A stretch of DNA of 64,000 nt. Source: Shinella zoogloeoides (lineage in GTDB: Bacteria; Pseudomonadota; Alphaproteobacteria; Rhizobiales; Rhizobiaceae). A model generated the notes under the pieces. It was not told the origin of the DNA. It ran no database searches and saw only the letters and a list, made by a program, of their open reading frames with translations. The DNA lies in NCBI RefSeq assembly GCF_033705735.1, contig NZ_CP131130.1, forward strand, positions 2,864,001 to 2,928,000. The letters are read 5' to 3'. Shown here in pieces: positions 1 to 64,000 of this stretch. The position numbers and the translations under genes are program-made. How positions within the stretch are numbered: the first letter of the stretch is position 1; every line of letters starts with the position of its first letter.

Positions 1-336
1 TTGAACGCTGGCGTCGCGTTCGGCGACGCCTTCTCGTTCCTCACGGACATGGGAGAGCATATCGAGCAGGACGTCGCCCACATGCTGATCGGAGATTTCG
101 TAGAACATCTGCTTCGAATGTCGGACCCGCGTTACCAGCCGCGCGCCGCGAAGCAGTCGCAGGTGGTGGCTGACGAGCGACTGCGACAGCTCAAGCGTTT
201 CGGAGATATCGGTGACCGACTTCGGGCCTTCCTCGCAATGGAGGAGAATCCTTAGCCTGCTGGGGTCACCCAGCAGGCGGAATGTTTCGGATAGGAAGTT
301 CAACTCCTGGGTCGAAAGGGGATCTGCCTTGTTCAA
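1..336 (-). CDS. ArsR/SmtB-family metal-responsive repressor (partial, runs off window)
   Basis: Reading the minus strand from 336 gives 112 open codons that run past base 1, so the C-terminus is missing. The start is TTG at 336 with GGAAAGG just upstream; the ATG at 370 is out of frame. The product has the ArsR winged-helix pattern: LLGDPSRLRIL, then SLVSHHLRLL as recognition helix, then a beta-wing ending in FYEISDQHV. It lies 47 bp downstream of a CDF metal exporter on the same strand, so the two are probably one operon, repressed by this protein through the palindrome at 1390-1417. Repression relieved by metal binding is family knowledge. The inducing metal cannot be read here. Confidence 0.88.
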   Translation of the reverse strand, partial: MNKADPLSTQELNFLSETFRLLGDPSRLRILLHCEEGPKSVTDISETLELSQSLVSHHLRLLRGARLVTRVRHSKQMFYEISDQHVGDVLLDMLSHVREEREGVAERDASVQ

Positions 337-383
337 CGGTTTTCCTTTCCAGCTTTCCGAGTGAACCCATGAAGAGTGGACGG

Positions 384-1361
384 TCAGTGCGAATGCCCTG
401 CGTGGGACACAGCCGCCTTGCTCGGCTCCTCCAGGGTGCAACTGGCCACGCCGTCCCAGTCGATCCCGATCGTCGGGTGCTCGATCTTGAACTGCGTCTT
501 CAGCTCGTGGTCGACTTGCTGCATGACGGTGCGCACATCGACGCCTTCCATCGGCTGCACCTGAAGGGTTGCCAGCACACGGCCGGAAGTCAGCGACCAG
601 ACATGGACGTGGTGGACGCTCTGGATGCCGGGAACGGTCTTTCGAAGATGCTCGGAGATCTTCTCCGCGCCGGCGTTGTCGGGCGCACCTTCGAGCAGGA
701 TATGCAGCGTGTTCCTGAGCAGGCTCCAGGCGCTGCGCAGGATCAGCAGCGACACGAACACCGACAGGATGGGATCGATCGGGGTCCAGCCAGTGTACCA
801 GATGACGATGGCGGCAATGATCGCGCCGACCGAGCCGAGCAGATCGCCCATGACATGCAGCACGGCGCCCTTGACATTGACGTGATCGGAGTCGCCGCGC
901 GTCAGATACCAGAGGACGAAGAGGTTCACGAGCATGCCGATGATGGCGACGACGAACATCGAACCGGCCATGACCGGCTGCGGCTCTTGGAAGCGCTCGA
1001 TGGCCTCGTAGACGATCCAGGCGACGATGCCGAACAGGGTAAGGGCGTTGATGAGGCCCGCAATCACCTCGAAGCGGGCATAGCCGAAGGTGCGCTGGCT
1101 GTCGGCGACGCGGCGGCCGAGGCGGAAGGCAACGTAGGCGAGACCGAGCGCGATGGCGTCGGTCAGCATATGTCCCGCATCGGCAAGCAGCGCGAGCGAA
1201 CCGGAGATCACACCGCCGACTGCCTCGACGACCATGAAGATGAAGATGATGAAGAAGGAAATGAGGATCTTGCGCTCGTTTTCCTTCGTTACGGTCGGTA
1301 CGTGTGAGTGATCATGATCGTGGCCGTGGTGGTCGCTGTGGGAGTGAGAGTGGTCTGCCAT
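384..1361 (-). CDS. Cation diffusion facilitator (CDF) metal exporter, CzcD/ZitB-like
   Basis: Inner-membrane divalent-cation/proton antiporter, 325 aa. The N-terminus (residues 3-20) is His/Asp rich and probably binds metal. Six hydrophobic segments follow (about 30-245). The CDF HxxxD metal sites are seen in TM2 (DAGHMLTDA, about residues 61-69) and TM5 (HVMGDLLGS). The C-terminal cytoplasmic domain contains HHVHVWSLTSGR, typical of CzcD-type exporters (Zn, Co, Cd), and the protein ends in another short His stretch. It is first in a two-gene operon with the ArsR-type gene. The family is certain; the substrate metal is not. Confidence 0.93.
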   Translation of the reverse strand: MADHSHSHSDHHGHDHDHSHVPTVTKENERKILISFFIIFIFMVVEAVGGVISGSLALLADAGHMLTDAIALGLAYVAFRLGRRVADSQRTFGYARFEVIAGLINALTLFGIVAWIVYEAIERFQEPQPVMAGSMFVVAIIGMLVNLFVLWYLTRGDSDHVNVKGAVLHVMGDLLGSVGAIIAAIVIWYTGWTPIDPILSVFVSLLILRSAWSLLRNTLHILLEGAPDNAGAEKISEHLRKTVPGIQSVHHVHVWSLTSGRVLATLQVQPMEGVDVRTVMQQVDHELKTQFKIEHPTIGIDWDGVASCTLEEPSKAAVSHAGHSH

Positions 1362-1389
1362 AGGTCGGTCCAGTGGTTGCGTTCAGTCT

Positions 1390-1417
1390 AAACACTTGAA
1401 TACATGTTCAAGTGTTT
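1390..1417 (-). promoter_or_regulatory. Palindromic operator upstream of the CDF-arsR operon
   Basis: Perfect inverted repeat with 11-bp arms (aaacacttgaa at 1390-1400, ttcaagtgttt at 1407-1417) around a 6-bp spacer. It lies 29 bp upstream of the CDF start codon, where a promoter is expected. Arms of this kind (TTGAA/TTCAA core) are typical ArsR/SmtB operators, so autoregulation by the ArsR-type protein is inferred. Confidence 0.75.
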
Positions 1418-1568
1418 CATTGTCAACCGGCCCGCGTAAGAAATTTGAAAGCTATTCGAAGGCACCGCAAAATCACGTAAATTTCCCGACAAGTGGGCTT
1501 GACCTTGTCACCGTTGGAATCTGCACGATGCCCCCTCGAATGGGTGACGCATGCGGAGGTAGAGGTGA

Positions 1569-2513
1569 TTGCTCAGACGTGACCGCGAGCCTGAAATCCA
1601 GATGCGGCAACTCCACTATGTGATTGCAGCGGCCGAGCATGGCAGCTTCCGACAGGCGGCGATAGCGGTCGGCGTTCGAGAATCGGCGGTCAGCCGCCGC
1701 ATCCGCGATCTGGAGGATCAGGCCGGTGCGGCGCTGTTCATTCGATATCAGCGGGGGGTGGTCATCACCGAGGCGGGACGGAAGTTCCTGACGCACGCTC
1801 GGAGGGCGATCGCGGAAATCGATCTGGCCGTGAAGGAAGTGAGAGCTGCGGGCCGCGCCGAAAAGGGCGTGCTACGCATCGGCATATTCTCGTCCCTCGC
1901 CTCGGGCTTCATCGCCGATCTGCTGGAGCGATACGCAGGGGAGCATCCCGGTGTTCGCACGAGATTCATCGAAGGCACGCCTGCCGACCACAAGGCCGCT
2001 GTCCGGCACCACGAGATCGACATCGCCTTCCTGACGGGCGAGCCGCACGTCGCGGGATGTGAGGTGACGCGGCTGTGGGCCGAGCGCGTGTTCGTCGTCC
2101 TGCCGGAAAAGCATGAGCTTGTGGCAAGGGAGGAGATCGAATGGGCCGACCTGCGCGACCGGCATTTCATCGTCAGCGAGGCGGAGCCTGGTCCCGAGAT
2201 CCACGACTATCTCGTCAAGCATCTCGCCGAGCTGGGCCACCATCCGAGCGTCGAGCAGTGCCCGGTCTATAACCGGGACACGCTGATGCAGTTGGTGGCT
2301 CTGGGAAAAGGTATCTCGCTCACCAGCGAGGCCACGACGGGGACCAGATTCCGGGGCGTGGCGTATCGGCTTCTGGTGACGGAAGAACTGCCGTTCTGCG
2401 CGGTCTGGTCGCAACGCAACGACAATCCGGCGCTGCGCCGGATGCTGAGCCTCGCCCGCAACCTGTCGGCGAAACGGTTCGGGACTCGCCCGATCAGCGA
2501 CGATCAGGCGTGA
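1569..2513 (+). CDS. LysR-family transcriptional regulator
   Basis: 314 aa with an N-terminal LysR winged HTH (VIAAAEHGSFRQAA, then ESAVSRRIRDLE) and a C-terminal periplasmic-binding-fold effector domain from about residue 100. The TTG start at 1569 is chosen because GGAGGTAGAGGTG lies right before it; the ATG at 1602 would give a shorter protein but lacks a ribosome-binding site. LysR genes commonly sit at the 3' border of this trb operon type in alphaproteobacterial ICEs. It is transcribed towards the trb cluster and its 3' end overlaps the convergent DUF2274 gene by 20 bp. Its target and inducer are unknown. Confidence 0.9.
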   Translation: MLRRDREPEIQMRQLHYVIAAAEHGSFRQAAIAVGVRESAVSRRIRDLEDQAGAALFIRYQRGVVITEAGRKFLTHARRAIAEIDLAVKEVRAAGRAEKGVLRIGIFSSLASGFIADLLERYAGEHPGVRTRFIEGTPADHKAAVRHHEIDIAFLTGEPHVAGCEVTRLWAERVFVVLPEKHELVAREEIEWADLRDRHFIVSEAEPGPEIHDYLVKHLAELGHHPSVEQCPVYNRDTLMQLVALGKGISLTSEATTGTRFRGVAYRLLVTEELPFCAVWSQRNDNPALRRMLSLARNLSAKRFGTRPISDDQA

Positions 2514-2727
2514 CCGAGCGGCGGGCCTTGGCGAACCCGCGGTCGGTGGCGATGAAGCGCTCCAGCATGGGCACGATGAGCTTCATCGGATCGGCGACCG
2601 GCTGGCCGGTGTCCCGCCCCAATATCTGCGCGTAGGTGGCAAGGTCATCGGCGAGCGCAGCCGGCAGCTCAAGCGTGACCTTGACCGGCTTGTCGTTGGC
2701 GAGCGGACCGAGTTTCAGCTTGGTCAT
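2494..2727 (-). CDS. DUF2274 protein, last gene of trb operon
   Basis: 77-aa basic protein of the DUF2274 family, always found next to trbI in this conjugation cluster. It reads like a small ribbon-helix-helix or accessory protein: a strand (KVTLELPAALADDLATYAQ) followed by helices. No membrane segment or signal peptide. It starts 3 bp after trbI and is the last gene of the mating-pair operon. Function unknown; a role in regulating or assembling the Trb system is only suggested by position. Confidence 0.8.
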   Translation of the reverse strand: MTKLKLGPLANDKPVKVTLELPAALADDLATYAQILGRDTGQPVADPMKLIVPMLERFIATDRGFAKARRSVTPDRR

Positions 2728-2730
2728 GGA

Positions 2731-3879
2731 TCATCCCCTGTAGGGTTCGAGGACCAGATCGCGGGTCACGATCATCCGGACCGGGAAGCCCGGCCGGATG
2801 GTCAGCGTGGGGGCGACCTGCAATTGCCGCTGGATGATCTGCTGGCCCGCCTGATTGATCGTATCCTGCGAGCCGTCGCGGATCGCGCGGATCAGGCGGT
2901 CCTCGTCGCTCGTCGCGAGTTCGGCGCCGACGGCAAGCAGGGTGGAGAGCCCGGCCGCCTTGGCGAGATCCCACCAGTGGTAGTCGACACCATCCTCTAG
3001 CCCGGCATAGCCTTGGCTGTCCGCGCCGGGCTGGCGCTCCAGCACGATCGAGCGACCATTGGGGAAGATCAGCCGGTTCCAGACCAACAAGACCCTCCTT
3101 TGGCCGAACTGCACGCTGTTGTCGTACTGACCGATGATGCGCGTGCCCTGCGGCACGAGGAGAACGCGGCCGGTCGGGCTGTCATAGATGCTTTCCGTGA
3201 CCTGCGCGGTGATCTGGCCGGGAAGGTCGGAGCGGATGCCGGTGATCAGTGCTGCCGGGATGACCGCGCCCGCCTGAAGCACGAAGGGCGATGCCGGAGC
3301 CATGACGCGGTCGGTCGTGGTGGTCCGGCGATCGACGGCGGCGTTGAGGAAGGCGTTCTGCCGGTCCTGCGCGGTATTTCCGCCGAGGCCGAGCCCGGCG
3401 AGATTGGGCAGACCTGCGCCGGCGGCCGAATCCGCGCCTGCGGTTGGGTTCGTGCGTGTCTCGGTCTGGAAAAAGACGCGGCTCGTGCGTGCGGCTTCCT
3501 CCTCGGCGCGCCGCCGCTGCTCTTCCTGATCCACGGTTGGATCGGGGACGGTGGGCGGAACGACGGGCTTGCCCTCGTTCTGCGCGCTGAGGATCGGCCG
3601 GCCGAGATCGCCGGGCAGTGCCGGGCCGAGGACCGGCCCGGTATAGTCGCGTGGAAGGCCGGCGAGCCCATCGGCCGTCGCCCGGTTCTCGGTCGAATAG
3701 AGTTCCTCGCCATCCGCGCCGCGATCGCGGGTCTGGAGCGCATAGATCAGCGCGCCGCCGATACCGAGCGAAACGATGAGGCCGGCTCCGGCCAGCGCCT
3801 TGCGCGATAGGCGCGTGACGCGCGGGGCTTCGGCGCGAAGGCGCATCGGGGCAGCATTGTTGTTTCCGGTGTCTGTCAT
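2731..3879 (-). CDS. trbI: TrbI, VirB10-like core-complex protein
   Basis: 382 aa. One N-terminal transmembrane helix (about residues 28-46), a Pro-rich periplasmic linker (about 85-135), and a C-terminal VirB10/TrbI beta-barrel domain (about 190-380) with SPFVLQAGAVIPAALITGI and the GTRIIGQYD motif typical of the family. The protein spans both membranes and forms the core of the type IV secretion channel with TrbG. The gene overlaps trbG by 4 bp (ATGA). Confidence 0.96.
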   Translation of the reverse strand: MTDTGNNNAAPMRLRAEAPRVTRLSRKALAGAGLIVSLGIGGALIYALQTRDRGADGEELYSTENRATADGLAGLPRDYTGPVLGPALPGDLGRPILSAQNEGKPVVPPTVPDPTVDQEEQRRRAEEEAARTSRVFFQTETRTNPTAGADSAAGAGLPNLAGLGLGGNTAQDRQNAFLNAAVDRRTTTTDRVMAPASPFVLQAGAVIPAALITGIRSDLPGQITAQVTESIYDSPTGRVLLVPQGTRIIGQYDNSVQFGQRRVLLVWNRLIFPNGRSIVLERQPGADSQGYAGLEDGVDYHWWDLAKAAGLSTLLAVGAELATSDEDRLIRAIRDGSQDTINQAGQQIIQRQLQVAPTLTIRPGFPVRMIVTRDLVLEPYRG

Positions 3880-4895
3880 GACGACTGCCCTCCCTTGTCC
3901 TGGCGGACATTCGTTGCGCGCGAGGAGCCGTCGATGCGTTCGATCCTGACGGTCTGCTGACGCTTGCCCCCGCCAAGCCGCAGCTCGGCCGCGCCGAACA
4001 GGCGATCGACGATCAGCACGTTGCGATAGGTGCGCGTATTGGCGATCTGGGCCTCGCCTTCGGGGCCGATCACGAAGATCGGCGGCAATTCGCCCTGGAC
4101 GATGCCGCGCGGAAACTCGATGTAGACGCGCCGCCCGTCGTCATAGACGGAGACCGGCTTCCACGGCGGATTGTCGCCGGATGCGAAGCCATAGCGATAG
4201 TTCCGCGCCGCCACGGCCGGGATAACCGGCGTTGTCGGTATCGCCTGCGCCGAGCCTCCGCGGGCGCGCGGATAGGACCAGGCGACGGACGGCATGTAGG
4301 GTTTCTCGCGCGAGCGCAGCTCGATCATGTAGGTGCGCCGGTCGGTGGTGATGACGAGATTGGTCGAGATTTCCGCGCGCGACGGTTTCACCAGCACATG
4401 CACGCGCCGCGTCTCGCCGGAGCCGCTCTCGGTGTCGCCGATGATCCAGCGTGCTGTGTCGCCGGCGGCGATCGGGCCTGCGCCGGTCAGGCTTTCACCC
4501 GGCTCAAGCGCGATGTTGGTGATCTGTCCGGGCGAGGCATAGATCTGATAGAGGGCGCCGTCGCTCCACGGATAGACCTGGATAGCGTTGTAATAGCCCT
4601 CGCGTCGCGGCTCGACGCGGGCGGCGAGATTGGCGTTCTCGACACGGGCGGTCGGCGTACTGGCTCCGCCGCCGCCCCGGCTCACCGTCCAGGCGGGCGG
4701 GATGTGGAGCGGCTTTGGCGTGGTGTCCGTCACAGCCGGTACGGCCGGCAGCGGCGGCACGTCGGAATCGTAGGTGATTGCAGGCGGCTTCTTCGCAGAA
4801 GCACATCCGCCGAGCACCGCAGTCGATACCAGCAAAGCCGTGATCACGGATTTACGGAAAGCCGGGTTTGCGGCATTGCGGAAGTGCGGCGTCAT
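3876..4895 (-). CDS. trbG: TrbG, VirB9-like outer-membrane core protein
   Basis: 339 aa from the ATG at 4895, chosen because it gives a lipoprotein signal (ALLVSTAVLGGC lipobox) and the usual 4-bp overlap with trbF; an upstream extension to 5009 would lie inside trbF. The mature protein has the VirB9/TrbG/CagX fold, including YNAIQVYPWSDGALYQIYA and the C-terminal domain ending in ELRLGGGKRQQTVRIER. It binds TrbI and forms the outer ring of the T4SS channel. Confidence 0.95.
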   Translation of the reverse strand: MTPHFRNAANPAFRKSVITALLVSTAVLGGCASAKKPPAITYDSDVPPLPAVPAVTDTTPKPLHIPPAWTVSRGGGGASTPTARVENANLAARVEPRREGYYNAIQVYPWSDGALYQIYASPGQITNIALEPGESLTGAGPIAAGDTARWIIGDTESGSGETRRVHVLVKPSRAEISTNLVITTDRRTYMIELRSREKPYMPSVAWSYPRARGGSAQAIPTTPVIPAVAARNYRYGFASGDNPPWKPVSVYDDGRRVYIEFPRGIVQGELPPIFVIGPEGEAQIANTRTYRNVLIVDRLFGAAELRLGGGKRQQTVRIERIDGSSRATNVRQDKGGQSS

Positions 4896-5581
4896 TGTCC
4901 CAACTCCCGCGACCAGTTGATTGCATTGACGTAGATGCCGAGCGGATTGGCCTTGAGCCGTTCGGCGTCGCGGGGCGGCTGGACGACGATGGTGAGAATT
5001 GCCGTCCATCGCTCGGTGGTCGAAAGCTGGCCGTTCTCATAGCGCCGCTCTATCCACGCGATCCGGAAGCTCTCCGGCGAGGCGCGGATGACCGAGGAAA
5101 CCTCGACGGCAACCTGCTGCTTGCCGACCTTGGTGAAGGGGTCGTTGACGCGGGCATAGTCGTTGAGCGCGGCCGCGCCCCGGTCCGTCGTCCATTCATA
5201 GGCGCGCAGCCAGTTCTGCCGCACGATGATCGGATCGGCCGGGACGGAGCGGACCTGTTCGATGAAACGGGCGAGATGCCATGCGATCTGCGGATCGGTC
5301 GGACGGTAGTCGGCGGTTGCCGCGGCGACGGTCTGGGCCTGTCCCAGCTTGTCGACCTGAACGATCCAGGGAACGACGGTGCCCCGCGCCGACTGGACGA
5401 CAAGAGCGGCGGCGAAGCCGGCCGACAGCGCCAGGCATCCGAAAGCCATAAAGCGCCAGTTGCGCGCCTGGACGCGGGCGGAGCCGATACGCTCGTCCCA
5501 TATCTGGGCAGCCTTCTGATAGGGGGTCTCGGGTTGCGGCGTCTTGCCGTAGTGGGTGGCGGGTCGTCGGAAGAGGTTCAT
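4892..5581 (-). CDS. trbF: TrbF, VirB8-like inner-membrane protein
   Basis: 229 aa. A short cytoplasmic N-terminus (PYQKAAQIWDERIGSARVQA) is followed by one transmembrane helix (about 44-64) and a periplasmic VirB8/TrbF NTF2-like domain ending in VNAINWSREL. The family nucleates assembly of the type IV channel in the inner membrane. It overlaps trbL and trbG by 4 bp each, indicating translational coupling. Confidence 0.95.
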   Translation of the reverse strand: MNLFRRPATHYGKTPQPETPYQKAAQIWDERIGSARVQARNWRFMAFGCLALSAGFAAALVVQSARGTVVPWIVQVDKLGQAQTVAAATADYRPTDPQIAWHLARFIEQVRSVPADPIIVRQNWLRAYEWTTDRGAAALNDYARVNDPFTKVGKQQVAVEVSSVIRASPESFRIAWIERRYENGQLSTTERWTAILTIVVQPPRDAERLKANPLGIYVNAINWSRELGQ

Positions 5582-6954
5582 GAGCGGTCGCTTTCGGAGA
5601 GATTGACGGAAGAGCCGGAGCCGTGGCTGTCGCCGGAGCGGACCGCGTGGGCGGCCGCGGAAACGCCATGGCTCATTGCCTGGCCGCGCTTCATGCGCTG
5701 CGCCCAGGCCGGCGGGGTATTCACAGATCCGGCCGCGGCAGCGCCGGCGGAGGCGTCATTGGCGGCCTGCCCGCCACCTCCGACGGTTCCCATGGTCGAA
5801 GAGCCGCCCGTCGTTTCGAAAGCGCCCTTGACGCCGCCGGTGTGGCTCGACTTGAGGCTCTCAGCGGCGCGGGCGAGACCGCGACGCAGCGGCGAGGCAG
5901 CGCCCGAACCGGCGGCGCGCGCCACGCCGCCGAGACCGGAGGCGATGCCCGACATGCCGGACTGTCCCATCGAGCCGAGCGTATAGGCCGAGGAAGCCGC
6001 GCCGGCGGCGGCAGCGCCGCCACGCGCGGCGGCCGCACCTCCAGACAAAGCGAGCGCTCCGCCCTTGGCGGCCAGCACGGCTCCGCCGCCTGCGGCGAGC
6101 GCTGCGCCTCCGACCGCCAGCCCTGTGCCTACGGCGGCGCCCGCGCCGAGTTGAGGTCCGCCGGAGACGAGGCCGTTGGCGATGCCGGGGCCGAATATGC
6201 CGAGGCCGAGCAGGGAGAGCGCGGCGAGCACGATCGCCATGGCCTGGTCGATGGTCGGCGTCGCGCCGCCGAAGCCGGCGGTGAACTGCGAGAACAACGT
6301 CGAGCCGATGCCGATGATGACGGCGAGAACCAGGACCTTGATGCCGGAGGAGATCACGTTGCCGAGCACCCGCTCGGCCATGAACGCGGTCTTTCCGAAC
6401 AGGCCGAAGGGGATCAGGACGAAGCCGGCCAGTGTCGACAGCTTGAACTCGATCAGCGTGACGAAGAGCTGGATCGCCAGGATGAAGAAGGCGAGGATGA
6501 CCAGCACCCAGGCGAAGAACATGCAGGCGATCTGGATGAAATTCTCGAAGAAGGCGATCCAGCCCATGAGGTCGGAGATGGAATCGAGCAGCGGCCGTCC
6601 GGCGTCGAGTCCGGTTTGCGCCACCTTGCCGGGGCGCAGGAGATCGGCGGTGCTGAAGCTGGTTCCGGAGCCCTTCAGGCCGAGTCCGGCGAAGCTGTCG
6701 AAGACGATCTTCGCGAGGCTGTTCCAGTTGGAAATCAGGTAGGCAAAGACCCCGACGAAGAGCGTCTTTTTCACCAGCCGCGCCATGATGTCGTCGTCAG
6801 CGCCCCAGCTCCAGAACAGGGCCGCAAGCGTCACGTCGATCACGATGAGGGTTGAAGCTATGAAGGCGACCTCGCCGCCGAGCAGGCCAAAGCCGCTGTC
6901 GATGTAGGACGTGAAGACCGAGAGGAAATTGTCGATGACGCTGGTGCTGCCCAT
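5578..6954 (-). CDS. trbL: TrbL, VirB6-like polytopic channel protein
   Basis: 458 aa. About six to seven hydrophobic helices occupy the first 270 residues, followed by a long Gly/Ala/Ser-rich low-complexity tail (about 270-458). This is the usual TrbL architecture; the family is the inner-membrane component through which DNA is thought to pass. The coding sequence starts just downstream of the TrbK-like gene and overlaps trbF. Confidence 0.93.
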   Translation of the reverse strand: MGSTSVIDNFLSVFTSYIDSGFGLLGGEVAFIASTLIVIDVTLAALFWSWGADDDIMARLVKKTLFVGVFAYLISNWNSLAKIVFDSFAGLGLKGSGTSFSTADLLRPGKVAQTGLDAGRPLLDSISDLMGWIAFFENFIQIACMFFAWVLVILAFFILAIQLFVTLIEFKLSTLAGFVLIPFGLFGKTAFMAERVLGNVISSGIKVLVLAVIIGIGSTLFSQFTAGFGGATPTIDQAMAIVLAALSLLGLGIFGPGIANGLVSGGPQLGAGAAVGTGLAVGGAALAAGGGAVLAAKGGALALSGGAAAARGGAAAAGAASSAYTLGSMGQSGMSGIASGLGGVARAAGSGAASPLRRGLARAAESLKSSHTGGVKGAFETTGGSSTMGTVGGGGQAANDASAGAAAAGSVNTPPAWAQRMKRGQAMSHGVSAAAHAVRSGDSHGSGSSVNLSESDRS

Positions 6955-6960
6955 CTGCGC

Positions 6961-7248
6961 TCACCGTGCGTCATTCGCCGCGGGCGCGACCGGCTGCGGC
7001 GTGCGGCCGAGAAAGCGATCGCGGGTCTCGGCCCAGACGCGCAGGCATCCGGCATCCTTGCCGGCGGCCTCGCCAAGCTGCTGGCACCGTCGCTGTTCGA
7101 CGCGAAGCGCATCGATCGAGCGCTCGACGGCCCGCGCCGGCTCCGGGACATTTACCTCGTCCTTGCGGGTCAGCTCGATGGCCGTCGCTGTGATCGCGAC
7201 AGCCACGAAGACGACGGCGCCCAGCCGGGCCAGCATCTTGCCGTCCAT
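6961..7248 (-). CDS. TrbK-like putative entry-exclusion protein
   Basis: 95-aa protein with one N-terminal membrane anchor (about residues 6-26) and a short periplasmic helical region with two Cys (CQQLGEAAGKDAGC). Its place between trbJ and trbL and its size match the alternative TrbK family of this cluster, which stands in for RP4 TrbK. In RP4, TrbK blocks redundant mating; that function here is inferred from position and family only. Confidence 0.8.
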   Translation of the reverse strand: MDGKMLARLGAVVFVAVAITATAIELTRKDEVNVPEPARAVERSIDALRVEQRRCQQLGEAAGKDAGCLRVWAETRDRFLGRTPQPVAPAANDAR

Positions 7249-7269
7249 GGTCGTCCCCCTTCCTGCGTC

Positions 7270-8034
7270 TCAGTTGCCGTTGAACATCTTGGCGTTTCCC
7301 GGCTGGTAGCCGGAGCCGGGCGTGAGGAAGCGGCGGCGCTGCTCGCGTCCCTGCTCGGCGGCCGCTGAACGCTCGGCGTCGGTGAGCGCCTGCGCCCGGC
7401 CGTTCGCGGCGATCACGGCGGTCAGGTCGGCGAGCTGCTGCGCCTGAAGGGCGAGGAGCTGGTTGCCGGCCTGGGTTGCCTGAAGTGCGCCGGTCGCGCC
7501 CTGGCTCTGCCCGACCAGCGCCGACATCTGGGTACGGTTGGTGTCGATGTTGCCGACAACGGTGGCCTGGACGCGCATGGCGTCCTGCAGACCGCCGACG
7601 GTGTTCTGCCAGCGGGTCTTCGCGTCCTCGATCAGCTTGGCGTCCGAGGCGGTCAGCGAGGCGTTGCCGTATTGCGTCTTGAACGCCTGATCGATCTGGC
7701 CGACGTCGAATGCGATGTTCTGCGCCTGGCTCAGGAGCTGCTGCGTGCGCTGCACGGACTGCTGGAGCTGCTGGAGCGAGGAGAACGGCAGGCTCGCCAG
7801 GTTCTTCGCCTGGTTGATGAGCATCTGCGCCTCGTTCTGGAGCGACGTGATCTGGTTGGTGATCTGCTCCAGCGCGCGGGCGGCCTGAAGGACGTTCTGG
7901 GCGTAATTGGTCGGATCGTAGACGATCTTCCAGGCGTGTGCCGGGGTGGTCAGGACCGGAGCGACGGCGAGCGGTACGGACAGCACGGTGGCGGCAAGCA
8001 GGGCGGCGGAGATGCGAGGCGAGGTGGGCGTCAT
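7270..8034 (-). CDS. trbJ: TrbJ, VirB5-like pilus-tip/periplasmic protein
   Basis: 254 aa with a clear Sec signal peptide (residues 1-34, cleavage near PAHA-WK) and a long helical, Gln-rich body (LEQITNQITSLQNEAQML) typical of TrbJ/VirB5 proteins. It is exported and probably acts as a minor pilus or adhesion component. It sits between trbE and the TrbK-like gene in the usual order. Confidence 0.93.
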   Translation of the reverse strand: MTPTSPRISAALLAATVLSVPLAVAPVLTTPAHAWKIVYDPTNYAQNVLQAARALEQITNQITSLQNEAQMLINQAKNLASLPFSSLQQLQQSVQRTQQLLSQAQNIAFDVGQIDQAFKTQYGNASLTASDAKLIEDAKTRWQNTVGGLQDAMRVQATVVGNIDTNRTQMSALVGQSQGATGALQATQAGNQLLALQAQQLADLTAVIAANGRAQALTDAERSAAAEQGREQRRRFLTPGSGYQPGNAKMFNGN

Positions 8035-8037
8035 GTT

Positions 8038-10488
8038 TCAGTTCTCCTGTTCGGGCTGGGGGTCGAAGTTGACGAGATCGGGGATGAGGTCCGCGGCCCA
8101 TGCGACGTCGCGCGCCGCGAGCCACGCGGGCAGGAAGCCGTCGCGGCCGTGTTCGGCGACGATCTGGTCGATGAGGGTCTGGTCGGATTTCGAGGAGGCC
8201 GCGCAAAGCGCGAGCCCGACTTCCGACAGGCCCAGCTCGAACATCCGGTTGCCGCGCCGCGACTGGCAGTAGTAGTCGCGCTTCGGCGTGGCGCGGGCGA
8301 TCAGCTCGATCTGGCGGTCGTTGAGGCCGAAGCGCCGATAGATCGCCGTGATCTGGGGCTCGACCGCGCGTTCATTCGGCAGGAGCAACCGGGTCAGGCA
8401 GCTTTCGATGATGGCGGGCGCAATGCTGCTGCCATCGATGTCGGACAGCGATTGCGTGGCGAAGATCACGCTGGCGTTCTTCTTGCGCAGCGTCTTCAGC
8501 CATTCGCGGAGCTGGCCGGAAAAGCCGTCGTCGTCGAGCGCCAGCCAGCCTTCGTCGATGATCAGGAGCGTCGGCCGGCCGTCGAGCCGGTCGCCGATGC
8601 GATGGAAGAGATAAGCCAGCACCGCCGCGGCGGAGCCGGTTCCGACTAGCCCCTCGATCTCGAACGCCTGTACGGACGCCGAGCCGAGATGCTCGCTCTC
8701 GGCGTCGAGCAGGCGGCCATATGGACCGCCGACGCAGTAGGGGCGCAGCGCCTGTTTCAGGTCGTTCGACTGGAGCAGCACGGCAAGGCCGGTGATGGTG
8801 CGCTCCCCGACCGGCGCGGAGGCGAGCGAGGTCAGCGCGGTCCAGAGGTGCTCCTTGACCTCCGGTGTGATCTGCACGCCCTCGCGCATCAGGATGGCGA
8901 CGATCCAGTCGGCCGCCCAGGCGCGTTCCGGCACCTCATGGATGCGGGCGAGCGGCTGGAGGGAAACCGAGGTTTCCGAGCCATCGGTCAGGTCGCCGCC
9001 GAGATCGTGCCAGTCGCCGCCCATGGCGAGCGCCGAGGCGCGGATGCTGCCCCCGAAATCGAAGGCGAAGACCTGCGAGCGCTTGTAACGACGGAACTGC
9101 AAGGCCATGAGCGCGAGCAGCACGGACTTGCCTGCGCCGGTCGGGCCGACGACGAGCGTATGGCCGACATCGCCGACGTGAATTGAAAGCCGGAACGGGG
9201 TCGAGCCTTCGGTCCTGCCATACAGCAGCGGGGGCGCGCCGAGATGCTCGTCCCGTTCCGGCCCCGCCCACACGGCGCTGAGCGGCATCATGTGGGCAAG
9301 GTTGAGGGTGTTGACCGGCGGCTGCCGGACATTTCCGTAGACGTGGCCGGGCAGGCTGCCGAGCCAGGCATCCACGGCGTTGATGGTCTCGGGCATGCAG
9401 GTGAAATCGCGGCCCTGGATCACCTTCTCGACCAGCCGCAGCTTCTCGTCGGCCACGCGGGCGTCGCCGTCCCAGACGGTCACGGTGGCGGTGATGTATG
9501 CTTCTCCGGCGAAGTCCTGGCCGAGTTCCTGAAGCGCGAGATCCGCATCCTGCGCCTTGTTCGCGGCGTCGGTGTCGACGAGCACGGATTGCTCGTTGGT
9601 CATCACCTCCTTGAGGATCGCGGCGATCGATTTGCGCTTGGCGAACCACTGCCGCCTGATCTTGGTCAGGAGGCGGATGGCATCGGTCTTGTCGAGGAGG
9701 ATCGCGCGCGTCGACCAGCGATATTCGAAGGCGAGCCGGTTCAGCTCGTCGAGAATGCCGGGCGTCGTCGCGGTCGGAAATCCGACAATGGTGAGGATGC
9801 GAAGATGTTGCTCGCCCAGGCGCGGCTCCAGCCCGCCGGTGAGCGGCTGGTCGGCGAGCAGCGCATCGAGGTACATCGGTGCCTCCGGCACGCGGACGCG
9901 GTGCCGGTTGGTCGAAATTGTCGAATGCAGGTAGGTGAGCGTCTCGCCGTCATCGAGCCATGCGCATTCCGGCATGAAGCCGTCGAGCAGTGCCAGGATG
10001 CGATCGGTGCGGTCGGTGAAGGCGCGCAGCGCCTCATGAGGATCGACGCCGGAGCGCTCCCGGCCTTCATAGAGCCACGCTTCCGTGCGGGCGGCTTCCT
10101 CGGCGGGCGGCAGGTAAAGCATGGTGAGGAAATAGCTGGACACGAAATGCGCGCCCTCTTCCTCGAAATCGGCCTTGCGCTCGGAATCGACCAACGATGA
10201 GGCGGGATCGGGAAAGCGGCTGTCGGGATAGGTCGCGGCCTCGGACCGCTGCGCCTCGACGAAGATCGCCCAGCCGGAGCCGAGGCGGCGGAAGGCGTTG
10301 TTGAGGCGGGCGGCGACGGCGACCAGTTCGGCCGCCACGGCGGAATCCAGATCCGGCCCGCGAAAGCGCGCCGTGCGCTGGAACGAGCCATCCTTGTTGA
10401 GGACGACGCCGGCGCCGACGAGCGCGGCCCAGGGCAGGTAATCAGCGAGGCGGGCGGAGGTGCGGCGGTATTCGGCAAGGTTCATCAT
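8038..10488 (-). CDS. trbE: TrbE, VirB4-family ATPase
   Basis: 816 aa, the usual size for TrbE. An N-terminal CagE/TrbE/VirB domain is followed by an AAA+ motor with Walker A GPTGAGKS (about 460) and Walker B LLIIDEGW (about 660). The ATPase powers pilus assembly and substrate transfer at the inner membrane. Two tandem ATG codons (10488, 10485) are possible starts. It follows trbD by 10 bp. Confidence 0.96.
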   Translation of the reverse strand: MMNLAEYRRTSARLADYLPWAALVGAGVVLNKDGSFQRTARFRGPDLDSAVAAELVAVAARLNNAFRRLGSGWAIFVEAQRSEAATYPDSRFPDPASSLVDSERKADFEEEGAHFVSSYFLTMLYLPPAEEAARTEAWLYEGRERSGVDPHEALRAFTDRTDRILALLDGFMPECAWLDDGETLTYLHSTISTNRHRVRVPEAPMYLDALLADQPLTGGLEPRLGEQHLRILTIVGFPTATTPGILDELNRLAFEYRWSTRAILLDKTDAIRLLTKIRRQWFAKRKSIAAILKEVMTNEQSVLVDTDAANKAQDADLALQELGQDFAGEAYITATVTVWDGDARVADEKLRLVEKVIQGRDFTCMPETINAVDAWLGSLPGHVYGNVRQPPVNTLNLAHMMPLSAVWAGPERDEHLGAPPLLYGRTEGSTPFRLSIHVGDVGHTLVVGPTGAGKSVLLALMALQFRRYKRSQVFAFDFGGSIRASALAMGGDWHDLGGDLTDGSETSVSLQPLARIHEVPERAWAADWIVAILMREGVQITPEVKEHLWTALTSLASAPVGERTITGLAVLLQSNDLKQALRPYCVGGPYGRLLDAESEHLGSASVQAFEIEGLVGTGSAAAVLAYLFHRIGDRLDGRPTLLIIDEGWLALDDDGFSGQLREWLKTLRKKNASVIFATQSLSDIDGSSIAPAIIESCLTRLLLPNERAVEPQITAIYRRFGLNDRQIELIARATPKRDYYCQSRRGNRMFELGLSEVGLALCAASSKSDQTLIDQIVAEHGRDGFLPAWLAARDVAWAADLIPDLVNFDPQPEQEN

Positions 10489-10498
10489 GGCCGCGCCC

Positions 10499-10780
10499 TC
10501 ACACCGACAGGTGGCCGGGGATGCGCAGATGTCGGCGCCCGACCTCCACGAAGAGCGGATCGCGCTTGGCCGCCCAGACGGCGGTGAGATGGCCGATCAT
10601 CCAGATCGCGAGCCCGACCAGCCAGAGCCGCAGGCCAAGGCCGACGGCGCCGGCGAGCGTCCCGTTCATGATGGCGATCGAGCGCGGCGCGCCGCCGAGC
10701 AGGATGTGCTCGGTCAGCGCGCGATGGACGGGAACCGAGAACCCCGGCACGGCGTCGAGCTGTTCGAAGCCGGCCGCCAT
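10499..10780 (-). CDS. trbD: TrbD, VirB3-like membrane protein
   Basis: 93 aa. The start at 10780 overlaps the trbC stop by 1 bp. It has two close hydrophobic helices (about 40-70) and the VirB3/TrbD pattern with PVHRALTEHILLGGAPR at the N-terminus. It helps recruit the VirB4-type ATPase. Confidence 0.92.
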   Translation of the reverse strand: MAAGFEQLDAVPGFSVPVHRALTEHILLGGAPRSIAIMNGTLAGAVGLGLRLWLVGLAIWMIGHLTAVWAAKRDPLFVEVGRRHLRIPGHLSV

Positions 10781-11175
10781 CAGATGAGCGCCCCGCCGCC
10801 GAACGAGAAGAAGGAGAGGAAGAAGGAACTGGCCGCGAACGCGATCGACAGGCCGAAGACGATCTGGATGAGACGGCGGAAGCCGCCGGCCGTATCGCCG
10901 AAGGCGAGCGTCAGACCCGTCACGATGATAATGATCACGGCCACGATTTTCGCGACCGGCCCTTCGACGGATTCGAGGATCTTCTGAAGCGGCGCTTCCC
11001 ACGGCATCGAGGAGCCGGAGGCGTGGGCGGACGGCGCGGCCGACATCATCATGATGGTGACGAGCGCGGTCGAACTGGCGAGCCGGTCGTATGCTCCCCG
11101 CAGCACGGAGGACCTGGGCGGCTTGGCCGGAACCGGCGGAACGGTCGTGATCGGGGCGGAAGCGGGCGACTTCAT
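10780..11175 (-). CDS. trbC: TrbC, VirB2-like pilin
   Basis: 131 aa from the ATG at 11175 (stop/start overlap with trbB). A long N-terminal signal region (about 1-52, ending SAHA) is followed by two hydrophobic helices separated by a short polar loop containing AFGDTAGGFRR, the classic TrbC/VirB2 pilin plan. In RP4 TrbC is cyclised by TraF; the TraF-type peptidase gene at 17972-18514 could do the same here. Confidence 0.93.
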   Translation of the reverse strand: MKSPASAPITTVPPVPAKPPRSSVLRGAYDRLASSTALVTIMMMSAAPSAHASGSSMPWEAPLQKILESVEGPVAKIVAVIIIIVTGLTLAFGDTAGGFRRLIQIVFGLSIAFAASSFFLSFFSFGGGALI

Positions 11176-12155
11176 CAAGGTTCTCCTGTGGGGGGCTGAG
11201 TTGCGGGAATGACGTGGTAGTCGCCGTCGGCGGTGAGCCCTTCGACGCGGGCGAGCTGGGCGAGACGGCGGCCGGAGCCTCGGCCGGCGAGCACGGCGAC
11301 GAGATCGATGGTCTCGGCGATCAGGGCGCGCGGGACGGTGACGACGGCTTCCTGAATGAGCTGTTCGAGGCGGCGCAACGCGCCGATCGCCGTGCCGGCA
11401 TGGATGGTGCCGATGCCGCCGGGATGTCCGGTGCCCCATGCCTTGAGAAGATCGAGGGCCTCGGCGCCGCGCACCTCGCCGATGGGAATGCGGTCAGGGC
11501 GCAGGCGCAGCGACGAGCGCACGAGATCGGAGAGGGTGACGACGCCCTCTTTGGTCCGCATGGCGACGAGGTTCGGCGCGGCGCATTGCAGCTCGCGGGT
11601 GTCTTCGATGATGACCACGCGATCCGCGCCCTTCGCCACTTCGGCCAGCAAGGCGTTGGTCAGCGTCGTCTTGCCGGTCGACGTGCCGCCGGCGACAAGG
11701 ATGTTGGCGCGTGACTGGACCGCCATGCGTAGCGTCTGCGCCTGGTCGGCGGACATGATGCCGGAGGCGACGTAATCGGCGAGGGTGAATACCGCGACGG
11801 CCGGCTTTCTGATCGCGAAGGCGGGCGCGGAGACCACGGGAGGAAGAAGGCCCTCGAACCGCTCGCCGCTCTCGGGCAGCTCGGCCGAGACGCGCGGCGC
11901 TCCGGCATGGACCTCCGCGCCGACATGATGCGCGACGAGCCGCACGATGCGCTCGCCATCGGCCGCCGACAGCCGCTCCCCCGTATCGGCCAGCCCTTCG
12001 GAGAGCCGGTCGATCCAGAGCCGCCCATCGGGATTGAGCATTACCTCGACAACCGCGGGGTCCTCCAGAAACCCGGCGATTGCGGGTCCGAGCGCGGTAC
12101 GGAGCATCCGCGCTCCCCGCGTCGTCGCCTCGGTCTGTTGGAAGGATCGCGCCAC
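11175..12155 (-). CDS. trbB: TrbB, VirB11-family secretion ATPase
   Basis: 326-aa hexameric traffic ATPase. Walker [10 protein letters not shown] (about 157-165), Asp box and Walker B region, and the [14 protein letters not shown]is box are all present. It supplies energy for pilus biogenesis and transfer. It is the first gene of the trb operon, separated from the upstream copG/traG unit by a 251-bp gap containing a terminator. Confidence 0.96.
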
Positions 12156-12211
12156 GTCGTCCCCGTCCGGTAGCGGGCACGCCCCATGCGCAGCCCTGGA
12201 TCGGGGATGAG

Positions 12212-12232
12212 TAAAAGAGCCCGAAGTCGGGC
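12212..12232 (-). terminator. Rho-independent terminator between copG and trbB
   Basis: On the minus strand GCCCG-ACTT-CGGGC (12232-12219) is followed by TCTTTTAC. It lies downstream of the traG-copG unit and upstream of trbB, so the trb operon probably has its own promoter in the remaining gap (12156-12406). No promoter there could be assigned with confidence. Confidence 0.65.
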
Positions 12233-12406
12233 CGATTCAACAAGTATCGGTCGTAGTAGTGCGGTGGCGTGCAAAGACAGGAAAACGGCGGAGTCCGCTC
12301 GTGACGGTGATCCCGGTGGGCGCGCGCGAAAACCGAATCAGTTGCTTGGACTTATCTGTTTTCGCGGCGCGGTGGTCAGATTGCGGACTGTATAATTCGC
12401 CTCGGC

Positions 12407-12865
12407 CTACGGCGTGCCGCCCTCGTCCTTGCCCGCCGCGTCCATGTCCTCCGAAACCTCCTGCCGGAGCTTCGGGCCTTTGACGAGCCGCTGGCCGAGG
12501 ACGGCGACGAAGGCATCGTAGCGTTCGCCGGCCTTCGCCTTCGCGGCCTGCGCGGCAGGCTCGGGCAACGCGGGCGTCGTCGTGAGCCAGAAGCGGACGA
12601 AGACGGCCAGCGTCTCGACGGCGATGCCGAGATCGCGCTCCAGGCGCGTCATGCGGCGGTCGAGCTGATCGAGGCGCTTGGCGACGACCGCCTCCCGGCG
12701 CTCGGCATCGTCGGGTGACAGGAAGGACGCGATCGCGGCTTCGGCGATCAGCGAGCGCGACTGGTCGCGCCGGGCCGAATAGGCAACGAGCGCCTGCATG
12801 ACATCGGGATCGAGATAGACGGACAGGCGCTGCTTTTTCGGTGTTCGGATCATCGCGGGCCTCAC
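12407..12865 (-). CDS. CopG/ribbon-helix-helix regulator next to traG
   Basis: 152 aa. The N-terminus (KQRLSVYLDPDVMQALVAYSARRDQSRSLI, in part) is a ribbon-helix-helix DNA-binding domain; the rest is helical. A GTG start at 12865 overlaps the traG stop by 4 bp; ATG at 12853 is the alternative. In this ICE family a CopG gene always follows traG, and it probably controls the transfer genes. Confidence 0.85.
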   Translation of the reverse strand: MRPAMIRTPKKQRLSVYLDPDVMQALVAYSARRDQSRSLIAEAAIASFLSPDDAERREAVVAKRLDQLDRRMTRLERDLGIAVETLAVFVRFWLTTTPALPEPAAQAAKAKAGERYDAFVAVLGQRLVKGPKLRQEVSEDMDAAGKDEGGTP

Positions 12866-14847
12866 AGGTCGATGCCGTCATTGGGATCGAGCGAAGCCTG
12901 CCGCGCGACCTGCCGCATAAGCCGGTTCATCCGGCTGTTGCGAACGGTATCGTCCTCGCTGTCGTCGCCGGGATCGCCGCCGAACTCGTTGTCGATCGGC
13001 TCCTTTTTCTCGACGGTTTTGACGCGGCTGAGTTCAGGCTGGTGCCGCCGCTCGGATTCGGTCGGATCGTCGTCATCCTCGCCAACGCCGGAGACCGGGG
13101 TCAGATCGACCTCCGGCCGCTGCGGCAGGGGCAGGCTGCTCCAGTCGTCCGGCTCGACATTCTCGGAGACCAGCGCCGGGGGCGGCAGGACCCTTTCCTG
13201 AAAACGCGGGTCCTCGAAGTAGCGGGCCTTCTTCGCCCGGATCGGCGGCGTGCCCGCCACCATGACGATTTCGTCGGCGGGCGGAAGCTGCATGATCTCG
13301 CCGGGCGTGAGCAGCGGTCGCGCCGTCTCCGAGCGCGACACCATCAGGTGGCCGAGCCAAGGGCTCAACCTGTGCCCGGCATAATTCTTCATCGCCCGCA
13401 TCTCGGTCGCCGTGCCGAGCGCGTCGGAGACACGCTTGGCCGTCCGCTCGTCATTCGTGGCGAAGGCGACGCGGACATGGCAGTTGTCGAGGATCGAATT
13501 GTTCGGCCCGTAGGCTTTCTCGATCTGGTTCAGCGACTGCGCGATCAGGAAGCTCTTCAGCCCGTATCCCGCCATGAAGGCTAACGCACTCTCAAAAAAA
13601 TCCAGCCGGCCGAGTGCGGGAAACTCGTCGAGCATGAGGAGCAGACGATGGCGATCGCCCCTCGTCTCCAGCTCCTCGGTGAGCCGGCGGCCGATCTGGT
13701 TGAGGATCAACCGGATCAGCGGCTTGGTCCGGTTGATGTCGGAAGGCGGGACCACGAGATAGAGCGTCGTCGGGCGCGCAGCGCCGACGATATCGCCGAT
13801 CCGCCAGTCGCAGCGGCGCGTCACCTCGGCCACGACCGGATCGCGGTAGAGGCCGAGGAACGACATCGCGGTGGAGAGCACACCCGAGCGTTCGTTATCG
13901 GATTTGTTGAGCAGCTCGCGCGCCGCGCTGGCGACGACAGGGTGCGGCCCGGCCTCGCCCAGATGCGCCGTTCGCATCATCGCGTCGAGCGTGGCTTCGA
14001 TCGTCCGCTTCGGATCGGAGAGAAAGGCGGCGACACCGGCGAGCGTCTTGTCCTTCTCGGCATAGAGGACATGGAGGATCGCGCCGACCAGAAGCGCGTG
14101 GCTGGTCTTCTCCCAGTGGTTCCGCTTCTCCAGCGAGCCCTCCGGGTCGACGAGAATGTCGGCGATGTTCTGGACGTCGCGGACCTCCCACTGGCCCTTT
14201 CGCACCTCGAGCAGAGGATTGTAGGCCGAGGAGCGCGCATTGGTCGGATCGAACAGGAGGACGCGGCCGTGCCGCGAACGGAAGCCGGCGGTCAGGCTCC
14301 AGTTCTCGCCCTTGATGTCGTGGACGACGCAGCTTCCCGGCCAGGTCAGCAGGGTCGGCACGACGAGGCCGACGCCCTTGCCGGATCGGGTCGGGGCGAA
14401 ACACATGACATGCTCCGGCCCGTCATGGCGCAGATAGGAGCGATCCATCCGGCCGAGCACCACGCCATCCGGGTCGAGAAGACGCGCGGCGGTGATCTCC
14501 TCCGGCCGCGCCCATCGCGCCGAGCCGAAGGTTTCGACCTCCTTGTTCTCGCGCGCCCGCCAGACCGACATGCCGATGGCAACGGCGATGGCGATGAAGC
14601 CGCCTGATGCCGCGACGAGGCCGCCTTCCATGAAAACGGACGGCGCATAAGCGTCGTAGAAGTACCACCACAGGAAGAAGGACGGCGGATAGTAGACCGG
14701 CCATCCGGCGAGTTCGAACCATGGGGTGCCGAGCTGCGCCTGAAACCCGAGCCGCCACGCGGTCCACTGCGTCGCCGTCCATGTCGTCGCGAGGACGATC
14801 AGGAAGACGGTGAGGATCTGGCCCCAGAGGATTTTCGTGGCGGACAT
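12862..14847 (-). CDS. traG: TraG/VirD4 type IV coupling protein
   Basis: 661 aa from the ATG at 14847, which has AAGGA 7 bp upstream. Two N-terminal membrane helices are followed by the coupling-protein ATPase domain with Walker A PTRSGKG (about residues 170-177) and Walker B LLLMLDEFPALG (about 400-411). It brings the relaxase-DNA complex to the Trb channel. The region after about residue 590 is acidic and variable. Confidence 0.97.
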   Translation of the reverse strand: MSATKILWGQILTVFLIVLATTWTATQWTAWRLGFQAQLGTPWFELAGWPVYYPPSFFLWWYFYDAYAPSVFMEGGLVAASGGFIAIAVAIGMSVWRARENKEVETFGSARWARPEEITAARLLDPDGVVLGRMDRSYLRHDGPEHVMCFAPTRSGKGVGLVVPTLLTWPGSCVVHDIKGENWSLTAGFRSRHGRVLLFDPTNARSSAYNPLLEVRKGQWEVRDVQNIADILVDPEGSLEKRNHWEKTSHALLVGAILHVLYAEKDKTLAGVAAFLSDPKRTIEATLDAMMRTAHLGEAGPHPVVASAARELLNKSDNERSGVLSTAMSFLGLYRDPVVAEVTRRCDWRIGDIVGAARPTTLYLVVPPSDINRTKPLIRLILNQIGRRLTEELETRGDRHRLLLMLDEFPALGRLDFFESALAFMAGYGLKSFLIAQSLNQIEKAYGPNNSILDNCHVRVAFATNDERTAKRVSDALGTATEMRAMKNYAGHRLSPWLGHLMVSRSETARPLLTPGEIMQLPPADEIVMVAGTPPIRAKKARYFEDPRFQERVLPPPALVSENVEPDDWSSLPLPQRPEVDLTPVSGVGEDDDDPTESERRHQPELSRVKTVEKKEPIDNEFGGDPGDDSEDDTVRNSRMNRLMRQVARQASLDPNDGIDL

Positions 14848-14878
14848 TGCGGGGTCCTTTCTTGGAAGGGTGTGATGG

Positions 14879-16618
14879 TCAGAGGCCGAGCCCGCGCTTG
14901 CGGCCAAAACTCCAGTCGACGCCGCCGTCCCCGCGCGCGACGCCGGAGACGTGCCTGGCGAGCTGCTTTTCGAGCGAGGGCGACCAGGGCACGAGCTGGA
15001 AGCCGAGGCCGTCGTCGATCATGGCGAAGCGGCCAGAGGCGAGCGTGAAACGCTGGCGATAGGTCCCGGCGACGTATTCGCCGCCGGCGGAATGGTTGAA
15101 CACGCGCCCCGTCTGCGCGGCGATCTGCTCGCCGAGCGCGTCGACCTCGCGCTGTCGCAGGGTACGCAGGAGGTTGCGGTTGAAGATCACGCTGCGGCCG
15201 TGCCGCTCGGCAAAGCCCTGCTCGATCAGGCGCTCGGCGCGGCGGTCGAGCGCGTCGCGCACCTCCGCGCCGAAGCCGCCCTCCGAGAGCGACGCCGGCT
15301 CGCGGGCAATGTTCTGCCGGTCGAGCCAGGTCGCGCCGGTCGCCGTGACCTGCCGGCCGATGTCGAGGTCGGAGCGGACGGCGAGAGCGACGCGGCGGCG
15401 CCCCTGCGCGTCGTCGAACTTGCGCAGCTCGACGATCGATCCCGGCGCGCTGTCGCCGGTCGAGTCGAGATCGGGGAACTTGATGTGATGGGTGCGGCCG
15501 TCGACGCCATCGACCACGGCATAGGCTGTGCCCTTCAGCTCGTCATCCAGGCCGCGCTCGACCAGCCGGCCGACGATCGGGTCGTCAAGGCTCTCGGCCG
15601 CGAGCACATAGCTCGCCGTGCCACGCTCGATGCCGCGTTCGGCGAGCGCACGGTGCATGCGCTTGATGATGTCGCCGCGCTCTCCGAGTTCGCGCAGCGT
15701 CGGCTCGGCCTTGTCCGAGATCGTCCACTGGCCGGGGCCGATCTCTTCGGCGAGGCCGAGGGATTCGAGCTTGCGCAGCCGGCCGACCTTGAGCGGGAGA
15801 TATTCGTCGGGCTGGCGGTCGGGATGCGGCGCGACGTCGATGACGCCGGTGCGATAGCCGTCGCGCGCGAGCTGCCGGTCGAGATCGGTCCAGCGCTCGG
15901 CCTCGACCTGCCGCTCCAGATGGCCGCGGATTTCGAGATCGCTGCGCAGGCCGAGGTCCTGCGTCACGAGATCCTGCGCGCGTGCTCGCATCCCCTCCTT
16001 GATGTAGTCGCGGGCGATCACGAGGTCCTGCCCGTCGTCCGTGCGGCCGCGCAGGATGATGTGGACGTGCGGGTTGTCGGTGTTCCAGTGATCGACGCCG
16101 ACCCAATCGAGCTTCGTGCCGAGGTCCTTTTCCATCTGGCTCATGAGATCGCGGGCGAAGTCCCTCAGATCGGTCATGCGCCCGGCGTCTTCGGGTGAGA
16201 CGATGAAGCGGAAGTGGTGCCGGTCGTCCTCGCAGCGCTCGGCGAAGTCGCGGGCGTCCACCTCGTCCAGCTCGGCGCCGAACAGGCGGGCCTTCTCGCC
16301 GTCGCGGGTCACGCCGTCACGCTGGAGATATTTGAGATGGGCGGCGAGCGGAGCGGCGCGCGCCGAGTGCCGGACCACGCGGGTCTTGATCACCACGTTG
16401 CGCGAGCGGCGCGTGAGCACGCGGTTCGCCTGCACGCTGGCGCGCCGGCCGCGCCCGAACTGCGAGCGGTTGCCGGGCGTGATCCGGCCGGAGCGCGAGA
16501 CGCGCCCGCCGGCCTTCTGCGCGGCAGCGAGCGCCTGAGCGATGAACGGTCTGGCGCGCTCCGCCTTCGAAGAGCGGATGCGGCCAGGGCGGATGCGGAA
16601 ATCGTCCTCGGCGCTCAT
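14879..16618 (-). CDS. Conjugative relaxase, VirD2-like with DUF3363
   Basis: 579 aa from the ATG at 16618. The basic N-terminus (about 1-90) leads into a relaxase domain with the HUH-type metal site DNPHVHIILRG (about 185-195) and candidate tyrosines around HLKYLQRDG (about 97). The C-terminal half matches DUF3363. The enzyme nicks oriT, stays bound to the 5' end and is pumped out by TraG/Trb. The inverted repeat upstream (16731-16792) may be its site. It corresponds to RlxS of the symbiosis-ICE type. Confidence 0.93.
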   Translation of the reverse strand: MSAEDDFRIRPGRIRSSKAERARPFIAQALAAAQKAGGRVSRSGRITPGNRSQFGRGRRASVQANRVLTRRSRNVVIKTRVVRHSARAAPLAAHLKYLQRDGVTRDGEKARLFGAELDEVDARDFAERCEDDRHHFRFIVSPEDAGRMTDLRDFARDLMSQMEKDLGTKLDWVGVDHWNTDNPHVHIILRGRTDDGQDLVIARDYIKEGMRARAQDLVTQDLGLRSDLEIRGHLERQVEAERWTDLDRQLARDGYRTGVIDVAPHPDRQPDEYLPLKVGRLRKLESLGLAEEIGPGQWTISDKAEPTLRELGERGDIIKRMHRALAERGIERGTASYVLAAESLDDPIVGRLVERGLDDELKGTAYAVVDGVDGRTHHIKFPDLDSTGDSAPGSIVELRKFDDAQGRRRVALAVRSDLDIGRQVTATGATWLDRQNIAREPASLSEGGFGAEVRDALDRRAERLIEQGFAERHGRSVIFNRNLLRTLRQREVDALGEQIAAQTGRVFNHSAGGEYVAGTYRQRFTLASGRFAMIDDGLGFQLVPWSPSLEKQLARHVSGVARGDGGVDWSFGRKRGLGL

Positions 16619-16730
16619 CACATGAGCCCCGCACATCGCGGCAAGTCATGGAAAAGACGGCGAAAGCCGGAAAATCGCGAGGTTCGCCAGAACCGCGCAC
16701 ATCGCGCAGACGGCGCGTAACTCCTTGAAA

Positions 16731-16792
16731 AACCACAACCGGAATCAGGCGCACCTCGCGCCTTTTTATCTCGCCATCGTCCGGTTGTGGTT
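16731..16792. other. Candidate oriT: nested inverted repeats upstream of the relaxase
   Basis: The 244-bp gap 16619-16862 between relaxase and lytic transglycosylase contains perfect 12-bp arms, aaccacaaccgg at 16731-16742 and ccggttgtggtt at 16781-16792. Between them lies a GGCGC/GCGCC hairpin (16748-16762) followed by five T on the plus strand. Inverted repeats next to the relaxase gene are typical of oriT. The inner hairpin could instead act as a terminator. No nick site can be fixed by eye. Confidence 0.5.
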
Positions 16793-16862
16793 CTGCGCCT
16801 CCCCGGCCACCCCGCCGATCCTCGCCGGTTGCACGCTACGCCGACCGAGACCGCGAACGCCG

Positions 16863-17588
16863 TCATCTCGGACCTCCAGCGCCCGAACGGGCGATGAAGA
16901 GGTCGCCGGACTGCGGCGCGACGGCAGGCTGACGGCGCGCCGGTAGGGAGGCGGCCGCATCGCCGGGCGCGCCGACGAAGAGCGGCGCATCCCGCCATCC
17001 GCGGCGCTTGCCGCGCAGCATGGCGGCGGCGCGGAGGTCGGCTTTCACGCCGATTGCCGGCAGGATCGCCGCGACATAGGCGCGGGTTTCGGCGGGCAGC
17101 GCACGGCCGGTCGCGAGATGCTGGTCGAGCCGCGCCGGCCCTGCATTGTAGGCCGCCAGCATCGCCGCGACATTGCCGTAGCGGTCGAGCATCTCGCGCA
17201 GATAGGCCGTGCCCGCGAGGATGTTGTCGCGCGGCGCGAACGGATCGCGGCCGAGGCCATAGCGACCGCGCAGCTCGGCCCAGGTCGCGGGCATGATCTG
17301 CATCAGGCCCATCGCACCGGCCGGGGACACGGCGCGCATGTCGCCGGCGCTTTCGGCGCGCTTTACCGCGACGATCCACGCCTGCGGAATGGCGAAGCGT
17401 CGCGACGCCTCGGCAACGTGGGCGGCATGCGGATCGGCGGCCGCGTTGCGCGCCGGCTGCACGGTCTGCGCGTAAGCCGGGAACGCCGAGGGCGCGGCGA
17501 AGATCAGGCCGGAAAGAAGAAGGAGGAGTGCTGGGCGTCGGGCGGCGGAAGGTGGTCCGACGCTGGCGGAAGGTTGGACCGGCACCAT
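16863..17588 (-). CDS. Lytic transglycosylase (VirB1-like)
   Basis: 241 aa with a signal peptide (about 1-40, ending AYAQ) and an SLT domain: catalytic Glu in VKRAESAGD (about residue 79), GAMGLMQIMPATW, and AMLAAYNAGP. It cuts peptidoglycan to make room for the conjugation channel. It stops 244 bp before the relaxase and starts directly at the end of the DUF736 gene. Confidence 0.95.
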   Translation of the reverse strand: MVPVQPSASVGPPSAARRPALLLLLSGLIFAAPSAFPAYAQTVQPARNAAADPHAAHVAEASRRFAIPQAWIVAVKRAESAGDMRAVSPAGAMGLMQIMPATWAELRGRYGLGRDPFAPRDNILAGTAYLREMLDRYGNVAAMLAAYNAGPARLDQHLATGRALPAETRAYVAAILPAIGVKADLRAAAMLRGKRRGWRDAPLFVGAPGDAAASLPARRQPAVAPQSGDLFIARSGAGGPR

Positions 17589-17924
17589 TCAGTCCTCCGC
17601 CCGCTTCTTCTTCGAGGGAGTGACGTGCAGGCCCCAGACCGTCTCGTCGTCGGGGTCGCGGAAGAGATTGGCGCGCAGAATGCCGCCAAAGAGCGGGCTG
17701 TAGAGGTCGACGGAGACGAACTCGCCAGCGCGTTCGCCGACATGCGACCAGCCCGCGCCAATGTCGAGACCGTCCTGATCGCCGAGCAGGATGCGGTATT
17801 GCGGCGCGTTCTCGGTCTCCAATGGTTCGGCTGGAACGAAAGTGAGCGGCTCGTCGATGCCGAGCGCGTGGAAGCGCCCTTCGAAGCCGGTTTCTGTGCG
17901 GGTGAAGTGGCCGAGATGCGCCAT
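17589..17924 (-). CDS. DUF736 protein
   Basis: 111 aa from the ATG at 17924 (MAHLGHFTRTETGFEG). DUF736 proteins are small, beta-rich cytoplasmic proteins found almost only in alphaproteobacterial conjugative regions. It contains IGAGWSHVGERAGEFVSV and FGGILRANLF. It lies between the TraF-type peptidase and the transglycosylase genes; its role is unknown. Confidence 0.9.
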   Translation of the reverse strand: MAHLGHFTRTETGFEGRFHALGIDEPLTFVPAEPLETENAPQYRILLGDQDGLDIGAGWSHVGERAGEFVSVDLYSPLFGGILRANLFRDPDDETVWGLHVTPSKKKRAED

Positions 17925-17971
17925 GGTTTTCGTCTCCTGTGCGTTGCGGTGAGGATGAAAGGAGCGCGTCG

Positions 17972-18514
17972 TCACCGCGTCGGCGCGCGCCAGACGAAGC
18001 GGCCATCGCCGTCGTCATCGGTGTAGAGAGGCATCGCGCGGCCGATGACCGCCGAGGCGGGAAGCGCGCCGAAGTAGCGGCCATCGAGGCTGTCGCGGAC
18101 GTCGTTCATGAGGAAGAGTTCGCCGTCGCCGATCACCCGGCAGCCCTGCCAGGCGGGCAGGTCGCGGCCCATACGGTCGCGCTCCAGCGCCTCGCCCATC
18201 TCCACCGCGTCGACCGTGATGGTGCGCCCGGTGCGGCAGACCCTTTGCCCCGGCAGGCCGAGCACGCGCTTGAGGAGCGGCACGCCGCGACCGACATAGC
18301 CGCGCGCGACCATGAAGCTCGCGAGCGGCTCGGGCGGCAGCACGGCGACCAGATCCGGTACTTCCAGGGCAACGGCGGGCTCGACCGTGTAGAATCCGAC
18401 TGGCGCGCTGGCGGTCGCGTTCCAGATCAGCCGTGTCGGCGCCGGGACGATCGCCGCCGCGACCGCGCCCGTGGCCGCGAGGCACGTCACGACGGCGTAG
18501 CCGAGGCGGGTCAT
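17972..18514 (-). CDS. traF: TraF-type S26 signal peptidase
   Basis: 180 aa. An N-terminal membrane helix is followed by the S26 fold: nucleophile Ser in SAPVGFY (about residue 37), catalytic Lys in LLKRVLGLPGQ (about 82-85), and a C-terminal box NDVRDSLDGRYFG. In RP4 TraF processes and cyclises the TrbC pilin. The gene overlaps the DUF2840 gene by 4 bp. Confidence 0.93.
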   Translation of the reverse strand: MTRLGYAVVTCLAATGAVAAAIVPAPTRLIWNATASAPVGFYTVEPAVALEVPDLVAVLPPEPLASFMVARGYVGRGVPLLKRVLGLPGQRVCRTGRTITVDAVEMGEALERDRMGRDLPAWQGCRVIGDGELFLMNDVRDSLDGRYFGALPASAVIGRAMPLYTDDDGDGRFVWRAPTR

Positions 18515-19029
18515 GGCTCCGCCCTCCGGCGCAGGAGAAACGCCTTGTGCCGGGTGACGGTGTAGGCGCGCGGTTCGTGACCCGCGGCGAGCCGGTTGTG
18601 GACGTGCCGCCAGTGGTCGGGCGAAACCTCGGCGGGATCGATGCCCTGCGCCTCGATCGCGTCGACGATCTGGAGCACGCGCTCAACCTTCGGCCAGCCG
18701 TCGATCTTGAGCAGGATGTCGCCGCCGGGCCGCACGAATGGCAGCGTCTGGAACGGCTCGCCTCGGTCGACGGCGCGCACGATGTCGACGCGCGAGATGA
18801 TCGTGCCGTGCTCGTTGGCGGCCCAGCGCACGAGGCAGAAGATCGTCTCGGGCGCGAAGCCGACGAGCCTGCGGCGGCGGTCGAGCTTCTGCTCGTAGCT
18901 CTCCTGGCCGAACCTGATCCAGCACTCGATCCGCTTCTCGATCCAGGTGAGTTCGACGAGCGTGGTGAAGGGCGCCGGTCCGTTCGGCAGCGGACGGCCG
19001 CGCAAGCGGTAGGCCGCATTGCCGGTCAT
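18511..19029 (-). CDS. DUF2840 protein
   Basis: 172 aa from the ATG at 19029, overlapping both neighbours by 4 bp. It matches the DUF2840 family always found beside traF in this cluster, with TLVELTWIEKRIECWIRFG near the start and IVDAIEAQGIDP in the middle. It has no membrane segment or known catalytic motif. Function unknown. Confidence 0.85.
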   Translation of the reverse strand: MTGNAAYRLRGRPLPNGPAPFTTLVELTWIEKRIECWIRFGQESYEQKLDRRRRLVGFAPETIFCLVRWAANEHGTIISRVDIVRAVDRGEPFQTLPFVRPGGDILLKIDGWPKVERVLQIVDAIEAQGIDPAEVSPDHWRHVHNRLAAGHEPRAYTVTRHKAFLLRRRAEP

Positions 19030-19280
19030 GGCATGTCTCCTTGGCGGTCGGGAAATTCGCGTTCGAGCAGCTCGCGGAGCATGTCGGACGCCGTGACGCC
19101 GCGCCGGAAGGCGGCGATCTTGATGCGGCCGCGCAGCTCGGGCGTGATGTCGATGGTGAGGCGCGCGGTGAAGGCGGCGGCATCGCCACTGCGCGCGGGC
19201 GGCGTCTCGCCAGCCTTGATCCAGCCTTCGGCGTCGCCGGGCCGGGAGGCGAAGCCGCGCTTTTCCGTGCGGACCGTCAT
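19026..19280 (-). CDS. Ribbon-helix-helix-like small protein
   Basis: 84 aa from the ATG at 19280, overlapping the methylase gene by 4 bp. The second half (ARLTIDITPELRGRIKIAAF followed by a short turn and TASDMLRELLEREF) fits a ribbon-helix-helix DNA-binding domain of the type that partners ParA. It lies two genes downstream of parA, so it may be the ParB-like or regulatory partner. Confidence 0.75.
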   Translation of the reverse strand: MTVRTEKRGFASRPGDAEGWIKAGETPPARSGDAAAFTARLTIDITPELRGRIKIAAFRRGVTASDMLRELLEREFPDRQGDMP

Positions 19281-20035
19281 GGCGCGGCTCCCGCGTCGAA
19301 TGGCAGCACGGAGGCGATGCGCGCGCGGGCACGCTCGGCCATGGCGGCGTCGATCTCGCAGCCGAGATAGCGGCGGCCGGAAAGCCGGCAGGCTTCGCCC
19401 GCCGCGCCCGAACCGGCGAACCAGTCGCCGACCAGGCCGCCAGGAGGGCAGCTCGTGCGGATCAGGATTTCGAGAAGCGCGGACGGCTTCTCGGTCGGAT
19501 GGATGGCGCGGCCATGCGCGTTGCGCACGTAGATGACCGAGCGCATGAGGCGCGGCCCGCCGTCCTGGCTGACATAGTGGCCGGCGTCGATCTGGCCGGT
19601 AAGGGGCGGCCGCTTCTTTCGCCGCACCGTGCGCGCCAGCGCGTCCGGCGTCGTCTGGACATCGTTGTAGACGTCGCGCCAAGGCGTCTCGGCGGGATAG
19701 AATTGAACGGCCAGCTCATGCACCCGCTTGAAGCGGTCGGCATGGAAGCTGGAGCCGTTCTGCTTCTCCCAGACGATCTCCTGCGCGATGCGAAAGCCTG
19801 CATCCGCGAACCGGATCGCCGTGACCATGAAGCTGCGCAGCGAACCGAACACCCACAAAGAGCCGGTCTGCTTGAGGGCGGCCCGCGCGAGCGGAAGCCA
19901 GCCTTCGACGCGGCGGTCCCAGGAGAGCGAGGTGTCGCCGTAAGGCGGATCGGCGAGGATCATGTCGAACGGGCCGCGTTCCGGCATGAGGTCGCGGCAA
20001 TCGCCGGCCAGGAGGGTTTCGGAAAGCACCGTCAT
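19277..20035 (-). CDS. Site-specific DNA methyltransferase
   Basis: 252 aa. The catalytic motif IV DPPY ([13 protein letters not shown], about residues 29-41) comes before the SAM-binding motif ([15 protein letters not shown], about 205-219), the order of the beta class of amino-methyltransferases. No restriction enzyme lies nearby, so this is an orphan methylase, perhaps protecting the ICE from host restriction or marking its DNA during transfer. It overlaps parA and the RHH gene by 4 bp each. Confidence 0.92.
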
Positions 20036-20685
20036 GGCGCGGTCCTCCCGACGCCGAGCCGCGCGATCTCGGCCGCCAGCGCCGAGATCTCGCGCGCGGC
20101 CAGGCTGTCGGCGGCGATCTCGCAGGCAAGCCGTCCGGTCTGCGCGGCGTCGGCGAAGATGACGCGCTGGCCGATCGTCGTGGCGAGCACCGGCGGATCG
20201 TGCTCGGCCAGCGTCTCGGCCGTCTCGCGCGCGATCACCGTGCGGGCGGCGCAGCGGTTGAGGACGAAGCGGGCGACGAGCTGAGGCCGGTAGATGCGCG
20301 CCTCCGTCAGGAGCGCCAGCATCTCCGCCGAGGCCCAGCCGTCGAGCGGCGACGGTTGCACCGGCATCAGCACGAGGTCGGCGGCGAGCAGCGCGGAGCG
20401 CATGAGTCCGGCGACACGAGGCGGTCCGTCGATGACGATGTGGTCGGCGTCGCGGGCGAGTTCCGGGGCTTCGCGATGCAGCGTGTCGCGGGCGAGGCCG
20501 ACGACGCCGAAGGCGCGTGGCAGGCCCTCCCGCCCGCGCTGCTGCGACCAGTCGAGCGCGGAGCCCTGCGGGTCGGCGTCGATCAGGGTGACGCGCTGGC
20601 CGCGCCGCGCCCATTCGCCGGCGAGATGGAGGGCGAGCGTCGTCTTGCCGACGCCGCCCTTCTGGTTGAGCACGGCGACGATCAT
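20032..20685 (-). CDS. parA: ParA-family partition ATPase
   Basis: 217 aa. The deviant Walker A motif [10 protein letters not shown] (about 7-16) is followed by a Walker B region (HIVIDGPPR, about 84-92). It is a short ParA (type Ib-like) without an N-terminal HTH. It probably stabilises the excised circular ICE. It overlaps repA and the methylase gene by 4 bp. Confidence 0.95.
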
Positions 20686-21878
20686 GTGTGCCCTCCCGGC
20701 TTTCGGGATCGGGGCGGCGTCGGCGCGTTTGAAGTATCGTCGGCCGTAAGGGAGGATTTACGGAAAGACGTAACCGGACTAGCCTGCGGCCCATGTCCGT
20801 GTTTCGTCTTCGTGACGCCGGCATCGAGACTTCTGGCGGCGCTGCGGATGAGGTTTTCCACATCGCGCGCGCGCCCAACAATGTTAGATTCTCTATTAGA
20901 CTCTAAGTTAAGGCCGGGAATCGTGGTTTCGGGCCAGAGACTTAACTGTGGTGCGTGCGTGCGAAGTCCCGATACCGCCTGCGTGCGAAATCCCGATAGT
21001 GCTGCGTGCGAAATCCCGATCGCGTCCACAGCCTTGTCCACAGGGGCCGCTGACGGGCTGACCGGTACGATCCTTAGCAGTTCGCGGCGGCCCTCCCGCT
21101 CGATGCGCAGGCGGTAGCCGGGCAGCGGCTGGCGCAGGGCGATGCGGCGGAGCTGGAGCGCGAAGTCGGAGACGCGCACCAGGCTGCCGGATTTCTCATG
21201 GAGGTGCGGAACGTCGAACAGCCAGCCGCCGGGCTGGCGTCCGGCGTGCTTGCGGGCGACGCGGTAGAGCCACCGCTCGATGCCGCCGCTCAATCGGAAG
21301 TAGGCCGGATCGATGGTGAGGACCAGCGAGCGGTCGACGACGCCCCGGTAGAACCAGTCGGGCAGGACGAACTCCATGCCCTCGACGCGGCCGTCGGCGC
21401 GGGAAAGTTCCTCCCACTCGTTGATCCACGAGAACTGGTGCCGCCGCCAGTTCTCGCCCTGGCGGATGTTGGTGCGGATGACCGTCGACTGGAGCCGCGA
21501 GAGTGCGCCCTTGAGGAGCTTGTAGTCGCGCGCGCCGGTCTCGCGGCCGATCGCGGTGAGAAGCTGATAAGGGGTGAAGCGCAGGAAGCGCGAGGTTCGA
21601 AGGCCGAGATTCTCGGCTTCGACGATCTGGCTCGCGGCCCAGATCAGGACGTCGGCGTCCCAGATGGTCGCCATGCCGTGCTCCTGCACGGCAAGGACCT
21701 CGACGCGCACGTCGCCGGCCTCGTAGAGGATCGGCACGACGCGCTTGGCCTTGGCCAGCGAGAAGAACGGCCGTTCCATGAGATCGCGCTGGTCGCGCGG
21801 CCGCGCATCGCCGGTCGCGACGACGAAAGGATCGAGCGTGTTGCGTTCGCTGGGCGTGATGAGGCGGCGGCGCTGCAT
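20682..21878 (-). CDS. repA: RepA-type replication initiator protein A
   Basis: 398 aa matching the replication initiator protein A family (PF10134), with [13 protein letters not shown] near the N-terminus, [17 protein letters not shown], and [19 protein letters not shown]. Such proteins start plasmid-like replication of the excised ICE. The C-terminal 110 residues are low-complexity and overlie direct repeats (20956-21020) that could be iterons. It starts 12 bp after the excisionase-like gene, so both are probably co-transcribed with parA and the tra genes. Confidence 0.93.
20880..21042. repeat. Iteron-like repeats, AT-rich tract and DnaA-box-like site inside repA (candidate oriV)
   Basis: Three 18-bp direct repeats tgcgtgcga(a/g)tcccgat-type start at 20956, 20980 and 21003 (period 23-24 bp; copy 1 differs by one base). 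An AT-rich stretch lies at 20880-20915 and ttgtccaca, one mismatch from the DnaA-box consensus, at 21034-21042. Iterons inside a rep gene are known for other replicons. Origin function is inferred. Confidence 0.5.
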
Positions 21879-21890
21879 GCCGGGTCCGCC

Positions 21891-22178
21891 TCAGCGATGC
21901 CGCCGCACGCCGTTGTAGGCGGGCGACACCAGGGAAGCGTGGCGCTTGGCGGGCAAGACCGAGCCGCGTGGATCGGCGGTCGAGGTGACAGCGCCCCGCT
22001 CGGCCCAGGCTTTGAGGTCGTCGATCGCGTAGACGACGCGGCCGCCGAGCTTGCGATAGGCCGGGCCGGTGCCGTAGGTGCGATGCTTTTCGAGGGTCCG
22101 GCCAGACAGGCCGAGGTATAGCGCGGCCTCGGGCGTGCGAAGATAGCGTGGCGGCAGGTCGGAAATGTCGGGCGTCAT
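21891..22178 (-). CDS. Excisionase-like HTH_17/AlpA protein (RdfS-like)
   Basis: 95 aa with a MerR/AlpA-like winged HTH: YLRTPEAALYLGLSGRTLEKHR, then RKLGGRVVYAIDDLKAWAERG. It is the first gene of the rep/tra operon. In symbiosis ICEs the recombination directionality factor RdfS has this type and heads the same operon. That makes this a likely excisionase and operon activator, although it is far from the integrase gene. Confidence 0.8.
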   Translation of the reverse strand: MTPDISDLPPRYLRTPEAALYLGLSGRTLEKHRTYGTGPAYRKLGGRVVYAIDDLKAWAERGAVTSTADPRGSVLPAKRHASLVSPAYNGVRRHR

Positions 22179-22312
22179 GATCGGGCCTCCGTGGGGTTCG
22201 CGAGGCCGCTGATGGTCAGCGGCGGTCGAAGGCCACGGTGGCGAAGAAGCAACGGCAGGGGGGAGTGCGAAGATGGCGATGCTAAAATCGCACCCCCTGG
22301 CCCGACGCCGGA

Positions 22313-23087
22313 TTATTTGCGCCGGCGCCGGCGCAGGAGGCTGAGATAGCCGCCCTCGATCATGGAGAAGGCGTCCTTGACGAGATCCATGACGGCATCG
22401 CGCAGGGCCGACGTCTTCCAGGGCTCGTCGGCGATCCGGGCCTGTCCGTAGATGACGCCCGCGATCTCGCGGTAGGTAGCGCCGTTCATGCGGCCATCGA
22501 CAGCCTGGAGCATGTGCCGCGCCCGCCGGCGTTGCTGGCGGGTCAGACGCCGGTCCTCCGGCACGCGCCGCCGCAACAGCCGGCTGAACAGGCGTTGGAC
22601 GGCATCGGCGCGGTCGAGCCCGTCCGTATCGATCGGAATGACGATCGAGAGCGGTCCGCCGGCGTCAGCGCCGGAAAGGCGTACGAGATTGAGGTAGCGG
22701 CCGCCGCCGAGGTCGTACCGGAAATATTCGCCGTCGTCGCTCGCTCTGGCCTCGGCCGACCCGAGCGCGGCCGAGAGATCAAGTCCGCCGGAAAGGATTG
22801 GCGGCGTGGCGGCGAGGACGAGAGCGCCGGTGTCGTGGCCGGGCAGCCAGAATACCGGCGTTTCTACGGCCGAGAGGCCGGGCCGGACGGGGAAAGCAAA
22901 GCCCCCAGTTGTTGATCAGGTCTACGGTGGCAGGCGTATCGTCGACCGCCGCGTCCGCCACGGCCCGGTAGTCGCCCTGATATTTCGCATTGCGGCGAAG
23001 CCACTCCCAGGCGATGTCAGGGGAGTCGATATCGTCCAGGAAGTCGTAGGTGGAGGAAGATCGCCACTGCGATATGTCGGGTTTCAT
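22313..23087 (-). CDS. DUF6499-DUF2285 excision activator, FseA-like, joined by a +1 frameshift
   Basis: Frame 0 from the ATG at 23087 gives the DUF6499 part (MKPDISQWRSSSTYDFLDDI...INNWGLCFP) up to codon 66 (CCC, 22892-22890). Frame 0 then turns into non-homologous Arg/Pro-rich sequence ending at 22779. Shifting +1 at CCC-C (22892-22889) continues without break as VRPGLSAVETPVFWLPG and the DUF2285 domain to the stop at 22313, giving about 257 aa. GGGGG lies upstream at 22906-22902. In Mesorhizobium symbiosis ICEs the activator FseA is made by exactly such a +1 programmed frameshift. An ordinary mutation or sequencing error is the alternative. Confidence 0.8.
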
Positions 23088-23209
23088 CGCCTCCTCCTCG
23101 CAGTCGTAGAATTAGGGCGTGCAGAGGAGTGATGATTACAATTGCCGCTTGCTCGCGGAAGCCCGATCGCTGGCAACGGATGTTGCCGCGCAGGCATCAC
23201 GGTGATCGC

Positions 23210-23476
23210 TTATTTCCGGTATCCTTCGCGCACGAGATGGCGATAGCCCTGCTCGGTCAGCCAGCGCGCCCGCGCCAGGTGGGTGTCGTAGACGTGCCGC
23301 GCGCGTTCAGGCTCGCTGTCCGCGTCGAGGCCGAACAGGATCGAGACCGCCTCCCGCCAGCACGCGCCGTCCGCAGCCGAGTCGTGCAGGCGGAAGTAGC
23401 GCTTCATGTTCTTGCGGTCGTAGGGTGTCAGTTCCGGGCAATCCGGCGGTGCATCGAGAAAGGCGTTGTCGGTCAC
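23210..23476 (-). CDS. Stand-alone DUF2285 protein (QseM-like antiactivator candidate)
   Basis: 88 aa. It aligns by eye with the DUF2285 end of the FseA-like protein: LTPYDRK...GACWREAVSILFG...ARWLTEQGYRHLVREG against LTRQQRR...GATYREIAGVIYG...GGYLSLLRRR. In symbiosis ICEs QseM is a small DUF2285 protein that blocks TraR and FseA. The same role is proposed here from family and neighbourhood. No LuxR-type TraR gene is visible in the window. Confidence 0.7.
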   Translation of the reverse strand: MTDNAFLDAPPDCPELTPYDRKNMKRYFRLHDSAADGACWREAVSILFGLDADSEPERARHVYDTHLARARWLTEQGYRHLVREGYRK

Positions 23477-23591
23477 GGCAGGGTCCGATCATGGCTTGTC
23501 CCCTGGGATTGCGCTCCAGCGCGCCGCCAATGTGCCAGCCCGGCATGGCAGAATGACAAAGGAAGGTTTGCTTCAGAAGGAAATAGCGGCA

Positions 23592-23846
23592 TCAGTATTC
23601 TTTGCGGTGCTGTTGTTTCGGCCGAACAAGCATCAAGCCCTCACCCTGATCGGTGCTCAGAAACATGATGCCGTTGTTTTCGAGAGCCCGGCGCACCTGA
23701 TCCCGCGTGCTTTCGTAGACCTTGAGGCCGCTCTCGGACTCAAGGCGCTTCAGCGCGGTCAGGGAAACCTGGGCCTTGTCAGCGAGCGTCTCCTGCGTCC
23801 ATCCAAGCAACGCGCGCGCGGCCCGCGACTGTCGGGCGGTGATCAT
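23592..23846 (-). CDS. XRE-family regulator
   Basis: 84 aa with a Cro/CI-type HTH (ARALLGWTQETLADKAQVSL, then TALKRLESESG) and a short C-terminus. It lies upstream of the DUF2285 gene on the same strand. A perfect palindrome (23890-23904) sits in its promoter, suggesting autoregulation. By analogy with QseC of symbiosis ICEs it may set the on/off state of transfer; that is inference. Confidence 0.85.
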   Translation of the reverse strand: MITARQSRAARALLGWTQETLADKAQVSLTALKRLESESGLKVYESTRDQVRRALENNGIMFLSTDQGEGLMLVRPKQQHRKEY

Positions 23847-23889
23847 GCATGATCACCTCCTACAGCCACGAATGCGCACGCCAGAACTA

Positions 23890-23904
23890 CGACTAATTTA
23901 GTCG
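23890..23904 (-). promoter_or_regulatory. Palindrome in the XRE promoter region
   Basis: cgactaa-t-ttagtcg, a perfect 7-bp inverted repeat with a single central base, 44 bp upstream of the XRE start codon. Position and symmetry suit an XRE operator. Confidence 0.55.
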
Positions 23905-24058
23905 CTCTTGGCAAAAAGAGCCAGCGGTAATCGAGTGAAATTCACGGGTTCTCTATAGGTTAGGCCGAACTGATTCGGTCGCCGTGCGCCACGCTCGCCC
24001 GGTATGTGGTGCCTTCCCGTCGGCGAGCCGGAAAGAGGGCGAGCGCCCCCTGGCCGGA

Positions 24059-24223
24059 TCAGGCGAACGGGTCGATCTCCCCGACGATCGCATCCTCGTC
24101 GCCGTCATATTCGGCGAAGGGCATCACGGCCATCGTGCCATCCCCGGCCCGGAAGATGACGATGGAGACCATCAGGGTAGAGGCGAGGCTGAAGGCGTAG
24201 GCGTTTGCATCTGGAAGGGACAT
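24059..24223 (-). CDS. Small conserved ICE protein, unknown function
   Basis: 54 aa from the ATG at 24223 with GGAG 9 bp upstream. The N-terminal half is mildly hydrophobic (FSLASTLMVSIVIFRAGDG) and the C-terminus is acidic (YDGDEDAIVGEIDPFA). Similar small proteins occur at this place in related elements. It has no recognisable domain. From 24224 to 24802 upstream no gene is supported; 24640-24720 holds G/C-run hairpins related to those at 25600-25710. Confidence 0.55.
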   Translation of the reverse strand: MSLPDANAYAFSLASTLMVSIVIFRAGDGTMAVMPFAEYDGDEDAIVGEIDPFA

Positions 24224-24802
24224 TTCTCGGCTCCTGTGCGGGAGCGGGACCATCTCCGCTCGACAGGCTCCCGAAATGTTTCGGCATGGCCGCGATCACC
24301 TTGCAGGCTGCGCCGGCAAAGGCCGCACGCATTGCGTAGCGGACCCTTCACGGGTTGATCGTGGAAGGGCATGGCGAAACCAGAGTGGAGCATTCAAGAG
24401 CAGGGTGGCGTCCGACCGCGAGCCTCGAACGCCTTCCTGATGCCACCGCCAGGCCGAGCACGCGACGGGTGATCGGGCGCCTCACTCGGTCCGGCGTCGG
24501 CAACGAAGCTGCGCACCCGCCGTTCTGCCGGGCGGATTCGCGCCATCGCGGCGAATGATCAATGCCAGGGCTGCGTTCCCCTGCGCGGAGGTAGTCCGCT
24601 CAGGGCGCAGCGGAAAGCGGCTTCCGGGAGAGGGAAAGGGGTTTGGGGAAAGGGAGGAGGGAACCGTCCCCTTTCCCCATGGGAGGATGTTTGAAGGAGG
24701 GGCTTGCCCTTCCTTCATGGGGAGAGCGCGAGAGGGGGCAACGCCCTCTTTTCGCAAGCAAAGGCGGCCGGTCGAACCGGCGGCCTTGGCTCCCGGCTCA
24801 AC

Positions 24803-24838
24803 GGAAAGGCGACAGGCGGCCGAAGCCGCCTGTCGCCT
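24803..24838 (-). terminator. Strong intrinsic terminator after the 24846-25355 gene
   Basis: A perfect 14-bp stem (24807-24820 with 24825-24838) closes a loop that reads UUCG on the minus strand and is followed by TTTCC. It starts 7 bp after the stop codon of the gene ending at 24846. Similar GGCGGC/GCCGCC hairpins follow the genes ending at 25803, 26893 and 28020. Confidence 0.75.
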
Positions 24839-24845
24839 GATGACG

Positions 24846-25355
24846 TCATCCGTCCTGCTCTTCGTCCTCGAAGGCCGGATCGGTGGTGTAGGTATTGAAC
24901 CGGATGCCGGTCTCGGCGGCGATCTGGCGCAGGATGGCGCAAAGGCCGTTCAGTCGGTCGTCACCGACTTCGACGCGCGGCGGAGGGAAGCCGTCGAGGA
25001 AGCGCCACGTCCCGGTGCGGCTGTCATAGTATTCCTTCGTGGCCCAATCAACGTGAACCTCGCAATGAAGAAGATCGATGCCGTCCGGTTCGCGCCAGTT
25101 GTAGGTGAGGTCCTGCCCGGCGCCCCAGATCTGCTCGCCGAGATCGTCTGCATCGGGGCCATCGGGGTTCAGCGCCAGCGCATGCTGAGCGGCGAGCGTC
25201 CCGCGCGCCAGGTCGATGAGCTGGTCGAGCTTGGCCACCAGCCTGTCGTGAGCGCCGCGGCTGAAATCGTCGTCGCAGGCAAGCCGGTTGGCAAGCACCA
25301 TGATTCGGAAGCCTGCGAACTTCGCATAGAGTTCGACATAGTGGAAATCAGACAT
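24846..25355 (-). CDS. Conserved ICE protein of unknown function, paralogue A
   Basis: 169 aa from the ATG at 25355, which has AAAGGAG in the correct place. The protein starts MSDFHYVELYAKFAGFRIMV and contains DDRLNGLCAILRQIAAETGIRFNTY, which it shares with the neighbouring gene at 25803-26351 (SDEHLCGLGGIIRRIAADTGIRFTTY). The two are paralogues made by a duplication that includes their leaders. No signal peptide, membrane helix or catalytic motif. The ribosome-binding site lies in the 3' arm of a hairpin (25365-25385). Confidence 0.7.
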   Translation of the reverse strand: MSDFHYVELYAKFAGFRIMVLANRLACDDDFSRGAHDRLVAKLDQLIDLARGTLAAQHALALNPDGPDADDLGEQIWGAGQDLTYNWREPDGIDLLHCEVHVDWATKEYYDSRTGTWRFLDGFPPPRVEVGDDRLNGLCAILRQIAAETGIRFNTYTTDPAFEDEEQDG

Positions 25356-25358
25356 ATC

Positions 25359-25711
25359 AAGTCTCCTTTCGTTTCTGACGAAAGGTGTCCACGCCTCAAG
25401 CACAGAGGGGTCAGGGACCGCGGAACGCGGCCGCCGTGCGGCAAGCGGAGGAACCGATTTTGTGGAGTCGGCCTCTGGCCGGCGGAGGAAAATTGGAGGG
25501 GCCGCGCAGTCCTTGACGCCGGATGGGCTGGCGTACAATGCGTAGTCAGAGAGAGATAGCCCGCGGCCCCGACAGGGGCCGCGTCCGTATGGGCCGGGGT
25601 GGTTTGGAGGGGGTGTTTCACCCCCTTCATGGGTGGGGGAGCTGGAGGGGGCGGGGCTCTGCCCTGCCCCTTCCGGGGTGAGTTTGAGAGGGGTGGCTTG
25701 CCCCCTTTCAT
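25359..25711. repeat. About 350-bp direct repeat, left copy, containing the leader of paralogue A
   Basis: This non-coding block is nearly identical to 26355-26709, offset about 996 bp. On the minus strand it ends with the hairpin ACGAAAGG... at 25365-25385 overlapping the ribosome-binding site. Further up are a CGGCCCC/GGGGCCG hairpin near 25560-25585 and several G-run/C-run hairpins (25600-25710). The gap 25712-25802 holds a GC-rich terminator-like hairpin (about 25764-25793) for the gene ending at 25803. Confidence 0.85.
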
Positions 25712-25802
25712 GAGCAAGGTCGAGCGGTCGATCCGCTCGGCTTTGCAGCCAGGACGTCGCAAAGGCGGCAGGCGGTTGCCGCCGCCCGCCGCCTCTCCGG
25801 CA

Positions 25803-26351
25803 CTATCGGTATCTGTCGTTTCTGATCGGGGTCTCGTAGATCGCGGGTTCGATGCCCGCCGCCCCGTCCGGCCCGATGCAGTCGTAGTAGAGATAGGTGG
25901 TGAAGCGGATGCCGGTATCGGCCGCGATCCGCCGGATGATCCCGCCGAGGCCGCACAGGTGCTCGTCGCTGACCGTGAAGCTCTCCGGGATCGGACGAGG
26001 GCACCACATTTCCGCGACCGGATCTCTGTAGCCGCCCCAGTCTATCTCCGGATCGATGCAATCCAGGAGATGCCAGGGATAGAAGCCGCCGCCGCTGGTT
26101 TCGAGATCGCCGACGCAGAAGTCGATGGTCATTTCCAGGGCCTCGCGCGCGGCCGGATCGGTTTCGGTCCGAAGCAACGCTTCCGCCCGATGGCCTTCCC
26201 GGCAGAACCCGGCAAGCTGCTCGAGCGCATCGGCGAGCCGGTCATGGACGACCTCGGCAAAGCGCGTGTCGCACTCGGCGCGGTTCGCACGAACCTGATT
26301 TCCGAAGGCGATGAACTTCGCATGGAAGTCGAGGAAATCGAGCTTGGACAT
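25803..26351 (-). CDS. Conserved ICE protein of unknown function, paralogue B
   Basis: 182 aa, starting MSKLDFLDFHAKFIAFGNQV. It shares its N-terminal pattern and the GIIRRIAADTGIRFTTYLYY block with the 24846-25355 product. Many charged residues; no membrane segment. It has the same leader hairpin over its ribosome-binding site (26361-26381). Function unknown; presumably a product of local tandem duplication. Confidence 0.7.
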   Translation of the reverse strand: MSKLDFLDFHAKFIAFGNQVRANRAECDTRFAEVVHDRLADALEQLAGFCREGHRAEALLRTETDPAAREALEMTIDFCVGDLETSGGGFYPWHLLDCIDPEIDWGGYRDPVAEMWCPRPIPESFTVSDEHLCGLGGIIRRIAADTGIRFTTYLYYDCIGPDGAAGIEPAIYETPIRNDRYR

Positions 26352-26354
26352 TCT

Positions 26355-26709
26355 AAGTCTCCTTTCGTTTCTGACGAAAGGTGTCCACGCCTCAGCACAG
26401 AGGGGTCAGGGAACGCGGAACGCGGCCGCCGTGCGGCAAGCGGAGGAACCGATTTTCTGATCCGGGCCTAGCAAGGAACGGAGTCGAAAATTGGAGGGGC
26501 CGCGCAGTCCTTGAGGCCGGATGGGCTGGCGTACAATGCGCAGTCAGAGAGAGATAGCCCGCGGCCCCGACAGGGCCGCGTCCGTATGGGCCGGGGTGGT
26601 TTGGAGGGGGTGTCGCACCCCCTTCATGGGTGGGGGAGCTGGAGGGGGCGGGGCTTTGCCCTGACCCTTCGGGGTGAGTTTGAGAGGGGCGGCTCCGCCC
26701 CCCTTTCAT
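26355..26709. repeat. About 350-bp direct repeat, right copy, containing the leader of paralogue B
   Basis: Right copy of the block at 25359-25711. Differences are scattered single bases and short indels (for example, four C instead of five in the large hairpin). The copies are too similar for old paralogues, so the duplication is recent or kept alike by recombination. From 26710 to 26850 no gene is seen. Confidence 0.85.
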
Positions 26710-26850
26710 CAGGGGAGCATCGGGCCAAAAAGTGGATGCCGGTTTTTGGACCTGCCCGATGCCCCGGCGAAGACCTCGGACCGTCGCGCCGCAGCGCGGG
26801 GCGGTTCGGGCCGGTAAATCTTCCGGCGGCGCGATCGGTCGCGAACATGG

Positions 26851-26877
26851 AGAAACCCGGCGGCTTGCGCCGCCGGG
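26851..26877 (-). terminator. Terminator after ssb
   Basis: Perfect 9-bp stem cccggcggc (26856-26864) / gccgccggg (26869-26877) with a 4-base loop. On the minus strand it is followed by TTTCTCC. It starts 16 bp after the ssb stop codon. Confidence 0.7.
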
Positions 26878-26892
26878 CCTTGGGCCTCCCGC

Positions 26893-27297
26893 TCAAAACG
26901 GGATGTCGTCGTCGTAGTCGGTCTGTCCGCCCCGCTCATTTTCGGTCTGCTTTGCCCGGCTCAGGAAATCGACCGTCTCGGCGATGATCTCGCATCCGTA
27001 GCGGTCGTTGCCTTCCTGGTCCTTCCACTTCGTGTAGTGGATGCGGCCGCGAACCAGCACCTTCATACCGCTCTTGCAATAGTCCTGGACCGTCTTGCCG
27101 AGGCCGTTGAAGGCAGTGATCCGGTGCCATTCGGTGTCTTGAACCCGGTAGCCCTTCTCGTCCCGGACAACCTTGCCTTCAGAGTAGCGGGGGCGCGAGG
27201 TGGCCAACGTGAAGTGGGTGATCCGGGTGCCGCCCTGGGTGGTGCGGGTTTCGGGGTCCTGACCGATGTTACCGGCGAGAATGACGATGTTCTGCAT
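26893..27297 (-). CDS. ssb: Single-stranded DNA-binding protein
   Basis: 134 aa from the ATG at 27297 (MQNIVILAGNIGQDPETR), which has GGAGAC upstream. It has an OB-fold core (THFTLATSRP, WHRITAFNGLGKTVQDYCKSG, VLVRGRIHY) and the acidic C-terminal tip DDDIPF that contacts partner proteins. It protects single-stranded ICE DNA during transfer or replication. Its leader carries a GAGGG/CCCTC hairpin at 27319-27335. Confidence 0.96.
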   Translation of the reverse strand: MQNIVILAGNIGQDPETRTTQGGTRITHFTLATSRPRYSEGKVVRDEKGYRVQDTEWHRITAFNGLGKTVQDYCKSGMKVLVRGRIHYTKWKDQEGNDRYGCEIIAETVDFLSRAKQTENERGGQTDYDDDIPF

Positions 27298-28019
27298 TGT
27301 AAGTCTCCGTTGCTTCTCCGAGGGACCATCCCTCCGACGAGACCCGGCCAAGGCCGGCGGGAGACGCCTGCAACTGCACGCTCGCGGGCAGCTCGCCCAT
27401 AAGGCCCGGAGTGGGGCGGGCAGCCGCGCTTGCGCGGCAACACGGTCCGGAGCCGCGTGGGTTGCGGCCGGAAACCGAACGGTCTTAGGGGATCAGTCAG
27501 TCGGAGGGATTGGTGCCTCTGAACGCACACGGGATCAGACGCACGGCAGACCATCGCCATTCTCGCCGGCAACAGCGAAACGTCAGGCCCGATGATTCCG
27601 CGCCGCCGGGACGACACCTCCATCATCCGCTTCCGGCCACCCGCGTCTCGCTGCTCGGAGGGCATGGGCCTCCGGGAAGGCAATGAAGAGGGCTGACGGG
27701 TGCTGAAGGCACGGAACGGCGCTGCGTCCCCCGGTTCGACGGCCGGCAGTGCGGTCCATTAGCATCGTGGCGAGGCGGAAATGAAGGTGGTCGCGGCCAG
27801 CCTTCACGACACGAGGGGAGTTGGCCAGCGGGCGAAAGACGCTCGCGGCCTGCGGGCTCATGCCGATGATCGGCCGCTCCTGACCGGGCGAAGCAGACCC
27901 GAAGCGGGCGCATGGGCCGACCGGCGCCGACGCTGCATCGCGTTCTGAGCGGGAGGCCGAAGGGCGGGCGGCGCAAGCCGCCTCAGTTTGTCCTGGGAGC
28001 GGCGGATCGCGATGCCGGA
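27298..28019. other. Intergenic stretch, no supported gene
   Basis: No open frame here shows plausible protein composition; the long frames are Arg/Pro-rich antisense or GC-bias artefacts. The right part has a GGCGGC-GCAA-GCCGCC hairpin (27967-27982), which may end transcription of the gene at 28020-28436. The left end is the ssb leader. Otherwise nothing is seen. Confidence 0.6.
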
Positions 28020-28436
28020 TCAGCGCGAGAAGACCGAGACGCCGAGGGCATTGAGATTGACCATGGCGGCGATGCCGATGAACAGGCCGCCCGTGCCGCC
28101 GAGCAGATTGAGCACGATCGCAGAGTCGACCGCATTCTTCGTAACGCCGTGGACAAGGGCATAGCCGGCAATGGCGGCGGGAACTGCGAAGATCGCGAGT
28201 GCGATCAGGCGCAGGGCCGGGTTCTTCGCGAAGCCGAGAACGCCGATCACCAGCGCGATCGCCCCCAGGGCGGCGGCGATGGCGGCGAAGCCGGTCATGA
28301 ACAGGCCCGCGCCGGCGGCCCAGGCATATTGTGCGGCCGTGAGGCCGACCATGAAGGGCAGTGCATAGATCGCGAGATTATAGGCGATGATGCAGAGCAT
28401 GATGGTCAGGGAGATAGCGAGCAGGATCAGCGACAT
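28020..28436 (-). CDS. Small polytopic membrane protein of unknown function
   Basis: 138 aa with about four hydrophobic helices (roughly 1-30, 38-68, 75-97, 105-130) and few charges. It starts MSLILLAISLTIMLCIIAYN. It is an inner-membrane protein kept in this ICE region and has no enzymatic motif. A role in surface exclusion or transfer is possible but not shown. Confidence 0.7.
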   Translation of the reverse strand: MSLILLAISLTIMLCIIAYNLAIYALPFMVGLTAAQYAWAAGAGLFMTGFAAIAAALGAIALVIGVLGFAKNPALRLIALAIFAVPAAIAGYALVHGVTKNAVDSAIVLNLLGGTGGLFIGIAAMVNLNALGVSVFSR

Positions 28437-28601
28437 GGAAGCCTCCGCATGAACGGTTGAGGATCACGACAGGCTTCCGGTGAATACGCTCCGCCTGCGA
28501 CTATGCTGCTGTGCCGGTTCTGCAAGGATGTTCAATCAAAGCCATCATCATCTCCCGTAGTCAAGTATTCGGCCGGTGAAGGGTTGCCGGAAGGCGGCGC
28601 T

Positions 28602-29540
28602 TTACGCGCCGCCCTCGAACTGCATGGTCGGGATGCCGAGCTTGCGGGCCTTGTCCGCGAGGTTTCCCTGAATGCCGCCGCCGCCGAAGACGAGGACGCC
28701 GACCGGCAGGACTTCCAGCATCGTGTCGTTACGCTTGTAGGGAGCCTGCTTTGCCGGATACTTCTGGAAGTCGGGCTCGAAGGCGATCTGCGGCACCTTG
28801 CGGCTGGCTGCCCAGCGGGCGGCGATGCGTTCCGCGCCCGTCTTCGCGCCGCCGTGGATGAGCACCATGTCGGCGTGCTTCGCACGAACCTGATCGAGTT
28901 TCGCCCAGATCAGGGTATGATCGTTGAAGTCGGTTCCGCCCGAGACGGCAACTTTCGGACCGGCGGGCAGCAGCACCTCCTTCTCAGCCCGGCGCTTCGC
29001 GGCAAGGTAGTCTCTGGAGTCGATCATCGCGGCGGTCAGATTGCGATGGCTGACCTTCGAGCCGGTGCGGGGCCTCCAGGCGCTGCCGGTGTGGTGCTCG
29101 AAGGCTTCGGCGGCGACATCGCGGAAGAGTTCCATGCTGTTGCGCCGTTCGATCATGGTCTGGCCCTCTGCCGTGAGGCGTTCGAGTTCGACCGACTTCA
29201 CCTCGCTGCCGTCCTGTTCCGTCTGAAACCGGCGCTGCGCCCGCTCGTTGTCGTCCAGCTCGCGCTCCACCCGGCCGGTGGCGCGGTGGAAGAGATTGAC
29301 GGCTCCCCAGAGCAGCTCTTCGAGATCGGGTTCGAGGCGGGTGTCGCCGAGGGTCGCGACGAGGGCATCGAAGATATCTGCGACGGCTGCGGCGACGGCA
29401 TTGCCCTCCGGAAGCGGCCTCGGATCTGGTTCGTCCTGATATGGCCGCCAGCCGTAGAGCTGGAGTTCGTTGAGGACATGATCGGTGGGGGATGCGGTGT
29501 GGATCGGCTCGTAACCTGCGTTTTCGTCTTCGTTCGTCAT
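28602..29540 (-). CDS. DUF2493 (SLOG/YspA-like) protein
   Basis: 312 aa from the ATG at 29540. The C-terminal third has the DUF2493 pattern: KVAVSGGTDFNDH, VLIHGGAKTGAERIAARWA, and LVFGGGGIQGNLADKARKLG, a Rossmann-like nucleotide-binding fold of the SLOG superfamily. The N-terminal 190 residues are helical. SLOG domains bind nucleotide-derived ligands, but the ligand here is unknown. The stop codon lies in the loop of an 8-bp GC hairpin (28593-28613). Confidence 0.85.
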   Translation of the reverse strand: MTNEDENAGYEPIHTASPTDHVLNELQLYGWRPYQDEPDPRPLPEGNAVAAAVADIFDALVATLGDTRLEPDLEELLWGAVNLFHRATGRVERELDDNERAQRRFQTEQDGSEVKSVELERLTAEGQTMIERRNSMELFRDVAAEAFEHHTGSAWRPRTGSKVSHRNLTAAMIDSRDYLAAKRRAEKEVLLPAGPKVAVSGGTDFNDHTLIWAKLDQVRAKHADMVLIHGGAKTGAERIAARWAASRKVPQIAFEPDFQKYPAKQAPYKRNDTMLEVLPVGVLVFGGGGIQGNLADKARKLGIPTMQFEGGA

Positions 29541-29868
29541 CGTGAGCGTCCTTGTCTGGAGACCGCGCCCATCGCGGCCTTCGCAGGCGTCGACGCCCAC
29601 AGGCGGACCGGACTGGCAGCCCTCGCCTCTCGCGAGGGCCTCGATGGCCAAGCCCGGCTATTTTGTTTCGCGCTGCAAAGGCGGGGCTCGCCCCGCCGGC
29701 GGAAAATAGCCGCGCGCCGCGCCATTGCCCGGCCGGGCCGTTTGTGGGCCGATCGCCCTCTCAGAAGGCCGTGGGCGTGGGCTCTCCGACAGCAAAGGTC
29801 GCTTGCGATGATGAAGGGAGACGGCAAGTGGAGACGCCTGATCCACACCGCATCCCCTGCCGATCGCC

Positions 29869-30915
29869 TCAGCCCTCCACGAAACGGCGGACGTCATCGG
29901 GATGAACCTGCTCCAACAGGGTCGCCCGGAGGGCGTCGACGCCGCGCCAGCGCAGATCATCGTTGAAGTCCTCAAGCTTCGGCGACAGGGAAATCGCCTC
30001 GATCCCGAGGCTCGTTGCTCTGGCGACCAGGCTGTCTCGCGCACCGTCCCCTGCCGGATCGCGATCCCGGAGGACATAGAGCCTGCGCAGGCTCAGTGGG
30101 AACAGGATGGCGGCGAGGTGTGCGGCCGAAAGCGCCGCCATCATTGGCATGTGGGGCAGGACCTGACGGGGCGATAGCACGGTCTCGATGCCTTCGCCGG
30201 CCGCCAGCACCTCACCGGCGGCGCCGAAGCGGACACCGTGCCCGAGAAGATCGCCCATCGCCCGCCGCGGTGAATCGACGGGCGCCTTGCCCGAACCGTC
30301 CGGTGAAAGCCAGGTGCGGTGCGCGCCGGTCTGCTTGCCGTCGAGGTCGGTGACGGACGCGACGATCGCCGGCCAGATCTCGGTGGGCGAATGCGCATCC
30401 GGTTTATAGTAGCACCGCCCATGGTAGCGCAGCGCGGCGACGCCGGAGAGGGACGTGATCGCCCGCCCGTTGAGGTAGATTTCCGCAAGCGTGCCGCCGA
30501 TCGGCTGCGACATCGCGAAAAGCCGGCGCGAGGCTTCCGGCGACCCCGACGGCGCGGGGCTGGAGGTCCTGCCGGTCGGTGCCCCCGTCGTCGCAGGCTC
30601 GGGATGCGGGAGCGAGAGGAACCGGCGCGCTTCCTCGGCTACGTCCTTGAAGTCGACGAGGCCGAGCGCCTCGCGGATGACGTCGAGGAGATCGCCATGC
30701 TCCCCGGTCGATGCGTCGGTCCATTTGCCTGCCGCGCCCTTGCCGGTTTCCGGCCCGGTCAGGCGCACGAACATCGAGCGTCCGGGGCTGTTGCGCGCAT
30801 CGCCGACCTGCCAGTACCGTCCGGCGCGCCGGCCGGACGACAGGTATTCGCGGCAAACCGCTTCGGCGTGATGGCCGAGGCGGATCGCCAGCTCGGAGGC
30901 GTCGGGACGGGGCAT
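29869..30915 (-). CDS. Toprim-domain protein (phage-primase/DUF7146 type)
   Basis: 348 aa from the ATG at 30915, overlapping the stop codon of the upstream helicase gene. The N-terminal half resembles the primase-like DUF7146 region (SMFVRLTGPETGKGAAGKWTD). The C-terminal half is a Toprim domain with VLAAGEGIETVLS and YVLRDRDPAGDGA (the DxD motif). It probably acts in priming or processing ICE DNA. The gap 29541-29868 before the next gene holds only the DUF2493 leader and a palindromic GC tract (29690-29705). Confidence 0.85.
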   Translation of the reverse strand: MPRPDASELAIRLGHHAEAVCREYLSSGRRAGRYWQVGDARNSPGRSMFVRLTGPETGKGAAGKWTDASTGEHGDLLDVIREALGLVDFKDVAEEARRFLSLPHPEPATTGAPTGRTSSPAPSGSPEASRRLFAMSQPIGGTLAEIYLNGRAITSLSGVAALRYHGRCYYKPDAHSPTEIWPAIVASVTDLDGKQTGAHRTWLSPDGSGKAPVDSPRRAMGDLLGHGVRFGAAGEVLAAGEGIETVLSPRQVLPHMPMMAALSAAHLAAILFPLSLRRLYVLRDRDPAGDGARDSLVARATSLGIEAISLSPKLEDFNDDLRWRGVDALRATLLEQVHPDDVRRFVEG

Positions 30916-33900
30916 CACGCCGCCTCCCGCTCGCCGATGCGCTCGACCGGCCAGCGATCGAGCACCCTGGCAAGCACGTCCGGGCCGCTGGCGTCGCTCG
31001 GCACGAACATGCGCAGCTTCCACGAGATGATCTCGTGGAACAGCCCGTAAGCCGTCAGGCGCTCGCGCATCGTGTCGTCGAAGCCCGACAGTTCGATGCG
31101 GTTCGCGCCCATGACGCGCACCCGGCGAAGCTGAAGGCCCTCGGCGAGGTCGAGGATGGTGCGGCCGTCCATCAAGGCGGCGAAGGCGTCGTCGGGCGCG
31201 ATCGACGCGGCGCCGGTCGTGGTCGCGGTTGCGGCCCAGGCCGGAGAGACCTGCCGGCCGATGATGCGCTCGCCATCGTCCGTCTGGAGCCGATAGACGC
31301 GCGTCGAGTCGTTGGGCAGGCGCTTCCAGATCGGCAACAGCAAGCCCGTAACCATGTGAAGCCTCGCATCGGTGAACTCCGGCACCTCGGCGATCTCGGC
31401 TTCCCAGGCCGATGCGAAGGCATCCCGGTCGGCTTCGGCCCAGTGCGTCCCGCCCATGAGGCGGATCGGGATGTTGTGCGCCTCGGTCGGGCGGATCAGG
31501 CGGACACGGCGGTCGATCTCGCCGTCGTCGAGCATGACGCTGCTCGCTGGTATCTGCACGGCGGCCCGGCCGGAGCGCTCGTTGACGAGCAGCTTCGCGC
31601 GCGGATCGGCAAGTTCGGCAAGAGCTGCGTCGAGCGTCACCGGCCGGTTGCGCCTGCGTTCGTTGATCGTGAGCAGGCTGGTTTCCGCGCCGGTGCGGGG
31701 GTGGGTGTAGATCGTCTGGCGATCGACGACGACGAAGCTTTCGGCGCGCAGGGTCTCCAGCCCGGCGTCATAGGTGCCGGACGCGATGGCACCTTCGATG
31801 CGGGCCGTCAGCAGCCCTTCAAAGGCGGTGAACAGCACGCCTTGAAGCTCGATCGTCAGCGCCAGCAGCCTGTTCAGGAAGGTCGTGATCGGCGGCAGCT
31901 CGTCCTTGAGGCCGTTCGAGTCCATCAGCTTCAGCCCGGTGGCCTGCTCGAAGCGGTCGAGCGAGCATCCCTCGACCTTGCCGCGCACCAGCAGGAAATA
32001 AAGCTGACGCAGCGCGTCGCGGGCGTAGGGGCTCTCCAGATTGTCCTCGGGCCGGAACAGGCCCTGGCCGCCGGTCTGGCGCTGGCCGCGCGTGATCGCG
32101 CCCAGCGTGTCGAGGCGGCGTGCGATCGTGCTCAGGAAGCGCTTCTCCGCCTTCACATTCGTCGAGATCGGCCGGAAGAGCGGCGGTTGTGCCTGATTGG
32201 TGCGGTGCGTCCGGCCGAGGCCCTGAATGGCGGTGTCCGCCTTCCAGCCCGCCTCGAGCAGATAGTGGACGCGCAGCCGCGTGTTCTTCGCCGACTTCTC
32301 CGCATGGTAGCTGCGGCCGGTGCCGCCGGCGTCGGAGAAGACGAGCACGCGCTTCTGATCGTCCATGAACGCCTGTGTCTCGGCGAGATTGGCGGCGCCT
32401 GCGCGCGTCTCGACGACGAGACGGTCGACGGTGACGCTGCCGCCGGGCTTGCGCACGATGCGCCGCGAGCGGCCCGTCACCTCGGCAACCATGTCCGTCC
32501 CGAAATGCTGGACGAGCTGGTCGAGCGCGCCGGGAACCGGCGGCAGGCTGGCGAGCTTGGCGATCAGCGCGTCGCGTCGGGCGACGGCCTCGCGGCTTTC
32601 GACCGGCAGGCCGTCGCGATAGACCGGGCGCGACGACAGATTGCCCTCCGAGTCCGTGAACGGCTCGTAGAGCTGGACCGGGAAGGAATGGGCGAGATAG
32701 TCGAGGACGTATTCGCGCGGCGTGATGTCGACGCGGACGTCGTTCCACTCCTCGGTCGGCAGCTCCGCCAGCCGCCGTTCCATCAGCGCCTCGCCGGTCG
32801 AGACGATCTGGATGACGGCCGAATGGCCCGCCTCCAGATCGGCGGCGATCGAGCGCAGCAGGGTCGGCGCTTTCATGCTGCATAACAAATGGCCAAAGAA
32901 GCGCTGCTTGGCGCTTTCGAAGGCCGAGCGGGCGGCGGATTTCGCCTGCCTGTTCAGCGTGCCGGAGCCGCCTTCGCCGCCGCCGGTGATGTTGGCGGCC
33001 TGCATCGCCGCATCCAGATTGTTATGGATGATGGCGAAGGCGGCGGCATAGGCGTCGTAGATGCGGACCTGCTGGGGCGTCAGCTCATGCTCGACCAGCT
33101 CGTATTCGACGCCGGCGAAGGAGAGCGAGCGGGCGGTGTAGAGGCCGAGGGCGCGCAGGTCGCGGGCAAGCACCTCCATCGCCGCCACGCCGCCGGCCTC
33201 GATCGCCTCGACGAACTCCGCGCGCGTGGCGAAGGGGAAATCCTCGCCGCCCCACAGGCCGAGCCGCTGCGCATAGGCGAGATTGTGGACGGTGGTCGCG
33301 CCGGTGGCGGAGACATAGACGATGCGCGCGTTCGGCAGCGCATGCTGGAGGCGCAGCCCGGCGCGACCCTGCTGCGAGGCGGCAACGTCACCGCGTTCTC
33401 CCTTGCCGCCAGCGGCGTTCTGCATCTGGTGCGCCTCGTCGAAAATGATCACTCCATCGGCGTCGGAGCCAAACCATTCGACGATTTGCCGGACGCGCGA
33501 AACCCTCTCTCCGCGGTCGTCGGAGCGCAGCGTGGCATAGGTTAGAAATAGGATGCCCTCGTTCAGCGTGATCGGCTTGCCCTGCGGGAACCGCGACAGC
33601 GGCGTGACCAGCAGGCGCTCCATGCCGAGCGCGCCCCAATCGCGCTGCGCGTCCTCGATCAGCTTGTCGGACTTCGATATCCAGACCGCCTTGCGCCTTC
33701 CTTGCAGCCAGTTGTCGAGGATGATCGCGGCCGACTCGCGTCCCTTGCCGACGCCGGTGCCGTCGCCGATCATGAAGCCCTGGCGGAGGCGGACGGCGCC
33801 GCTGGCGTCCTCGGCCGCGGCGCTCAGCTTGTCGAAGGTGTCGTCGACCGTCCATGCGCCGGCGAGGAAGTCGGAATGCGCCTCGCCGGCATAGATCACC

Positions 33901-35273
33901 GTTTCGAGCTGCGCGTCCGACAGCAGGCCGAGCACGTCCGCCGGCAGCATCGGGCGATAGCTCGGCTTCGGCGGGGCGACGCTCGCCATCGACGTCGACT
34001 GGACGAGCTGGGTGGGATGCGCGCAAGCCCCGGAAATCCGGATGGTCTGGAGACCGTATTCCTCATAGATCGCATCCGACAGGCGACCGGCCTGGGCAGG
34101 CTTCCAGTCGACCGTCTCATAGGCGAGCGGAACGCCCTCCGGCTCGCGATGCGCCACAGCCGGCGCGGCCTTCGCCGCCCGGTTGATATAGGCGCGCACG
34201 GTCCGGGGCGCGGCGGTCGCGGCCATGGGCACGGCGATGGAAGGGTCGACCGGCGGGCGGGCCGGGAGATGCTCGGCCAGCCATCCGAGAAGCGTGGCGA
34301 CGTCCGGCGCGACGCCGGGCGCGGTCGGGAACGCGGTCGGATCGTCCGCCGGCAGCTTGTCGATGACGGTGAGCCGCGTCGGGATGGTCGTGCCGTGCTT
34401 GGCATAGACCGACCCGTCGATCGCGGCGGAGAAGACGACGCGGCCGCGTTCCTGCAGACGGGCATAGGCCGAGGACCAGGCCGGTGCGTCCGGCGCGAAA
34501 TTCGCCCCGGTGATCGCCACCAGCCGGCCGCCGGGCGCAAGGCGCGCCAGCGCCGAGGCGACATGGCGGAAGGCGGCGTCGGCCATGCGGCCCTCGACAT
34601 TCGCCATCACCGAAAAAGGCGGGTTCATGAGAACGACGGTCGGAAGGAGAGCCCGGTCGAGGTGATCGTCGATCTGGGCCGCGTCGAAGCGCGTGACGGC
34701 AAGGGCCGGAAAGAGGTGGGAGAGAAGATCGGCGCGGGTGTCGGCCAGCTCGTTGAGCAGGAGCGAGCCGCCGGCGATCTCGGCCAGGATGGCGAGAAGC
34801 CCGGTTCCGGCCGAGGGCTCCAGCACGCGGTCGGCCGGCGTGATGGCTGCGGCGAACGAGGCTGCCAGGCCGAGCGGGATCGGGGTGGAGAACTGCTGGA
34901 AGGTCTGCGCCTCCTCGGAGCGGCGCGTATGCGTCGGCATCAGGCCGGCGATCTTGGAAAGCTGCGGCAGGACCGCGGCGGCGGAGCCGGCCTTGCGGAA
35001 AAGCGGCTTTCCGTATTTGCGCAGCATGAGGACGGTCGCGACCTCGCAGGCTTCGTAGGCGGTCTTCCAGTCCCAGGCGCCGGCAGTGTCGGAGCCGCCG
35101 AAGGCGGTTTCCATCGCGCCGCGCAGCATGGTGGCGTCGACGCGCTGGCCGCGTTCGAGGTCAGAAAGGAGGATCTGCGCGGCAACGACGATCGCCGAGG
35201 GCGTGGCGGACGCAGCGACGGGCGGAAGCGATGCGGCGACCTCGGCGGCCGCGGTTGCGGATATCATGTTCAT
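30915..35273 (-). CDS. Strawberry-notch-type helicase with N-terminal methyltransferase-like domain
   Basis: About 1452 aa from the ATG at 35273 (or 35267). The N-terminal 400 residues carry a methyltransferase-like domain with a SAM-binding block (LEPSAGTGLLAILAE) and the catalytic-type motif NPPFSV. An SF2 helicase follows with Walker A GTGVGKG and DEAH box (VIIFDEAHQM), then a strawberry-notch C-terminal domain (GLGRTHRTNQAQPP). Such giants are a hallmark of alphaproteobacterial ICEs and plasmids. The role is not known; chromatin-like remodelling or antirestriction has been suggested for the family. Confidence 0.9.
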   Translation of the reverse strand: MNMISATAAAEVAASLPPVAASATPSAIVVAAQILLSDLERGQRVDATMLRGAMETAFGGSDTAGAWDWKTAYEACEVATVLMLRKYGKPLFRKAGSAAAVLPQLSKIAGLMPTHTRRSEEAQTFQQFSTPIPLGLAASFAAAITPADRVLEPSAGTGLLAILAEIAGGSLLLNELADTRADLLSHLFPALAVTRFDAAQIDDHLDRALLPTVVLMNPPFSVMANVEGRMADAAFRHVASALARLAPGGRLVAITGANFAPDAPAWSSAYARLQERGRVVFSAAIDGSVYAKHGTTIPTRLTVIDKLPADDPTAFPTAPGVAPDVATLLGWLAEHLPARPPVDPSIAVPMAATAAPRTVRAYINRAAKAAPAVAHREPEGVPLAYETVDWKPAQAGRLSDAIYEEYGLQTIRISGACAHPTQLVQSTSMASVAPPKPSYRPMLPADVLGLLSDAQLETVIYAGEAHSDFLAGAWTVDDTFDKLSAAAEDASGAVRLRQGFMIGDGTGVGKGRESAAIILDNWLQGRRKAVWISKSDKLIEDAQRDWGALGMERLLVTPLSRFPQGKPITLNEGILFLTYATLRSDDRGERVSRVRQIVEWFGSDADGVIIFDEAHQMQNAAGGKGERGDVAASQQGRAGLRLQHALPNARIVYVSATGATTVHNLAYAQRLGLWGGEDFPFATRAEFVEAIEAGGVAAMEVLARDLRALGLYTARSLSFAGVEYELVEHELTPQQVRIYDAYAAAFAIIHNNLDAAMQAANITGGGEGGSGTLNRQAKSAARSAFESAKQRFFGHLLCSMKAPTLLRSIAADLEAGHSAVIQIVSTGEALMERRLAELPTEEWNDVRVDITPREYVLDYLAHSFPVQLYEPFTDSEGNLSSRPVYRDGLPVESREAVARRDALIAKLASLPPVPGALDQLVQHFGTDMVAEVTGRSRRIVRKPGGSVTVDRLVVETRAGAANLAETQAFMDDQKRVLVFSDAGGTGRSYHAEKSAKNTRLRVHYLLEAGWKADTAIQGLGRTHRTNQAQPPLFRPISTNVKAEKRFLSTIARRLDTLGAITRGQRQTGGQGLFRPEDNLESPYARDALRQLYFLLVRGKVEGCSLDRFEQATGLKLMDSNGLKDELPPITTFLNRLLALTIELQGVLFTAFEGLLTARIEGAIASGTYDAGLETLRAESFVVVDRQTIYTHPRTGAETSLLTINERRRNRPVTLDAALAELADPRAKLLVNERSGRAAVQIPASSVMLDDGEIDRRVRLIRPTEAHNIPIRLMGGTHWAEADRDAFASAWEAEIAEVPEFTDARLHMVTGLLLPIWKRLPNDSTRVYRLQTDDGERIIGRQVSPAWAATATTTGAASIAPDDAFAALMDGRTILDLAEGLQLRRVRVMGANRIELSGFDDTMRERLTAYGLFHEIISWKLRMFVPSDASGPDVLARVLDRWPVERIGEREAA

Positions 35274-35294
35274 GATGGGGAACCTCGGGAGAGC

Positions 35295-35350
35295 GGACGG
35301 AAACGAGCCGCGCAGCGCTCTCTCTCGACCGCACCGGCTCAAATCCGTCC
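35295..35350 (-). promoter_or_regulatory. Structured leader upstream of the helicase gene (leader family A)
   Basis: Nested inverted repeats ggacgga/tccgtcc (35295-35301, 35344-35350) and gagccg/cggctc (35305-35310, 35335-35340) enclose a GAGAGAGAGC-type loop on the minus strand, with GTGAGAGGAAGAG upstream. The same plan precedes the genes starting at 36435, 40972 and 42376. Confidence 0.6.
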
Positions 35351-35532
35351 CGGCCCCTCTCTTCCTCTCACAGCTTCCGCGAAATCGCCGAGAGCAGCCG
35401 TTCGCCGCCGGAGGTTTCCGGCCGTCACCTCGTTGAGACGACGGCTTTGATCTACAATTGAGCGGGCTGGATTTTGCGCCGGTTTGCTTGCGCAAATCCC
35501 GAAACAACCGCGATATTGGAAGGATTAAGCTC

Positions 35533-35931
35533 GTGAGGACATGGCTGCTTCCGCGTGCGCCGAGATTCTACTGGCTCATCATCCTGGCGTTCGCGGCATC
35601 GACGATCACGTCCGATTTGCCGGATTTCGGAGAGGGGCATTGGTCGACCTCGACCGCCTTCCGTGCCTGCATCATCGCGATCGCGCTTCTCCTCGCCGCC
35701 CTGTCGGAGTTCTGGGACATCGCGCCCGCGATCATCGTCAGCGCGGAGGCCCGCTACCAGAACCGGCAGGCGCAGGCGGTCTACACGATCCCCGTCGTTT
35801 TCGACACCGCACCGACCGTCGTGCCGAGGATGTCGCGACTGCGCGTGACGCGGACGGATGACCATCGGCCCGTCAGGCCGTGGACCTTGCGCTTCGACTA
35901 TGCCGCCGAAGGACAGAAGGGCGAATGGTAG
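35533..35931 (+). CDS. Small two-helix membrane protein
   Basis: 132 aa from the GTG at 35533, chosen because GGAAGGA lies 11 bp upstream. Two hydrophobic helices (FYWLIILAFAASTI and ACIIAIALLLAALSE) are followed by a soluble basic tail. It is one of the few plus-strand genes in this region and is divergent from the helicase gene. No family recognised. Confidence 0.55.
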   Translation: MRTWLLPRAPRFYWLIILAFAASTITSDLPDFGEGHWSTSTAFRACIIAIALLLAALSEFWDIAPAIIVSAEARYQNRQAQAVYTIPVVFDTAPTVVPRMSRLRVTRTDDHRPVRPWTLRFDYAAEGQKGEW

Positions 35932-36012
35932 GACGGCCGCCCCCGCCGCGCCGAACGGGCCATCGCGAACACGACGAGAGCGCCCCGCCGTGAGGCGAGG
36001 CGCCCGGTCAAG

Positions 36013-36435
36013 TCAGTCGATCGCCGCGAAGATAGCCGAAGCTTCGGCATGTCCCTTCGAATAGGCTGCGAGGCGATGGTAGGCTTCCGCCAGATGGTCG
36101 GAATCGTGGCGCAGCGCGAGGTTCGAGAGGACGAAGAGGGTCGCGATGATGCCGGCGGCCTCGGCCGACACCTCGCCGCGAAACTCGGTGAGCCCGCTTT
36201 CGATCCGCATGGGCGATCGCGACGCGGGGGCGAGGAACAGCGGGCGGCCCCCATACTCGTAGAAATTCCAGAAGCCCCCGCGATAGTCATAGGGGCTGAG
36301 CCGCTCCATCACATGATAGACGGTGTTTTCCGCGATGATGAGGAGCCGCAGGCCGAACAGGGTCGGCAGGAAGGTTTCGCGGCAATCGTCCGCTACGATC
36401 GTTGCGGTCTGGCGGGCAGTGGCTTGAAGGGTCAT
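36013..36435 (-). CDS. ArdB/KlcA-like antirestriction protein
   Basis: 140 aa. The pattern YDYRGGFWNFYEYGGRPLFLAP matches the central signature of ArdB/KlcA (YxGGxWxxYxxxNGGFYMAP), followed by AGIIATLFVLSNLALRH as in that family. ArdB proteins reduce type I restriction of incoming DNA without mimicking DNA directly. Together with ArdC (41420-42376) it would help the ICE enter new hosts. Confidence 0.82.
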   Translation of the reverse strand: MTLQATARQTATIVADDCRETFLPTLFGLRLLIIAENTVYHVMERLSPYDYRGGFWNFYEYGGRPLFLAPASRSPMRIESGLTEFRGEVSAEAAGIIATLFVLSNLALRHDSDHLAEAYHRLAAYSKGHAEASAIFAAID

Positions 36436-36466
36436 GGCCTGGTTCTCCGGAGAGAGGAAGGAGACA

Positions 36467-36503
36467 GGTCCGGGCGGCGCTCTCTCTTCAACCGCCCCGA
36501 ACC
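36467..36503 (-). promoter_or_regulatory. Structured leader upstream of ardB-like gene (leader family A)
   Basis: Inverted repeat ggtccgggcgg (36467-36477) / ccgccccgaacc (36492-36503), paired with one bulge and a wobble, around an AGAGAGAGC loop on the minus strand. It is followed further downstream by GGAGA just before the ATG at 36435. Same plan as the other family A leaders. Confidence 0.55.
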
Positions 36504-36532
36504 GTCCAGGCCCCGTCCCTTCTCTCCCTCGC

Positions 36533-36832
36533 TCACAGGCGCCAGAGGCCGCCGGCGATCTCCCGCACCAGCATGTCGCGCGCCTTCGCCATCACCTCGC
36601 GGCCGCAGGTCTCGGGGTGATCGAAGAAGCGCGCGGCCGGGCCGTTCTCGGTCCAGTCGGCGTAGTAGCAATAGGACCGATCCTGAAGCCGGAAGGCCGT
36701 CATGTCGGCGGCCCAATGCGGCTTCGGCTCGACGACGACGGTGACGCCATCGCGCGTTTCGGGCCAGGGCAGCGAGCGCTGCGAGGGCGGGCAACGAAGG
36801 TCCGCCGCCAGTATCTCGTCGACGGTGATCAT
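36533..36832 (-). CDS. Conserved ICE protein, unknown function (99 aa)
   Basis: 99 aa from the ATG at 36832, overlapping the upstream gene by 4 bp. It starts MITVDEILAADLRCPPSQ and contains SYCYYADWTENGPAARFF. Slightly acidic and soluble; no known domain. Co-transcribed with the DUF6117-like gene. Confidence 0.65.
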   Translation of the reverse strand: MITVDEILAADLRCPPSQRSLPWPETRDGVTVVVEPKPHWAADMTAFRLQDRSYCYYADWTENGPAARFFDHPETCGREVMAKARDMLVREIAGGLWRL

Positions 36833-37098
36833 GACGCGGCTCCCTCGCCCGACCTGGCGATGAAGCCGTCCGGATCGTCGGGATCGGGCGGCAGGTAGGC
36901 GTCGTAGGGATTGCCATCGGCCAGATGGCCGAAGGGCGTCATGACGAAATCGCCGTCCTCCGCGCGGCCGACGGCGCAAAGGACGTAACGGCGCTCGCCG
37001 GTGACGGCATCCAGGCACTCCATGAGTGCGAGATTGCCGTCGCCGGCGGCGCGGAGAAGCGTGTTGAAGTTGGTGCGGGCGTGATCGGGAATGGCCAT
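36829..37098 (-). CDS. DUF6117-like small protein
   Basis: 89 aa from the ATG at 37098 with GGAG 7 bp upstream. It contains FNTLLRAAGDGNLALMECLD and VLCAVGRAEDGDFVMTPFGHLADGNPYDAY, a pattern seen in DUF6117 proteins of conjugative elements. Function unknown. It is preceded by a hairpin leader (37121-37140). Confidence 0.7.
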   Translation of the reverse strand: MAIPDHARTNFNTLLRAAGDGNLALMECLDAVTGERRYVLCAVGRAEDGDFVMTPFGHLADGNPYDAYLPPDPDDPDGFIARSGEGAAS

Positions 37099-37120
37099 GT
37101 CAGGCTCCTGAAACGAGAAC

Positions 37121-37140
37121 GCCCGGCGCGATGGCCGGGC
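37121..37140 (-). promoter_or_regulatory. Hairpin in the leader of the DUF6117-like gene (leader family B)
   Basis: gcccgg (37121-37126) / ccgggc (37135-37140) followed on the minus strand by GTTCTCGTTTCAGGAG and the start codon. The same hairpin plus CGTTTCAGGAG string precedes the gene at 38041-38706. Confidence 0.5.
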
Positions 37141-37175
37141 GATGGATGGGGATTGCGATCGGGGAGACGCAGGCG

Positions 37176-37370
37176 TCAGAGGCGGAAGCGCGCGACGAGG
37201 CGTTGCGCCTCGGCGTGGTGGCGCAGCATCTTGCGATAGAAGCGCTTGCGCGCGTCCCGCCTGTCGGGATCGCGCAGGGCGGAGCGGGACAGCTTGCGCC
37301 GCGCCGCCCCGACGACCGTGCGGCCGCGTTCCCACACGGGAACAGCGAGACGGAGATAGGTGGCGTACAT
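37176..37370 (-). CDS. Small basic ICE protein, paralogue of 37847-38044
   Basis: 64 aa from the ATG at 37370, very Arg-rich, with a C-terminal helix RKRFYRKMLRHHAEAQR that matches RRKFYREMLRCHAAAQS of the product at 37847-38044. Each copy follows a larger gene, so a two-gene unit seems duplicated. Function unknown. Confidence 0.6.
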   Translation of the reverse strand: MYATYLRLAVPVWERGRTVVGAARRKLSRSALRDPDRRDARKRFYRKMLRHHAEAQRLVARFRL

Positions 37371-37379
37371 CGCGGCCAC

Positions 37380-37781
37380 CTACACGTTGATGCGCTCGCA
37401 CAGCGCGTCGATCTCGGGGAGATCGAGCCCGGCGTGCGCGCCGTCGTTGTTGTAGATGTCCAGGAACACCGGATCGAGCGGCCCGTTGACAAGGGCGAGC
37501 TGAAGGGTGCGAAGACCGGCGAGCACCGCATCGCGCTCGTGGGCGGTCATGGCGACGATCAGGAACGCCTCGACCGTCTCACCCTTTTCGAGAAGACGGA
37601 CGCCGGTGGATTCGTCGATTTCATAATCGTCGAACTCCTGCACCTCGCCGGTGGCGATCCATTCGCCATCGTAGCGGACGCTTTCGGCGACGCTTCGCGC
37701 CTCTGCGGGCGTGCCGGCCTCGACGACGGTTTCGTAATAGACAAAGGCATCGTGGCCCTTGCGGACAACAAATCTGGGCAT
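37380..37781 (-). CDS. Conserved ICE protein, unknown function (133 aa)
   Basis: 133 aa from the ATG at 37781, preceded by GGAGCTTCCC; ATG at 37793 is an alternative. The N-terminus MPRFVVRKGHDAFVYYETVVEAGTPAEA, given in part, resembles that of the 221-aa product at 38041-38706 (YRLPAYRTRTYEADTPELA). Acidic and soluble. No domain recognised. Confidence 0.65.
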   Translation of the reverse strand: MPRFVVRKGHDAFVYYETVVEAGTPAEARSVAESVRYDGEWIATGEVQEFDDYEIDESTGVRLLEKGETVEAFLIVAMTAHERDAVLAGLRTLQLALVNGPLDPVFLDIYNNDGAHAGLDLPEIDALCERINV

Positions 37782-37846
37782 GGGAAGCTCCATAGGGAAA
37801 GCACCGGGCGCGACGGCCGGTCTGGTTGACGGGATGGTGGGAAGGC

Positions 37847-38044
37847 TCAGTGCCAGGTCTGCCACGCGCCGCTTTGGGCCGCGGCGTGGCAGCGCAGCAT
37901 CTCGCGGTAGAACTTGCGGCGCAGAAGGCGTTTGCAGCGGTCCCGGCGGACCCAGGCGGGAAGCATTCGCGCCGCCGCCCGCAGGACCGCCCGGTCGGTG
38001 TCGATCACCGTGATGCCGAGATCGGCATAGATCGAGTGCATCAT
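37847..38044 (-). CDS. Small basic ICE protein, paralogue of 37176-37370
   Basis: 65 aa from the ATG at 38044, overlapping the stop codon of the 221-aa gene (ATGA). Arg-rich, with CKRLLRRKFYREMLRCHAA near the C-terminus. Translationally coupled to the larger gene; function unknown. Confidence 0.62.
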   Translation of the reverse strand: MMHSIYADLGITVIDTDRAVLRAAARMLPAWVRRDRCKRLLRRKFYREMLRCHAAAQSGAWQTWH

Positions 38045-38706
38045 GGCCGGCCTCCCTTGGTGTTGCGCCACAATGCCGGTCCGAGGGCGGTGAGCACCGC
38101 GCGGATCTCGGCCGTGCCGGTCCGGTCGTCGGGAGCGGTCGATCTGACGACAGCCAGGCATGCCGAGCTGATCTCGCAGTCGGTCACGGCGTCGGGCGAC
38201 AGGCCGCCGAAGTCCGGATCGGTTGCGAGGATCGTCGCGATGCGATCGCGAACTCGATCTTCCTCAAGCCATGCCAGGACATGGCGACGTCCGGGAAGAT
38301 CGGCGGCAGGGTCGGGATCGCGCGCGCCGGCGATGATCGCCTCGCCGCGTGCGACCTCCCAGGAGGCGCGCGAGATCCAGTCCCTCTCCGTGGCGGTATT
38401 CGCGCAAACGTCTGCGACCAGCATCTTCAGCAGGCCGAGAACGATCTCGAACTGCGCGATCTTCCGGGCGTCCGTCTCCGCGAACTGCGAGGGAACGGCA
38501 ATGGATGACCGTGCGAGGGGCGCATCCGGTCCGGGCCAGATGCCGGTGACGTAGGTCTCGCCGGCCGACTCGTAGGCGATCGCATCGCCATCCCGATCGT
38601 CGTCCTCGATGGCGAGCCGGCAAGCCAGCTCGGGCGTGTCGGCCTCGTATGTCCGCGTCCGGTAGGCCGGGAGCCGGTAAGCGGTCTCGATGGTGAACAT
38701 CGGCAT
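38041..38706 (-). CDS. Conserved ICE protein, unknown function (221 aa)
   Basis: 221 aa from the ATG at 38706 with GGAG at the right distance. The N-terminal 60 residues resemble a small beta domain shared with the 133-aa neighbour (EADTPELACRLAIEDDDRDGDA). The rest is helical and acidic, with no catalytic motif. It follows the ParB-like gene after a strong hairpin (38729-38748), so its expression may depend on readthrough. Confidence 0.65.
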   Translation of the reverse strand: MPMFTIETAYRLPAYRTRTYEADTPELACRLAIEDDDRDGDAIAYESAGETYVTGIWPGPDAPLARSSIAVPSQFAETDARKIAQFEIVLGLLKMLVADVCANTATERDWISRASWEVARGEAIIAGARDPDPAADLPGRRHVLAWLEEDRVRDRIATILATDPDFGGLSPDAVTDCEISSACLAVVRSTAPDDRTGTAEIRAVLTALGPALWRNTKGGRP

Positions 38707-38728
38707 GATGTGCTCCTGAAACGAAAAC

Positions 38729-38748
38729 GGCCCGGCGAGCGCCGGGCC
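38729..38748 (-). terminator. Terminator- or attenuator-like hairpin after the parB-like gene (leader family B)
   Basis: Perfect 8-bp stem ggcccggc (38729-38736) / gccgggcc (38741-38748) with a GAGC loop. On the minus strand it is followed by GTTTTCGTTTCAGGAG and the next start codon. It lies 55 bp after the ParB-like stop codon and may terminate or attenuate transcription. Confidence 0.6.
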
Positions 38749-38803
38749 TGGAGGTGGAAGGGGGAAGATGCGGGGCGACCGCGGCCGCCCCGCGGATGTG
38801 GGA

Positions 38804-40972
38804 CTATTCGGCGGCGACGAGCACCGCCGGATCTTCGCCGGTGCCGGCTTCGGGGGCCTCGTCGTCGCCGGCGAGGAAGTCGGGAAGCGCCACGTCGGGC
38901 TCGTCCTCTTCGGCTGCACCCTCGATCGCGGGCTCTTCGCTGGCGAGACGCAGCGGTTCCGGGAGCCAGCCGGTATTCGCCAGCCGCTCCTCCGCCTCGG
39001 ACGCCATCCACATCTTGTCCTTCTTCTGGTTGTCGAGGAGATTGGCGGTGCTCTCGCCGACGGCCTCGGCGATGGCTTCGAGGATGCGCTGCTTGGTCAC
39101 GCGACCGAAGTAGTTCGCGACGGTCGGCCGGAATCCGGCCTCCGCCATGTCGAGGCCGGTCACGCGGGCCAGGCGGTCGGCTTCCGCCATGCGCGCCTGG
39201 AGCTGCCTTTCGGAGATGCCGGTGGCGCTCATGGGATTGGGCCGCTCGTAGAGCGCGTTGATCCCGAGAGACATGCAATGCGCCAGCAGCGCCATGCGGT
39301 TCTCGTCGTCGAGCGCAACGAGCCAGTCCCAGAGCGCATCGTCGTCGGTCGGCACCTTGGCCTTCCATGCGGCGTGGCGCTTGTCCACGGCCTTCGCATA
39401 GGGCGTGGTCTTCAGGTCGGTTCCCTGATTGCCGCAAAAGACCTCGTGAACCGAGACCTGGACGGTCGCGCCATGGGTGGATCGCCTGAAGGCGTCGCGG
39501 GCGAGCTTGTGCAGCAGCGCCGTCATGGCGACATGGGGATTGCTGCCGACCGCGTTGCGCAGCGCGATGGTACGATGCGCCGACAGCTCGATCACCAGCT
39601 TTTCGGGGAGCGGCCGGATGACGTCCACGTCCTCCTCTGGCTCGACCGGCCGGCCGTTGACGGCGATGACGGTGCGCGGTCCCTCGGGCGAGAGATCGTC
39701 ATCGTCCTCGCCGTCGATACCGGCATCCGGCTCGACGCCTTCGGTGTCGACGGTCTCGACCGGCTCGTCCTCGGGGCGCACCCAGCCGCGATTGACGACA
39801 AGCTCGCCGTCCTCGTCGACGGTGACGAAAGCGCCGGCGATGGCGATCTCGACCGGATCATAGACGGTCGGGCGGCGCTCGAAGGCTTCGAGCTGCCTTT
39901 CGATCTCGCCTAGGCGCCGGTCGATGTCCTCGGGCAGCTCCTGATCGGCCGGGTACTTGGCCTCAAGCCGCTCCTGCTGGCTGCGCAGCTTCTCGCGTTC
40001 GCGCCGCTCCTTCTTGGACAGTTCCGCCGGCGTGCCGACGACGCCGCGCAGGCCGTGGTCATAGCCGTAGGGAAGTTCGAGGTCTGCTTCGACCCACTTC
40101 CAGCCTTCGGCGGCCACAGCATCCGCGGCCGCCTTCAGCTTCTCCCCGACCAGCCGGTCGAGAAGCGGCACGTCTTCCAGCCATCCCTCCTCGTCATCGT
40201 CGAAGAGATAGCGCGGCAGGAGAGACCCGCTCGCCGCCAGATAGGCGTCGAGGCCGACGAAGCGCGCACGCTTGTCGGATGCGGGAACCTCGGTCTCGGT
40301 GAGCATTTCCCGGATCTGCCAGGGCTCCTTGTTGTGGGACTGCCGGACGGCATCCCAAACCTGCTCCTGGCGTTCGTGATCGGGATGGGCGGTGAACGCC
40401 TCCAGCGTCCGGAGCGTCATGCCGTTCGCGGCATAGACCTCGTGCAGCTTGGGCGAGACCTTGGCGAGCACCAGGCGCTGCTCGACATAGCGCGTCGTCG
40501 TGAAGTAGGCGCTGGCGACCTCCTCGTGGGTCATGCCGCCATCCACCATCCGCTTGAAGGCGCGGAACTGGTCGAGCGGATGCAGCCCGACGCGGAAGGT
40601 GTTCTCGGCCAGCGAGTCGTCGACGGCCGAGGTCTTGGCATTGGCCTTCTTGACGAGGCAGGGGACCAGGCCGTCCTCGGGGAAGCGACCCTTTGCCACC
40701 AGGCGGGCGATGACGCGGTAGCGGCGACCGCCGGCCGGGGTCTCGAAATCGCCGGTCTCGTTGCCGTCGGCGTCGAGAACGGCGCGGACATTGATGCCGA
40801 GGATCAGGTCCTCGCGGCGCTCGACATCGAACTCAAGCTCATCGAGGCCCGCATCGGCGTCGACTTCGCGAACATTGTCGTTCGACAGATGGATGCGGTT
40901 GAAGGGAATGTCGCGCGACCGCGAGAACTCGATCATCGCGAGGGCGGGCTTCTTCTTGGCAGCTCGGGCCAT
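38804..40972 (-). CDS. Large ParB/RepB-type nuclease-domain protein
   Basis: 722 aa. The N-terminal 200 residues are a ParB-like domain: PFNRIHLSNDNVR, then TPAGGRRYRVIARLVAKG, ENTFRVGLHPLDQFRAFKRMV and an HTH (MTHEEVASAYFTTTRYVEQRL). The long C-terminal part is helical and acidic, as in the ParB N-terminal domain proteins of other ICEs. It probably binds ICE DNA. No partner ParA gene is adjacent. Confidence 0.9.
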   Translation of the reverse strand: MARAAKKKPALAMIEFSRSRDIPFNRIHLSNDNVREVDADAGLDELEFDVERREDLILGINVRAVLDADGNETGDFETPAGGRRYRVIARLVAKGRFPEDGLVPCLVKKANAKTSAVDDSLAENTFRVGLHPLDQFRAFKRMVDGGMTHEEVASAYFTTTRYVEQRLVLAKVSPKLHEVYAANGMTLRTLEAFTAHPDHERQEQVWDAVRQSHNKEPWQIREMLTETEVPASDKRARFVGLDAYLAASGSLLPRYLFDDDEEGWLEDVPLLDRLVGEKLKAAADAVAAEGWKWVEADLELPYGYDHGLRGVVGTPAELSKKERREREKLRSQQERLEAKYPADQELPEDIDRRLGEIERQLEAFERRPTVYDPVEIAIAGAFVTVDEDGELVVNRGWVRPEDEPVETVDTEGVEPDAGIDGEDDDDLSPEGPRTVIAVNGRPVEPEEDVDVIRPLPEKLVIELSAHRTIALRNAVGSNPHVAMTALLHKLARDAFRRSTHGATVQVSVHEVFCGNQGTDLKTTPYAKAVDKRHAAWKAKVPTDDDALWDWLVALDDENRMALLAHCMSLGINALYERPNPMSATGISERQLQARMAEADRLARVTGLDMAEAGFRPTVANYFGRVTKQRILEAIAEAVGESTANLLDNQKKDKMWMASEAEERLANTGWLPEPLRLASEEPAIEGAAEEDEPDVALPDFLAGDDEAPEAGTGEDPAVLVAAE

Positions 40973-40984
40973 GGTGGGGTACTC

Positions 40985-41030
40985 CGTGACGGGCGCCGAG
41001 AGCCTCTCTCTCCGCTATCAACCCGTCACG
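40985..41030 (-). promoter_or_regulatory. Structured leader of the parB-like gene (leader family A)
   Basis: Perfect 9-bp arms cgtgacggg (40985-40993) / cccgtcacg (41022-41030) enclose an inner GAGAG/CTCTC hairpin. GGAG follows the stem directly and precedes the ATG at 40972. Almost the same sequence lies before ardC (42386-42433). Confidence 0.7.
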
Positions 41031-41081
41031 AAATCCCCATCCCCTCTCTCACTCTCTGGAACGCCGATGCGGGCGCCTGCC

Positions 41082-41423
41082 TCACCGGGCGGGGAGCGAC
41101 GGCCGCGGCGCGTCCACCCCGTATTTCCGCCGCAGCGTGTCGATCGCCGCCTCCTGCCGGACGATCCTGCGACGAAGCCGGTCGAGATCGGGACCGGACG
41201 CCTTGAGCAGATCGTCGAGGATGCGGCGGTATTCCGCCTCGTCCGCGCCGGTCCAGCGGCTCATCGCACGATGGTAGTGCCGCGCTTTCGGCCGCCGGCG
41301 GATCGCCTCGGCTTCGGCCCGGCGGCATACCGCGCGCTCGGCCAGCGCGAGATTGTCCCGGCTTCGGGCGAGGCCGGCTTCCATGCGCACGAGAGCGGCG
41401 TGAAGTCGCGCGCGGTCAATCAC
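41082..41423 (-). CDS. Coiled-coil ICE protein, unknown function
   Basis: 113 aa, mostly alpha-helical and Arg/Ala-rich, with heptad-like stretches (ALVRMEAGLARSRDNLALAE and LDRLRRRIVRQEAAIDTLRR). It overlaps ardC by 4 bp, so it is translationally coupled. No family recognised. Confidence 0.65.
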   Translation of the reverse strand: MIDRARLHAALVRMEAGLARSRDNLALAERAVCRRAEAEAIRRRPKARHYHRAMSRWTGADEAEYRRILDDLLKASGPDLDRLRRRIVRQEAAIDTLRRKYGVDAPRPSLPAR

Positions 41424-42376
41424 GCCGCCCGCCTGTCAGGCTCGGCCTCCACCGGGCGCAGCCCGTCATCGGGGGCGAAGGACAATATCCAGTCGGCCGC
41501 CTTGCTGGCCTGGCTGGCGGCGCGGACCACGGCGCGGGAATCCTCGCGCAGCACGTCGAGCCAGGAGCCGATATAGTCGGCATGGCGCACGGTCGGGACG
41601 ATGCCGAGCGACGCGCAGCAGAATGCGGCGCTCATCTCGGCGATCAGTTCCTCGAAGGCATATTTCTTCGTGCCGAAGGAGGAGGAGAAATCGCGGTTCA
41701 GCCGGCTGCGATGGCCGCTGGCGTGACCCAGCTCGTGCAGGGCCGTCCGGTGCCAGTTGATCGGCTCGAAATAGGCTTGCGGCGGCGGCACGACCACATA
41801 GTCGTCGGCCGGTACATAGAATGCCCTGTCGCCGCCGATGCGGAAGTCGACGCCCGTCGCCCTGATCAGCGCCTCGACCCTCGGCTCGATCAGGCCGGGG
41901 GGCGGCGGCGGAACCGCGACGGTGATGTCGTCGGGCAGCCGTTCGCATTGCGCTGCATTGAAGACGGTGAAGCGCTTGAGGAAGGGGATGGCCTGGGCTT
42001 CCTCGCCGGTCTCGCGCGCCCGGCGCTTCTCGTCCTCTGGGACGAAGCGGTCGGCATAGACGACGGTGGTGCCCTGCTCGCCCTTGCGGACATTGCCGCC
42101 GAGCGCGGCGGCCTGCCTGTAGGTGAGCCAGCCCTGACCGGGAAAACCGTGCTGCACGACGGCGCCCCAGAGGATCAGGATGTTGATGCCGCTGTAGCTG
42201 CGGCCGGTGGCGGCGTTCCTCGGCAGGCCGAGCGGCGCTTTCGCCGACGCCGTGCCCCAGGGCTGGACCCAGGGGAAGCGGCCGACCTCGAGCTCGGCGA
42301 TGATCTTGCCGGTGATCTCGTCATAGAGGTTCGTCCGGTCCGAGCCGGCGCGAGGGGTGCGGTCACGTCTGGACAT
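41420..42376 (-). CDS. ardC: ArdC-type antirestriction protein
   Basis: 318 aa. The N-terminal ssDNA-binding domain (EITGKIIAELEVGRFPWVQP...RSYSGINILILW) is followed by a zincin-like metallopeptidase domain with HELGH (about residues 214-218) and a downstream glutamate in FEELIAEMSAAF. ArdC binds single-stranded DNA and is thought to protect incoming conjugative DNA from restriction. Its leader is nearly the same as that of the ParB-like gene. Confidence 0.95.
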   Translation of the reverse strand: MSRRDRTPRAGSDRTNLYDEITGKIIAELEVGRFPWVQPWGTASAKAPLGLPRNAATGRSYSGINILILWGAVVQHGFPGQGWLTYRQAAALGGNVRKGEQGTTVVYADRFVPEDEKRRARETGEEAQAIPFLKRFTVFNAAQCERLPDDITVAVPPPPPGLIEPRVEALIRATGVDFRIGGDRAFYVPADDYVVVPPPQAYFEPINWHRTALHELGHASGHRSRLNRDFSSSFGTKKYAFEELIAEMSAAFCCASLGIVPTVRHADYIGSWLDVLREDSRAVVRAASQASKAADWILSFAPDDGLRPVEAEPDRRAA

Positions 42377-42385
42377 CGCGGTTCT

Positions 42386-42433
42386 CCGCGACGGGCGCCG
42401 GGAGCCTCTCTCCCAGCCCTCAACCCGTCACGG
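42386..42433 (-). promoter_or_regulatory. Structured leader of ardC (leader family A)
   Basis: Arms ccgcgacggg (42386-42395) and cccgtcacgg (42424-42433) pair with one G-U wobble on the minus strand and enclose a GGGAG/CTCCC inner hairpin. GGAG follows directly and precedes the ATG at 42376. Confidence 0.7.
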
Positions 42434-42652
42434 CAAACCCCGTCCGCACTCTCACTCTCGGGGGGCGTTGCGGGGTCTCCCCGCAGAAGGGGGTGTGTCG
42501 GCAACGAAGTGCCGACCAGGGGGAAGGCTTTCCCCCGCAAGACCGTAAAACCGTGGAAGCGTATAAATGCAAAAGCATAGATACGGACCGCCGGAAATCG
42601 CGAAGGACCGCCAGCCTCGAAATCGCTCCGGTCCCGCCCTATCTTGCCATCC

Positions 42653-43252
42653 ATGTGCAACGCCTATGAACAGCATGTGAAATGGGTCGAGTATTGCAGG
42701 ATGATGCAGGCGCTGGAGCTTGGGATTCCGACGCAACAAAGCGACCTTGACCTTCCCGAACATGACGACATCCGCATCAACCAGATGGGTCCGGTGATGC
42801 GGGCGACGGCGAACGACCGCGAGGTCGAGCTGGAGCGGATGAATTTCGGATTGCCGTCGAACCGGCCCGAGGGCGGCCCGGTGTTCAACTTCCGCTCGGA
42901 AGGGCGCGATTTCTCCAACACCCATCGCTGCCTCGTCCCGGCCTCGGCCTTCTTCGAGTTCACCGGCACGAAATATCCGAAGACCAAGCACCGCTTTACG
43001 CTGAACGGAGCGCCCTTCCTTGCCGTCGCCGGCATCTGGCGCGAGGCGCAGGGCAATCACCCGGCCTCCTTCGCCATGCTGACGACCGATCCCGGTCCCG
43101 ACGTGAAGCCGATCCACGACCGGCAGATCGTGGTGCTGCGGCCGGAAGATTGGGCGGCCTGGCTATGGCTGACGAAACCGGAGGCCGAGTTATTACGGCC
43201 GCTGGAGCAAGTCTCCCTCTCGGTCGAGACGGTGCGGAAGGGTGCCGACTAG
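42653..43252 (+). CDS. SRAP-family DNA-protein crosslink protein (YedK/HMCES-like)
   Basis: 199 aa from the ATG at 42653, so that Cys2 follows Met1 (MCNAYEQ). In the SRAP family this Cys links covalently to abasic sites in single-stranded DNA. Other family motifs seen are HRCLVPASAFFEF and GIWR, plus the histidine in IHDRQIVVL. It may shield abasic sites in ICE DNA during transfer. It is transcribed on the plus strand, away from ardC. Confidence 0.93.
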   Translation: MCNAYEQHVKWVEYCRMMQALELGIPTQQSDLDLPEHDDIRINQMGPVMRATANDREVELERMNFGLPSNRPEGGPVFNFRSEGRDFSNTHRCLVPASAFFEFTGTKYPKTKHRFTLNGAPFLAVAGIWREAQGNHPASFAMLTTDPGPDVKPIHDRQIVVLRPEDWAAWLWLTKPEAELLRPLEQVSLSVETVRKGAD

Positions 43253-43422
43253 CCCCATCGCCGCTTCCATCCGCCACTATGACAGCGGCATCCGACGACG
43301 AAAGCGGCCGTCAGCTTCTCCAACATGCGATAGTGCGCTCGACCGCTTCCCGGCCGAGGTGACGCCTTTCCTTGAAGAGTCTAGGGTAGATTTGTGGAAG
43401 TTTCGGAGCTGTTGGCGGGGGC

Positions 43423-44385
43423 ATGGCGGATATATTTGAGAATGCGGTAACTTCGATTGTGCTCGGTATCGAAGATTTCCGAGAGGGTTCCGACGCGCGC
43501 ATGTTGAGTGCGGCGCGCAACTACTATGCGGGCGTGCTGTTACTGGGCAAGGAATGCCTCGTCCGTGCCGCCCCTGACGCCGATCCGATGGAGATCATCG
43601 GCGCGAAATTCGAACCCGTCCCCGATGGTGACGGCGGCGTTGACCATGAGGTTGTCGGCTATGCGACGGTAGATCTCGCCCAGCTCAAGAGCCGATTCAA
43701 GAAATTCGGCTTGTCCTGGCCTGACGTGAACATCGAAAAGCTGCAACGATTCCGAAACAATCTTGAGCATTATCACCTGGCCGAACCCGTTGGAGCGCTG
43801 AAGGAGGCGATCGCCGCCTCATTTCCGATGGTTATCGACTTCCTGGAGACGCTGAAAGAAGATCCGCAAGACGTCTTGGCGGACGTCTGGGATACAATCC
43901 TTGAAGAGACGAATGCCTTCAATAAGGTCCAGAAGAGCTGCATGGACAGCCTTCTGCGCCTGAATTGGCCCGGTGAGATCGGGCAACTGGATCGTATGTC
44001 TTGCACCAATTGTGGCTCGTCTCTTATCGGTCAGACCGACCGCGACAATATCGAGAGCGAAGCGGCCGATGCCAAATGCTTCCAGTGTGGCCATGAGTAC
44101 GATCAGCGGCAGCTTGCTGAGATGGTCGTGTCGGCGAGCTACGAGATCGACGCCTATTATGCCGCCAAGAACGGTGACTCGTCACCGATCGCGACATGCC
44201 CCGAATGCAGCGCCGACGCCTATGTCGAGAATGGAGAAATGAGCATTTGCTTTGCATGTAAGGAAACGATCGGTGGCGAGTGCAGTCGATGCAGTGCCGA
44301 CATCACGGTCCATGAGTACAATCCAGACTATCCCGGTTTGTGCAGCTACTGCGCTCACACCTGGGAAAAGGTTATGCGAGAGTGA
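43423..44385 (+). CDS. HEPN-like protein with C-terminal zinc ribbons
   Basis: 320 aa. The N-terminal half is helical and contains RNNLEH (residues 111-116), matching the Rx4H motif of HEPN ribonucleases. The C-terminal third has Cys pairs forming about three zinc ribbons (CTNCGSS, KCFQCGHEY, CPECSAD, CFACKET, CSRCSAD, CSYCAH). It overlaps the next gene (GTGA), so the pair is translationally coupled. I recognise no named system. The location in the defence island suggests an RNA-cutting toxin or sensor; that is inference. Confidence 0.75.
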   Translation: MADIFENAVTSIVLGIEDFREGSDARMLSAARNYYAGVLLLGKECLVRAAPDADPMEIIGAKFEPVPDGDGGVDHEVVGYATVDLAQLKSRFKKFGLSWPDVNIEKLQRFRNNLEHYHLAEPVGALKEAIAASFPMVIDFLETLKEDPQDVLADVWDTILEETNAFNKVQKSCMDSLLRLNWPGEIGQLDRMSCTNCGSSLIGQTDRDNIESEAADAKCFQCGHEYDQRQLAEMVVSASYEIDAYYAAKNGDSSPIATCPECSADAYVENGEMSICFACKETIGGECSRCSADITVHEYNPDYPGLCSYCAHTWEKVMRE

Positions 44386-44909
44386 CGAAGGATATTGTCA
44401 TCCGCACCGCCGTCGAGACGGATAATTTGATGGAGATGGTGCGAGCCTCTGCCGCACGGGCTCAACAATGGATGGCGTCGCAATCGGGGGACCCGCTGGA
44501 CCTGTTGCGCCGGATGAAGTTCGATCCAATTGGCTTCCATCCCCTCGAGGATCGGCCGTTAAATCTGATCGAGCAAATCAATCAGACTTGGACCTTCGCC
44601 GTCGCCATCGCGGCTGCCCGCCAATTGTTGAACCTACATCCAGACGTGAGCGGGTTTCGGCTCGCCCCTGGCGCGCACGCATCGCTTGAACTCGACATCA
44701 TGAGTGAGGAAGCCGGCTATGTCGGCGCCGAGACCTTTGCGGCTGTCAATCCACGCAACAACGGCAAGCTGGCAGCCGATCTTGTTAAGCTCGCATCTCG
44801 CATGGAGCGATATAAGTACGTATTCTTCATGTCACCCTTGTTCCCCGGCAACGAACGCCGACCGCAGTTCGAACGCAATGGGATAGAGGTCTGGTCTGTC
44901 GATTTCTGA
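44382..44909 (+). CDS. Partner of the HEPN-like protein, possible PD-(D/E)XK-like fold
   Basis: 175 aa from the GTG at 44382, overlapping the previous stop. The N-terminal helices are followed by an alternating pattern HASLELDIMSEEAGYVGAETF and KYVFFMSPLF that could be a PD-(D/E)XK-like nuclease core, with E/D in strand 2 and E in strand 3. The expected Lys is absent (ETF), so it may be inactive or a different fold. It may be antitoxin, inhibitor or second effector of the HEPN protein. Confidence 0.6.
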   Translation: MTKDIVIRTAVETDNLMEMVRASAARAQQWMASQSGDPLDLLRRMKFDPIGFHPLEDRPLNLIEQINQTWTFAVAIAAARQLLNLHPDVSGFRLAPGAHASLELDIMSEEAGYVGAETFAAVNPRNNGKLAADLVKLASRMERYKYVFFMSPLFPGNERRPQFERNGIEVWSVDF

Positions 44910-44991
44910 CCAGGACGAAAGGGTTGTCCGACAGGGTGGTCGTCGGTGGTTGCAGCAGACTGAGAGAGGCGATGAACCCAAACTTCTTGGG

Positions 44992-46203
44992 TCACGCACG
45001 CGGTGATGCGACTACTGTCCCTTTCTCTCCTGGTCGTCCGTCCACCATGTAGATCTGCCAGCCGAGCATCTCGACGTCGCTGGGTAGTTCCCAAGATGTC
45101 AAGACAGTTTGGTATAGGCACTCGGGACTGCCGAAGAAGTCCAAATAGGGCTGGATAGCACCCCAATCCATTCCAAGCGACTTAAGCTCGACCAATAGCA
45201 GCGTCGGCCCGAATTGGGTTCCTTCACGGGCTAGCGCCATCGCGAGTTCAAGTAGAACGCGCCCCCTTTCGCCACCCGATAATTGCTCGAACCTCATCAC
45301 TCGACCATTGGTCAGATGACTTTCCAACACGTAGACAGGTGCGTCAAGATCATCTCTCTGAAGCTCGTCCTCGTCGTCTTCCTGCTGCGTCCGCTGGACA
45401 AATTCCACTTTCTTTACGAAATCACCGGATACGCGAGTGCCCAAGCTGCGCAACGCGAACTCATCAATCTGGAGCAAGTCCATGATTCGACGAAGATCGC
45501 ACACAATGCGGTTGTCACCGCGTCCGCTTAGATAAACCGCGCTTGATCGGGCGTGGTTTCGGCTAACCGTTTTTCCATCAAGGTCTAGAGTGAGGATGCC
45601 TTCTGTTTGAACGGAGAGCCGATGTTCGGCGGGGGCGTCGAATATGATATCGTAGTGGACGTTGTTGTTTGCGAGCCAACGCCGGATATTGTCACTCGCC
45701 TCAAGTATGCTCACCCACTCGCAAATAGCGGATTTGCCACTGCCATTAGGCCCGATTAGAAATGTGGTCTTGGCGAAATCGATCTGCGTGCCGGGCGTGA
45801 AGAGCGGTGAACGCTCAAGCCTTAGAGTTCGCACGAATCCGAAAGCTGCCTGATTTCCGCTATGTTCAAACGATGTGCGGTATTCGTGGAGCGCTTTCCA
45901 GCTCTGCAACACATTGACGGGAAAGCGCACGCCGCTTTTCTTGTCGATCAGGTTCTCGTGCGCTCCGCACATCCAAATACCATTGGATGCGTGTTTTAGT
46001 TGCGCAGGCTTTAGCCCGCCCTGCCCACGGGGGCCACGAAGAGAGGCGGCGTGAATATGGCTGGCGAAGCCGGTGTCCTCGTACTGGTCAGGTGCGACCG
46101 CTGGCCCGAGGGTCAACTTCTGGCAGCCCGGATAGGAACAACGATAGCCTGCCCTGGAAGCGATGACATGGCGCGTCGTTGATGTAAAACCGTGCCGCGT
46201 CAC
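44992..46203 (-). CDS. HNH-nuclease/ABC-type ATPase fusion (Septu-like architecture)
   Basis: 403 aa. The N-terminal 110 residues have an HNH-like pattern: YRCSYPGCQK, SHIHAASLRG, and NGIWMCGAHENLIDKK. An SMC/ABC-type ATPase follows with Walker A GPNGSGKS and signature LSGGERGRV. The Walker B position reads LLLVELKS, without the usual Asp-Glu. Septu pairs a separate ATPase (PtuA) and HNH protein (PtuB), so a single-chain version is unusual. The degenerate Walker B suggests binding without normal hydrolysis. Probably antiphage. Confidence 0.75.
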   Translation of the reverse strand: MTRHGFTSTTRHVIASRAGYRCSYPGCQKLTLGPAVAPDQYEDTGFASHIHAASLRGPRGQGGLKPAQLKHASNGIWMCGAHENLIDKKSGVRFPVNVLQSWKALHEYRTSFEHSGNQAAFGFVRTLRLERSPLFTPGTQIDFAKTTFLIGPNGSGKSAICEWVSILEASDNIRRWLANNNVHYDIIFDAPAEHRLSVQTEGILTLDLDGKTVSRNHARSSAVYLSGRGDNRIVCDLRRIMDLLQIDEFALRSLGTRVSGDFVKKVEFVQRTQQEDDEDELQRDDLDAPVYVLESHLTNGRVMRFEQLSGGERGRVLLELAMALAREGTQFGPTLLLVELKSLGMDWGAIQPYLDFFGSPECLYQTVLTSWELPSDVEMLGWQIYMVDGRPGEKGTVVASPRA

Positions 46204-46408
46204 GTAGATCGTACTCCGATTTGCGAGGCCCTAAGATACACAACTGAATAGACCAAATTACCTTCATTCACTTAAAATCGCGCGTTTTCACGCGAATTTC
46301 TCCGATATGCCCATATCCGTCCGTGAGCGTGCGCCCCCGGAATGGGCGCGGTGGCAACCGAAGCGTTCCGAAAATGAAGAGCCAGACCCGACCATGTGCG
46401 CCCCCCAA

Positions 46409-48154
46409 TCAGTACCGGAATCCGAGCAGACTACCGCTCGCGTCGGTATCCGTCAGACGCAGCCGAACGAGCGCTTCATAGTCGAAGCCCGGCGAAAAGT
46501 CGCTGACCGGGACCATGTCGGTGTTGAGGGTGCAGATATATTGAAAGTCGTATTTTGCGGCCATCGCTGCCGCTAGTTCGAGCGCGTGGGCTCGCTGACG
46601 GGGATCAACGCCGTCGAAGATCGTGCTGTCGTGAATCAGGAAGTCGATCCCGAGACCGCGCTGCCGCGCGAATGAGATCAGCATGAGATCGTAGCAGAAG
46701 ATTTTCATCTTGCTGATACCCTCGCTCGGGCTACCGGCAATCTCTACGTCGAACTTGTAGCCCGTATCATCGATGTCGATGACTAGGCGACCGGGCGATT
46801 TGTAGAGACTCTCGGAGAATTCAGAGAACAGGCTGAGCGCCTGTGACCAGAGTGCGCGCCGTTCTTCATAATCGAGTGCTGTCGCTCGCTTCAACTCCAC
46901 GGTCTCGACCTTGATCGTGTCCGCCTTCGTGGTCATCTGGCGAAGCTGGGTGATCCTGTTGGTCAGTTCATCGACCTTCAGCCGGGTGGCGGCATGCAGC
47001 TCCTGTAGCTGCGTCAGTTCCTCCAGCGCGCCCTGTCCGGCAAGCGCGCTAAGGTAGCCGGCACGGCGATCCGTGAGAGTCGCTATGTTCGTCTCGCGCT
47101 CGCTGACAGCAGCCTCAAGCGCGGCAATCTCGCTGGCGATGAACTCGCGGCGGTTGGCGATAATCTGCGCATTGAAAGCCCGCGCATCCTCCAGCGTCTT
47201 CTTGACGGCGCCAGGCAGGGCGATGCCCGCCTCACCGTAGAGAGCTTCCAGCCGGTCTTCGGTCGGGACATCTTCGCTGACCAGCGAGTCGCGGTAGCGA
47301 TCGAGCCGGCGCTTATCCACGATATTGGCGTTGACCAAGCCGTGGATTTCGCCGGTCAGGACGTTCGCCTGGCCCTCGATCTCACGGTACTGGGGAAGCA
47401 CGCGGAAGCTTGAGAGAGCATCGCGCTCGCGTTCGAGCTGTGTCGACAGGCGAAGGCGTTCGGCTTCGAGTTCACCGAGGGACGCCAGTTCGCCGTCGAC
47501 CGCTCCGGTCTTGATCGCCTGTTTGAGCGCATCGAGTGCGTTCTTTTGATCCTTGAGCTGCTGCCAGGTCGCAGCTTTCTCCCAGTTCAATCCGAGAAGG
47601 AATGCGTTGTGGACCTGGATATCCCAGGTCTTCTGATTATCGAAATACTTGAAGGGGATGTTGTACGCGGCTGTCTGGTTACGCACGAAATAGGAAAGCA
47701 GCGACCGCGCCGAGGGCTTGTAGCCCGACTCGGCAGACAACTCGCTGATGCCGAACAGCGCCCAGGCGAGGACCGCTCGCCATTTCTTCGCGTCGAGACC
47801 GGGCACGCCTTCCTTGTTAGGGGTCGGGCGGACAGGCCAGTCGTCGGTCGCGCCTTCGATCGCGAAGAAACCGGGCGTGTCGGTGGCTCGCGTTACCGCG
47901 ACGTCGCGGCCGGACAGGGAAAGCTCCAGCGTGAATGCCCAACCCTGCAAAGCCTCGATGCGAAGTCCCTTTCCGGGTGAGGTATTGCTTGCGAGACAGA
48001 AGTCGATGATCTCGATGAGCGTCGATTTGCCAAGTGCGTTCGTCGTGTCCTTGTCGCCGGCCGAGGTGGATCGGTCGGCCAGTATGAGATTGACTCCTGG
48101 CTGAAGCAGAGCGGCGTGGAAGCCTTTGTGATTGGCGCGAACAGCTCGGATCAT
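46409..48154 (-). CDS. ABC-3C system ATPase (DUF2326-like)
   Basis: 581 aa from the ATG at 48154. The N-terminal P-loop region reads NLILADRSTSAGDKDTTNALGKST, with the Lys-Ser/Thr of a Walker A after a long insert, as in DUF2326/ABC-3C ATPases. A long coiled coil (about 215-440) and a C-terminal part with DFLIHDSTIFDGVDPRQRAHAL (Walker B-like, D-loop) follow. It overlaps the middle-component gene by 4 bp. In ABC three-component systems the ATPase senses infection and controls the effector. Confidence 0.82.
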   Translation of the reverse strand: MIRAVRANHKGFHAALLQPGVNLILADRSTSAGDKDTTNALGKSTLIEIIDFCLASNTSPGKGLRIEALQGWAFTLELSLSGRDVAVTRATDTPGFFAIEGATDDWPVRPTPNKEGVPGLDAKKWRAVLAWALFGISELSAESGYKPSARSLLSYFVRNQTAAYNIPFKYFDNQKTWDIQVHNAFLLGLNWEKAATWQQLKDQKNALDALKQAIKTGAVDGELASLGELEAERLRLSTQLERERDALSSFRVLPQYREIEGQANVLTGEIHGLVNANIVDKRRLDRYRDSLVSEDVPTEDRLEALYGEAGIALPGAVKKTLEDARAFNAQIIANRREFIASEIAALEAAVSERETNIATLTDRRAGYLSALAGQGALEELTQLQELHAATRLKVDELTNRITQLRQMTTKADTIKVETVELKRATALDYEERRALWSQALSLFSEFSESLYKSPGRLVIDIDDTGYKFDVEIAGSPSEGISKMKIFCYDLMLISFARQRGLGIDFLIHDSTIFDGVDPRQRAHALELAAAMAAKYDFQYICTLNTDMVPVSDFSPGFDYEALVRLRLTDTDASGSLLGFRY

Positions 48155-48378
48155 GAGGCGGTCCTGACGATGAGGCCGTCTCGAATGTCGATGGCGCCGA
48201 TGAGATAGAGGAGATTCGAGGCCAGCACGAACCGCTCGAAAGTTCCGACGTTCGGCTCCGTGCGCAGACGCTCCCAAAGGCCCGAGACGGTCATGGGCAT
48301 GCTGAGGTGGGCAAGCAGCGTCGCGCCGACACCGATCAGCGCCTCGTTCTGCGGGATATGTTTGGTCGGAAGAATCAT
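48151..48378 (-). CDS. ABC-3C middle component (MC6-like)
   Basis: 75 aa, with overlapping ATGA junctions on both sides. It starts MILPTKHIPQNEALIGVGA and has the winged-helix-like pattern SGLWERLR...FVLASNLLYLIGAIDIRDGLI. The size, position between the HNH and ATPase genes and this pattern match the ABC-3C middle component 6 family, which connects effector and ATPase. Confidence 0.82.
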   Translation of the reverse strand: MILPTKHIPQNEALIGVGATLLAHLSMPMTVSGLWERLRTEPNVGTFERFVLASNLLYLIGAIDIRDGLIVRTAS

Positions 48379-49118
48379 TTCTCAAACACGTCGCAGATTT
48401 CGAAAAGATAGATCAGCACCGCGATACCAGCAGTCTTGTCCGCCTGCCGACGCAACCCGCGTTGGGCAAAGGCGCACATCAGCTCGAACAGCTCGTCGCC
48501 CTTATGGCCCTCCTTCCGACGCGCGTAATATTCCTCAAGGAAGCCGGCTTTCAGGCGTTCGGGAAAGTCCGGATCGAGCTGCGCTTCGGCCTCGACATAG
48601 TCGCCAACGGTAGCTCGCGAGGTCAGACCGGCAGCAATGATATGCCGAGATCCGTTCGATAGAGCGTTCTTCTTGATCTTCTCGTCGGGCGCGGTGAGAT
48701 CGAACGATCCATTGCCTACAGGAGCTTGGCTGGCGACCCACGACACAGCGTTCTGCAATTCGGGAAAGGCAACGTCCGCAAAAGCCGCCTCCATCGCCTG
48801 GCGAACCTGCTCTTCGTGGCTTTCCTTCAGTTGCTGCAACGTCGCGGTGGGCCAATCAGCCTCGACCTTGTCGATGATCGTATGGTGGTCGGTGCAGAGA
48901 TAGATAAGGTTGCGGACGTTATCGCGCTCCGCATCGGTCATGGAGGCGTCGTAGCGCGCGGCGGTCGGCTTTTCACCCCGAATATGTGCCGCCTCGCCGA
49001 CATAGGTGTCGTCTCCCACCTGGGCGTCGTAGGTGAGATGCTTGCCGCATTTCGGAAAGGCGCAGACGCCGCCGCTTCGAAACGCCAGGATGATTCTCGT
49101 CGGATAACTAGCGCCCAC
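48375..49118 (-). CDS. ABC-3C effector: HNH nuclease with C-terminal ABC-3C domain
   Basis: 247 aa. The N-terminal HNH motif has zinc ligands (CAFPKCGK), EAAHIRGEKP, and RNLIYLCTDHHTIIDK. The C-terminal about 110 residues look like an ABC-3C C-terminal docking domain (GDELFELMCAFAQRGL). It likely cuts DNA when activated. The start codon overlaps the 3' end of the HigA-like gene by 11 bp, tying the system to the toxin-antitoxin pair upstream. Confidence 0.85.
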   Translation of the reverse strand: MGASYPTRIILAFRSGGVCAFPKCGKHLTYDAQVGDDTYVGEAAHIRGEKPTAARYDASMTDAERDNVRNLIYLCTDHHTIIDKVEADWPTATLQQLKESHEEQVRQAMEAAFADVAFPELQNAVSWVASQAPVGNGSFDLTAPDEKIKKNALSNGSRHIIAAGLTSRATVGDYVEAEAQLDPDFPERLKAGFLEEYYARRKEGHKGDELFELMCAFAQRGLRRQADKTAGIAVLIYLFEICDVFEK

Positions 49119-49491
49119 GCCGACCGCCCATCTGCGCGCGCGTGCCAGGACGGCGGGTCGTTATCTGTGGAGGAGCGCTGGCATCGCCGAGCTGGTGAAT
49201 CCGCAATGCGGGCCGCTGCGGCAGCTTGACCGTCAATTCGAGCTCTCCCCCCACAGCTTCCACATAGCTGCGGAGAGTGGAGAGATACATATCGGTCTGT
49301 CGCTCGATCTGAGAAACCGAGGGCTGCTTGATGTTGAGCGCGGATGCGATCTCAGCCTGGGCCTTACCCGCAATCTGCCGCAACTCGCGAAGGCCCTCGA
49401 CTTCCTGCTTCAAATCCTGATAGCGGGCGTCGATCGCTGCCTGCTCTTCGGCAGGGAGCGCGGCAATGATGTCATTCAGGCTCCGACCCAT
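49108..49491 (-). CDS. higA: HigA-like XRE antitoxin
   Basis: 127 aa. A helical N-terminus (LPAEEQAAIDARYQDLKQEV) and an XRE-type HTH (RQIAGKAQAEIASALNIKQ then PSVSQIERQTD) are followed by YLSTLRSYVEAVGGELELTV, which is the classic end of HigA/XRE antitoxins paired with Gp49-like toxins. The gene starts 1 bp after the toxin stop. It should bind the palindrome at 49860-49879. Confidence 0.88.
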   Translation of the reverse strand: MGRSLNDIIAALPAEEQAAIDARYQDLKQEVEGLRELRQIAGKAQAEIASALNIKQPSVSQIERQTDMYLSTLRSYVEAVGGELELTVKLPQRPALRIHQLGDASAPPQITTRRPGTRAQMGGRRGR

Positions 49492-49492
49492 C

Positions 49493-49861
49493 TCATTTGC
49501 CCTTCTTTGCGGATTTCAGGCTTTCCAGATGCTCGGAAAACCGTAGATCCGCCTTTGCGATCAGCGTTTTGTAGAAGCGCTTCTGACTGACGCCCGATTT
49601 GTCACCCGCTACAAGAACGATGGCTTTGCGCTCGGGATCGAAAGCGAAGGCCGCACGCCATTCGCCATCGCTGCCTTCGAAGCGCAGCTCCTTCATATTG
49701 GCGTGTTTCGATCCTTTGAGCGTGTCGGCGTGAGGCCGGCTAAGCTGCGGTCCGTAATCGGACAGCAGCTTGGTGGCGGCGATCAACGCGACCCGGACAT
49801 CACGCTCAAAAGTCAGAACCTCAGCCTCGAAGGCGGAGTGGAATTCGACCTCCCATTCCAT
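49493..49861 (-). CDS. higB: HigB/Gp49-like mRNA-interferase toxin
   Basis: 122 aa of the phage-derived Gp49-like/HigB (RelE superfamily) type: GPQLSRPHADTLKGSKHANMKELRFEG then EWRAAFAFDPERKAIVLVAGDK, given in part. Toxin before antitoxin is the HigBA order. The start codon lies inside a perfect palindrome. The likely role is ribosome-dependent mRNA cutting under stress and stabilising the ICE. Confidence 0.87.
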   Translation of the reverse strand: MEWEVEFHSAFEAEVLTFERDVRVALIAATKLLSDYGPQLSRPHADTLKGSKHANMKELRFEGSDGEWRAAFAFDPERKAIVLVAGDKSGVSQKRFYKTLIAKADLRFSEHLESLKSAKKGK

Positions 49862-49879
49862 ATAGGTTAGAACCTATAT
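49860..49879 (-). promoter_or_regulatory. Palindromic operator at the higB start
   Basis: atataggtt-ag-aacctatat, perfect 9-bp arms. It overlaps the higB ATG (49861) and the stop of the upstream HTH gene (49876-49874). Its position suggests that HigA blocks transcription or translation of its own operon. A degenerate version lies at about 61079-61098 beyond the second HTH gene. Confidence 0.65.
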
Positions 49880-50176
49880 CCGGTCAATGGGAAGGATGCG
49901 GGGCGGTTCTGGCGATACCGTCGTGGTGCGACGGCAGCTCTTAGCCCAAGCGTCCAGATCATCGACTGCATAGCGGACCCATTTGCCGAACTTATGATAG
50001 GCGGGGCCTCCTCCTCGCGAGCGGTAGCACTCCAACGTATGTGCTTCGAGGGCGAGGTAGCGCGCCGCCGCCTCAGTGTCGACGAAACGAACTGGTCCCG
50101 CCTCGTCGACGAACCTGGCGCGCTTGAGGATGTCCGGCGTTGGCCAGCGGCGATCCGGCTTTGCTCTATCGGACAT
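49874..50176 (-). CDS. AlpA-like HTH_17 protein, copy 1
   Basis: 100 aa from the ATG at 50176. An excisionase-type winged HTH: VRFVDTEAAARYLALEAHTL, ECYRSRGGGPAYHKFGKWVR, then YAVDDLDAWA. Very like the product at 61093-61392 (about three quarters identical by eye). It lies 12 bp upstream of higB and may be cotranscribed. Such proteins act as excisionases or regulators of mobile elements. Confidence 0.85.
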   Translation of the reverse strand: MSDRAKPDRRWPTPDILKRARFVDEAGPVRFVDTEAAARYLALEAHTLECYRSRGGGPAYHKFGKWVRYAVDDLDAWAKSCRRTTTVSPEPPRILPIDRI

Positions 50177-50381
50177 GACCGGCCTCCATCGCTTCGGTGC
50201 GCTTCGAGCCAGGCGGAACCGAGCGGTTTTCGCCGCTGCGGTGACGATAGGGTCTGTAATTGCCGAGACGGGTGGGGGACTAGCGCCCCGACCGCAGATA
50301 ATTCGAACATCCCTGACTCCGCGCGACAGTCCGGGGAGCGGGCGTAAACATGAGTCATGGCGTTCCCACATAGATTGAAAA

Positions 50382-50411
50382 CTGTCAGAAAACTGCGTAT
50401 ATTTCTGACAG
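50382..50411 (+). promoter_or_regulatory. Inverted repeat in the abiE promoter
   Basis: Perfect 10-bp arms ctgtcagaaa (50382-50391) and tttctgacag (50402-50411) with a 10-bp spacer, ending 10 bp before the abiEi ATG. AbiEi antitoxins are known to repress their own operon through inverted repeats, so this is the likely operator. Confidence 0.7.
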
Positions 50412-50421
50412 GAGATTTATC

Positions 50422-51015
50422 ATGCAGCGACTGACCGAACAGATTCTGGCGCATACCGAGGGTTTGCCCGAGGGCGCTCCGATCGCCGCGAAAAGCCTGC
50501 TCCATCTCGGCAACCGCCCCGCATTGGACCAGGCATTGTCGCGACTGGCAGAACGTGGCCGGCTGATACGGGCCGGGCGCGGCGTTTACCTACGTCCGGT
50601 TTCGAGCCGGTTCGGCGTTCGCGCGCCCTCCGTCGATAAAGCCGTTGAAGCCCTTGCGACGCAGCGTGGTGAAATCATCGTGTCGAACGGAGCGGCGGCT
50701 GCCAATGCGCTCGGGCTCACGACCCAAGTACCGGTCCGGTCGGTCTATCTGACCTCGGGCCGAAGCCGGACCATGACTCTGGGCCAGCAGACTATTGAGC
50801 TGCGCCATGCGCCACGCTGGCAGTTGGCGTTGGCCGATCGCCCTGCCGGGCAGGCCGTGCGCGCACTCGCCTGGCTGGGACCGGAGAAGGCGGAAGCGGC
50901 CTTGAAGACGCTGAAACACAAGCTGCCGTCTTCTACGTTCGGCGAGCTTGTCGCGGCCGCGCCGCAACTACCGAGCTGGCTCGCCAGATCGGTCGGCAAG
51001 GTCGCTCATGGCTGA
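50422..51015 (+). CDS. abiEi: AbiEi-type antitoxin/regulator
   Basis: 197 aa. An N-terminal winged helix (IAAKSLLHLGNRPALDQALS...RLIRAGRGVYLRP) and the AbiEi-type C-terminal domain (IIVSNGAAAANALGLTTQVP, VYLTSGRSRTMTLGQQTIEL, in part) are present. AbiEi neutralises AbiEii by repressing or modifying it (type IV toxin-antitoxin). It overlaps the toxin gene by 8 bp. Confidence 0.92.
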   Translation: MQRLTEQILAHTEGLPEGAPIAAKSLLHLGNRPALDQALSRLAERGRLIRAGRGVYLRPVSSRFGVRAPSVDKAVEALATQRGEIIVSNGAAAANALGLTTQVPVRSVYLTSGRSRTMTLGQQTIELRHAPRWQLALADRPAGQAVRALAWLGPEKAEAALKTLKHKLPSSTFGELVAAAPQLPSWLARSVGKVAHG

Positions 51016-52024
51016 AGCCTTCGTCACATTGTCAGCGAACGATCGGCGCGAGGCTCTTGCCGTTGCCGCCGATCGATCCGGCCGCCCGGCCCATCTGCTT
51101 GAAAAGGACGTGTGGGTCGTCTGGACTCTCGCAACGCTGTTCGGGTCAAATTTCGGCGAACATCTCGTGTTCAAGGGCGGCACATCACTGTCAAAGGCTT
51201 ATCACGTCATCCGGCGTTTTTCCGAGGACGTGGATCTCACCTACGACATCCGCGCCATCGCCCCCGACCTGGTGGGCGAAAACGGCGAGGGCCTGCCGAA
51301 AAACCGGAGTGAGGAGAAGCGATGGTCGAAGGCAGTCCGCCACCGGCTGCCAGAATGGGTCGACGGAACAGTCCGACCTCTCCTTGCCCGCGCGATCGAC
51401 GCGCAGTCGTTGCCTGCAACGTTCAGGGCCGAAGGCGACAAGCTGTTCATCGACTATGAGGCGACCTCTTCGGGATCGGGCTATGTGGCTCCGAGCGTGA
51501 TGCTGGAATTCGGCGCCCGCTCGACCGGGGAGCCGGCCAGCCCGCGCGATGTTGTATGCGACGCGGCCGGATTGGTCGACGGCGTCGAATTCCCAACGGC
51601 TCGTCCCCGGGTCATGCATGCCGAGCGAACCTTCTGGGAGAAAGCGACGGCAATGCATGTTTATTGCCTCGAGGGCCGGTTGCGGGGCGATCGGTTCGCC
51701 CGTCATTGGCACGATGTCGTCCGACTGGATGATGCGGGGGTCGCCAACGCCGCAATATCGGATCGTGAGCTCGCCGACGCGGTTGCCCGCCACAAAACCA
51801 TGTTCTTCGGGGCGAAGACGGTTGATGGCGAGGTTATCGACTACGAAGCCGCCGTCGGTGGAAAGCTGCAACTCGTGCCGGACGGAGATGCGCGCGCTGC
51901 GCTGGCAACGGACTATGCGCACATGGTCGAGGATGGGTTGCTGCTTGACGACGCGGAACCCTTCGAGGCGCTGATCATGCGATGTGCGGACATCGCCGGG
52001 CGAGCCAACCGTGCTGCGAAGTGA
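51008..52024 (+). CDS. abiEii: AbiEii-type nucleotidyltransferase toxin
   Basis: 338 aa from the ATG at 51008. A DNA polymerase-beta-like nucleotidyltransferase with FKGGTSLSKAYHVIRRFSED and the catalytic DVDL that follows. AbiEii/MenT toxins add nucleotides to tRNA and stop growth; GTP-type preference is family knowledge. The stop TGA overlaps the ATG of the next gene (TGATG). Confidence 0.93.
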   Translation: MAEAFVTLSANDRREALAVAADRSGRPAHLLEKDVWVVWTLATLFGSNFGEHLVFKGGTSLSKAYHVIRRFSEDVDLTYDIRAIAPDLVGENGEGLPKNRSEEKRWSKAVRHRLPEWVDGTVRPLLARAIDAQSLPATFRAEGDKLFIDYEATSSGSGYVAPSVMLEFGARSTGEPASPRDVVCDAAGLVDGVEFPTARPRVMHAERTFWEKATAMHVYCLEGRLRGDRFARHWHDVVRLDDAGVANAAISDRELADAVARHKTMFFGAKTVDGEVIDYEAAVGGKLQLVPDGDARAALATDYAHMVEDGLLLDDAEPFEALIMRCADIAGRANRAAK

Positions 52025-52920
52025 TGATGGGAGATAGGGTGTCGAGCTATTTTACGGATCGTGAATATGGGGCACGCCCTGCAACAATCGATGTCATTGG
52101 TGACCGTCTGTGGGCGGGTCTTTTCACCTTGATCGAGACGAGGATTGGCGATGGCTCGTTTGGCTTTCGCTTTCCGGAACAGTGCCCCGACGGGAATGGT
52201 CCGTGCGGATGTGACGTCCAAGCCTTCAGCCGGGTGCTGGGCGCCGAGGTGCCGTGGATCGAATGGCCGTTCTCTGTGAACGAAGTGCCCGATACGCCGG
52301 TGATCCTCGATCTGCTCGAGTTTTGCGCCAGCGCCGTCGGCGAGCCGATTCAAGGCAGTTATCATTCCTACTTCGGTCACCATCACTTGAGCTGGAACCG
52401 GGACGGCGGCCTTGCTCGGTTCGTAGCCGACGTAAACCTCCTGTTTCGCCGGAACGCGATTGCGTATGAACTCACATCGAGCGGACAGGCCCGCCGGCTT
52501 CTCCCACAGCCGGTCGCCGATGTTCTCGGTTGGGCGATGTTTCATACCGGTGATGCGGAGACGGACCGCCTGCTCGAAGCCGCTCGCCAACGGTTTCTAT
52601 CGCCCAAACCTGAAGACAGGCAGGACGCGCTGGAGAAACTGTGGGATGCCTTTGAACGGCTGAAGACACTGGAACCCGGCGCCAACAAGCGCGCTCAGGC
52701 CGAAGCGATGCTGGACCGTGTCGCCACGCCGGACTCTGGATTCCGGGAAGCCCTTGGGCGGGAGGCCGCTGAGCTGACCTCCATAGGGAACAGCTTTCGC
52801 ATTCGTCATTCCGAGACGACCCAAGAAACCCTGACCTCTCTGGATCAGGTGGATTATCTGTTTACGCGGATGTTTGCATTTGTGCGTGTGATCCTGAGAG
52901 GGACCGGGCGTGGCGGATGA
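52024..52920 (+). CDS. AbiJ-related abortive-infection-like protein
   Basis: 298 aa from the ATG at 52024. The N-terminal half resembles AbiJ N-terminal domains (TDREYGARPATIDVIGDRLW...GLFTLIETRI). The C-terminal part (NSFRIRHSETTQ, DYLFTRMFAFVRVIL) resembles HEPN-like AbiJ ends with a conserved RxxH-type stretch. Cotranscribed with AbiE and the nuclease-like gene downstream (overlap of 11 bp). Exact family uncertain. Confidence 0.6.
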   Translation: MMGDRVSSYFTDREYGARPATIDVIGDRLWAGLFTLIETRIGDGSFGFRFPEQCPDGNGPCGCDVQAFSRVLGAEVPWIEWPFSVNEVPDTPVILDLLEFCASAVGEPIQGSYHSYFGHHHLSWNRDGGLARFVADVNLLFRRNAIAYELTSSGQARRLLPQPVADVLGWAMFHTGDAETDRLLEAARQRFLSPKPEDRQDALEKLWDAFERLKTLEPGANKRAQAEAMLDRVATPDSGFREALGREAAELTSIGNSFRIRHSETTQETLTSLDQVDYLFTRMFAFVRVILRGTGRGG

Positions 52921-54232
52921 TCTTTATCGGCTTATCTTCGGAATTCTGCACGGGATGAGCCACGCCCAAATGAGTCAGGAGCCGGGGCTGGTCGCTGGGC
53001 TGGTCGTGCCGGCACCAGAGGGCTTCTCAAAACGGCAGCGTATCGAACTTGCGCTCGAAAACCTCACGCAGGCGGACTTGGCTCGACTGGCGCTCAAATT
53101 CGCTGCTGCTCGCAGCGACATCCCGCTTGATGAGGCGGGCCGCAAGGTGCTTGAGGCTGATGATCCACCGCTGACGCAGATCACACGACGAGACGTCGCG
53201 CGGATTCTCGGCAACGACCTCGCCGGCGAGCGTAGCACCGTGGAGGTCGTCGAGAGCTACTTCCCGCTTTCCTCACCATTCGAAGCCCTTTTTGGCAGCA
53301 AAGGCCAGAGCCTGCGCGACCGCATCGCCCGGCACATGGATCACAATCCCGGCGATTGGTCGGTCGAACAACTGTTTGGAGAAATCGGGGCCTTCGATTG
53401 TTCCAGGGCCAGGTTCGGCGCCTTGCTCGAACAAGCTGTTCACCCCCTTTCCCGATCAGGTGATGAGCAGACGAAGACAGTCGAAGCGTTGAACAGGGTG
53501 CTCGCGCGGGATGGATATGAGCTTGCGCAGGATGGCGAGGTATCCGGCCATCCGCTTTTCAGTTTCCGCTCTCTGGTGCGGGGGGTTGGCGGCCGGCCGA
53601 AAAACCTGATCTTTGCGTCACGAGGACCGAAGCCGGAAATCGGCTTCGCCGATGCGATCAACAACGACATCGTCATTCTGTCCGGCGAAGAGAGCTGCCT
53701 GATCTACGACCGGCCGATCAGCGCGAGCGGCCTTCTGTGGTCGGAACTCGTTTCCTGGTGGGGCGACGTTACGCCCGGTGCTGATGCCGCAAGACTCGGA
53801 GCGCGTCTCCAGGAATCCCTGGCCTCGGATGCGGAACGCAAGCTTTTCGCGGCCTACTTCAAGGCTTATCGGTCTACCCTCGGCGAGGCGCTGCCCGCGC
53901 TGCTGCCGCAGGTCTACCTTCACTATGATCCTGCCGTCGTAAAAACCCTGCGTCACCGGCTTCCATTGCCGCGTCAACGCATGGACTTCCTGCTTCTGTT
54001 ACCCAGCCGTCAGCGCGTCGTGATTGAGGTCGACGGTAAGCACCATTTCTCGGAAAACGACCTTCCTTCATTGAAGGTCTATGCCGATATGGTGTCGGCC
54101 GACCGCGAGCTGCGCCTTGCGGGATATGAGGTCTATCGGTTCGGTGCAAATGAACTGGTCGGTGACGGCGCCGAAGCGAAGATCAAGGATTTCTTCGACA
54201 AACTTTTTCGCCTGCATCGCATTCGCCAATGA
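52910..54232 (+). CDS. AbiJ-like/PD-(D/E)XK-type nuclease protein
   Basis: 440 aa. The first 330 residues are a helical domain of AbiJ-like type. The C-terminal 110 residues look like a DUF559/Vsr-type PD-(D/E)XK nuclease: RMDFLLLLPSRQRVVIEVDG followed by KHHF, and DRELRLAGYEVYRFGANEL. Asp, Glu and Lys of the active site are present. Probably the effector of a two-gene unit with the upstream AbiJ-like gene. Confidence 0.68.
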   Translation: MADDLYRLIFGILHGMSHAQMSQEPGLVAGLVVPAPEGFSKRQRIELALENLTQADLARLALKFAAARSDIPLDEAGRKVLEADDPPLTQITRRDVARILGNDLAGERSTVEVVESYFPLSSPFEALFGSKGQSLRDRIARHMDHNPGDWSVEQLFGEIGAFDCSRARFGALLEQAVHPLSRSGDEQTKTVEALNRVLARDGYELAQDGEVSGHPLFSFRSLVRGVGGRPKNLIFASRGPKPEIGFADAINNDIVILSGEESCLIYDRPISASGLLWSELVSWWGDVTPGADAARLGARLQESLASDAERKLFAAYFKAYRSTLGEALPALLPQVYLHYDPAVVKTLRHRLPLPRQRMDFLLLLPSRQRVVIEVDGKHHFSENDLPSLKVYADMVSADRELRLAGYEVYRFGANELVGDGAEAKIKDFFDKLFRLHRIRQ

Positions 54233-54265
54233 ACTCACTCGCTGATCGGTTGGCGTATGATCAAA

Positions 54266-55150
54266 TCAGGGCGCATTCTCGATCTGGCGGGCAACCCATT
54301 GGGTATGTTCACGAGAGAACGCTCGCTCGGCTTCATTTACGAAGGCAGAAAACTTCTCTTCGCTGTCAATCGTGCCAAGCCGCGTCTGCAAGATGCCGAT
54401 CTCGTGGGCGGTGAGGCTGTAGGCAGAAGCGAGTTCGTTGAATTTCTTCAGTTGGATCCAACCTATGGCGGAAGACGCTATCACCAGCAAAGGTTCGGTT
54501 GGCCAAATCATCCATGGTGGATCATGGCGGATTCGGAGGAGAGCTAAAGCGATTGCGGCACCTTGAACGAGGACGCATATCAATATCCATAGGCGAAAAC
54601 GCTGCCTATTCCAGGTAACCTTTGCTACATACCATTCGCGTTGGTCCGTAATCCGGTCAGTATTATATCGTTGAACACGCTCTGCGAGAGGCAGAGCACG
54701 AACCGCATTCATTTCGTTGGTGATCTGATCGCCGGTTACCGGCCGACGGCTTATCGAGTCGCGGACGTGGCTGTTGGCATCCAGAATCGCCCTCAGAAAC
54801 TCCGAGAATTTCTCTGCTACTGTTGAGAGTTTCGGGGCATCTTCGAATGGCTCAGCTCGCATCATGTAACGCCAGGTTGATGTCTTGATCGACTCCGCCA
54901 GCGCTCGGCACCCGTACCACTCTTTCTCAGGTTTTTGGACTGCCATATATAGTAGGAGACCCGTAGAGGCGGCCAGAACTAACGCATAAGCGATGTATAG
55001 ATCAGGAGACGCTCCAAACCAAATAGAGATCGTCGCTGCGACAGTGAGCAGAAGGTACTGCAGCCGAATAAGCCTTAGATAGGTGGACTGGGCATCGGCG
55101 GCGGAGCCGTCTGCCGAGCGGTACAGGGCGGGAAAACTATCAGGCGTCAT
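54266..55150 (-). CDS. SLATT (DUF4231-like) membrane protein, last gene of the TIR-QueC operon
   Basis: 294 aa with two pairs of hydrophobic helices (LQYLLLTVAATISIWFG, YIAYALVLAASTGLLLYMAV; LWILICVLVQGAAIALALL, LLVIASSAIGWIQL) joined by a cytoplasmic helical stretch. This is the SLATT architecture, a 2TM effector class that often goes with nucleotide-signalling defence systems and is thought to form membrane pores. It stands last, 17 bp after the TIR gene. Confidence 0.78.
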   Translation of the reverse strand: MTPDSFPALYRSADGSAADAQSTYLRLIRLQYLLLTVAATISIWFGASPDLYIAYALVLAASTGLLLYMAVQKPEKEWYGCRALAESIKTSTWRYMMRAEPFEDAPKLSTVAEKFSEFLRAILDANSHVRDSISRRPVTGDQITNEMNAVRALPLAERVQRYNTDRITDQREWYVAKVTWNRQRFRLWILICVLVQGAAIALALLRIRHDPPWMIWPTEPLLVIASSAIGWIQLKKFNELASAYSLTAHEIGILQTRLGTIDSEEKFSAFVNEAERAFSREHTQWVARQIENAP

Positions 55151-55167
55151 ATCGACGGATCTCCGGG

Positions 55168-55635
55168 CTATTTCAGTTCAGCGGCCAATTGATTCCACTG
55201 GACGACTTTCACGCCGTGCTTCGCCACCCAAGGCGGATTTTGCCGTGGGGCGCCCCCCTTGGGGTGAACCGCCACCACCTTTTTCCCAAGAGCGAGGCTG
55301 GTCTCCACTTCCCAAGTCACCCAACGGCTTTGCGCAGTATTGTCGGAGATGTAGACGACACAAACAGATGAGCGCTCTATCCGCTCGCTGATCTTTTGTT
55401 TGATATATTCTGCGCGTTCGCTGTCGTAGGGCTCGCGAACAGAATGATCGTTGAACTCGATATCACTGTTCTCGTTCTTCGCATGCGCGCGCAGAAGATT
55501 GACCTCGTCCATATCTTCGGTTGCAAAACTGATAAAGACATTTCGTTTGCCGCCCTGAAGCGCCGCCTTGGCTTTCTCCTCCAGGGACCGAATGTCGCCT
55601 AACCTGCTCCAGCTCCCGCTACTCCCGCCGCCCAT
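55168..55635 (-). CDS. TIR-like (ThsB-type) protein with Met-Gly-Gly-Gly N-terminus
   Basis: 155 aa from the ATG at 55635, chosen because GAGGGGG lies 7 bp upstream and it follows the QueC stop by 1 bp. The N-terminus is MGGGSSGSWSRLGDIRSLEE, a flexible Gly/Ser tail. A TIR-like Rossmann fold follows: VFISFATEDMDEVNLLRA, then SSVCVVYISDNTAQSRWVTW with Glu after it. The Gly-rich N-terminus right behind a QueC-like gene suggests it is the QueC substrate (see findings). Confidence 0.82.
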   Translation of the reverse strand: MGGGSSGSWSRLGDIRSLEEKAKAALQGGKRNVFISFATEDMDEVNLLRAHAKNENSDIEFNDHSVREPYDSERAEYIKQKISERIERSSVCVVYISDNTAQSRWVTWEVETSLALGKKVVAVHPKGGAPRQNPPWVAKHGVKVVQWNQLAAELK

Positions 55636-55636
55636 A

Positions 55637-56227
55637 TCAGACCCCCTCAGCCTTGAATTCATTACATGCTATGCACGCTCCACAAGGTGTTTCACCCCCG
55701 AGATGACAGGAATAAGTGCCCTCGATGCCTTTAAGCGTCGCGAGTTCGATGACTTCCTGCTTGTGGAACGACGAGAGCGGTGCAAGGACCTTTATTTCAC
55801 GCCCCATGCTCCTTGCGATCATTGCCTCCGCCTCCTGCAAGAACGCCGATGTCTGGTCAGGAAACAGGCTGGTTTCCTCATGGAGGAGTCCAATCGATAT
55901 CGCATCGGCGTCGCGCTGAAATGCGTAGGCTGCTGCTACAAGCAGAAAGAGGAGATTTCGACCAGGAGTAAACGCATCCTCCAGCACTCGCTGGTTCGGG
56001 TCCGTCAACCCGGACTTAATGAGGCGGCCATAGCCCGACAGGTCGGCCACCTCCAAATCTGGTAGCTGCAACTTGGCCATCGCTGACCGGCAAGCCGCGT
56101 GCTCTCGATCGCGGGATCGCTGCCCATAGTCGATGAAAATCGGATATTGCTGAATCCCTTCCTCTTTTGCGAGGTAGGCGACCAGCGTGGAATCAAGCCC
56201 ACCGGAAACGAGAGTGACAATGCTCAT
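55637..56227 (-). CDS. QueC-like 7-deazapurine synthase/conjugase
   Basis: 196 aa from the ATG at 56227. The PP-loop ATPase motif SGGLDS (8-13), FIDYGQRSRDREHAA, TPGRN (87-91) and the C-terminal zinc site Cys174, Cys182, Cys185, Cys188 (CHLGGETPCGACIAC) are all conserved. Housekeeping QueC turns CDG into preQ0. QueC relatives in defence systems (Cap9 of type IV CBASS, QatC) occur without other queuosine genes, as here, and Cap9 is reported to join a deazaguanine to a protein N-terminus. It overlaps the glycosylase gene by 4 bp. Confidence 0.9.
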   Translation of the reverse strand: MSIVTLVSGGLDSTLVAYLAKEEGIQQYPIFIDYGQRSRDREHAACRSAMAKLQLPDLEVADLSGYGRLIKSGLTDPNQRVLEDAFTPGRNLLFLLVAAAYAFQRDADAISIGLLHEETSLFPDQTSAFLQEAEAMIARSMGREIKVLAPLSSFHKQEVIELATLKGIEGTYSCHLGGETPCGACIACNEFKAEGV

Positions 56228-56931
56228 GCTAACGCGCGCTCCGTATCTTGAGAACCCGCAACCCGCATCACTATCCAGATCGCCCAATCCATAAGGCCGA
56301 CTGCAAATCCGAGCCTATTTGCATGTGAAATCAGTTTATCTTCTTGCATGTGATAGTGTGAAAGCTTCGAGATGGCTCGGCCGGCCCCTGTGTAGAGTCC
56401 AATAATCGTCATGTAGTTCAATACGTGGCGATCCAGGACTGCGAGATCGTAGCTGATACCTGCGTTACGCAGGAACATACTCGCCTGCTTTGGCCCGATT
56501 CCAGCTACGTTCGACACAAGCCACGAGCGAGCGGTTGCCGCATCTCCGAAGGCATGCACGAGTGAGCACAGGTCCCCGCTTTCCTGCGAGACCGATTCGC
56601 GCGCAGAGGCCAATTGCATCGACTTTGATCGAGGAAAGCGATAATTTCGAAGGCTGCCGTTCACCAGTACAGGTTGACGGAGAACCCCGAGGATTTCATC
56701 GGCGAGTTCGGCCCGGGGTGCCGATGTGTTGAGGAGAAGCTGCCGTTTATCCAAAGCATCGGCGGTGGCTACGGCAAGCCCATACGGTACTTGACTGCTG
56801 AGCAGGCAGCATGAGAGTTCCCACCAGAGATTTCGCTCGTCAAGCGCACTCTGAGAGCGCTTAGCCCGCTCTTCAATCTCCGGGCATATTGCGGCAACGG
56901 CGTGCTCCAGCCTGGCAGCATCGTTTCTCAT
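56224..56931 (-). CDS. OGG-like HhH-GPD DNA glycosylase
   Basis: 235 aa. The helix-hairpin-helix NVAGIGPKQASMFLRN (141-156) with candidate catalytic Lys148, and LAVLDRHV with candidate catalytic Asp167, are 19 residues apart, as in OGG1. The N-terminal helical part (LLSSQVPYGLAVATADAL) fits archaeal-type or 8-oxoG glycosylases. Such an OGG partner also occurs in type IV CBASS. It may remove or check a modified base. Gene overlaps with both neighbours are 4 bp. Confidence 0.82.
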   Translation of the reverse strand: MRNDAARLEHAVAAICPEIEERAKRSQSALDERNLWWELSCCLLSSQVPYGLAVATADALDKRQLLLNTSAPRAELADEILGVLRQPVLVNGSLRNYRFPRSKSMQLASARESVSQESGDLCSLVHAFGDAATARSWLVSNVAGIGPKQASMFLRNAGISYDLAVLDRHVLNYMTIIGLYTGAGRAISKLSHYHMQEDKLISHANRLGFAVGLMDWAIWIVMRVAGSQDTERALA

Positions 56932-58331
56932 CTGAACAAATCCGGCATTTGATCCCTAAGTTGTTTTGAATTGGATTGGCCCAACAGGCCGACGGCAAAT
57001 GCTTCTAAGCGATTTGTTGAAGCGGCAGCCTGCAAGTCGTGGGTTAGCTCCCGATAGTAGTCCAAATTATGGAAGGCAACTTTACCTGCGTAGTCTATAT
57101 TATCGTCGGAGAGCGCAGAAACAGTGATGGCCGAAGCCGCCATCTGCGCCTGGTATGCGAAAAAATCGAAATGTTGGTAGTGATTTAATCTGTGCTGCTG
57201 TCGGTCAACGGCAACCCGGCACCACTCTAACCCATCGAAGCTGTCTGCTCCAGCTGCCGTTAGGATCGCTATACTCCATGGATTTCCCGTACCCAAGAGA
57301 TGGATCGGCTGATAAAAGGATAAGCGATCAAGCTCGTTCCGGACGCGCCTCATGGTCTGTGCGCGCTGGATCAGCCCTCGGCCCAACTCGCGCTCCGCCA
57401 GCGCGATCATCGGTGGCTGGAGCTGGTCGGCGACATCCCGCACGACCTCGGGGAGAATAGTAAGATCGTACCCTTTCGACCTAGTGGCGGGAGCATGAAT
57501 GATTGGAAGGACGGGGGCTTTGGTGAACTTCCTGTCTCGTTCGACCGCTGCAATGACTTGCCCAACCGCACGCTTTCTGTCCCTCGACGGATCCATCTCG
57601 TCGAAGCAATACACCCAATCGTGTGAAATCCCTTCCAGCGCCAATTCGAAATCTTGGGGCTTCCAGCTGTCGTCGTCGCGTCGCGTCGCTTCATAATTGC
57701 CTGAATCGACGAGGACAAATCCGCCTTGCGCGCGGATACGCTTCAGCTCCTGCTGGATACCTCGAGGGCGGCGGGGTGGAAACAGGTCGTAGGCGGAGAC
57801 AAGGACCGTCGATGTACCGAAGAGACGAAGAGCCTTAAGAGCTTCGAGAGGAACGAGTTGTGTCTCGTGTGATGACACGGAGAGGAACAAGCTCGGAAGG
57901 GGGACTCTACCCGCAGCGATGGCTGATGGGCGGGTTGGCGCCATCCTCGGCGGGACGACAGTCGAAATCTTGCGCATCAGGTGCTGGATACCAGGATGAT
58001 CGTCTTCTCCGGTCCAGCCCAGAAGATCAACCGCACTATAGCCGTTAAAGCCGTACGGCGCATTTGTCGGAATGATCTTAGCGGGAATAATCGGAATATT
58101 ATATTGCTCAGCTAAGCGGAGTTCGTCCTTTACATTACTCTTGTCCTTAGCTGTCGGCGACCAGAGCGGAACGACGCATTTTGTATTCTGGATTTCACGT
58201 TCGATCACGGTCGAGAAGTCGCCGACGATTTTATCGTCCCACCAAACATCCCATCGGGTTGAAAGTGTTTTTACTAATCTCTCCGCCTGTCCGACATCTT
58301 CTCGTGAATAGACTATGTAGACGTCTGACAT
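56928..58331 (-). CDS. TIR-TGT fusion protein
   Basis: 467 aa. Residues 1-125 form a TIR domain (VYIVYSREDVGQAERLVKTL, then EIQNTKCVVPLWSPTAKDKS) with candidate catalytic Glu70 in VKDELRLAEQYNIPIIP. Residues about 145-467 resemble tRNA-guanine transglycosylase: VLVDSGNYE (209; compare DSGGFQ), HLLGTGNPW (344-352; compare GxG/GVG loop) and FDGLEW (365-370; compare FDCVxP with the catalytic Asp). TIR joined to TGT is a fusion I do not know from named systems. Confidence 0.8.
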   Translation of the reverse strand: MSDVYIVYSREDVGQAERLVKTLSTRWDVWWDDKIVGDFSTVIEREIQNTKCVVPLWSPTAKDKSNVKDELRLAEQYNIPIIPAKIIPTNAPYGFNGYSAVDLLGWTGEDDHPGIQHLMRKISTVVPPRMAPTRPSAIAAGRVPLPSLFLSVSSHETQLVPLEALKALRLFGTSTVLVSAYDLFPPRRPRGIQQELKRIRAQGGFVLVDSGNYEATRRDDDSWKPQDFELALEGISHDWVYCFDEMDPSRDRKRAVGQVIAAVERDRKFTKAPVLPIIHAPATRSKGYDLTILPEVVRDVADQLQPPMIALAERELGRGLIQRAQTMRRVRNELDRLSFYQPIHLLGTGNPWSIAILTAAGADSFDGLEWCRVAVDRQQHRLNHYQHFDFFAYQAQMAASAITVSALSDDNIDYAGKVAFHNLDYYRELTHDLQAAASTNRLEAFAVGLLGQSNSKQLRDQMPDLFR

Positions 58332-58375
58332 ACGTAATTACTCCCCCCAGAGTAGTGAATCAGAAGTCTCACAAA

Positions 58376-59554
58376 TTATGCGTCGCCGCAACTGTCTAGG
58401 CTACGGCAAGATGCACGAGGCCAGGCAGCTCGGTACAAAGACGAGGCGAAGTCGGGAACAATCGTAACGCCGAGATCGGAGAGTGCAGCGATATCGGACC
58501 GCTGCTCCTCGTCCAGTATTACAATATTTTGGTGAGATCGCGTTGCGCAGAGTCGTCGAATTTCCGTTGTGCTCAATCCGTCCGCCACTAGAAGTGAAGG
58601 TGCATTTTCGAGGAATGAATCTGGGACCTCATCGAGTTGAGGTGAGAGCACTTCAACACCAAGCTCTTTCAGGCGGAAGCGCGCCTCCTCAAGCGTATAC
58701 CGCCTTCCGATTGTAGATGTTGAGCCATGCAGAACAATCCGGTTTGGTGCCTGCCCTGTTATGGGCTCGCGGCTACTGAGCAAGTCGGTTTGCACCGGAA
58801 GGGTCATTGTCTCACAGTAGGCGGACACCGATCGGGAGGCGAGGTCCGCGGCTTCGGCCGCGGAAGTTCCGGCTTCGCCCCAATGATATGCAAACACGGC
58901 ACTGAAGACATCCCCTGTTCCGATCTTGAAGACCCGAGATGAATAATATGCGGGAATGGTATTAGGTTCGGCATGACGCTCAAAGACGGTGACCCCCCGC
59001 ACCCCTCTTTTTACGACTATCACAGTCACCCGATCGCCATGCGACATGGCTTTCGCGGCGGCAGTCGCCAAGTCGGTGCAACCCGCATAGCGGCAGAGCT
59101 CTAGCTCATTCATAACCAAAGCAAGCCGTTTCGCTGTCGAGCCATTGGCTCCAAATGGCTCAGGACGGACAGCTGTCTGAGGATCGTAAATCGCGCGGAC
59201 AGCGTGCACGATGGCAGATCCTTCCAGGAACCCGAATCTCAGGACCACATCTCCCGAAACATGTATCGGAGGCTGCTGAGGAAATGACCCAGGTCGCGGC
59301 TCGATGTGTGGTTGAGACAGTGGGTGGAAGTACGCAAATGCGATCGCAATATCGGAATGGGTGCGGGATAGCCGCACACCGAGGTCCGACAGTTCGTCCG
59401 CTCCCGGGCTGCTCTCGTCCCGTGCATAGGTGTGAAGAGTGCTCCCTGGCGAAAGAGCACTGACGGCTGCCGCCGCGCGCCCGCCCGAGCCAAACTGTGC
59501 GTTCCACTTCGGCGTTTCGCACAATTCGCGATATAGTCCACCTGCGATTTGCAT
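58376..59554 (-). CDS. PfkB-family kinase fused to a Rossmann-like domain
   Basis: 392 aa. The PfkB fold is recognised by the N-terminal GSGGRAAAAVSALSPG, the middle block VIVVKRGVRGVTVFE and the C-terminal ATP/anion-hole motif IGTGDVFSAVFAYHWGEAG (GTGD, 212-215; usual GAGD). From about residue 268 a second domain begins with RIVLHGSTSTIGRRYTLEEA, like nucleoside deoxyribosyltransferases. It may phosphorylate a sugar or nucleoside made by the other enzymes. A gap of 44 bp separates it from the TIR-TGT gene. Confidence 0.75.
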   Translation of the reverse strand: MQIAGGLYRELCETPKWNAQFGSGGRAAAAVSALSPGSTLHTYARDESSPGADELSDLGVRLSRTHSDIAIAFAYFHPLSQPHIEPRPGSFPQQPPIHVSGDVVLRFGFLEGSAIVHAVRAIYDPQTAVRPEPFGANGSTAKRLALVMNELELCRYAGCTDLATAAAKAMSHGDRVTVIVVKRGVRGVTVFERHAEPNTIPAYYSSRVFKIGTGDVFSAVFAYHWGEAGTSAAEAADLASRSVSAYCETMTLPVQTDLLSSREPITGQAPNRIVLHGSTSTIGRRYTLEEARFRLKELGVEVLSPQLDEVPDSFLENAPSLLVADGLSTTEIRRLCATRSHQNIVILDEEQRSDIAALSDLGVTIVPDFASSLYRAAWPRASCRSLDSCGDA

Positions 59555-59569
59555 GATGCATACGTCCAG

Positions 59570-60397
59570 CTAATGGCCGATGATTGTCTGCATGCGGGCT
59601 AGTAGCGTCGCGGACAACTCGGCCCGACCTTGGTCGTTGTTGAGGTAGCGCACATATCGGAGATGGCGCAGGTCGAACGGGATATCGTGATCGCTTTGTG
59701 CAATGAGGATGACCTCTCGACCTAAGGTGTGTGCAATCCCGGCTTCGTAAAATACATTCGGATTTCGACCTGAGCAGTCACAGATCACGATGCGCGAACG
59801 ATCAATCAGGGAAACGACATCCTGAATAATTGACGCATTCTCCCAGATGTCGTCCGCCCGTCGGCAACGAAGTCCGACACCTTGAGCAGCGTTTCGGATA
59901 GCATCAAAAACAGGATTAAACGCCGCATCGAAGGGCATCATGGCGGATGCAAGATGGGGGTCTAAATTCTCATGCTCGGCCAATGGGAAGACCGTTGGCC
60001 GCTGTCGCCGGGGGCGTACCTGGCGAAGTAAAAAGCGGTACAAGTCGACCTCTTTCACGGCCCAATGGTTGCGAGAGAATTCGAAATCTCGGGGCATGTC
60101 CAGTTCAGCCCGGCTATCATAAAGCAGCGAGTTTGTTAGGGGAGGAACGTCGGGGTCAAAGCTTACCTCGAGTGAGACTTCGCCCCCTACGATGCGCGCC
60201 CGGTTTATCTGCCCGACATACGCGGACTCATCGCCGGTCCCCTCTTCGCAGAAGAGACAAGGCAGAGCCGTAAGTTTGTCCAGAAGTGGCGTATTGTTCA
60301 ATCTGAATAGTTCGGCGATATGCGCTTCCGTATATTCGAACATCCGGCCGATCGGCACAGTGACTCTTCCCGATGGCCAATCAGCATTAAACATCAA
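59570..60397 (-). CDS. Nucleoside 2-deoxyribosyltransferase/TIR-like protein
   Basis: 275 aa. The first about 145 residues are a unique helical/beta region with a CLFCEE stretch. The C-terminal half is Rossmann-like: ASAMMPFDAAFNPVFDAIRN, RSRIVICDCSGRNPNVFYEA, GIAHTLGREVILIAQ, then FDLRHLRYVRYL. This is the pattern of predicted nucleotide-binding proteins related to deoxyribosyltransferases and TIR, often found as effectors. Two ATG codons (60397, 60394) are possible. Confidence 0.78.
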   Translation of the reverse strand: MMFNADWPSGRVTVPIGRMFEYTEAHIAELFRLNNTPLLDKLTALPCLFCEEGTGDESAYVGQINRARIVGGEVSLEVSFDPDVPPLTNSLLYDSRAELDMPRDFEFSRNHWAVKEVDLYRFLLRQVRPRRQRPTVFPLAEHENLDPHLASAMMPFDAAFNPVFDAIRNAAQGVGLRCRRADDIWENASIIQDVVSLIDRSRIVICDCSGRNPNVFYEAGIAHTLGREVILIAQSDHDIPFDLRHLRYVRYLNNDQGRAELSATLLARMQTIIGH

Positions 60398-60430
60398 AAG
60401 ATTGAAAATCGACGTCCCCTCCGCGTTAAA

Positions 60431-60925
60431 TTACAGGCCCCAGCTACGATACTGATCCGTGCCGTAGTGCCGTGCTCCCCCGGCCCTTTCGGTGCGGCTC
60501 AAATGTTGGAATTCAGTTGGCCAATGTCTTATAGCATGTTCTATGGCCTTCAGTTTGAATGGTACGTGTACAACACAATGATCCCTAATGATCGGCGGGC
60601 ACAAACTGTCCTGTACGCGGCTTTCATTGAGGTTGACGGCAATAATCGGCAGATCCAAGCTCAACGCGAGTTCTAGCTCCCACCTTACAAAGCGGAAAAG
60701 ATTCTTGGTCGAGTTTCCAATCAACACCATAACTGCTGTCGATTGTCGCATTCGCTCCCGCAATTTCGATTTTACGTAATCCTCATTCTGAGCACGCGAC
60801 GTCATGTTGTCGAGATCATGAGAGTCCACGAACTGGAACGGTATTCTGGGGTTGGCATGCCACCCCCGGACATACCGGTAAGCCCATTGGTCGTTATCGC
60901 CATCGAAAACGACGTAAGTCGACAT
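60431..60925 (-). CDS. TIR-like (ThsB-type) protein, first gene of the operon
   Basis: 164 aa. The pattern STYVVFDGDNDQWAYRYVRG, FVDSHDLDN, then AVMVLIGNSTKNLFRFVRWE with LELALSLDLPIIAVNLN resembles the TIR-like MTH538/ThsB family. In Thoeris, ThsB proteins sense phage and make a NAD-derived signal. As the first gene, with GGAACGGAAA upstream, it could be the sensor or one of two signal-making subunits. Confidence 0.78.
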   Translation of the reverse strand: MSTYVVFDGDNDQWAYRYVRGWHANPRIPFQFVDSHDLDNMTSRAQNEDYVKSKLRERMRQSTAVMVLIGNSTKNLFRFVRWELELALSLDLPIIAVNLNESRVQDSLCPPIIRDHCVVHVPFKLKAIEHAIRHWPTEFQHLSRTERAGGARHYGTDQYRSWGL

Positions 60926-61092
60926 TTTCCGTTCCCCCCAAGACTACTTAACGCTGAACCCGATCTACAAAACTCAGAAGCTTCCTTCGCCGCGTGCGAA
61001 CCCCAACGCGATTCAGAACTCTCGGTCAAAGGCTCGAATCTCATCCTCGAAGGAAGAGTGAGCGTGCCCCTCCAAGAGACATAGCCTCAAAC

Positions 61093-61392
61093 CTATGTTC
61101 GATTAAGAGGGAGAATGCGCGGTGCTTCCGGAGAAGCGGTCGTCGAACGTCGGCAGCTTTCCGCCCAGGCATCAAGGTCGCCGACCGCGTACCGGACGTA
61201 GCGTCCGAACTTGTAGAATGCCGGCCCCGTATCGAGAGATCGGTAGCATTCGAGCGTATGGGCATCGAGCGCCAGATATCTTGCCGCTGCGTCTGTATCG
61301 ACAAAGCGGACGGGGCCAGCATCTTCCACGTAGACCGCGCGCGCGAGGAGGTCTGCGGACGGCCATTTTGCTCGGTTGTTAGGTCGCGACAT
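61093..61392 (-). CDS. AlpA-like HTH_17 protein, copy 2, next to the integrase
   Basis: 99 aa. Paralogue of 49874-50176 (VRFVDTDAAARYLALDAHTL, ECYRSLDTGPAFYKFGRYVR, then YAVGDLDAWA). It is downstream of the integrase gene on the same strand, 51 bp away, so it may be the dedicated excisionase or regulator of this integrase. Confidence 0.85.
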   Translation of the reverse strand: MSRPNNRAKWPSADLLARAVYVEDAGPVRFVDTDAAARYLALDAHTLECYRSLDTGPAFYKFGRYVRYAVGDLDAWAESCRRSTTASPEAPRILPLNRT

Positions 61393-61443
61393 GACGCACC
61401 TCCGTTCGTGCTTCGGCAGGGATCGATGTGAAACGGGGCGCGC

Positions 61444-62847
61444 TCATCGCGTTGCCTCCCTGTTTTCATCATGTCGGGCGCCGGGCGGGGTGGCGCGATT
61501 GGCCCCGTTGCGATGGCGGAATGGCCGATAGTTTCCGACCTTGGTGCGCGACGAATACTTGCCGTCTTCCAGGCCGGGAGGCGGCGACGCGGGCTCGGCA
61601 ACGTCCGCTGTTTCCAGCGCGGCGCCGACCTCGATCTCGACCTCTGTCGACGGTTCCTCAGCGACCGGGGCTTCGGCGCCGACGACGATGCGCCTGCGCG
61701 CGGCGACCGCATCCGCAGCCATGCGCACCGGGTCTTCCTCGTTGTGAACGTAGCGCATGAACATGGTGACGGTCTTATGCGCCGTGAGCGCCATACCGAC
61801 CTTCAATGGCACGCCCGAGTTCGCGATATCGGTTGCGGCGCGATGGCGGATGCCGTGCGTACCGACATGGGGGACGCCCGCTCGGGCAAGGATGCGCCGC
61901 CATCCGTGTTGATAGGTATTGTCCGTCATCGGCTTCGAGGGATCGAAGATCGACGGGCACACATAGGGCGACGTCTCGAAGCGCGGAGCCTTGCTGAGCA
62001 GCCGGTGAGCCTCGTCGCTGAGAGGCTTCGTCATTCCTCCCGTCTTGCTGTCAGGCCAGGTCACGCGCCGGCGTTCGAGGTCGATCCAGGCCCATTCGAG
62101 CGTAAGCACCTCGGACTTGCGCGCCGCCAGCTCGAACTGGAGCCGGATGGCGAGGGTGATGAAGGGATGCTCCAGGCCCTCCCGGTCCGAGCGGTCGAGA
62201 TAGGCGAAGAGCTTGCGCATCTCCTCGTCGGTGATGAACCGGGTCGATCCGTTCTCCGCGAATTTCTGGACGTGCCTGCACGGATTGGAGCCGTCTGGCC
62301 GATATCCCCACAGTTCGGCGAGGTTGAACATCTTCCGAAGGGCAGCGAGCGTTCGATTGGCGTTCACCGGCCGGTCGGCCATGCCGGTCATCAATTCCGA
62401 GATGTGGGCGCGGGTGACTTCATGAGCCTTGTAGCGGCCCAGGCGCGGAAGGATGTGGTTCTTGATGTTCAGTTCGTTCGTCGCGACGGTGGAGGGCTTG
62501 TTGTGAAGCTTCGAGTGCTCCTCGATGAACTTGGTGCACAGCTCCTTCATGGTCGGTGCTGCGCGCGCGGCTGTCTTCTCCGCGCACGGGTCGCGTCCAT
62601 AACGAACCTCCGCGAGCCAGTCCTGTGCCAGGTTGCGGGCCTGATCGACGGTGAGTTCTCCGAATCGACCTAGCGCGGGCTTCCGGCGGACGCCGGAATT
62701 GGTCACGTAGGCGAGCATGAAGATCTTGCCGCCGAACGGTGTGACTTTCAGCATGAAGCCCGGTACGATCGTATCGCGGAGTTCGTATTCGCGCTCCTTC
62801 GGGCGCGCGGCGTCCACAGCCGTCTTGGTGAGTTTGATTTTGGCCAT
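61444..62847 (-). CDS. int: P4-type tyrosine integrase of the ICE
   Basis: 467 aa. The N-terminal DUF4102 arm-binding domain (KIKLTKTAVDAARP...VPGFMLKVTPFGGKIFML) is followed by a SAM-like core-binding domain and the catalytic domain with Arg (AARKSEV), His-X-X-Arg (HGIRHR), His (ALTAHK) and Tyr (MFMRYVH). About 80 residues after the Tyr form an unusual acidic/basic tail. It catalyses insertion into the tRNA-Leu-like site 187 bp beyond its start codon. Confidence 0.96.
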   Translation of the reverse strand: MAKIKLTKTAVDAARPKEREYELRDTIVPGFMLKVTPFGGKIFMLAYVTNSGVRRKPALGRFGELTVDQARNLAQDWLAEVRYGRDPCAEKTAARAAPTMKELCTKFIEEHSKLHNKPSTVATNELNIKNHILPRLGRYKAHEVTRAHISELMTGMADRPVNANRTLAALRKMFNLAELWGYRPDGSNPCRHVQKFAENGSTRFITDEEMRKLFAYLDRSDREGLEHPFITLAIRLQFELAARKSEVLTLEWAWIDLERRRVTWPDSKTGGMTKPLSDEAHRLLSKAPRFETSPYVCPSIFDPSKPMTDNTYQHGWRRILARAGVPHVGTHGIRHRAATDIANSGVPLKVGMALTAHKTVTMFMRYVHNEEDPVRMAADAVAARRRIVVGAEAPVAEEPSTEVEIEVGAALETADVAEPASPPPGLEDGKYSSRTKVGNYRPFRHRNGANRATPPGARHDENREATR

Positions 62848-63033
62848 CAGAGGTCTCCAAACACGTTAGTCGTAGGAGTCGCGCGAGGGTGTCTAGGAGC
62901 ACGATTCCCGGCTATTGCCGGCAAGTATGGAGAAGTTTGAAGCCTACGATGGTCAAGCTAAATCATTGATCGTAGTAGGTTTTCGCGCTTTTACTTGCAA
63001 TCGGCGGTGTTTAGAATATCGTCCTTTGGGCCG

Positions 63034-63086
63034 CTCAAAATCGAGTTCCGAAAGGAGTGCTGGTTCGATTCCGGCATGGGGCACCA
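63034..63086 (+). other. attR: 3' half of a tRNA-Leu(CAA)-like gene
   Basis: From the anticodon loop ctcaaaa (63034-63040) the sequence has a variable arm (63046-63058, TCC-gaaa-GGA), T-arm gctgg-ttcgatt-ccggc (63059-63075), acceptor strand atggggc (63076-63082), A and CCA (63084-63086). No matching 5' half lies upstream: the stem partner of tcgag and a GCCCCAT start are both missing. This is what remains at the far ICE end after insertion with crossover near the anticodon loop. Confidence 0.7.
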
Positions 63087-63161
63087 TATTTCTTAGAAAA
63101 GCGCAATAATTTCAAGAAGATAGCACTCTGACTGAGGGCGCCATCCCCTTTTTATCCCCCA

Positions 63162-63728
63162 TTGACAATGTGCTACCTGCGCACTTTCTCGAAGCCGCGC
63201 ACTTCCCTACAAGGGAGTGACGAACCATCGAGCAACCCGCGTCGACTCACCGTATTTCCAATATCCATTCTGGAATACGGACATGAATCAAACGCTTTAG
63301 CAGGTAGCAACTTGTCCGATCAGAAGCCTATTACATCTGTCCGAGTTCAACTGAAAAAACCAAAATCAGAGAAGGCCCTTCGCGCTGAACGTGTCCGGGA
63401 GTGGGAGCTCCGCGAGGGCCGATCCTTTGAAGACACCGTTGCTCACATGATCGCCATTACTCTGGCGTGTTTTGGGGAAAACCCTAAGCATTTTTCTCGT
63501 GAGATCGAACGAGCACAAAGAAATTTTGAGTTTTTCTTAAACCAAATTCAAATGGGCATGAGCGACAGCCTGCATGAATGTATAGATCGAGAACTTGGAT
63601 ATTCAGATTCAATACGAAAAGTTGATGCCGAAGAATGGAAAGAATACTATAATATTCTTATGAAAATAGATAAATTGCTTGGTAGAATTCCAAAAAAAGA
63701 AACTAGCAATTATCTCCAATCATCTTGA
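63162..63728 (+). CDS. Hypothetical host protein
   Basis: 188 aa with lower GC than the ICE. The C-terminal about 110 residues are soluble and helical (EWELREGRSFEDTVAHMIAI, RNFEFFLNQIQMGMSDSLHE). The N-terminus looks less natural, so the start may be further in. No family recognised. A run of seven A (63692-63698) near its end would join it to another open frame that continues to 64000. Confidence 0.4.
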   Translation: MTMCYLRTFSKPRTSLQGSDEPSSNPRRLTVFPISILEYGHESNALAGSNLSDQKPITSVRVQLKKPKSEKALRAERVREWELREGRSFEDTVAHMIAITLACFGENPKHFSREIERAQRNFEFFLNQIQMGMSDSLHECIDRELGYSDSIRKVDAEEWKEYYNILMKIDKLLGRIPKKETSNYLQSS

Positions 63729-64000
63729 GAATTACGGCTATGCCAATCTCACAAAGATCGTTCGCCCATCGATCAGAAGAAGTAGAATAACGTCACTAAA
63801 CTGGAAGAGGCGTTATGAACTGCGCGGAAGCAAACGAACGCCAGTATCCACATTGGCATTGGCACTATTCGACAATTTAGAATGGCGACTGAATTGTAAT
63901 CTTGCACGCTCTTTTGCTATAGCGCCATCGAAGGAGGAGCTTAAGCGCCATCCGGAGCGCAAATCCGTCCACGATTTTGTCGGCCTCGGCGCAAAACTTA
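63699..64000 (+). other. Open frame to the window end, possible partial gene or frameshifted continuation
   Basis: The frame one base ahead of the upstream gene is open from before the A7 run to base 64000, with natural-looking composition (SLNWKRRYELRGSKRTPVST, then ARSFAIAPSKEELKRHPERK). It could be the 3' part of the same host gene if A7 carries an indel, or a gene running out of the window. Confidence 0.3.

Follow-up and report, generated by a model that had tools for sequence, protein, structure and literature searches.

An eight-gene TIR operon in Shinella zoogloeoides that probably shares a QueC protein-tagging module with type IV CBASS

An eight-gene operon of Shinella zoogloeoides probably encodes a TIR-based immune system that shares a protein-tagging module with type IV CBASS, a reading to which we assign a probability of about 0.68. 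We conclude that a small TIR protein has replaced the CD-NTase as the target of a QueC-family enzyme, a kind of enzyme whose usual product is a tRNA base, and that effectors are swappable, SLATT being the one used here; the tag, the signal and the defensive outcome are putative. The computed basis for this reading is a conserved gene neighbourhood, a Met-Gly-Gly (MGG) motif, the folds of the proteins and the lack of a CD-NTase in most host genomes.

The operon lies on the minus strand of the window, the 64,000-nucleotide stretch of DNA that was analysed, in which the ORF listing contains all eight reading frames, intact, at 54266..60925. In transcription order, it begins with an accessory ThsB-like TIR protein of 164 aa (60925-60431; Pfam ThsB_TIR 1.5e-17, PADLOC ThsB 4.3e-49), followed by an accessory 275-aa protein with a TTG start and a C-terminal TIR/NDT-class domain (60397-59570), a PfkB-family protein whose C-terminal Rossmann part is degenerate (59554-58376; Pfam PfkB 5.9e-7) and a TIR-TGT protein, composed of an N-terminal TIR and a C-terminal Cap10-like TGT domain (58331-56928). 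An OGG-family HhH glycosylase (56931-56224; Pfam Ogg-HhH 4.8e-25) comes next, then a QueC-family ligase, the proposed N-terminal tagging enzyme (56227-55637; Pfam QueC 1.2e-39), a small TIR protein with an MGGG N-terminal tail, its proposed substrate (55635-55168; Pfam ThsB_TIR 2.8e-24), and a SLATT_3 plus SLATT_1 membrane protein, the proposed effector (55150-54266; Pfam 9.2e-40 and 9.1e-34). The tight packing described in the initial annotation was borne out: as computed from the ORF coordinates, the first four genes are separated by 33, 15 and 44 bp, the next two junctions overlap by 4 bp each, and the last two leave 1 and 17 bp. QueC was taken to start at the ATG overlapping the OGG stop, and the small TIR protein at the ATG of MGGG (55633..55635), the raw ORFs being longer in both cases; the latter ATG lies one base past the QueC stop, a layout shared by relatives. 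Pfam and PADLOC agree with the gene labels initially given, except that ‘deoxyribosyltransferase-like’ for the second gene is uncertain, as Pfam returned no match up to E 1 and residues 160-252 instead matched a PADLOC TIR effector model (1.4e-9). AbiJ/AbiE genes flank the operon on one side, with AbiEii at 50948-52024 as originally placed, and on the other side, outside the system, is a tyrosine integrase (61444..62847, minus strand; Pfam Phage_integrase 7.3e-21). Promoter and terminator scans gave signal no higher than in shuffles.

The operon is not a chance arrangement, because the order of its core genes is repeated at 64 loci belonging to several phyla. This core, consisting of TGT, OGG, QueC and MGG-TIR, is found together far beyond the window genome: among the long loci (>12 kb, 49 of the 64 related loci), TGT and OGG were each present in 49/49, and QueC and the TIR protein each in 48/49. 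TGT is fused to a TIR domain in most loci, and OGG relatives occur in 60/64. PfkB relatives were detected in 40 of the 64 loci (38/49 of the long ones), with the Asp of the GxGD motif kept in 41/41 rows. SLATT, encoded in 28/49 long loci, is not obligatory, since it is missing from 21/49, and its place is taken or shared elsewhere by TPR-S proteins that carry hydrolase or protease domains. The NDT-like gene, with three close relatives (in L007, L008 and L043), is a variable accessory, and so is the first TIR. The proposal of one eight-gene system was therefore upheld as to a conserved neighbourhood but not as to eight genes forming one fixed unit, only the four-gene core being steady; independent genes without a common neighbourhood, looked for in the 64 loci as the refuting result, were not found. 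On viral contigs, for which 55 loci were examined, L086 was the sole family member, while the TIR was matched in part (61-63% of the query among the rows listed) in 24 phage records, 22 of them staphylococcal. A distant blastn search for E. coli carriers using the Brenneria locus (L028), which is blind to likeness at the amino-acid level only, gave no match.

The Met-Gly-Gly start is the main clue to the system’s mode of action. The TIR protein downstream of QueC begins with Met-Gly-Gly in 59/63 loci, the four others being a broken gene with its start retained, one Met-Ala-Gly (the MAGS start of the core TIR in L058) and two archaeal loci in which QueC is missing catalytic residues. TIR homologues distant from QueC had this start in 0/25 cases, and 3/88 other TIR-matching ORFs were scored as MGG, corresponding to two pieces of the broken L008 TIR and one upstream-extended L041 TIR-TGT start; an MGG start arising by chance was ruled out by these controls. 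Residues 1-28 of MGG-TIR have pLDDT < 50 in the predicted structure, and its invariant Glu109, kept in 60/60 rows, is likely the catalytic residue. Protein deazaguanylation has been reported for a single type of target, namely the type IV CBASS CD-NTase, on which Met-Gly-Gly-Ser is the acceptor of QueC; QatB has also been proposed as a target. The initial annotation had recorded the Met-Gly-Gly-Gly start without linking it to this known acceptor motif.

The reported absence of a CD-NTase from the operon was confirmed, as none of the eight proteins matched a CD-NTase family in Pfam, PADLOC or a further profile search. Nor was a CD-NTase found to adjoin the gene set regularly, no such family recurring beside the core in the 64 loci. 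A hidden CD-NTase was rejected after a whole-genome search of the window genome and 50 host genomes (50 of 59 loci from genome contigs) with the SMODS profile PF18144, which misses some CD-NTases: it was absent from 41/50 hosts and present in 9/50, and the one CD-NTase of the window genome lies elsewhere, within a HORMA/TRIP13-like CBASS. In a 398-genome sample, the sixth match of the type IV TGT model (L148/L191), whose surroundings were examined without a CD-NTase profile, had no adjoining QueC- or CD-NTase-like match.

QueC retains Asp124 in 65/65 rows and the Cys4 set in 63/65, with Cys174, His175, Cys182 and Cys185 found in 65/65 rows. It carries FPDQ where the canonical motif is YPDC, Phe replacing Tyr, scores under the TIGR00364 cut-off and forms its own clade in the tree. 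The PADLOC type IV CBASS QueC model matched it at 2.1e-27, with the two Cap9 rows placed in a separate clade and FPDQ standing against YxDC; a profile of the family QueC scored E. coli QueC higher than Cap9. TIR-TGT gave a Pfam TIR_2 match, a sub-threshold TGT match and a match to the PADLOC type IV CBASS TGT model (2.5e-24), and the best structural match of its TGT domain is Cap10 of the type IV CBASS complex, the TGT-family Cap10 feature of type IV CBASS being present in this protein. QueD was not found in 10/50 host genomes, which also had no match to the window genome’s QueE; several of these are MAGs, but the ten also include isolates, L008 and L025 among them. The supply of 7-carboxy-7-deazaguanine (CDG) is unproven in those ten hosts because both matches are missing.

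In the mechanism that we propose, the host would supply CDG, the Met would be removed, and QueC would link CDG to the small TIR protein at its N-terminal Gly2, creating an NDG-type tag. Tagging at Gly2 is suggested by conservation of the MGG start, by disorder in the tail, by retention of the QueC residues and by the chemistry published for Cap9. The Cap10-like domain of TIR-TGT would grip the tagged tail, docking a second TIR beside the first, as suggested by the match of the TGT domain to Cap10 in its NDG complex. Upon infection, the TIR pair, with its likely catalytic Glu, would use up NAD+ to yield an ADP-ribose-type messenger; an NAD-derived signal, as in Thoeris, is the likely output. 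This messenger would hit the SLATT membrane protein, and the cell would be stopped, the swapping between loci being suggestive of an effector role for SLATT here and TPR-S elsewhere. OGG and PfkB probably work on the tag or on the tag’s target, at the glycosidic bond or at the sugar, which is the weakest step. Counting against the model are the ten hosts without QueD/QueE, the FPDQ motif, the profile favouring E. coli QueC, the MAGS start in L058, the long loci that have no SLATT and the limited reach of PF18144 among CD-NTases.

The type IV CBASS used as a comparator, encoded on a Pseudanabaena plasmid (L160; Cap9 QueC, Cap10 TGT, CD-NTase), has in common with the operon QueC, a Cap10-like TGT and a partner that starts with MGG and has a flexible tail, and a 2TM/SLATT-type protein adjoins it as well. 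However, the MGG tail is on the CD-NTase in type IV CBASS and on the TIR protein in the CD-NTase-less operon, the TGT-TIR fusion is a feature of the operon family, the operon QueC falls in another clade than the two Cap9 rows used, and scores with the type IV models of PADLOC are 94.5 and 84.1 bits for the operon versus 231 and 365 for the comparator. With Thoeris, the operon shares ThsB-type TIR proteins (Pfam ThsB_TIR, genes 1 and 7) but adds QueC, TGT and OGG. Thoeris is defined by a ThsA-type effector responding to what the TIR protein makes, and the eight proteins had no match to SIR2 or Macro (Pfam up to E 1) or to ThsA (PADLOC up to E 1). A QueC-family enzyme and a partner that has Gly2 and whose N-terminal tail is long and disordered also occur in qatABCD, in which QatB starts with MGTS, whereas QatA ATPase, QatB and TatD-like QatD are absent from the eight proteins (Pfam, PADLOC), and the operon QueC is short, keeps the canonical core and matches the QatC profile only at 0.02. 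Identity with QueC Cluster 4 (PfkB-NDT plus QueC; Libby et al. 2026), suggested by PfkB, was ruled out by the gene content and QueC motif of the examples L149-L153: they have a homologous PfkB beside a QueC-family gene and an OGG homologue nearby (5/5 loci), but no TIR-TGT was found there, the next gene being nitroreductase- or restriction-like where named, and their motif is CHx5CxxCxGCxK as opposed to CHx6CxxCxxC in the operon. TIR-SLATT pairs of firmicute phages, as described in PMC9503650, similarly have a TIR adjoining SLATT, but the annotated stretch contains neither QueC nor TGT nor OGG, and the TIR match is without the MGG tail region.

Several other readings were weighed against this model. 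QueC might tag the TIR tail with a group other than CDG (another deazapurine, a purine or an acid), keeping the logic but not the NDG chemistry; hosts without QueD and QueE and the FPDQ motif are in line with this, as is the distinct modification of QatB allowed by the QatC authors, whereas the kept Asp124 and Cys4 set and a reader domain closest to Cap10, an NDG binder, argue for CDG, and we consider a different group unlikely. We give rather long odds to the tag itself being the signal substrate, with the TIR pair transferring ADP-ribose from NAD+ onto the tail deazaguanine, or an exchange occurring via the TGT domain, to give a deazaguanine-ribosyl or protein-tethered messenger; OGG would cleave the bond as an off-switch and PfkB would phosphorylate the sugar. 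If true, this would be second-messenger chemistry unlike the messengers already known, namely cyclic oligonucleotides, cADPR and His-ADPR.

Modification of nucleic acids, in which QueC would make free deazaguanine for TGT to insert into RNA or DNA and OGG would excise the base, with the TIRs acting separately, is consistent with QueC, TGT and OGG being nucleobase enzyme families and with OGG Lys148 and Asp167 being kept in 62/62 rows. It is nevertheless improbable, as it leaves the MGG start unexplained, the TGT domain is closest to Cap10, QueC scores under the canonical model’s cut-off, and CxCxxC, the zinc site of tRNA TGT, is missing from 120/120 relatives listed. A metabolic operon for salvage or repair appears very unlikely: the PfkB and NDT-like parts would suit it, and a related PfkB-QueC pair has been ascribed in print to purine salvage, but the partners include TIR, SLATT, TPR-S and protease proteins, the flanks hold AbiJ/AbiE genes and an integrase, and related loci are carried on plasmids, some typed conjugative. 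The shared QueC, TGT and OGG types, together with the CD-NTase encoded elsewhere in the window genome, could indicate a type IV CBASS from which the CD-NTase has disappeared, or which draws on a distant one; with most hosts lacking a SMODS match, the window genome’s CD-NTase belonging to another CBASS and the MGG tail carried by the TIR protein, we regard this as highly improbable.

Burroughs and Aravind reportedly treated TPR-S and TIR immune systems in 2020, and may already have drawn the operon’s neighbourhood. Among the papers listed by the literature searches, we recognised none describing the TIR-QueC combination, and the body of the Libby et al. paper does not mention TIR, TGT or SLATT. 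Here, across several phyla of bacteria, the motif and module of QueC tagging are attached to a signalling enzyme of the TIR type, the tag being predicted from sequence. The four core genes offer a small test bed for the function of the tag and the roles of the TGT and OGG partners. If the proposed reading is true, QueC tagging would be a general switch that evolution has fitted to unrelated alarm enzymes, and cyclic-nucleotide and NAD-based immunity would become linked.

The eight genes are packed on the minus strand at 60925–54266 in the ORF listing of the window, and the family labels of the initial annotation agreed with Pfam and PADLOC for seven of them, gene 2 being weakly placed, as a TIR/NDT-class domain. 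GC content is lower around the operon (0.53–0.64 from 44 kb on vs 0.65–0.70 at 2–42 kb of the window), and by Pfam the operon is flanked by AbiJ-domain and AbiE genes at one end and by a tyrosine integrase at the other; the host genome comprises 5.79 Mb in four contigs. Two genes with AbiJ-type N-terminal domains (51982–54232, plus strand; AbiJ_NTD4, under its cut-off, and AbiJ_NTD3) adjoin the AbiE genes and face the operon. Similar HTH_17 genes at 49874–50371 and 61093–61392, the second close to the integrase, bracket the defence block and are maybe duplicated island edges. At 46409–49118 (minus strand), a gene for a DUF2326 ATPase-like protein, which also weakly matches an ABC-3C domain, lies adjacent to an HNH gene, possibly a further defence pair.

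The initial annotation had proposed one defence system, to be checked by conserved co-occurrence, and the TGT/OGG/QueC/TIR core does recur, in 48–49 of 49 loci longer than 12 kb. A genome_contigs scan whose query was an alignment of 21 QueC proteins (the window's and 20 relatives) kept 79 loci; neighbourhood and identity assign 59 of them (L007–L065, 40–95% identity) to the operon's QueC family, and the other 20 carry housekeeping-like QueC (29–35% identity). Adding four annotated plasmid loci and one viral contig gave 64 loci, some on short contigs, in which clustering of called genes recovered QueC (63 loci), TIRs of whatever kind (62), TGT (61), OGG (60), PfkB (40), TPR-S type proteins (38) and SLATT (32). 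In the 49 longer loci the counts were TGT 49, OGG 49, QueC 48, TIR 48, PfkB 38, TPR-S 34 and SLATT 28; the simple gene caller accounts for the missing QueC calls, every locus having been fetched by QueC itself. By record titles, many of them metagenome-assembled genomes, carriers include Pseudomonadota, Desulfuromonadales, Nitrospira, Clostridiales, Gemmatimonadetes, Acidobacteriota, Methylomirabilota, Latescibacterota and a few archaea. The TGT is TIR-fused (>430 aa) in 48 of 61 loci and 303–356 aa long in 12; among these twelve, L016 is interrupted, L032 begins at a contig end and the remaining ten are too short for a TIR domain. The L016 TIR-TGT (3337–7309) is split by ~2.4 kb, which is not so in L017. 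On plasmid pTiCFBP4996 (L001), the system and accessory TIR genes, with a site-specific integrase gene nearby, lie on a large plasmid typed conjugative.

Judged from its sequence, the operon QueC is distinct from the housekeeping enzyme, because it scores under the NCBIfam cut-off (122 bits vs 150.3) and falls in a separate clade, which unites it with 23 other TIR-linked QueCs (support 97/97) apart from 2 rows of Cap9 (the type IV CBASS QueC), 5 of Cluster 4 and 8 of housekeeping QueC. The clade's nearest sister is unsettled owing to long branches and few Cap9 rows; the QueC profile matched E. coli QueC (1.6e-24) better than Cap9 (1.1e-15). The P-loop, YGQ, Glu42, Arg90, Asn91, Asp124, Lys156 and four Cys are each present in 62 to 65 of 65 rows.

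Comparative evidence strongly indicates that this QueC would tag the small TIR. A TIR match directly follows QueC in 63 loci, and in 59 of these an in-frame Met-Gly-Gly (MGG) start lies at most 60 bp from the QueC stop (57 ATG, one GTG, one TTG); the 57 ATG rows collapse to 46 at 93% identity and are therefore not independent. These TIRs are 46–97% identical to that of the window, with a tail variable in sequence beyond MGG and, in the predicted structure of the window's protein, a pLDDT below 50 over residues 1–28. No other operon protein has Gly at position 2. As controls, MGG was found in 5 TIR loci beside QueC and 0/25 others in a genome sample (30 of 40 listed places fetched); in the 64 loci, any in-frame MGG start within the first 80 codons was possible in 18/826 other ORFs and in 3/88 other TIR-matching ORFs, none a separate intact TIR. 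Across 398 Pseudomonadota genomes, the QueC profile (E 1e-30) matched five, the window genome among them, and the TIR profile 32; only in those five did the TIR match begin at the first tail residue, with at least 223 bits, the next-best match (77 bits) beginning at profile position 30. A type IV CBASS TGT model matched six of the 398, namely the same five and one unrelated TGT.

Four loci depart from this pattern. L008 has an MGGG start and a broken TIR frame, with matches spread over three separate ORFs (8593–9058), and the TIR of L058 begins MAGSGGG. In the archaeal QueC-TIR pairs L063 (8001–9137) and L064 (418–1545), the TIR lacks MGG and QueC carries Asp in place of the second SGG-loop Gly and Arg in place of the last Cys, a joint change that is telling. 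L063 has no TGT or OGG within 8 kb upstream; for L064, 417 bp of upstream sequence were covered. Additionally, L062 encodes an MGGN protein after QueC, though phmmer gives no TIR match.

The proposed tag donor is 7-carboxy-7-deazaguanine (CDG). A second QueC in the window genome (L141, contig C2, 3322–7403) lies beside genes that are queD and queE by our reading rather than by a profile search. It also adjoins genes for DpdA (PADLOC 1.3e-167) and DpdB (4.7e-121), which belong to a cluster for 7-deazaguanine modification of DNA. QueD (PF01242) was present in 40 of 50 host genomes searched, and the ten QueD-less hosts gave no match to the window genome's QueE protein, which matched in 3/3 control genomes, two weakly. 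This gap argues against CDG synthesis being strictly required in all hosts, unless it stems from incomplete assemblies.

The MGG-TIR matches Bacillus cereus TIR and ThsB structures, and its Trp105, Trp108 and Glu109 are invariant in 60/60 rows, with Glu109 the putative NADase residue from alignment with ThsB. Peripheral genes, SLATT and TPR-S proteins among them, swap between loci. L018, L033 and L192 carry lipase- or hydrolase-like domains (some slightly below Pfam cut-offs), L033 and L192 also trypsin-like ones, and L001 a CAP12-type TIR. A constant core with a swapping periphery is usual in second-messenger systems. A published survey (PMC9503650) predicts SLATT regulation by ADP-ribose derivatives and places TIR-SLATT pairs in phages. 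Separately, plasmids of Pseudomonas, Agrobacterium, Roseivivax and Methylocystis (L149–L153, about 4600–9000) pair a PfkB-NDT protein with a QueC bearing the published Cluster 4 motif (Libby et al. 2026). In three Cluster-4-type loci checked, a small upstream protein begins MSGS or MSSG and could be the partner of that QueC.

PF18144, a family that does not cover all CD-NTases, matched in 9 of 50 host genomes (eight above cut-off; 50 of the 59 genome_contigs loci were taken). The window genome has one match, away from the operon, in a separate CBASS with bacterial HORMA_2, a TRIP13-like AAA ATPase and a CD-NTase (L142, contig C2, 3406–6929). We found no earlier description in the literature searched, which did not cover key papers, so that priority is uncertain. 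Lacking a CD-NTase, the system lies outside type IV CBASS, and by membership it is neither that, Qat nor Thoeris. Its closest counterpart in proposed mechanism is type IV CBASS, with a TIR in the position that the CD-NTase occupies there.
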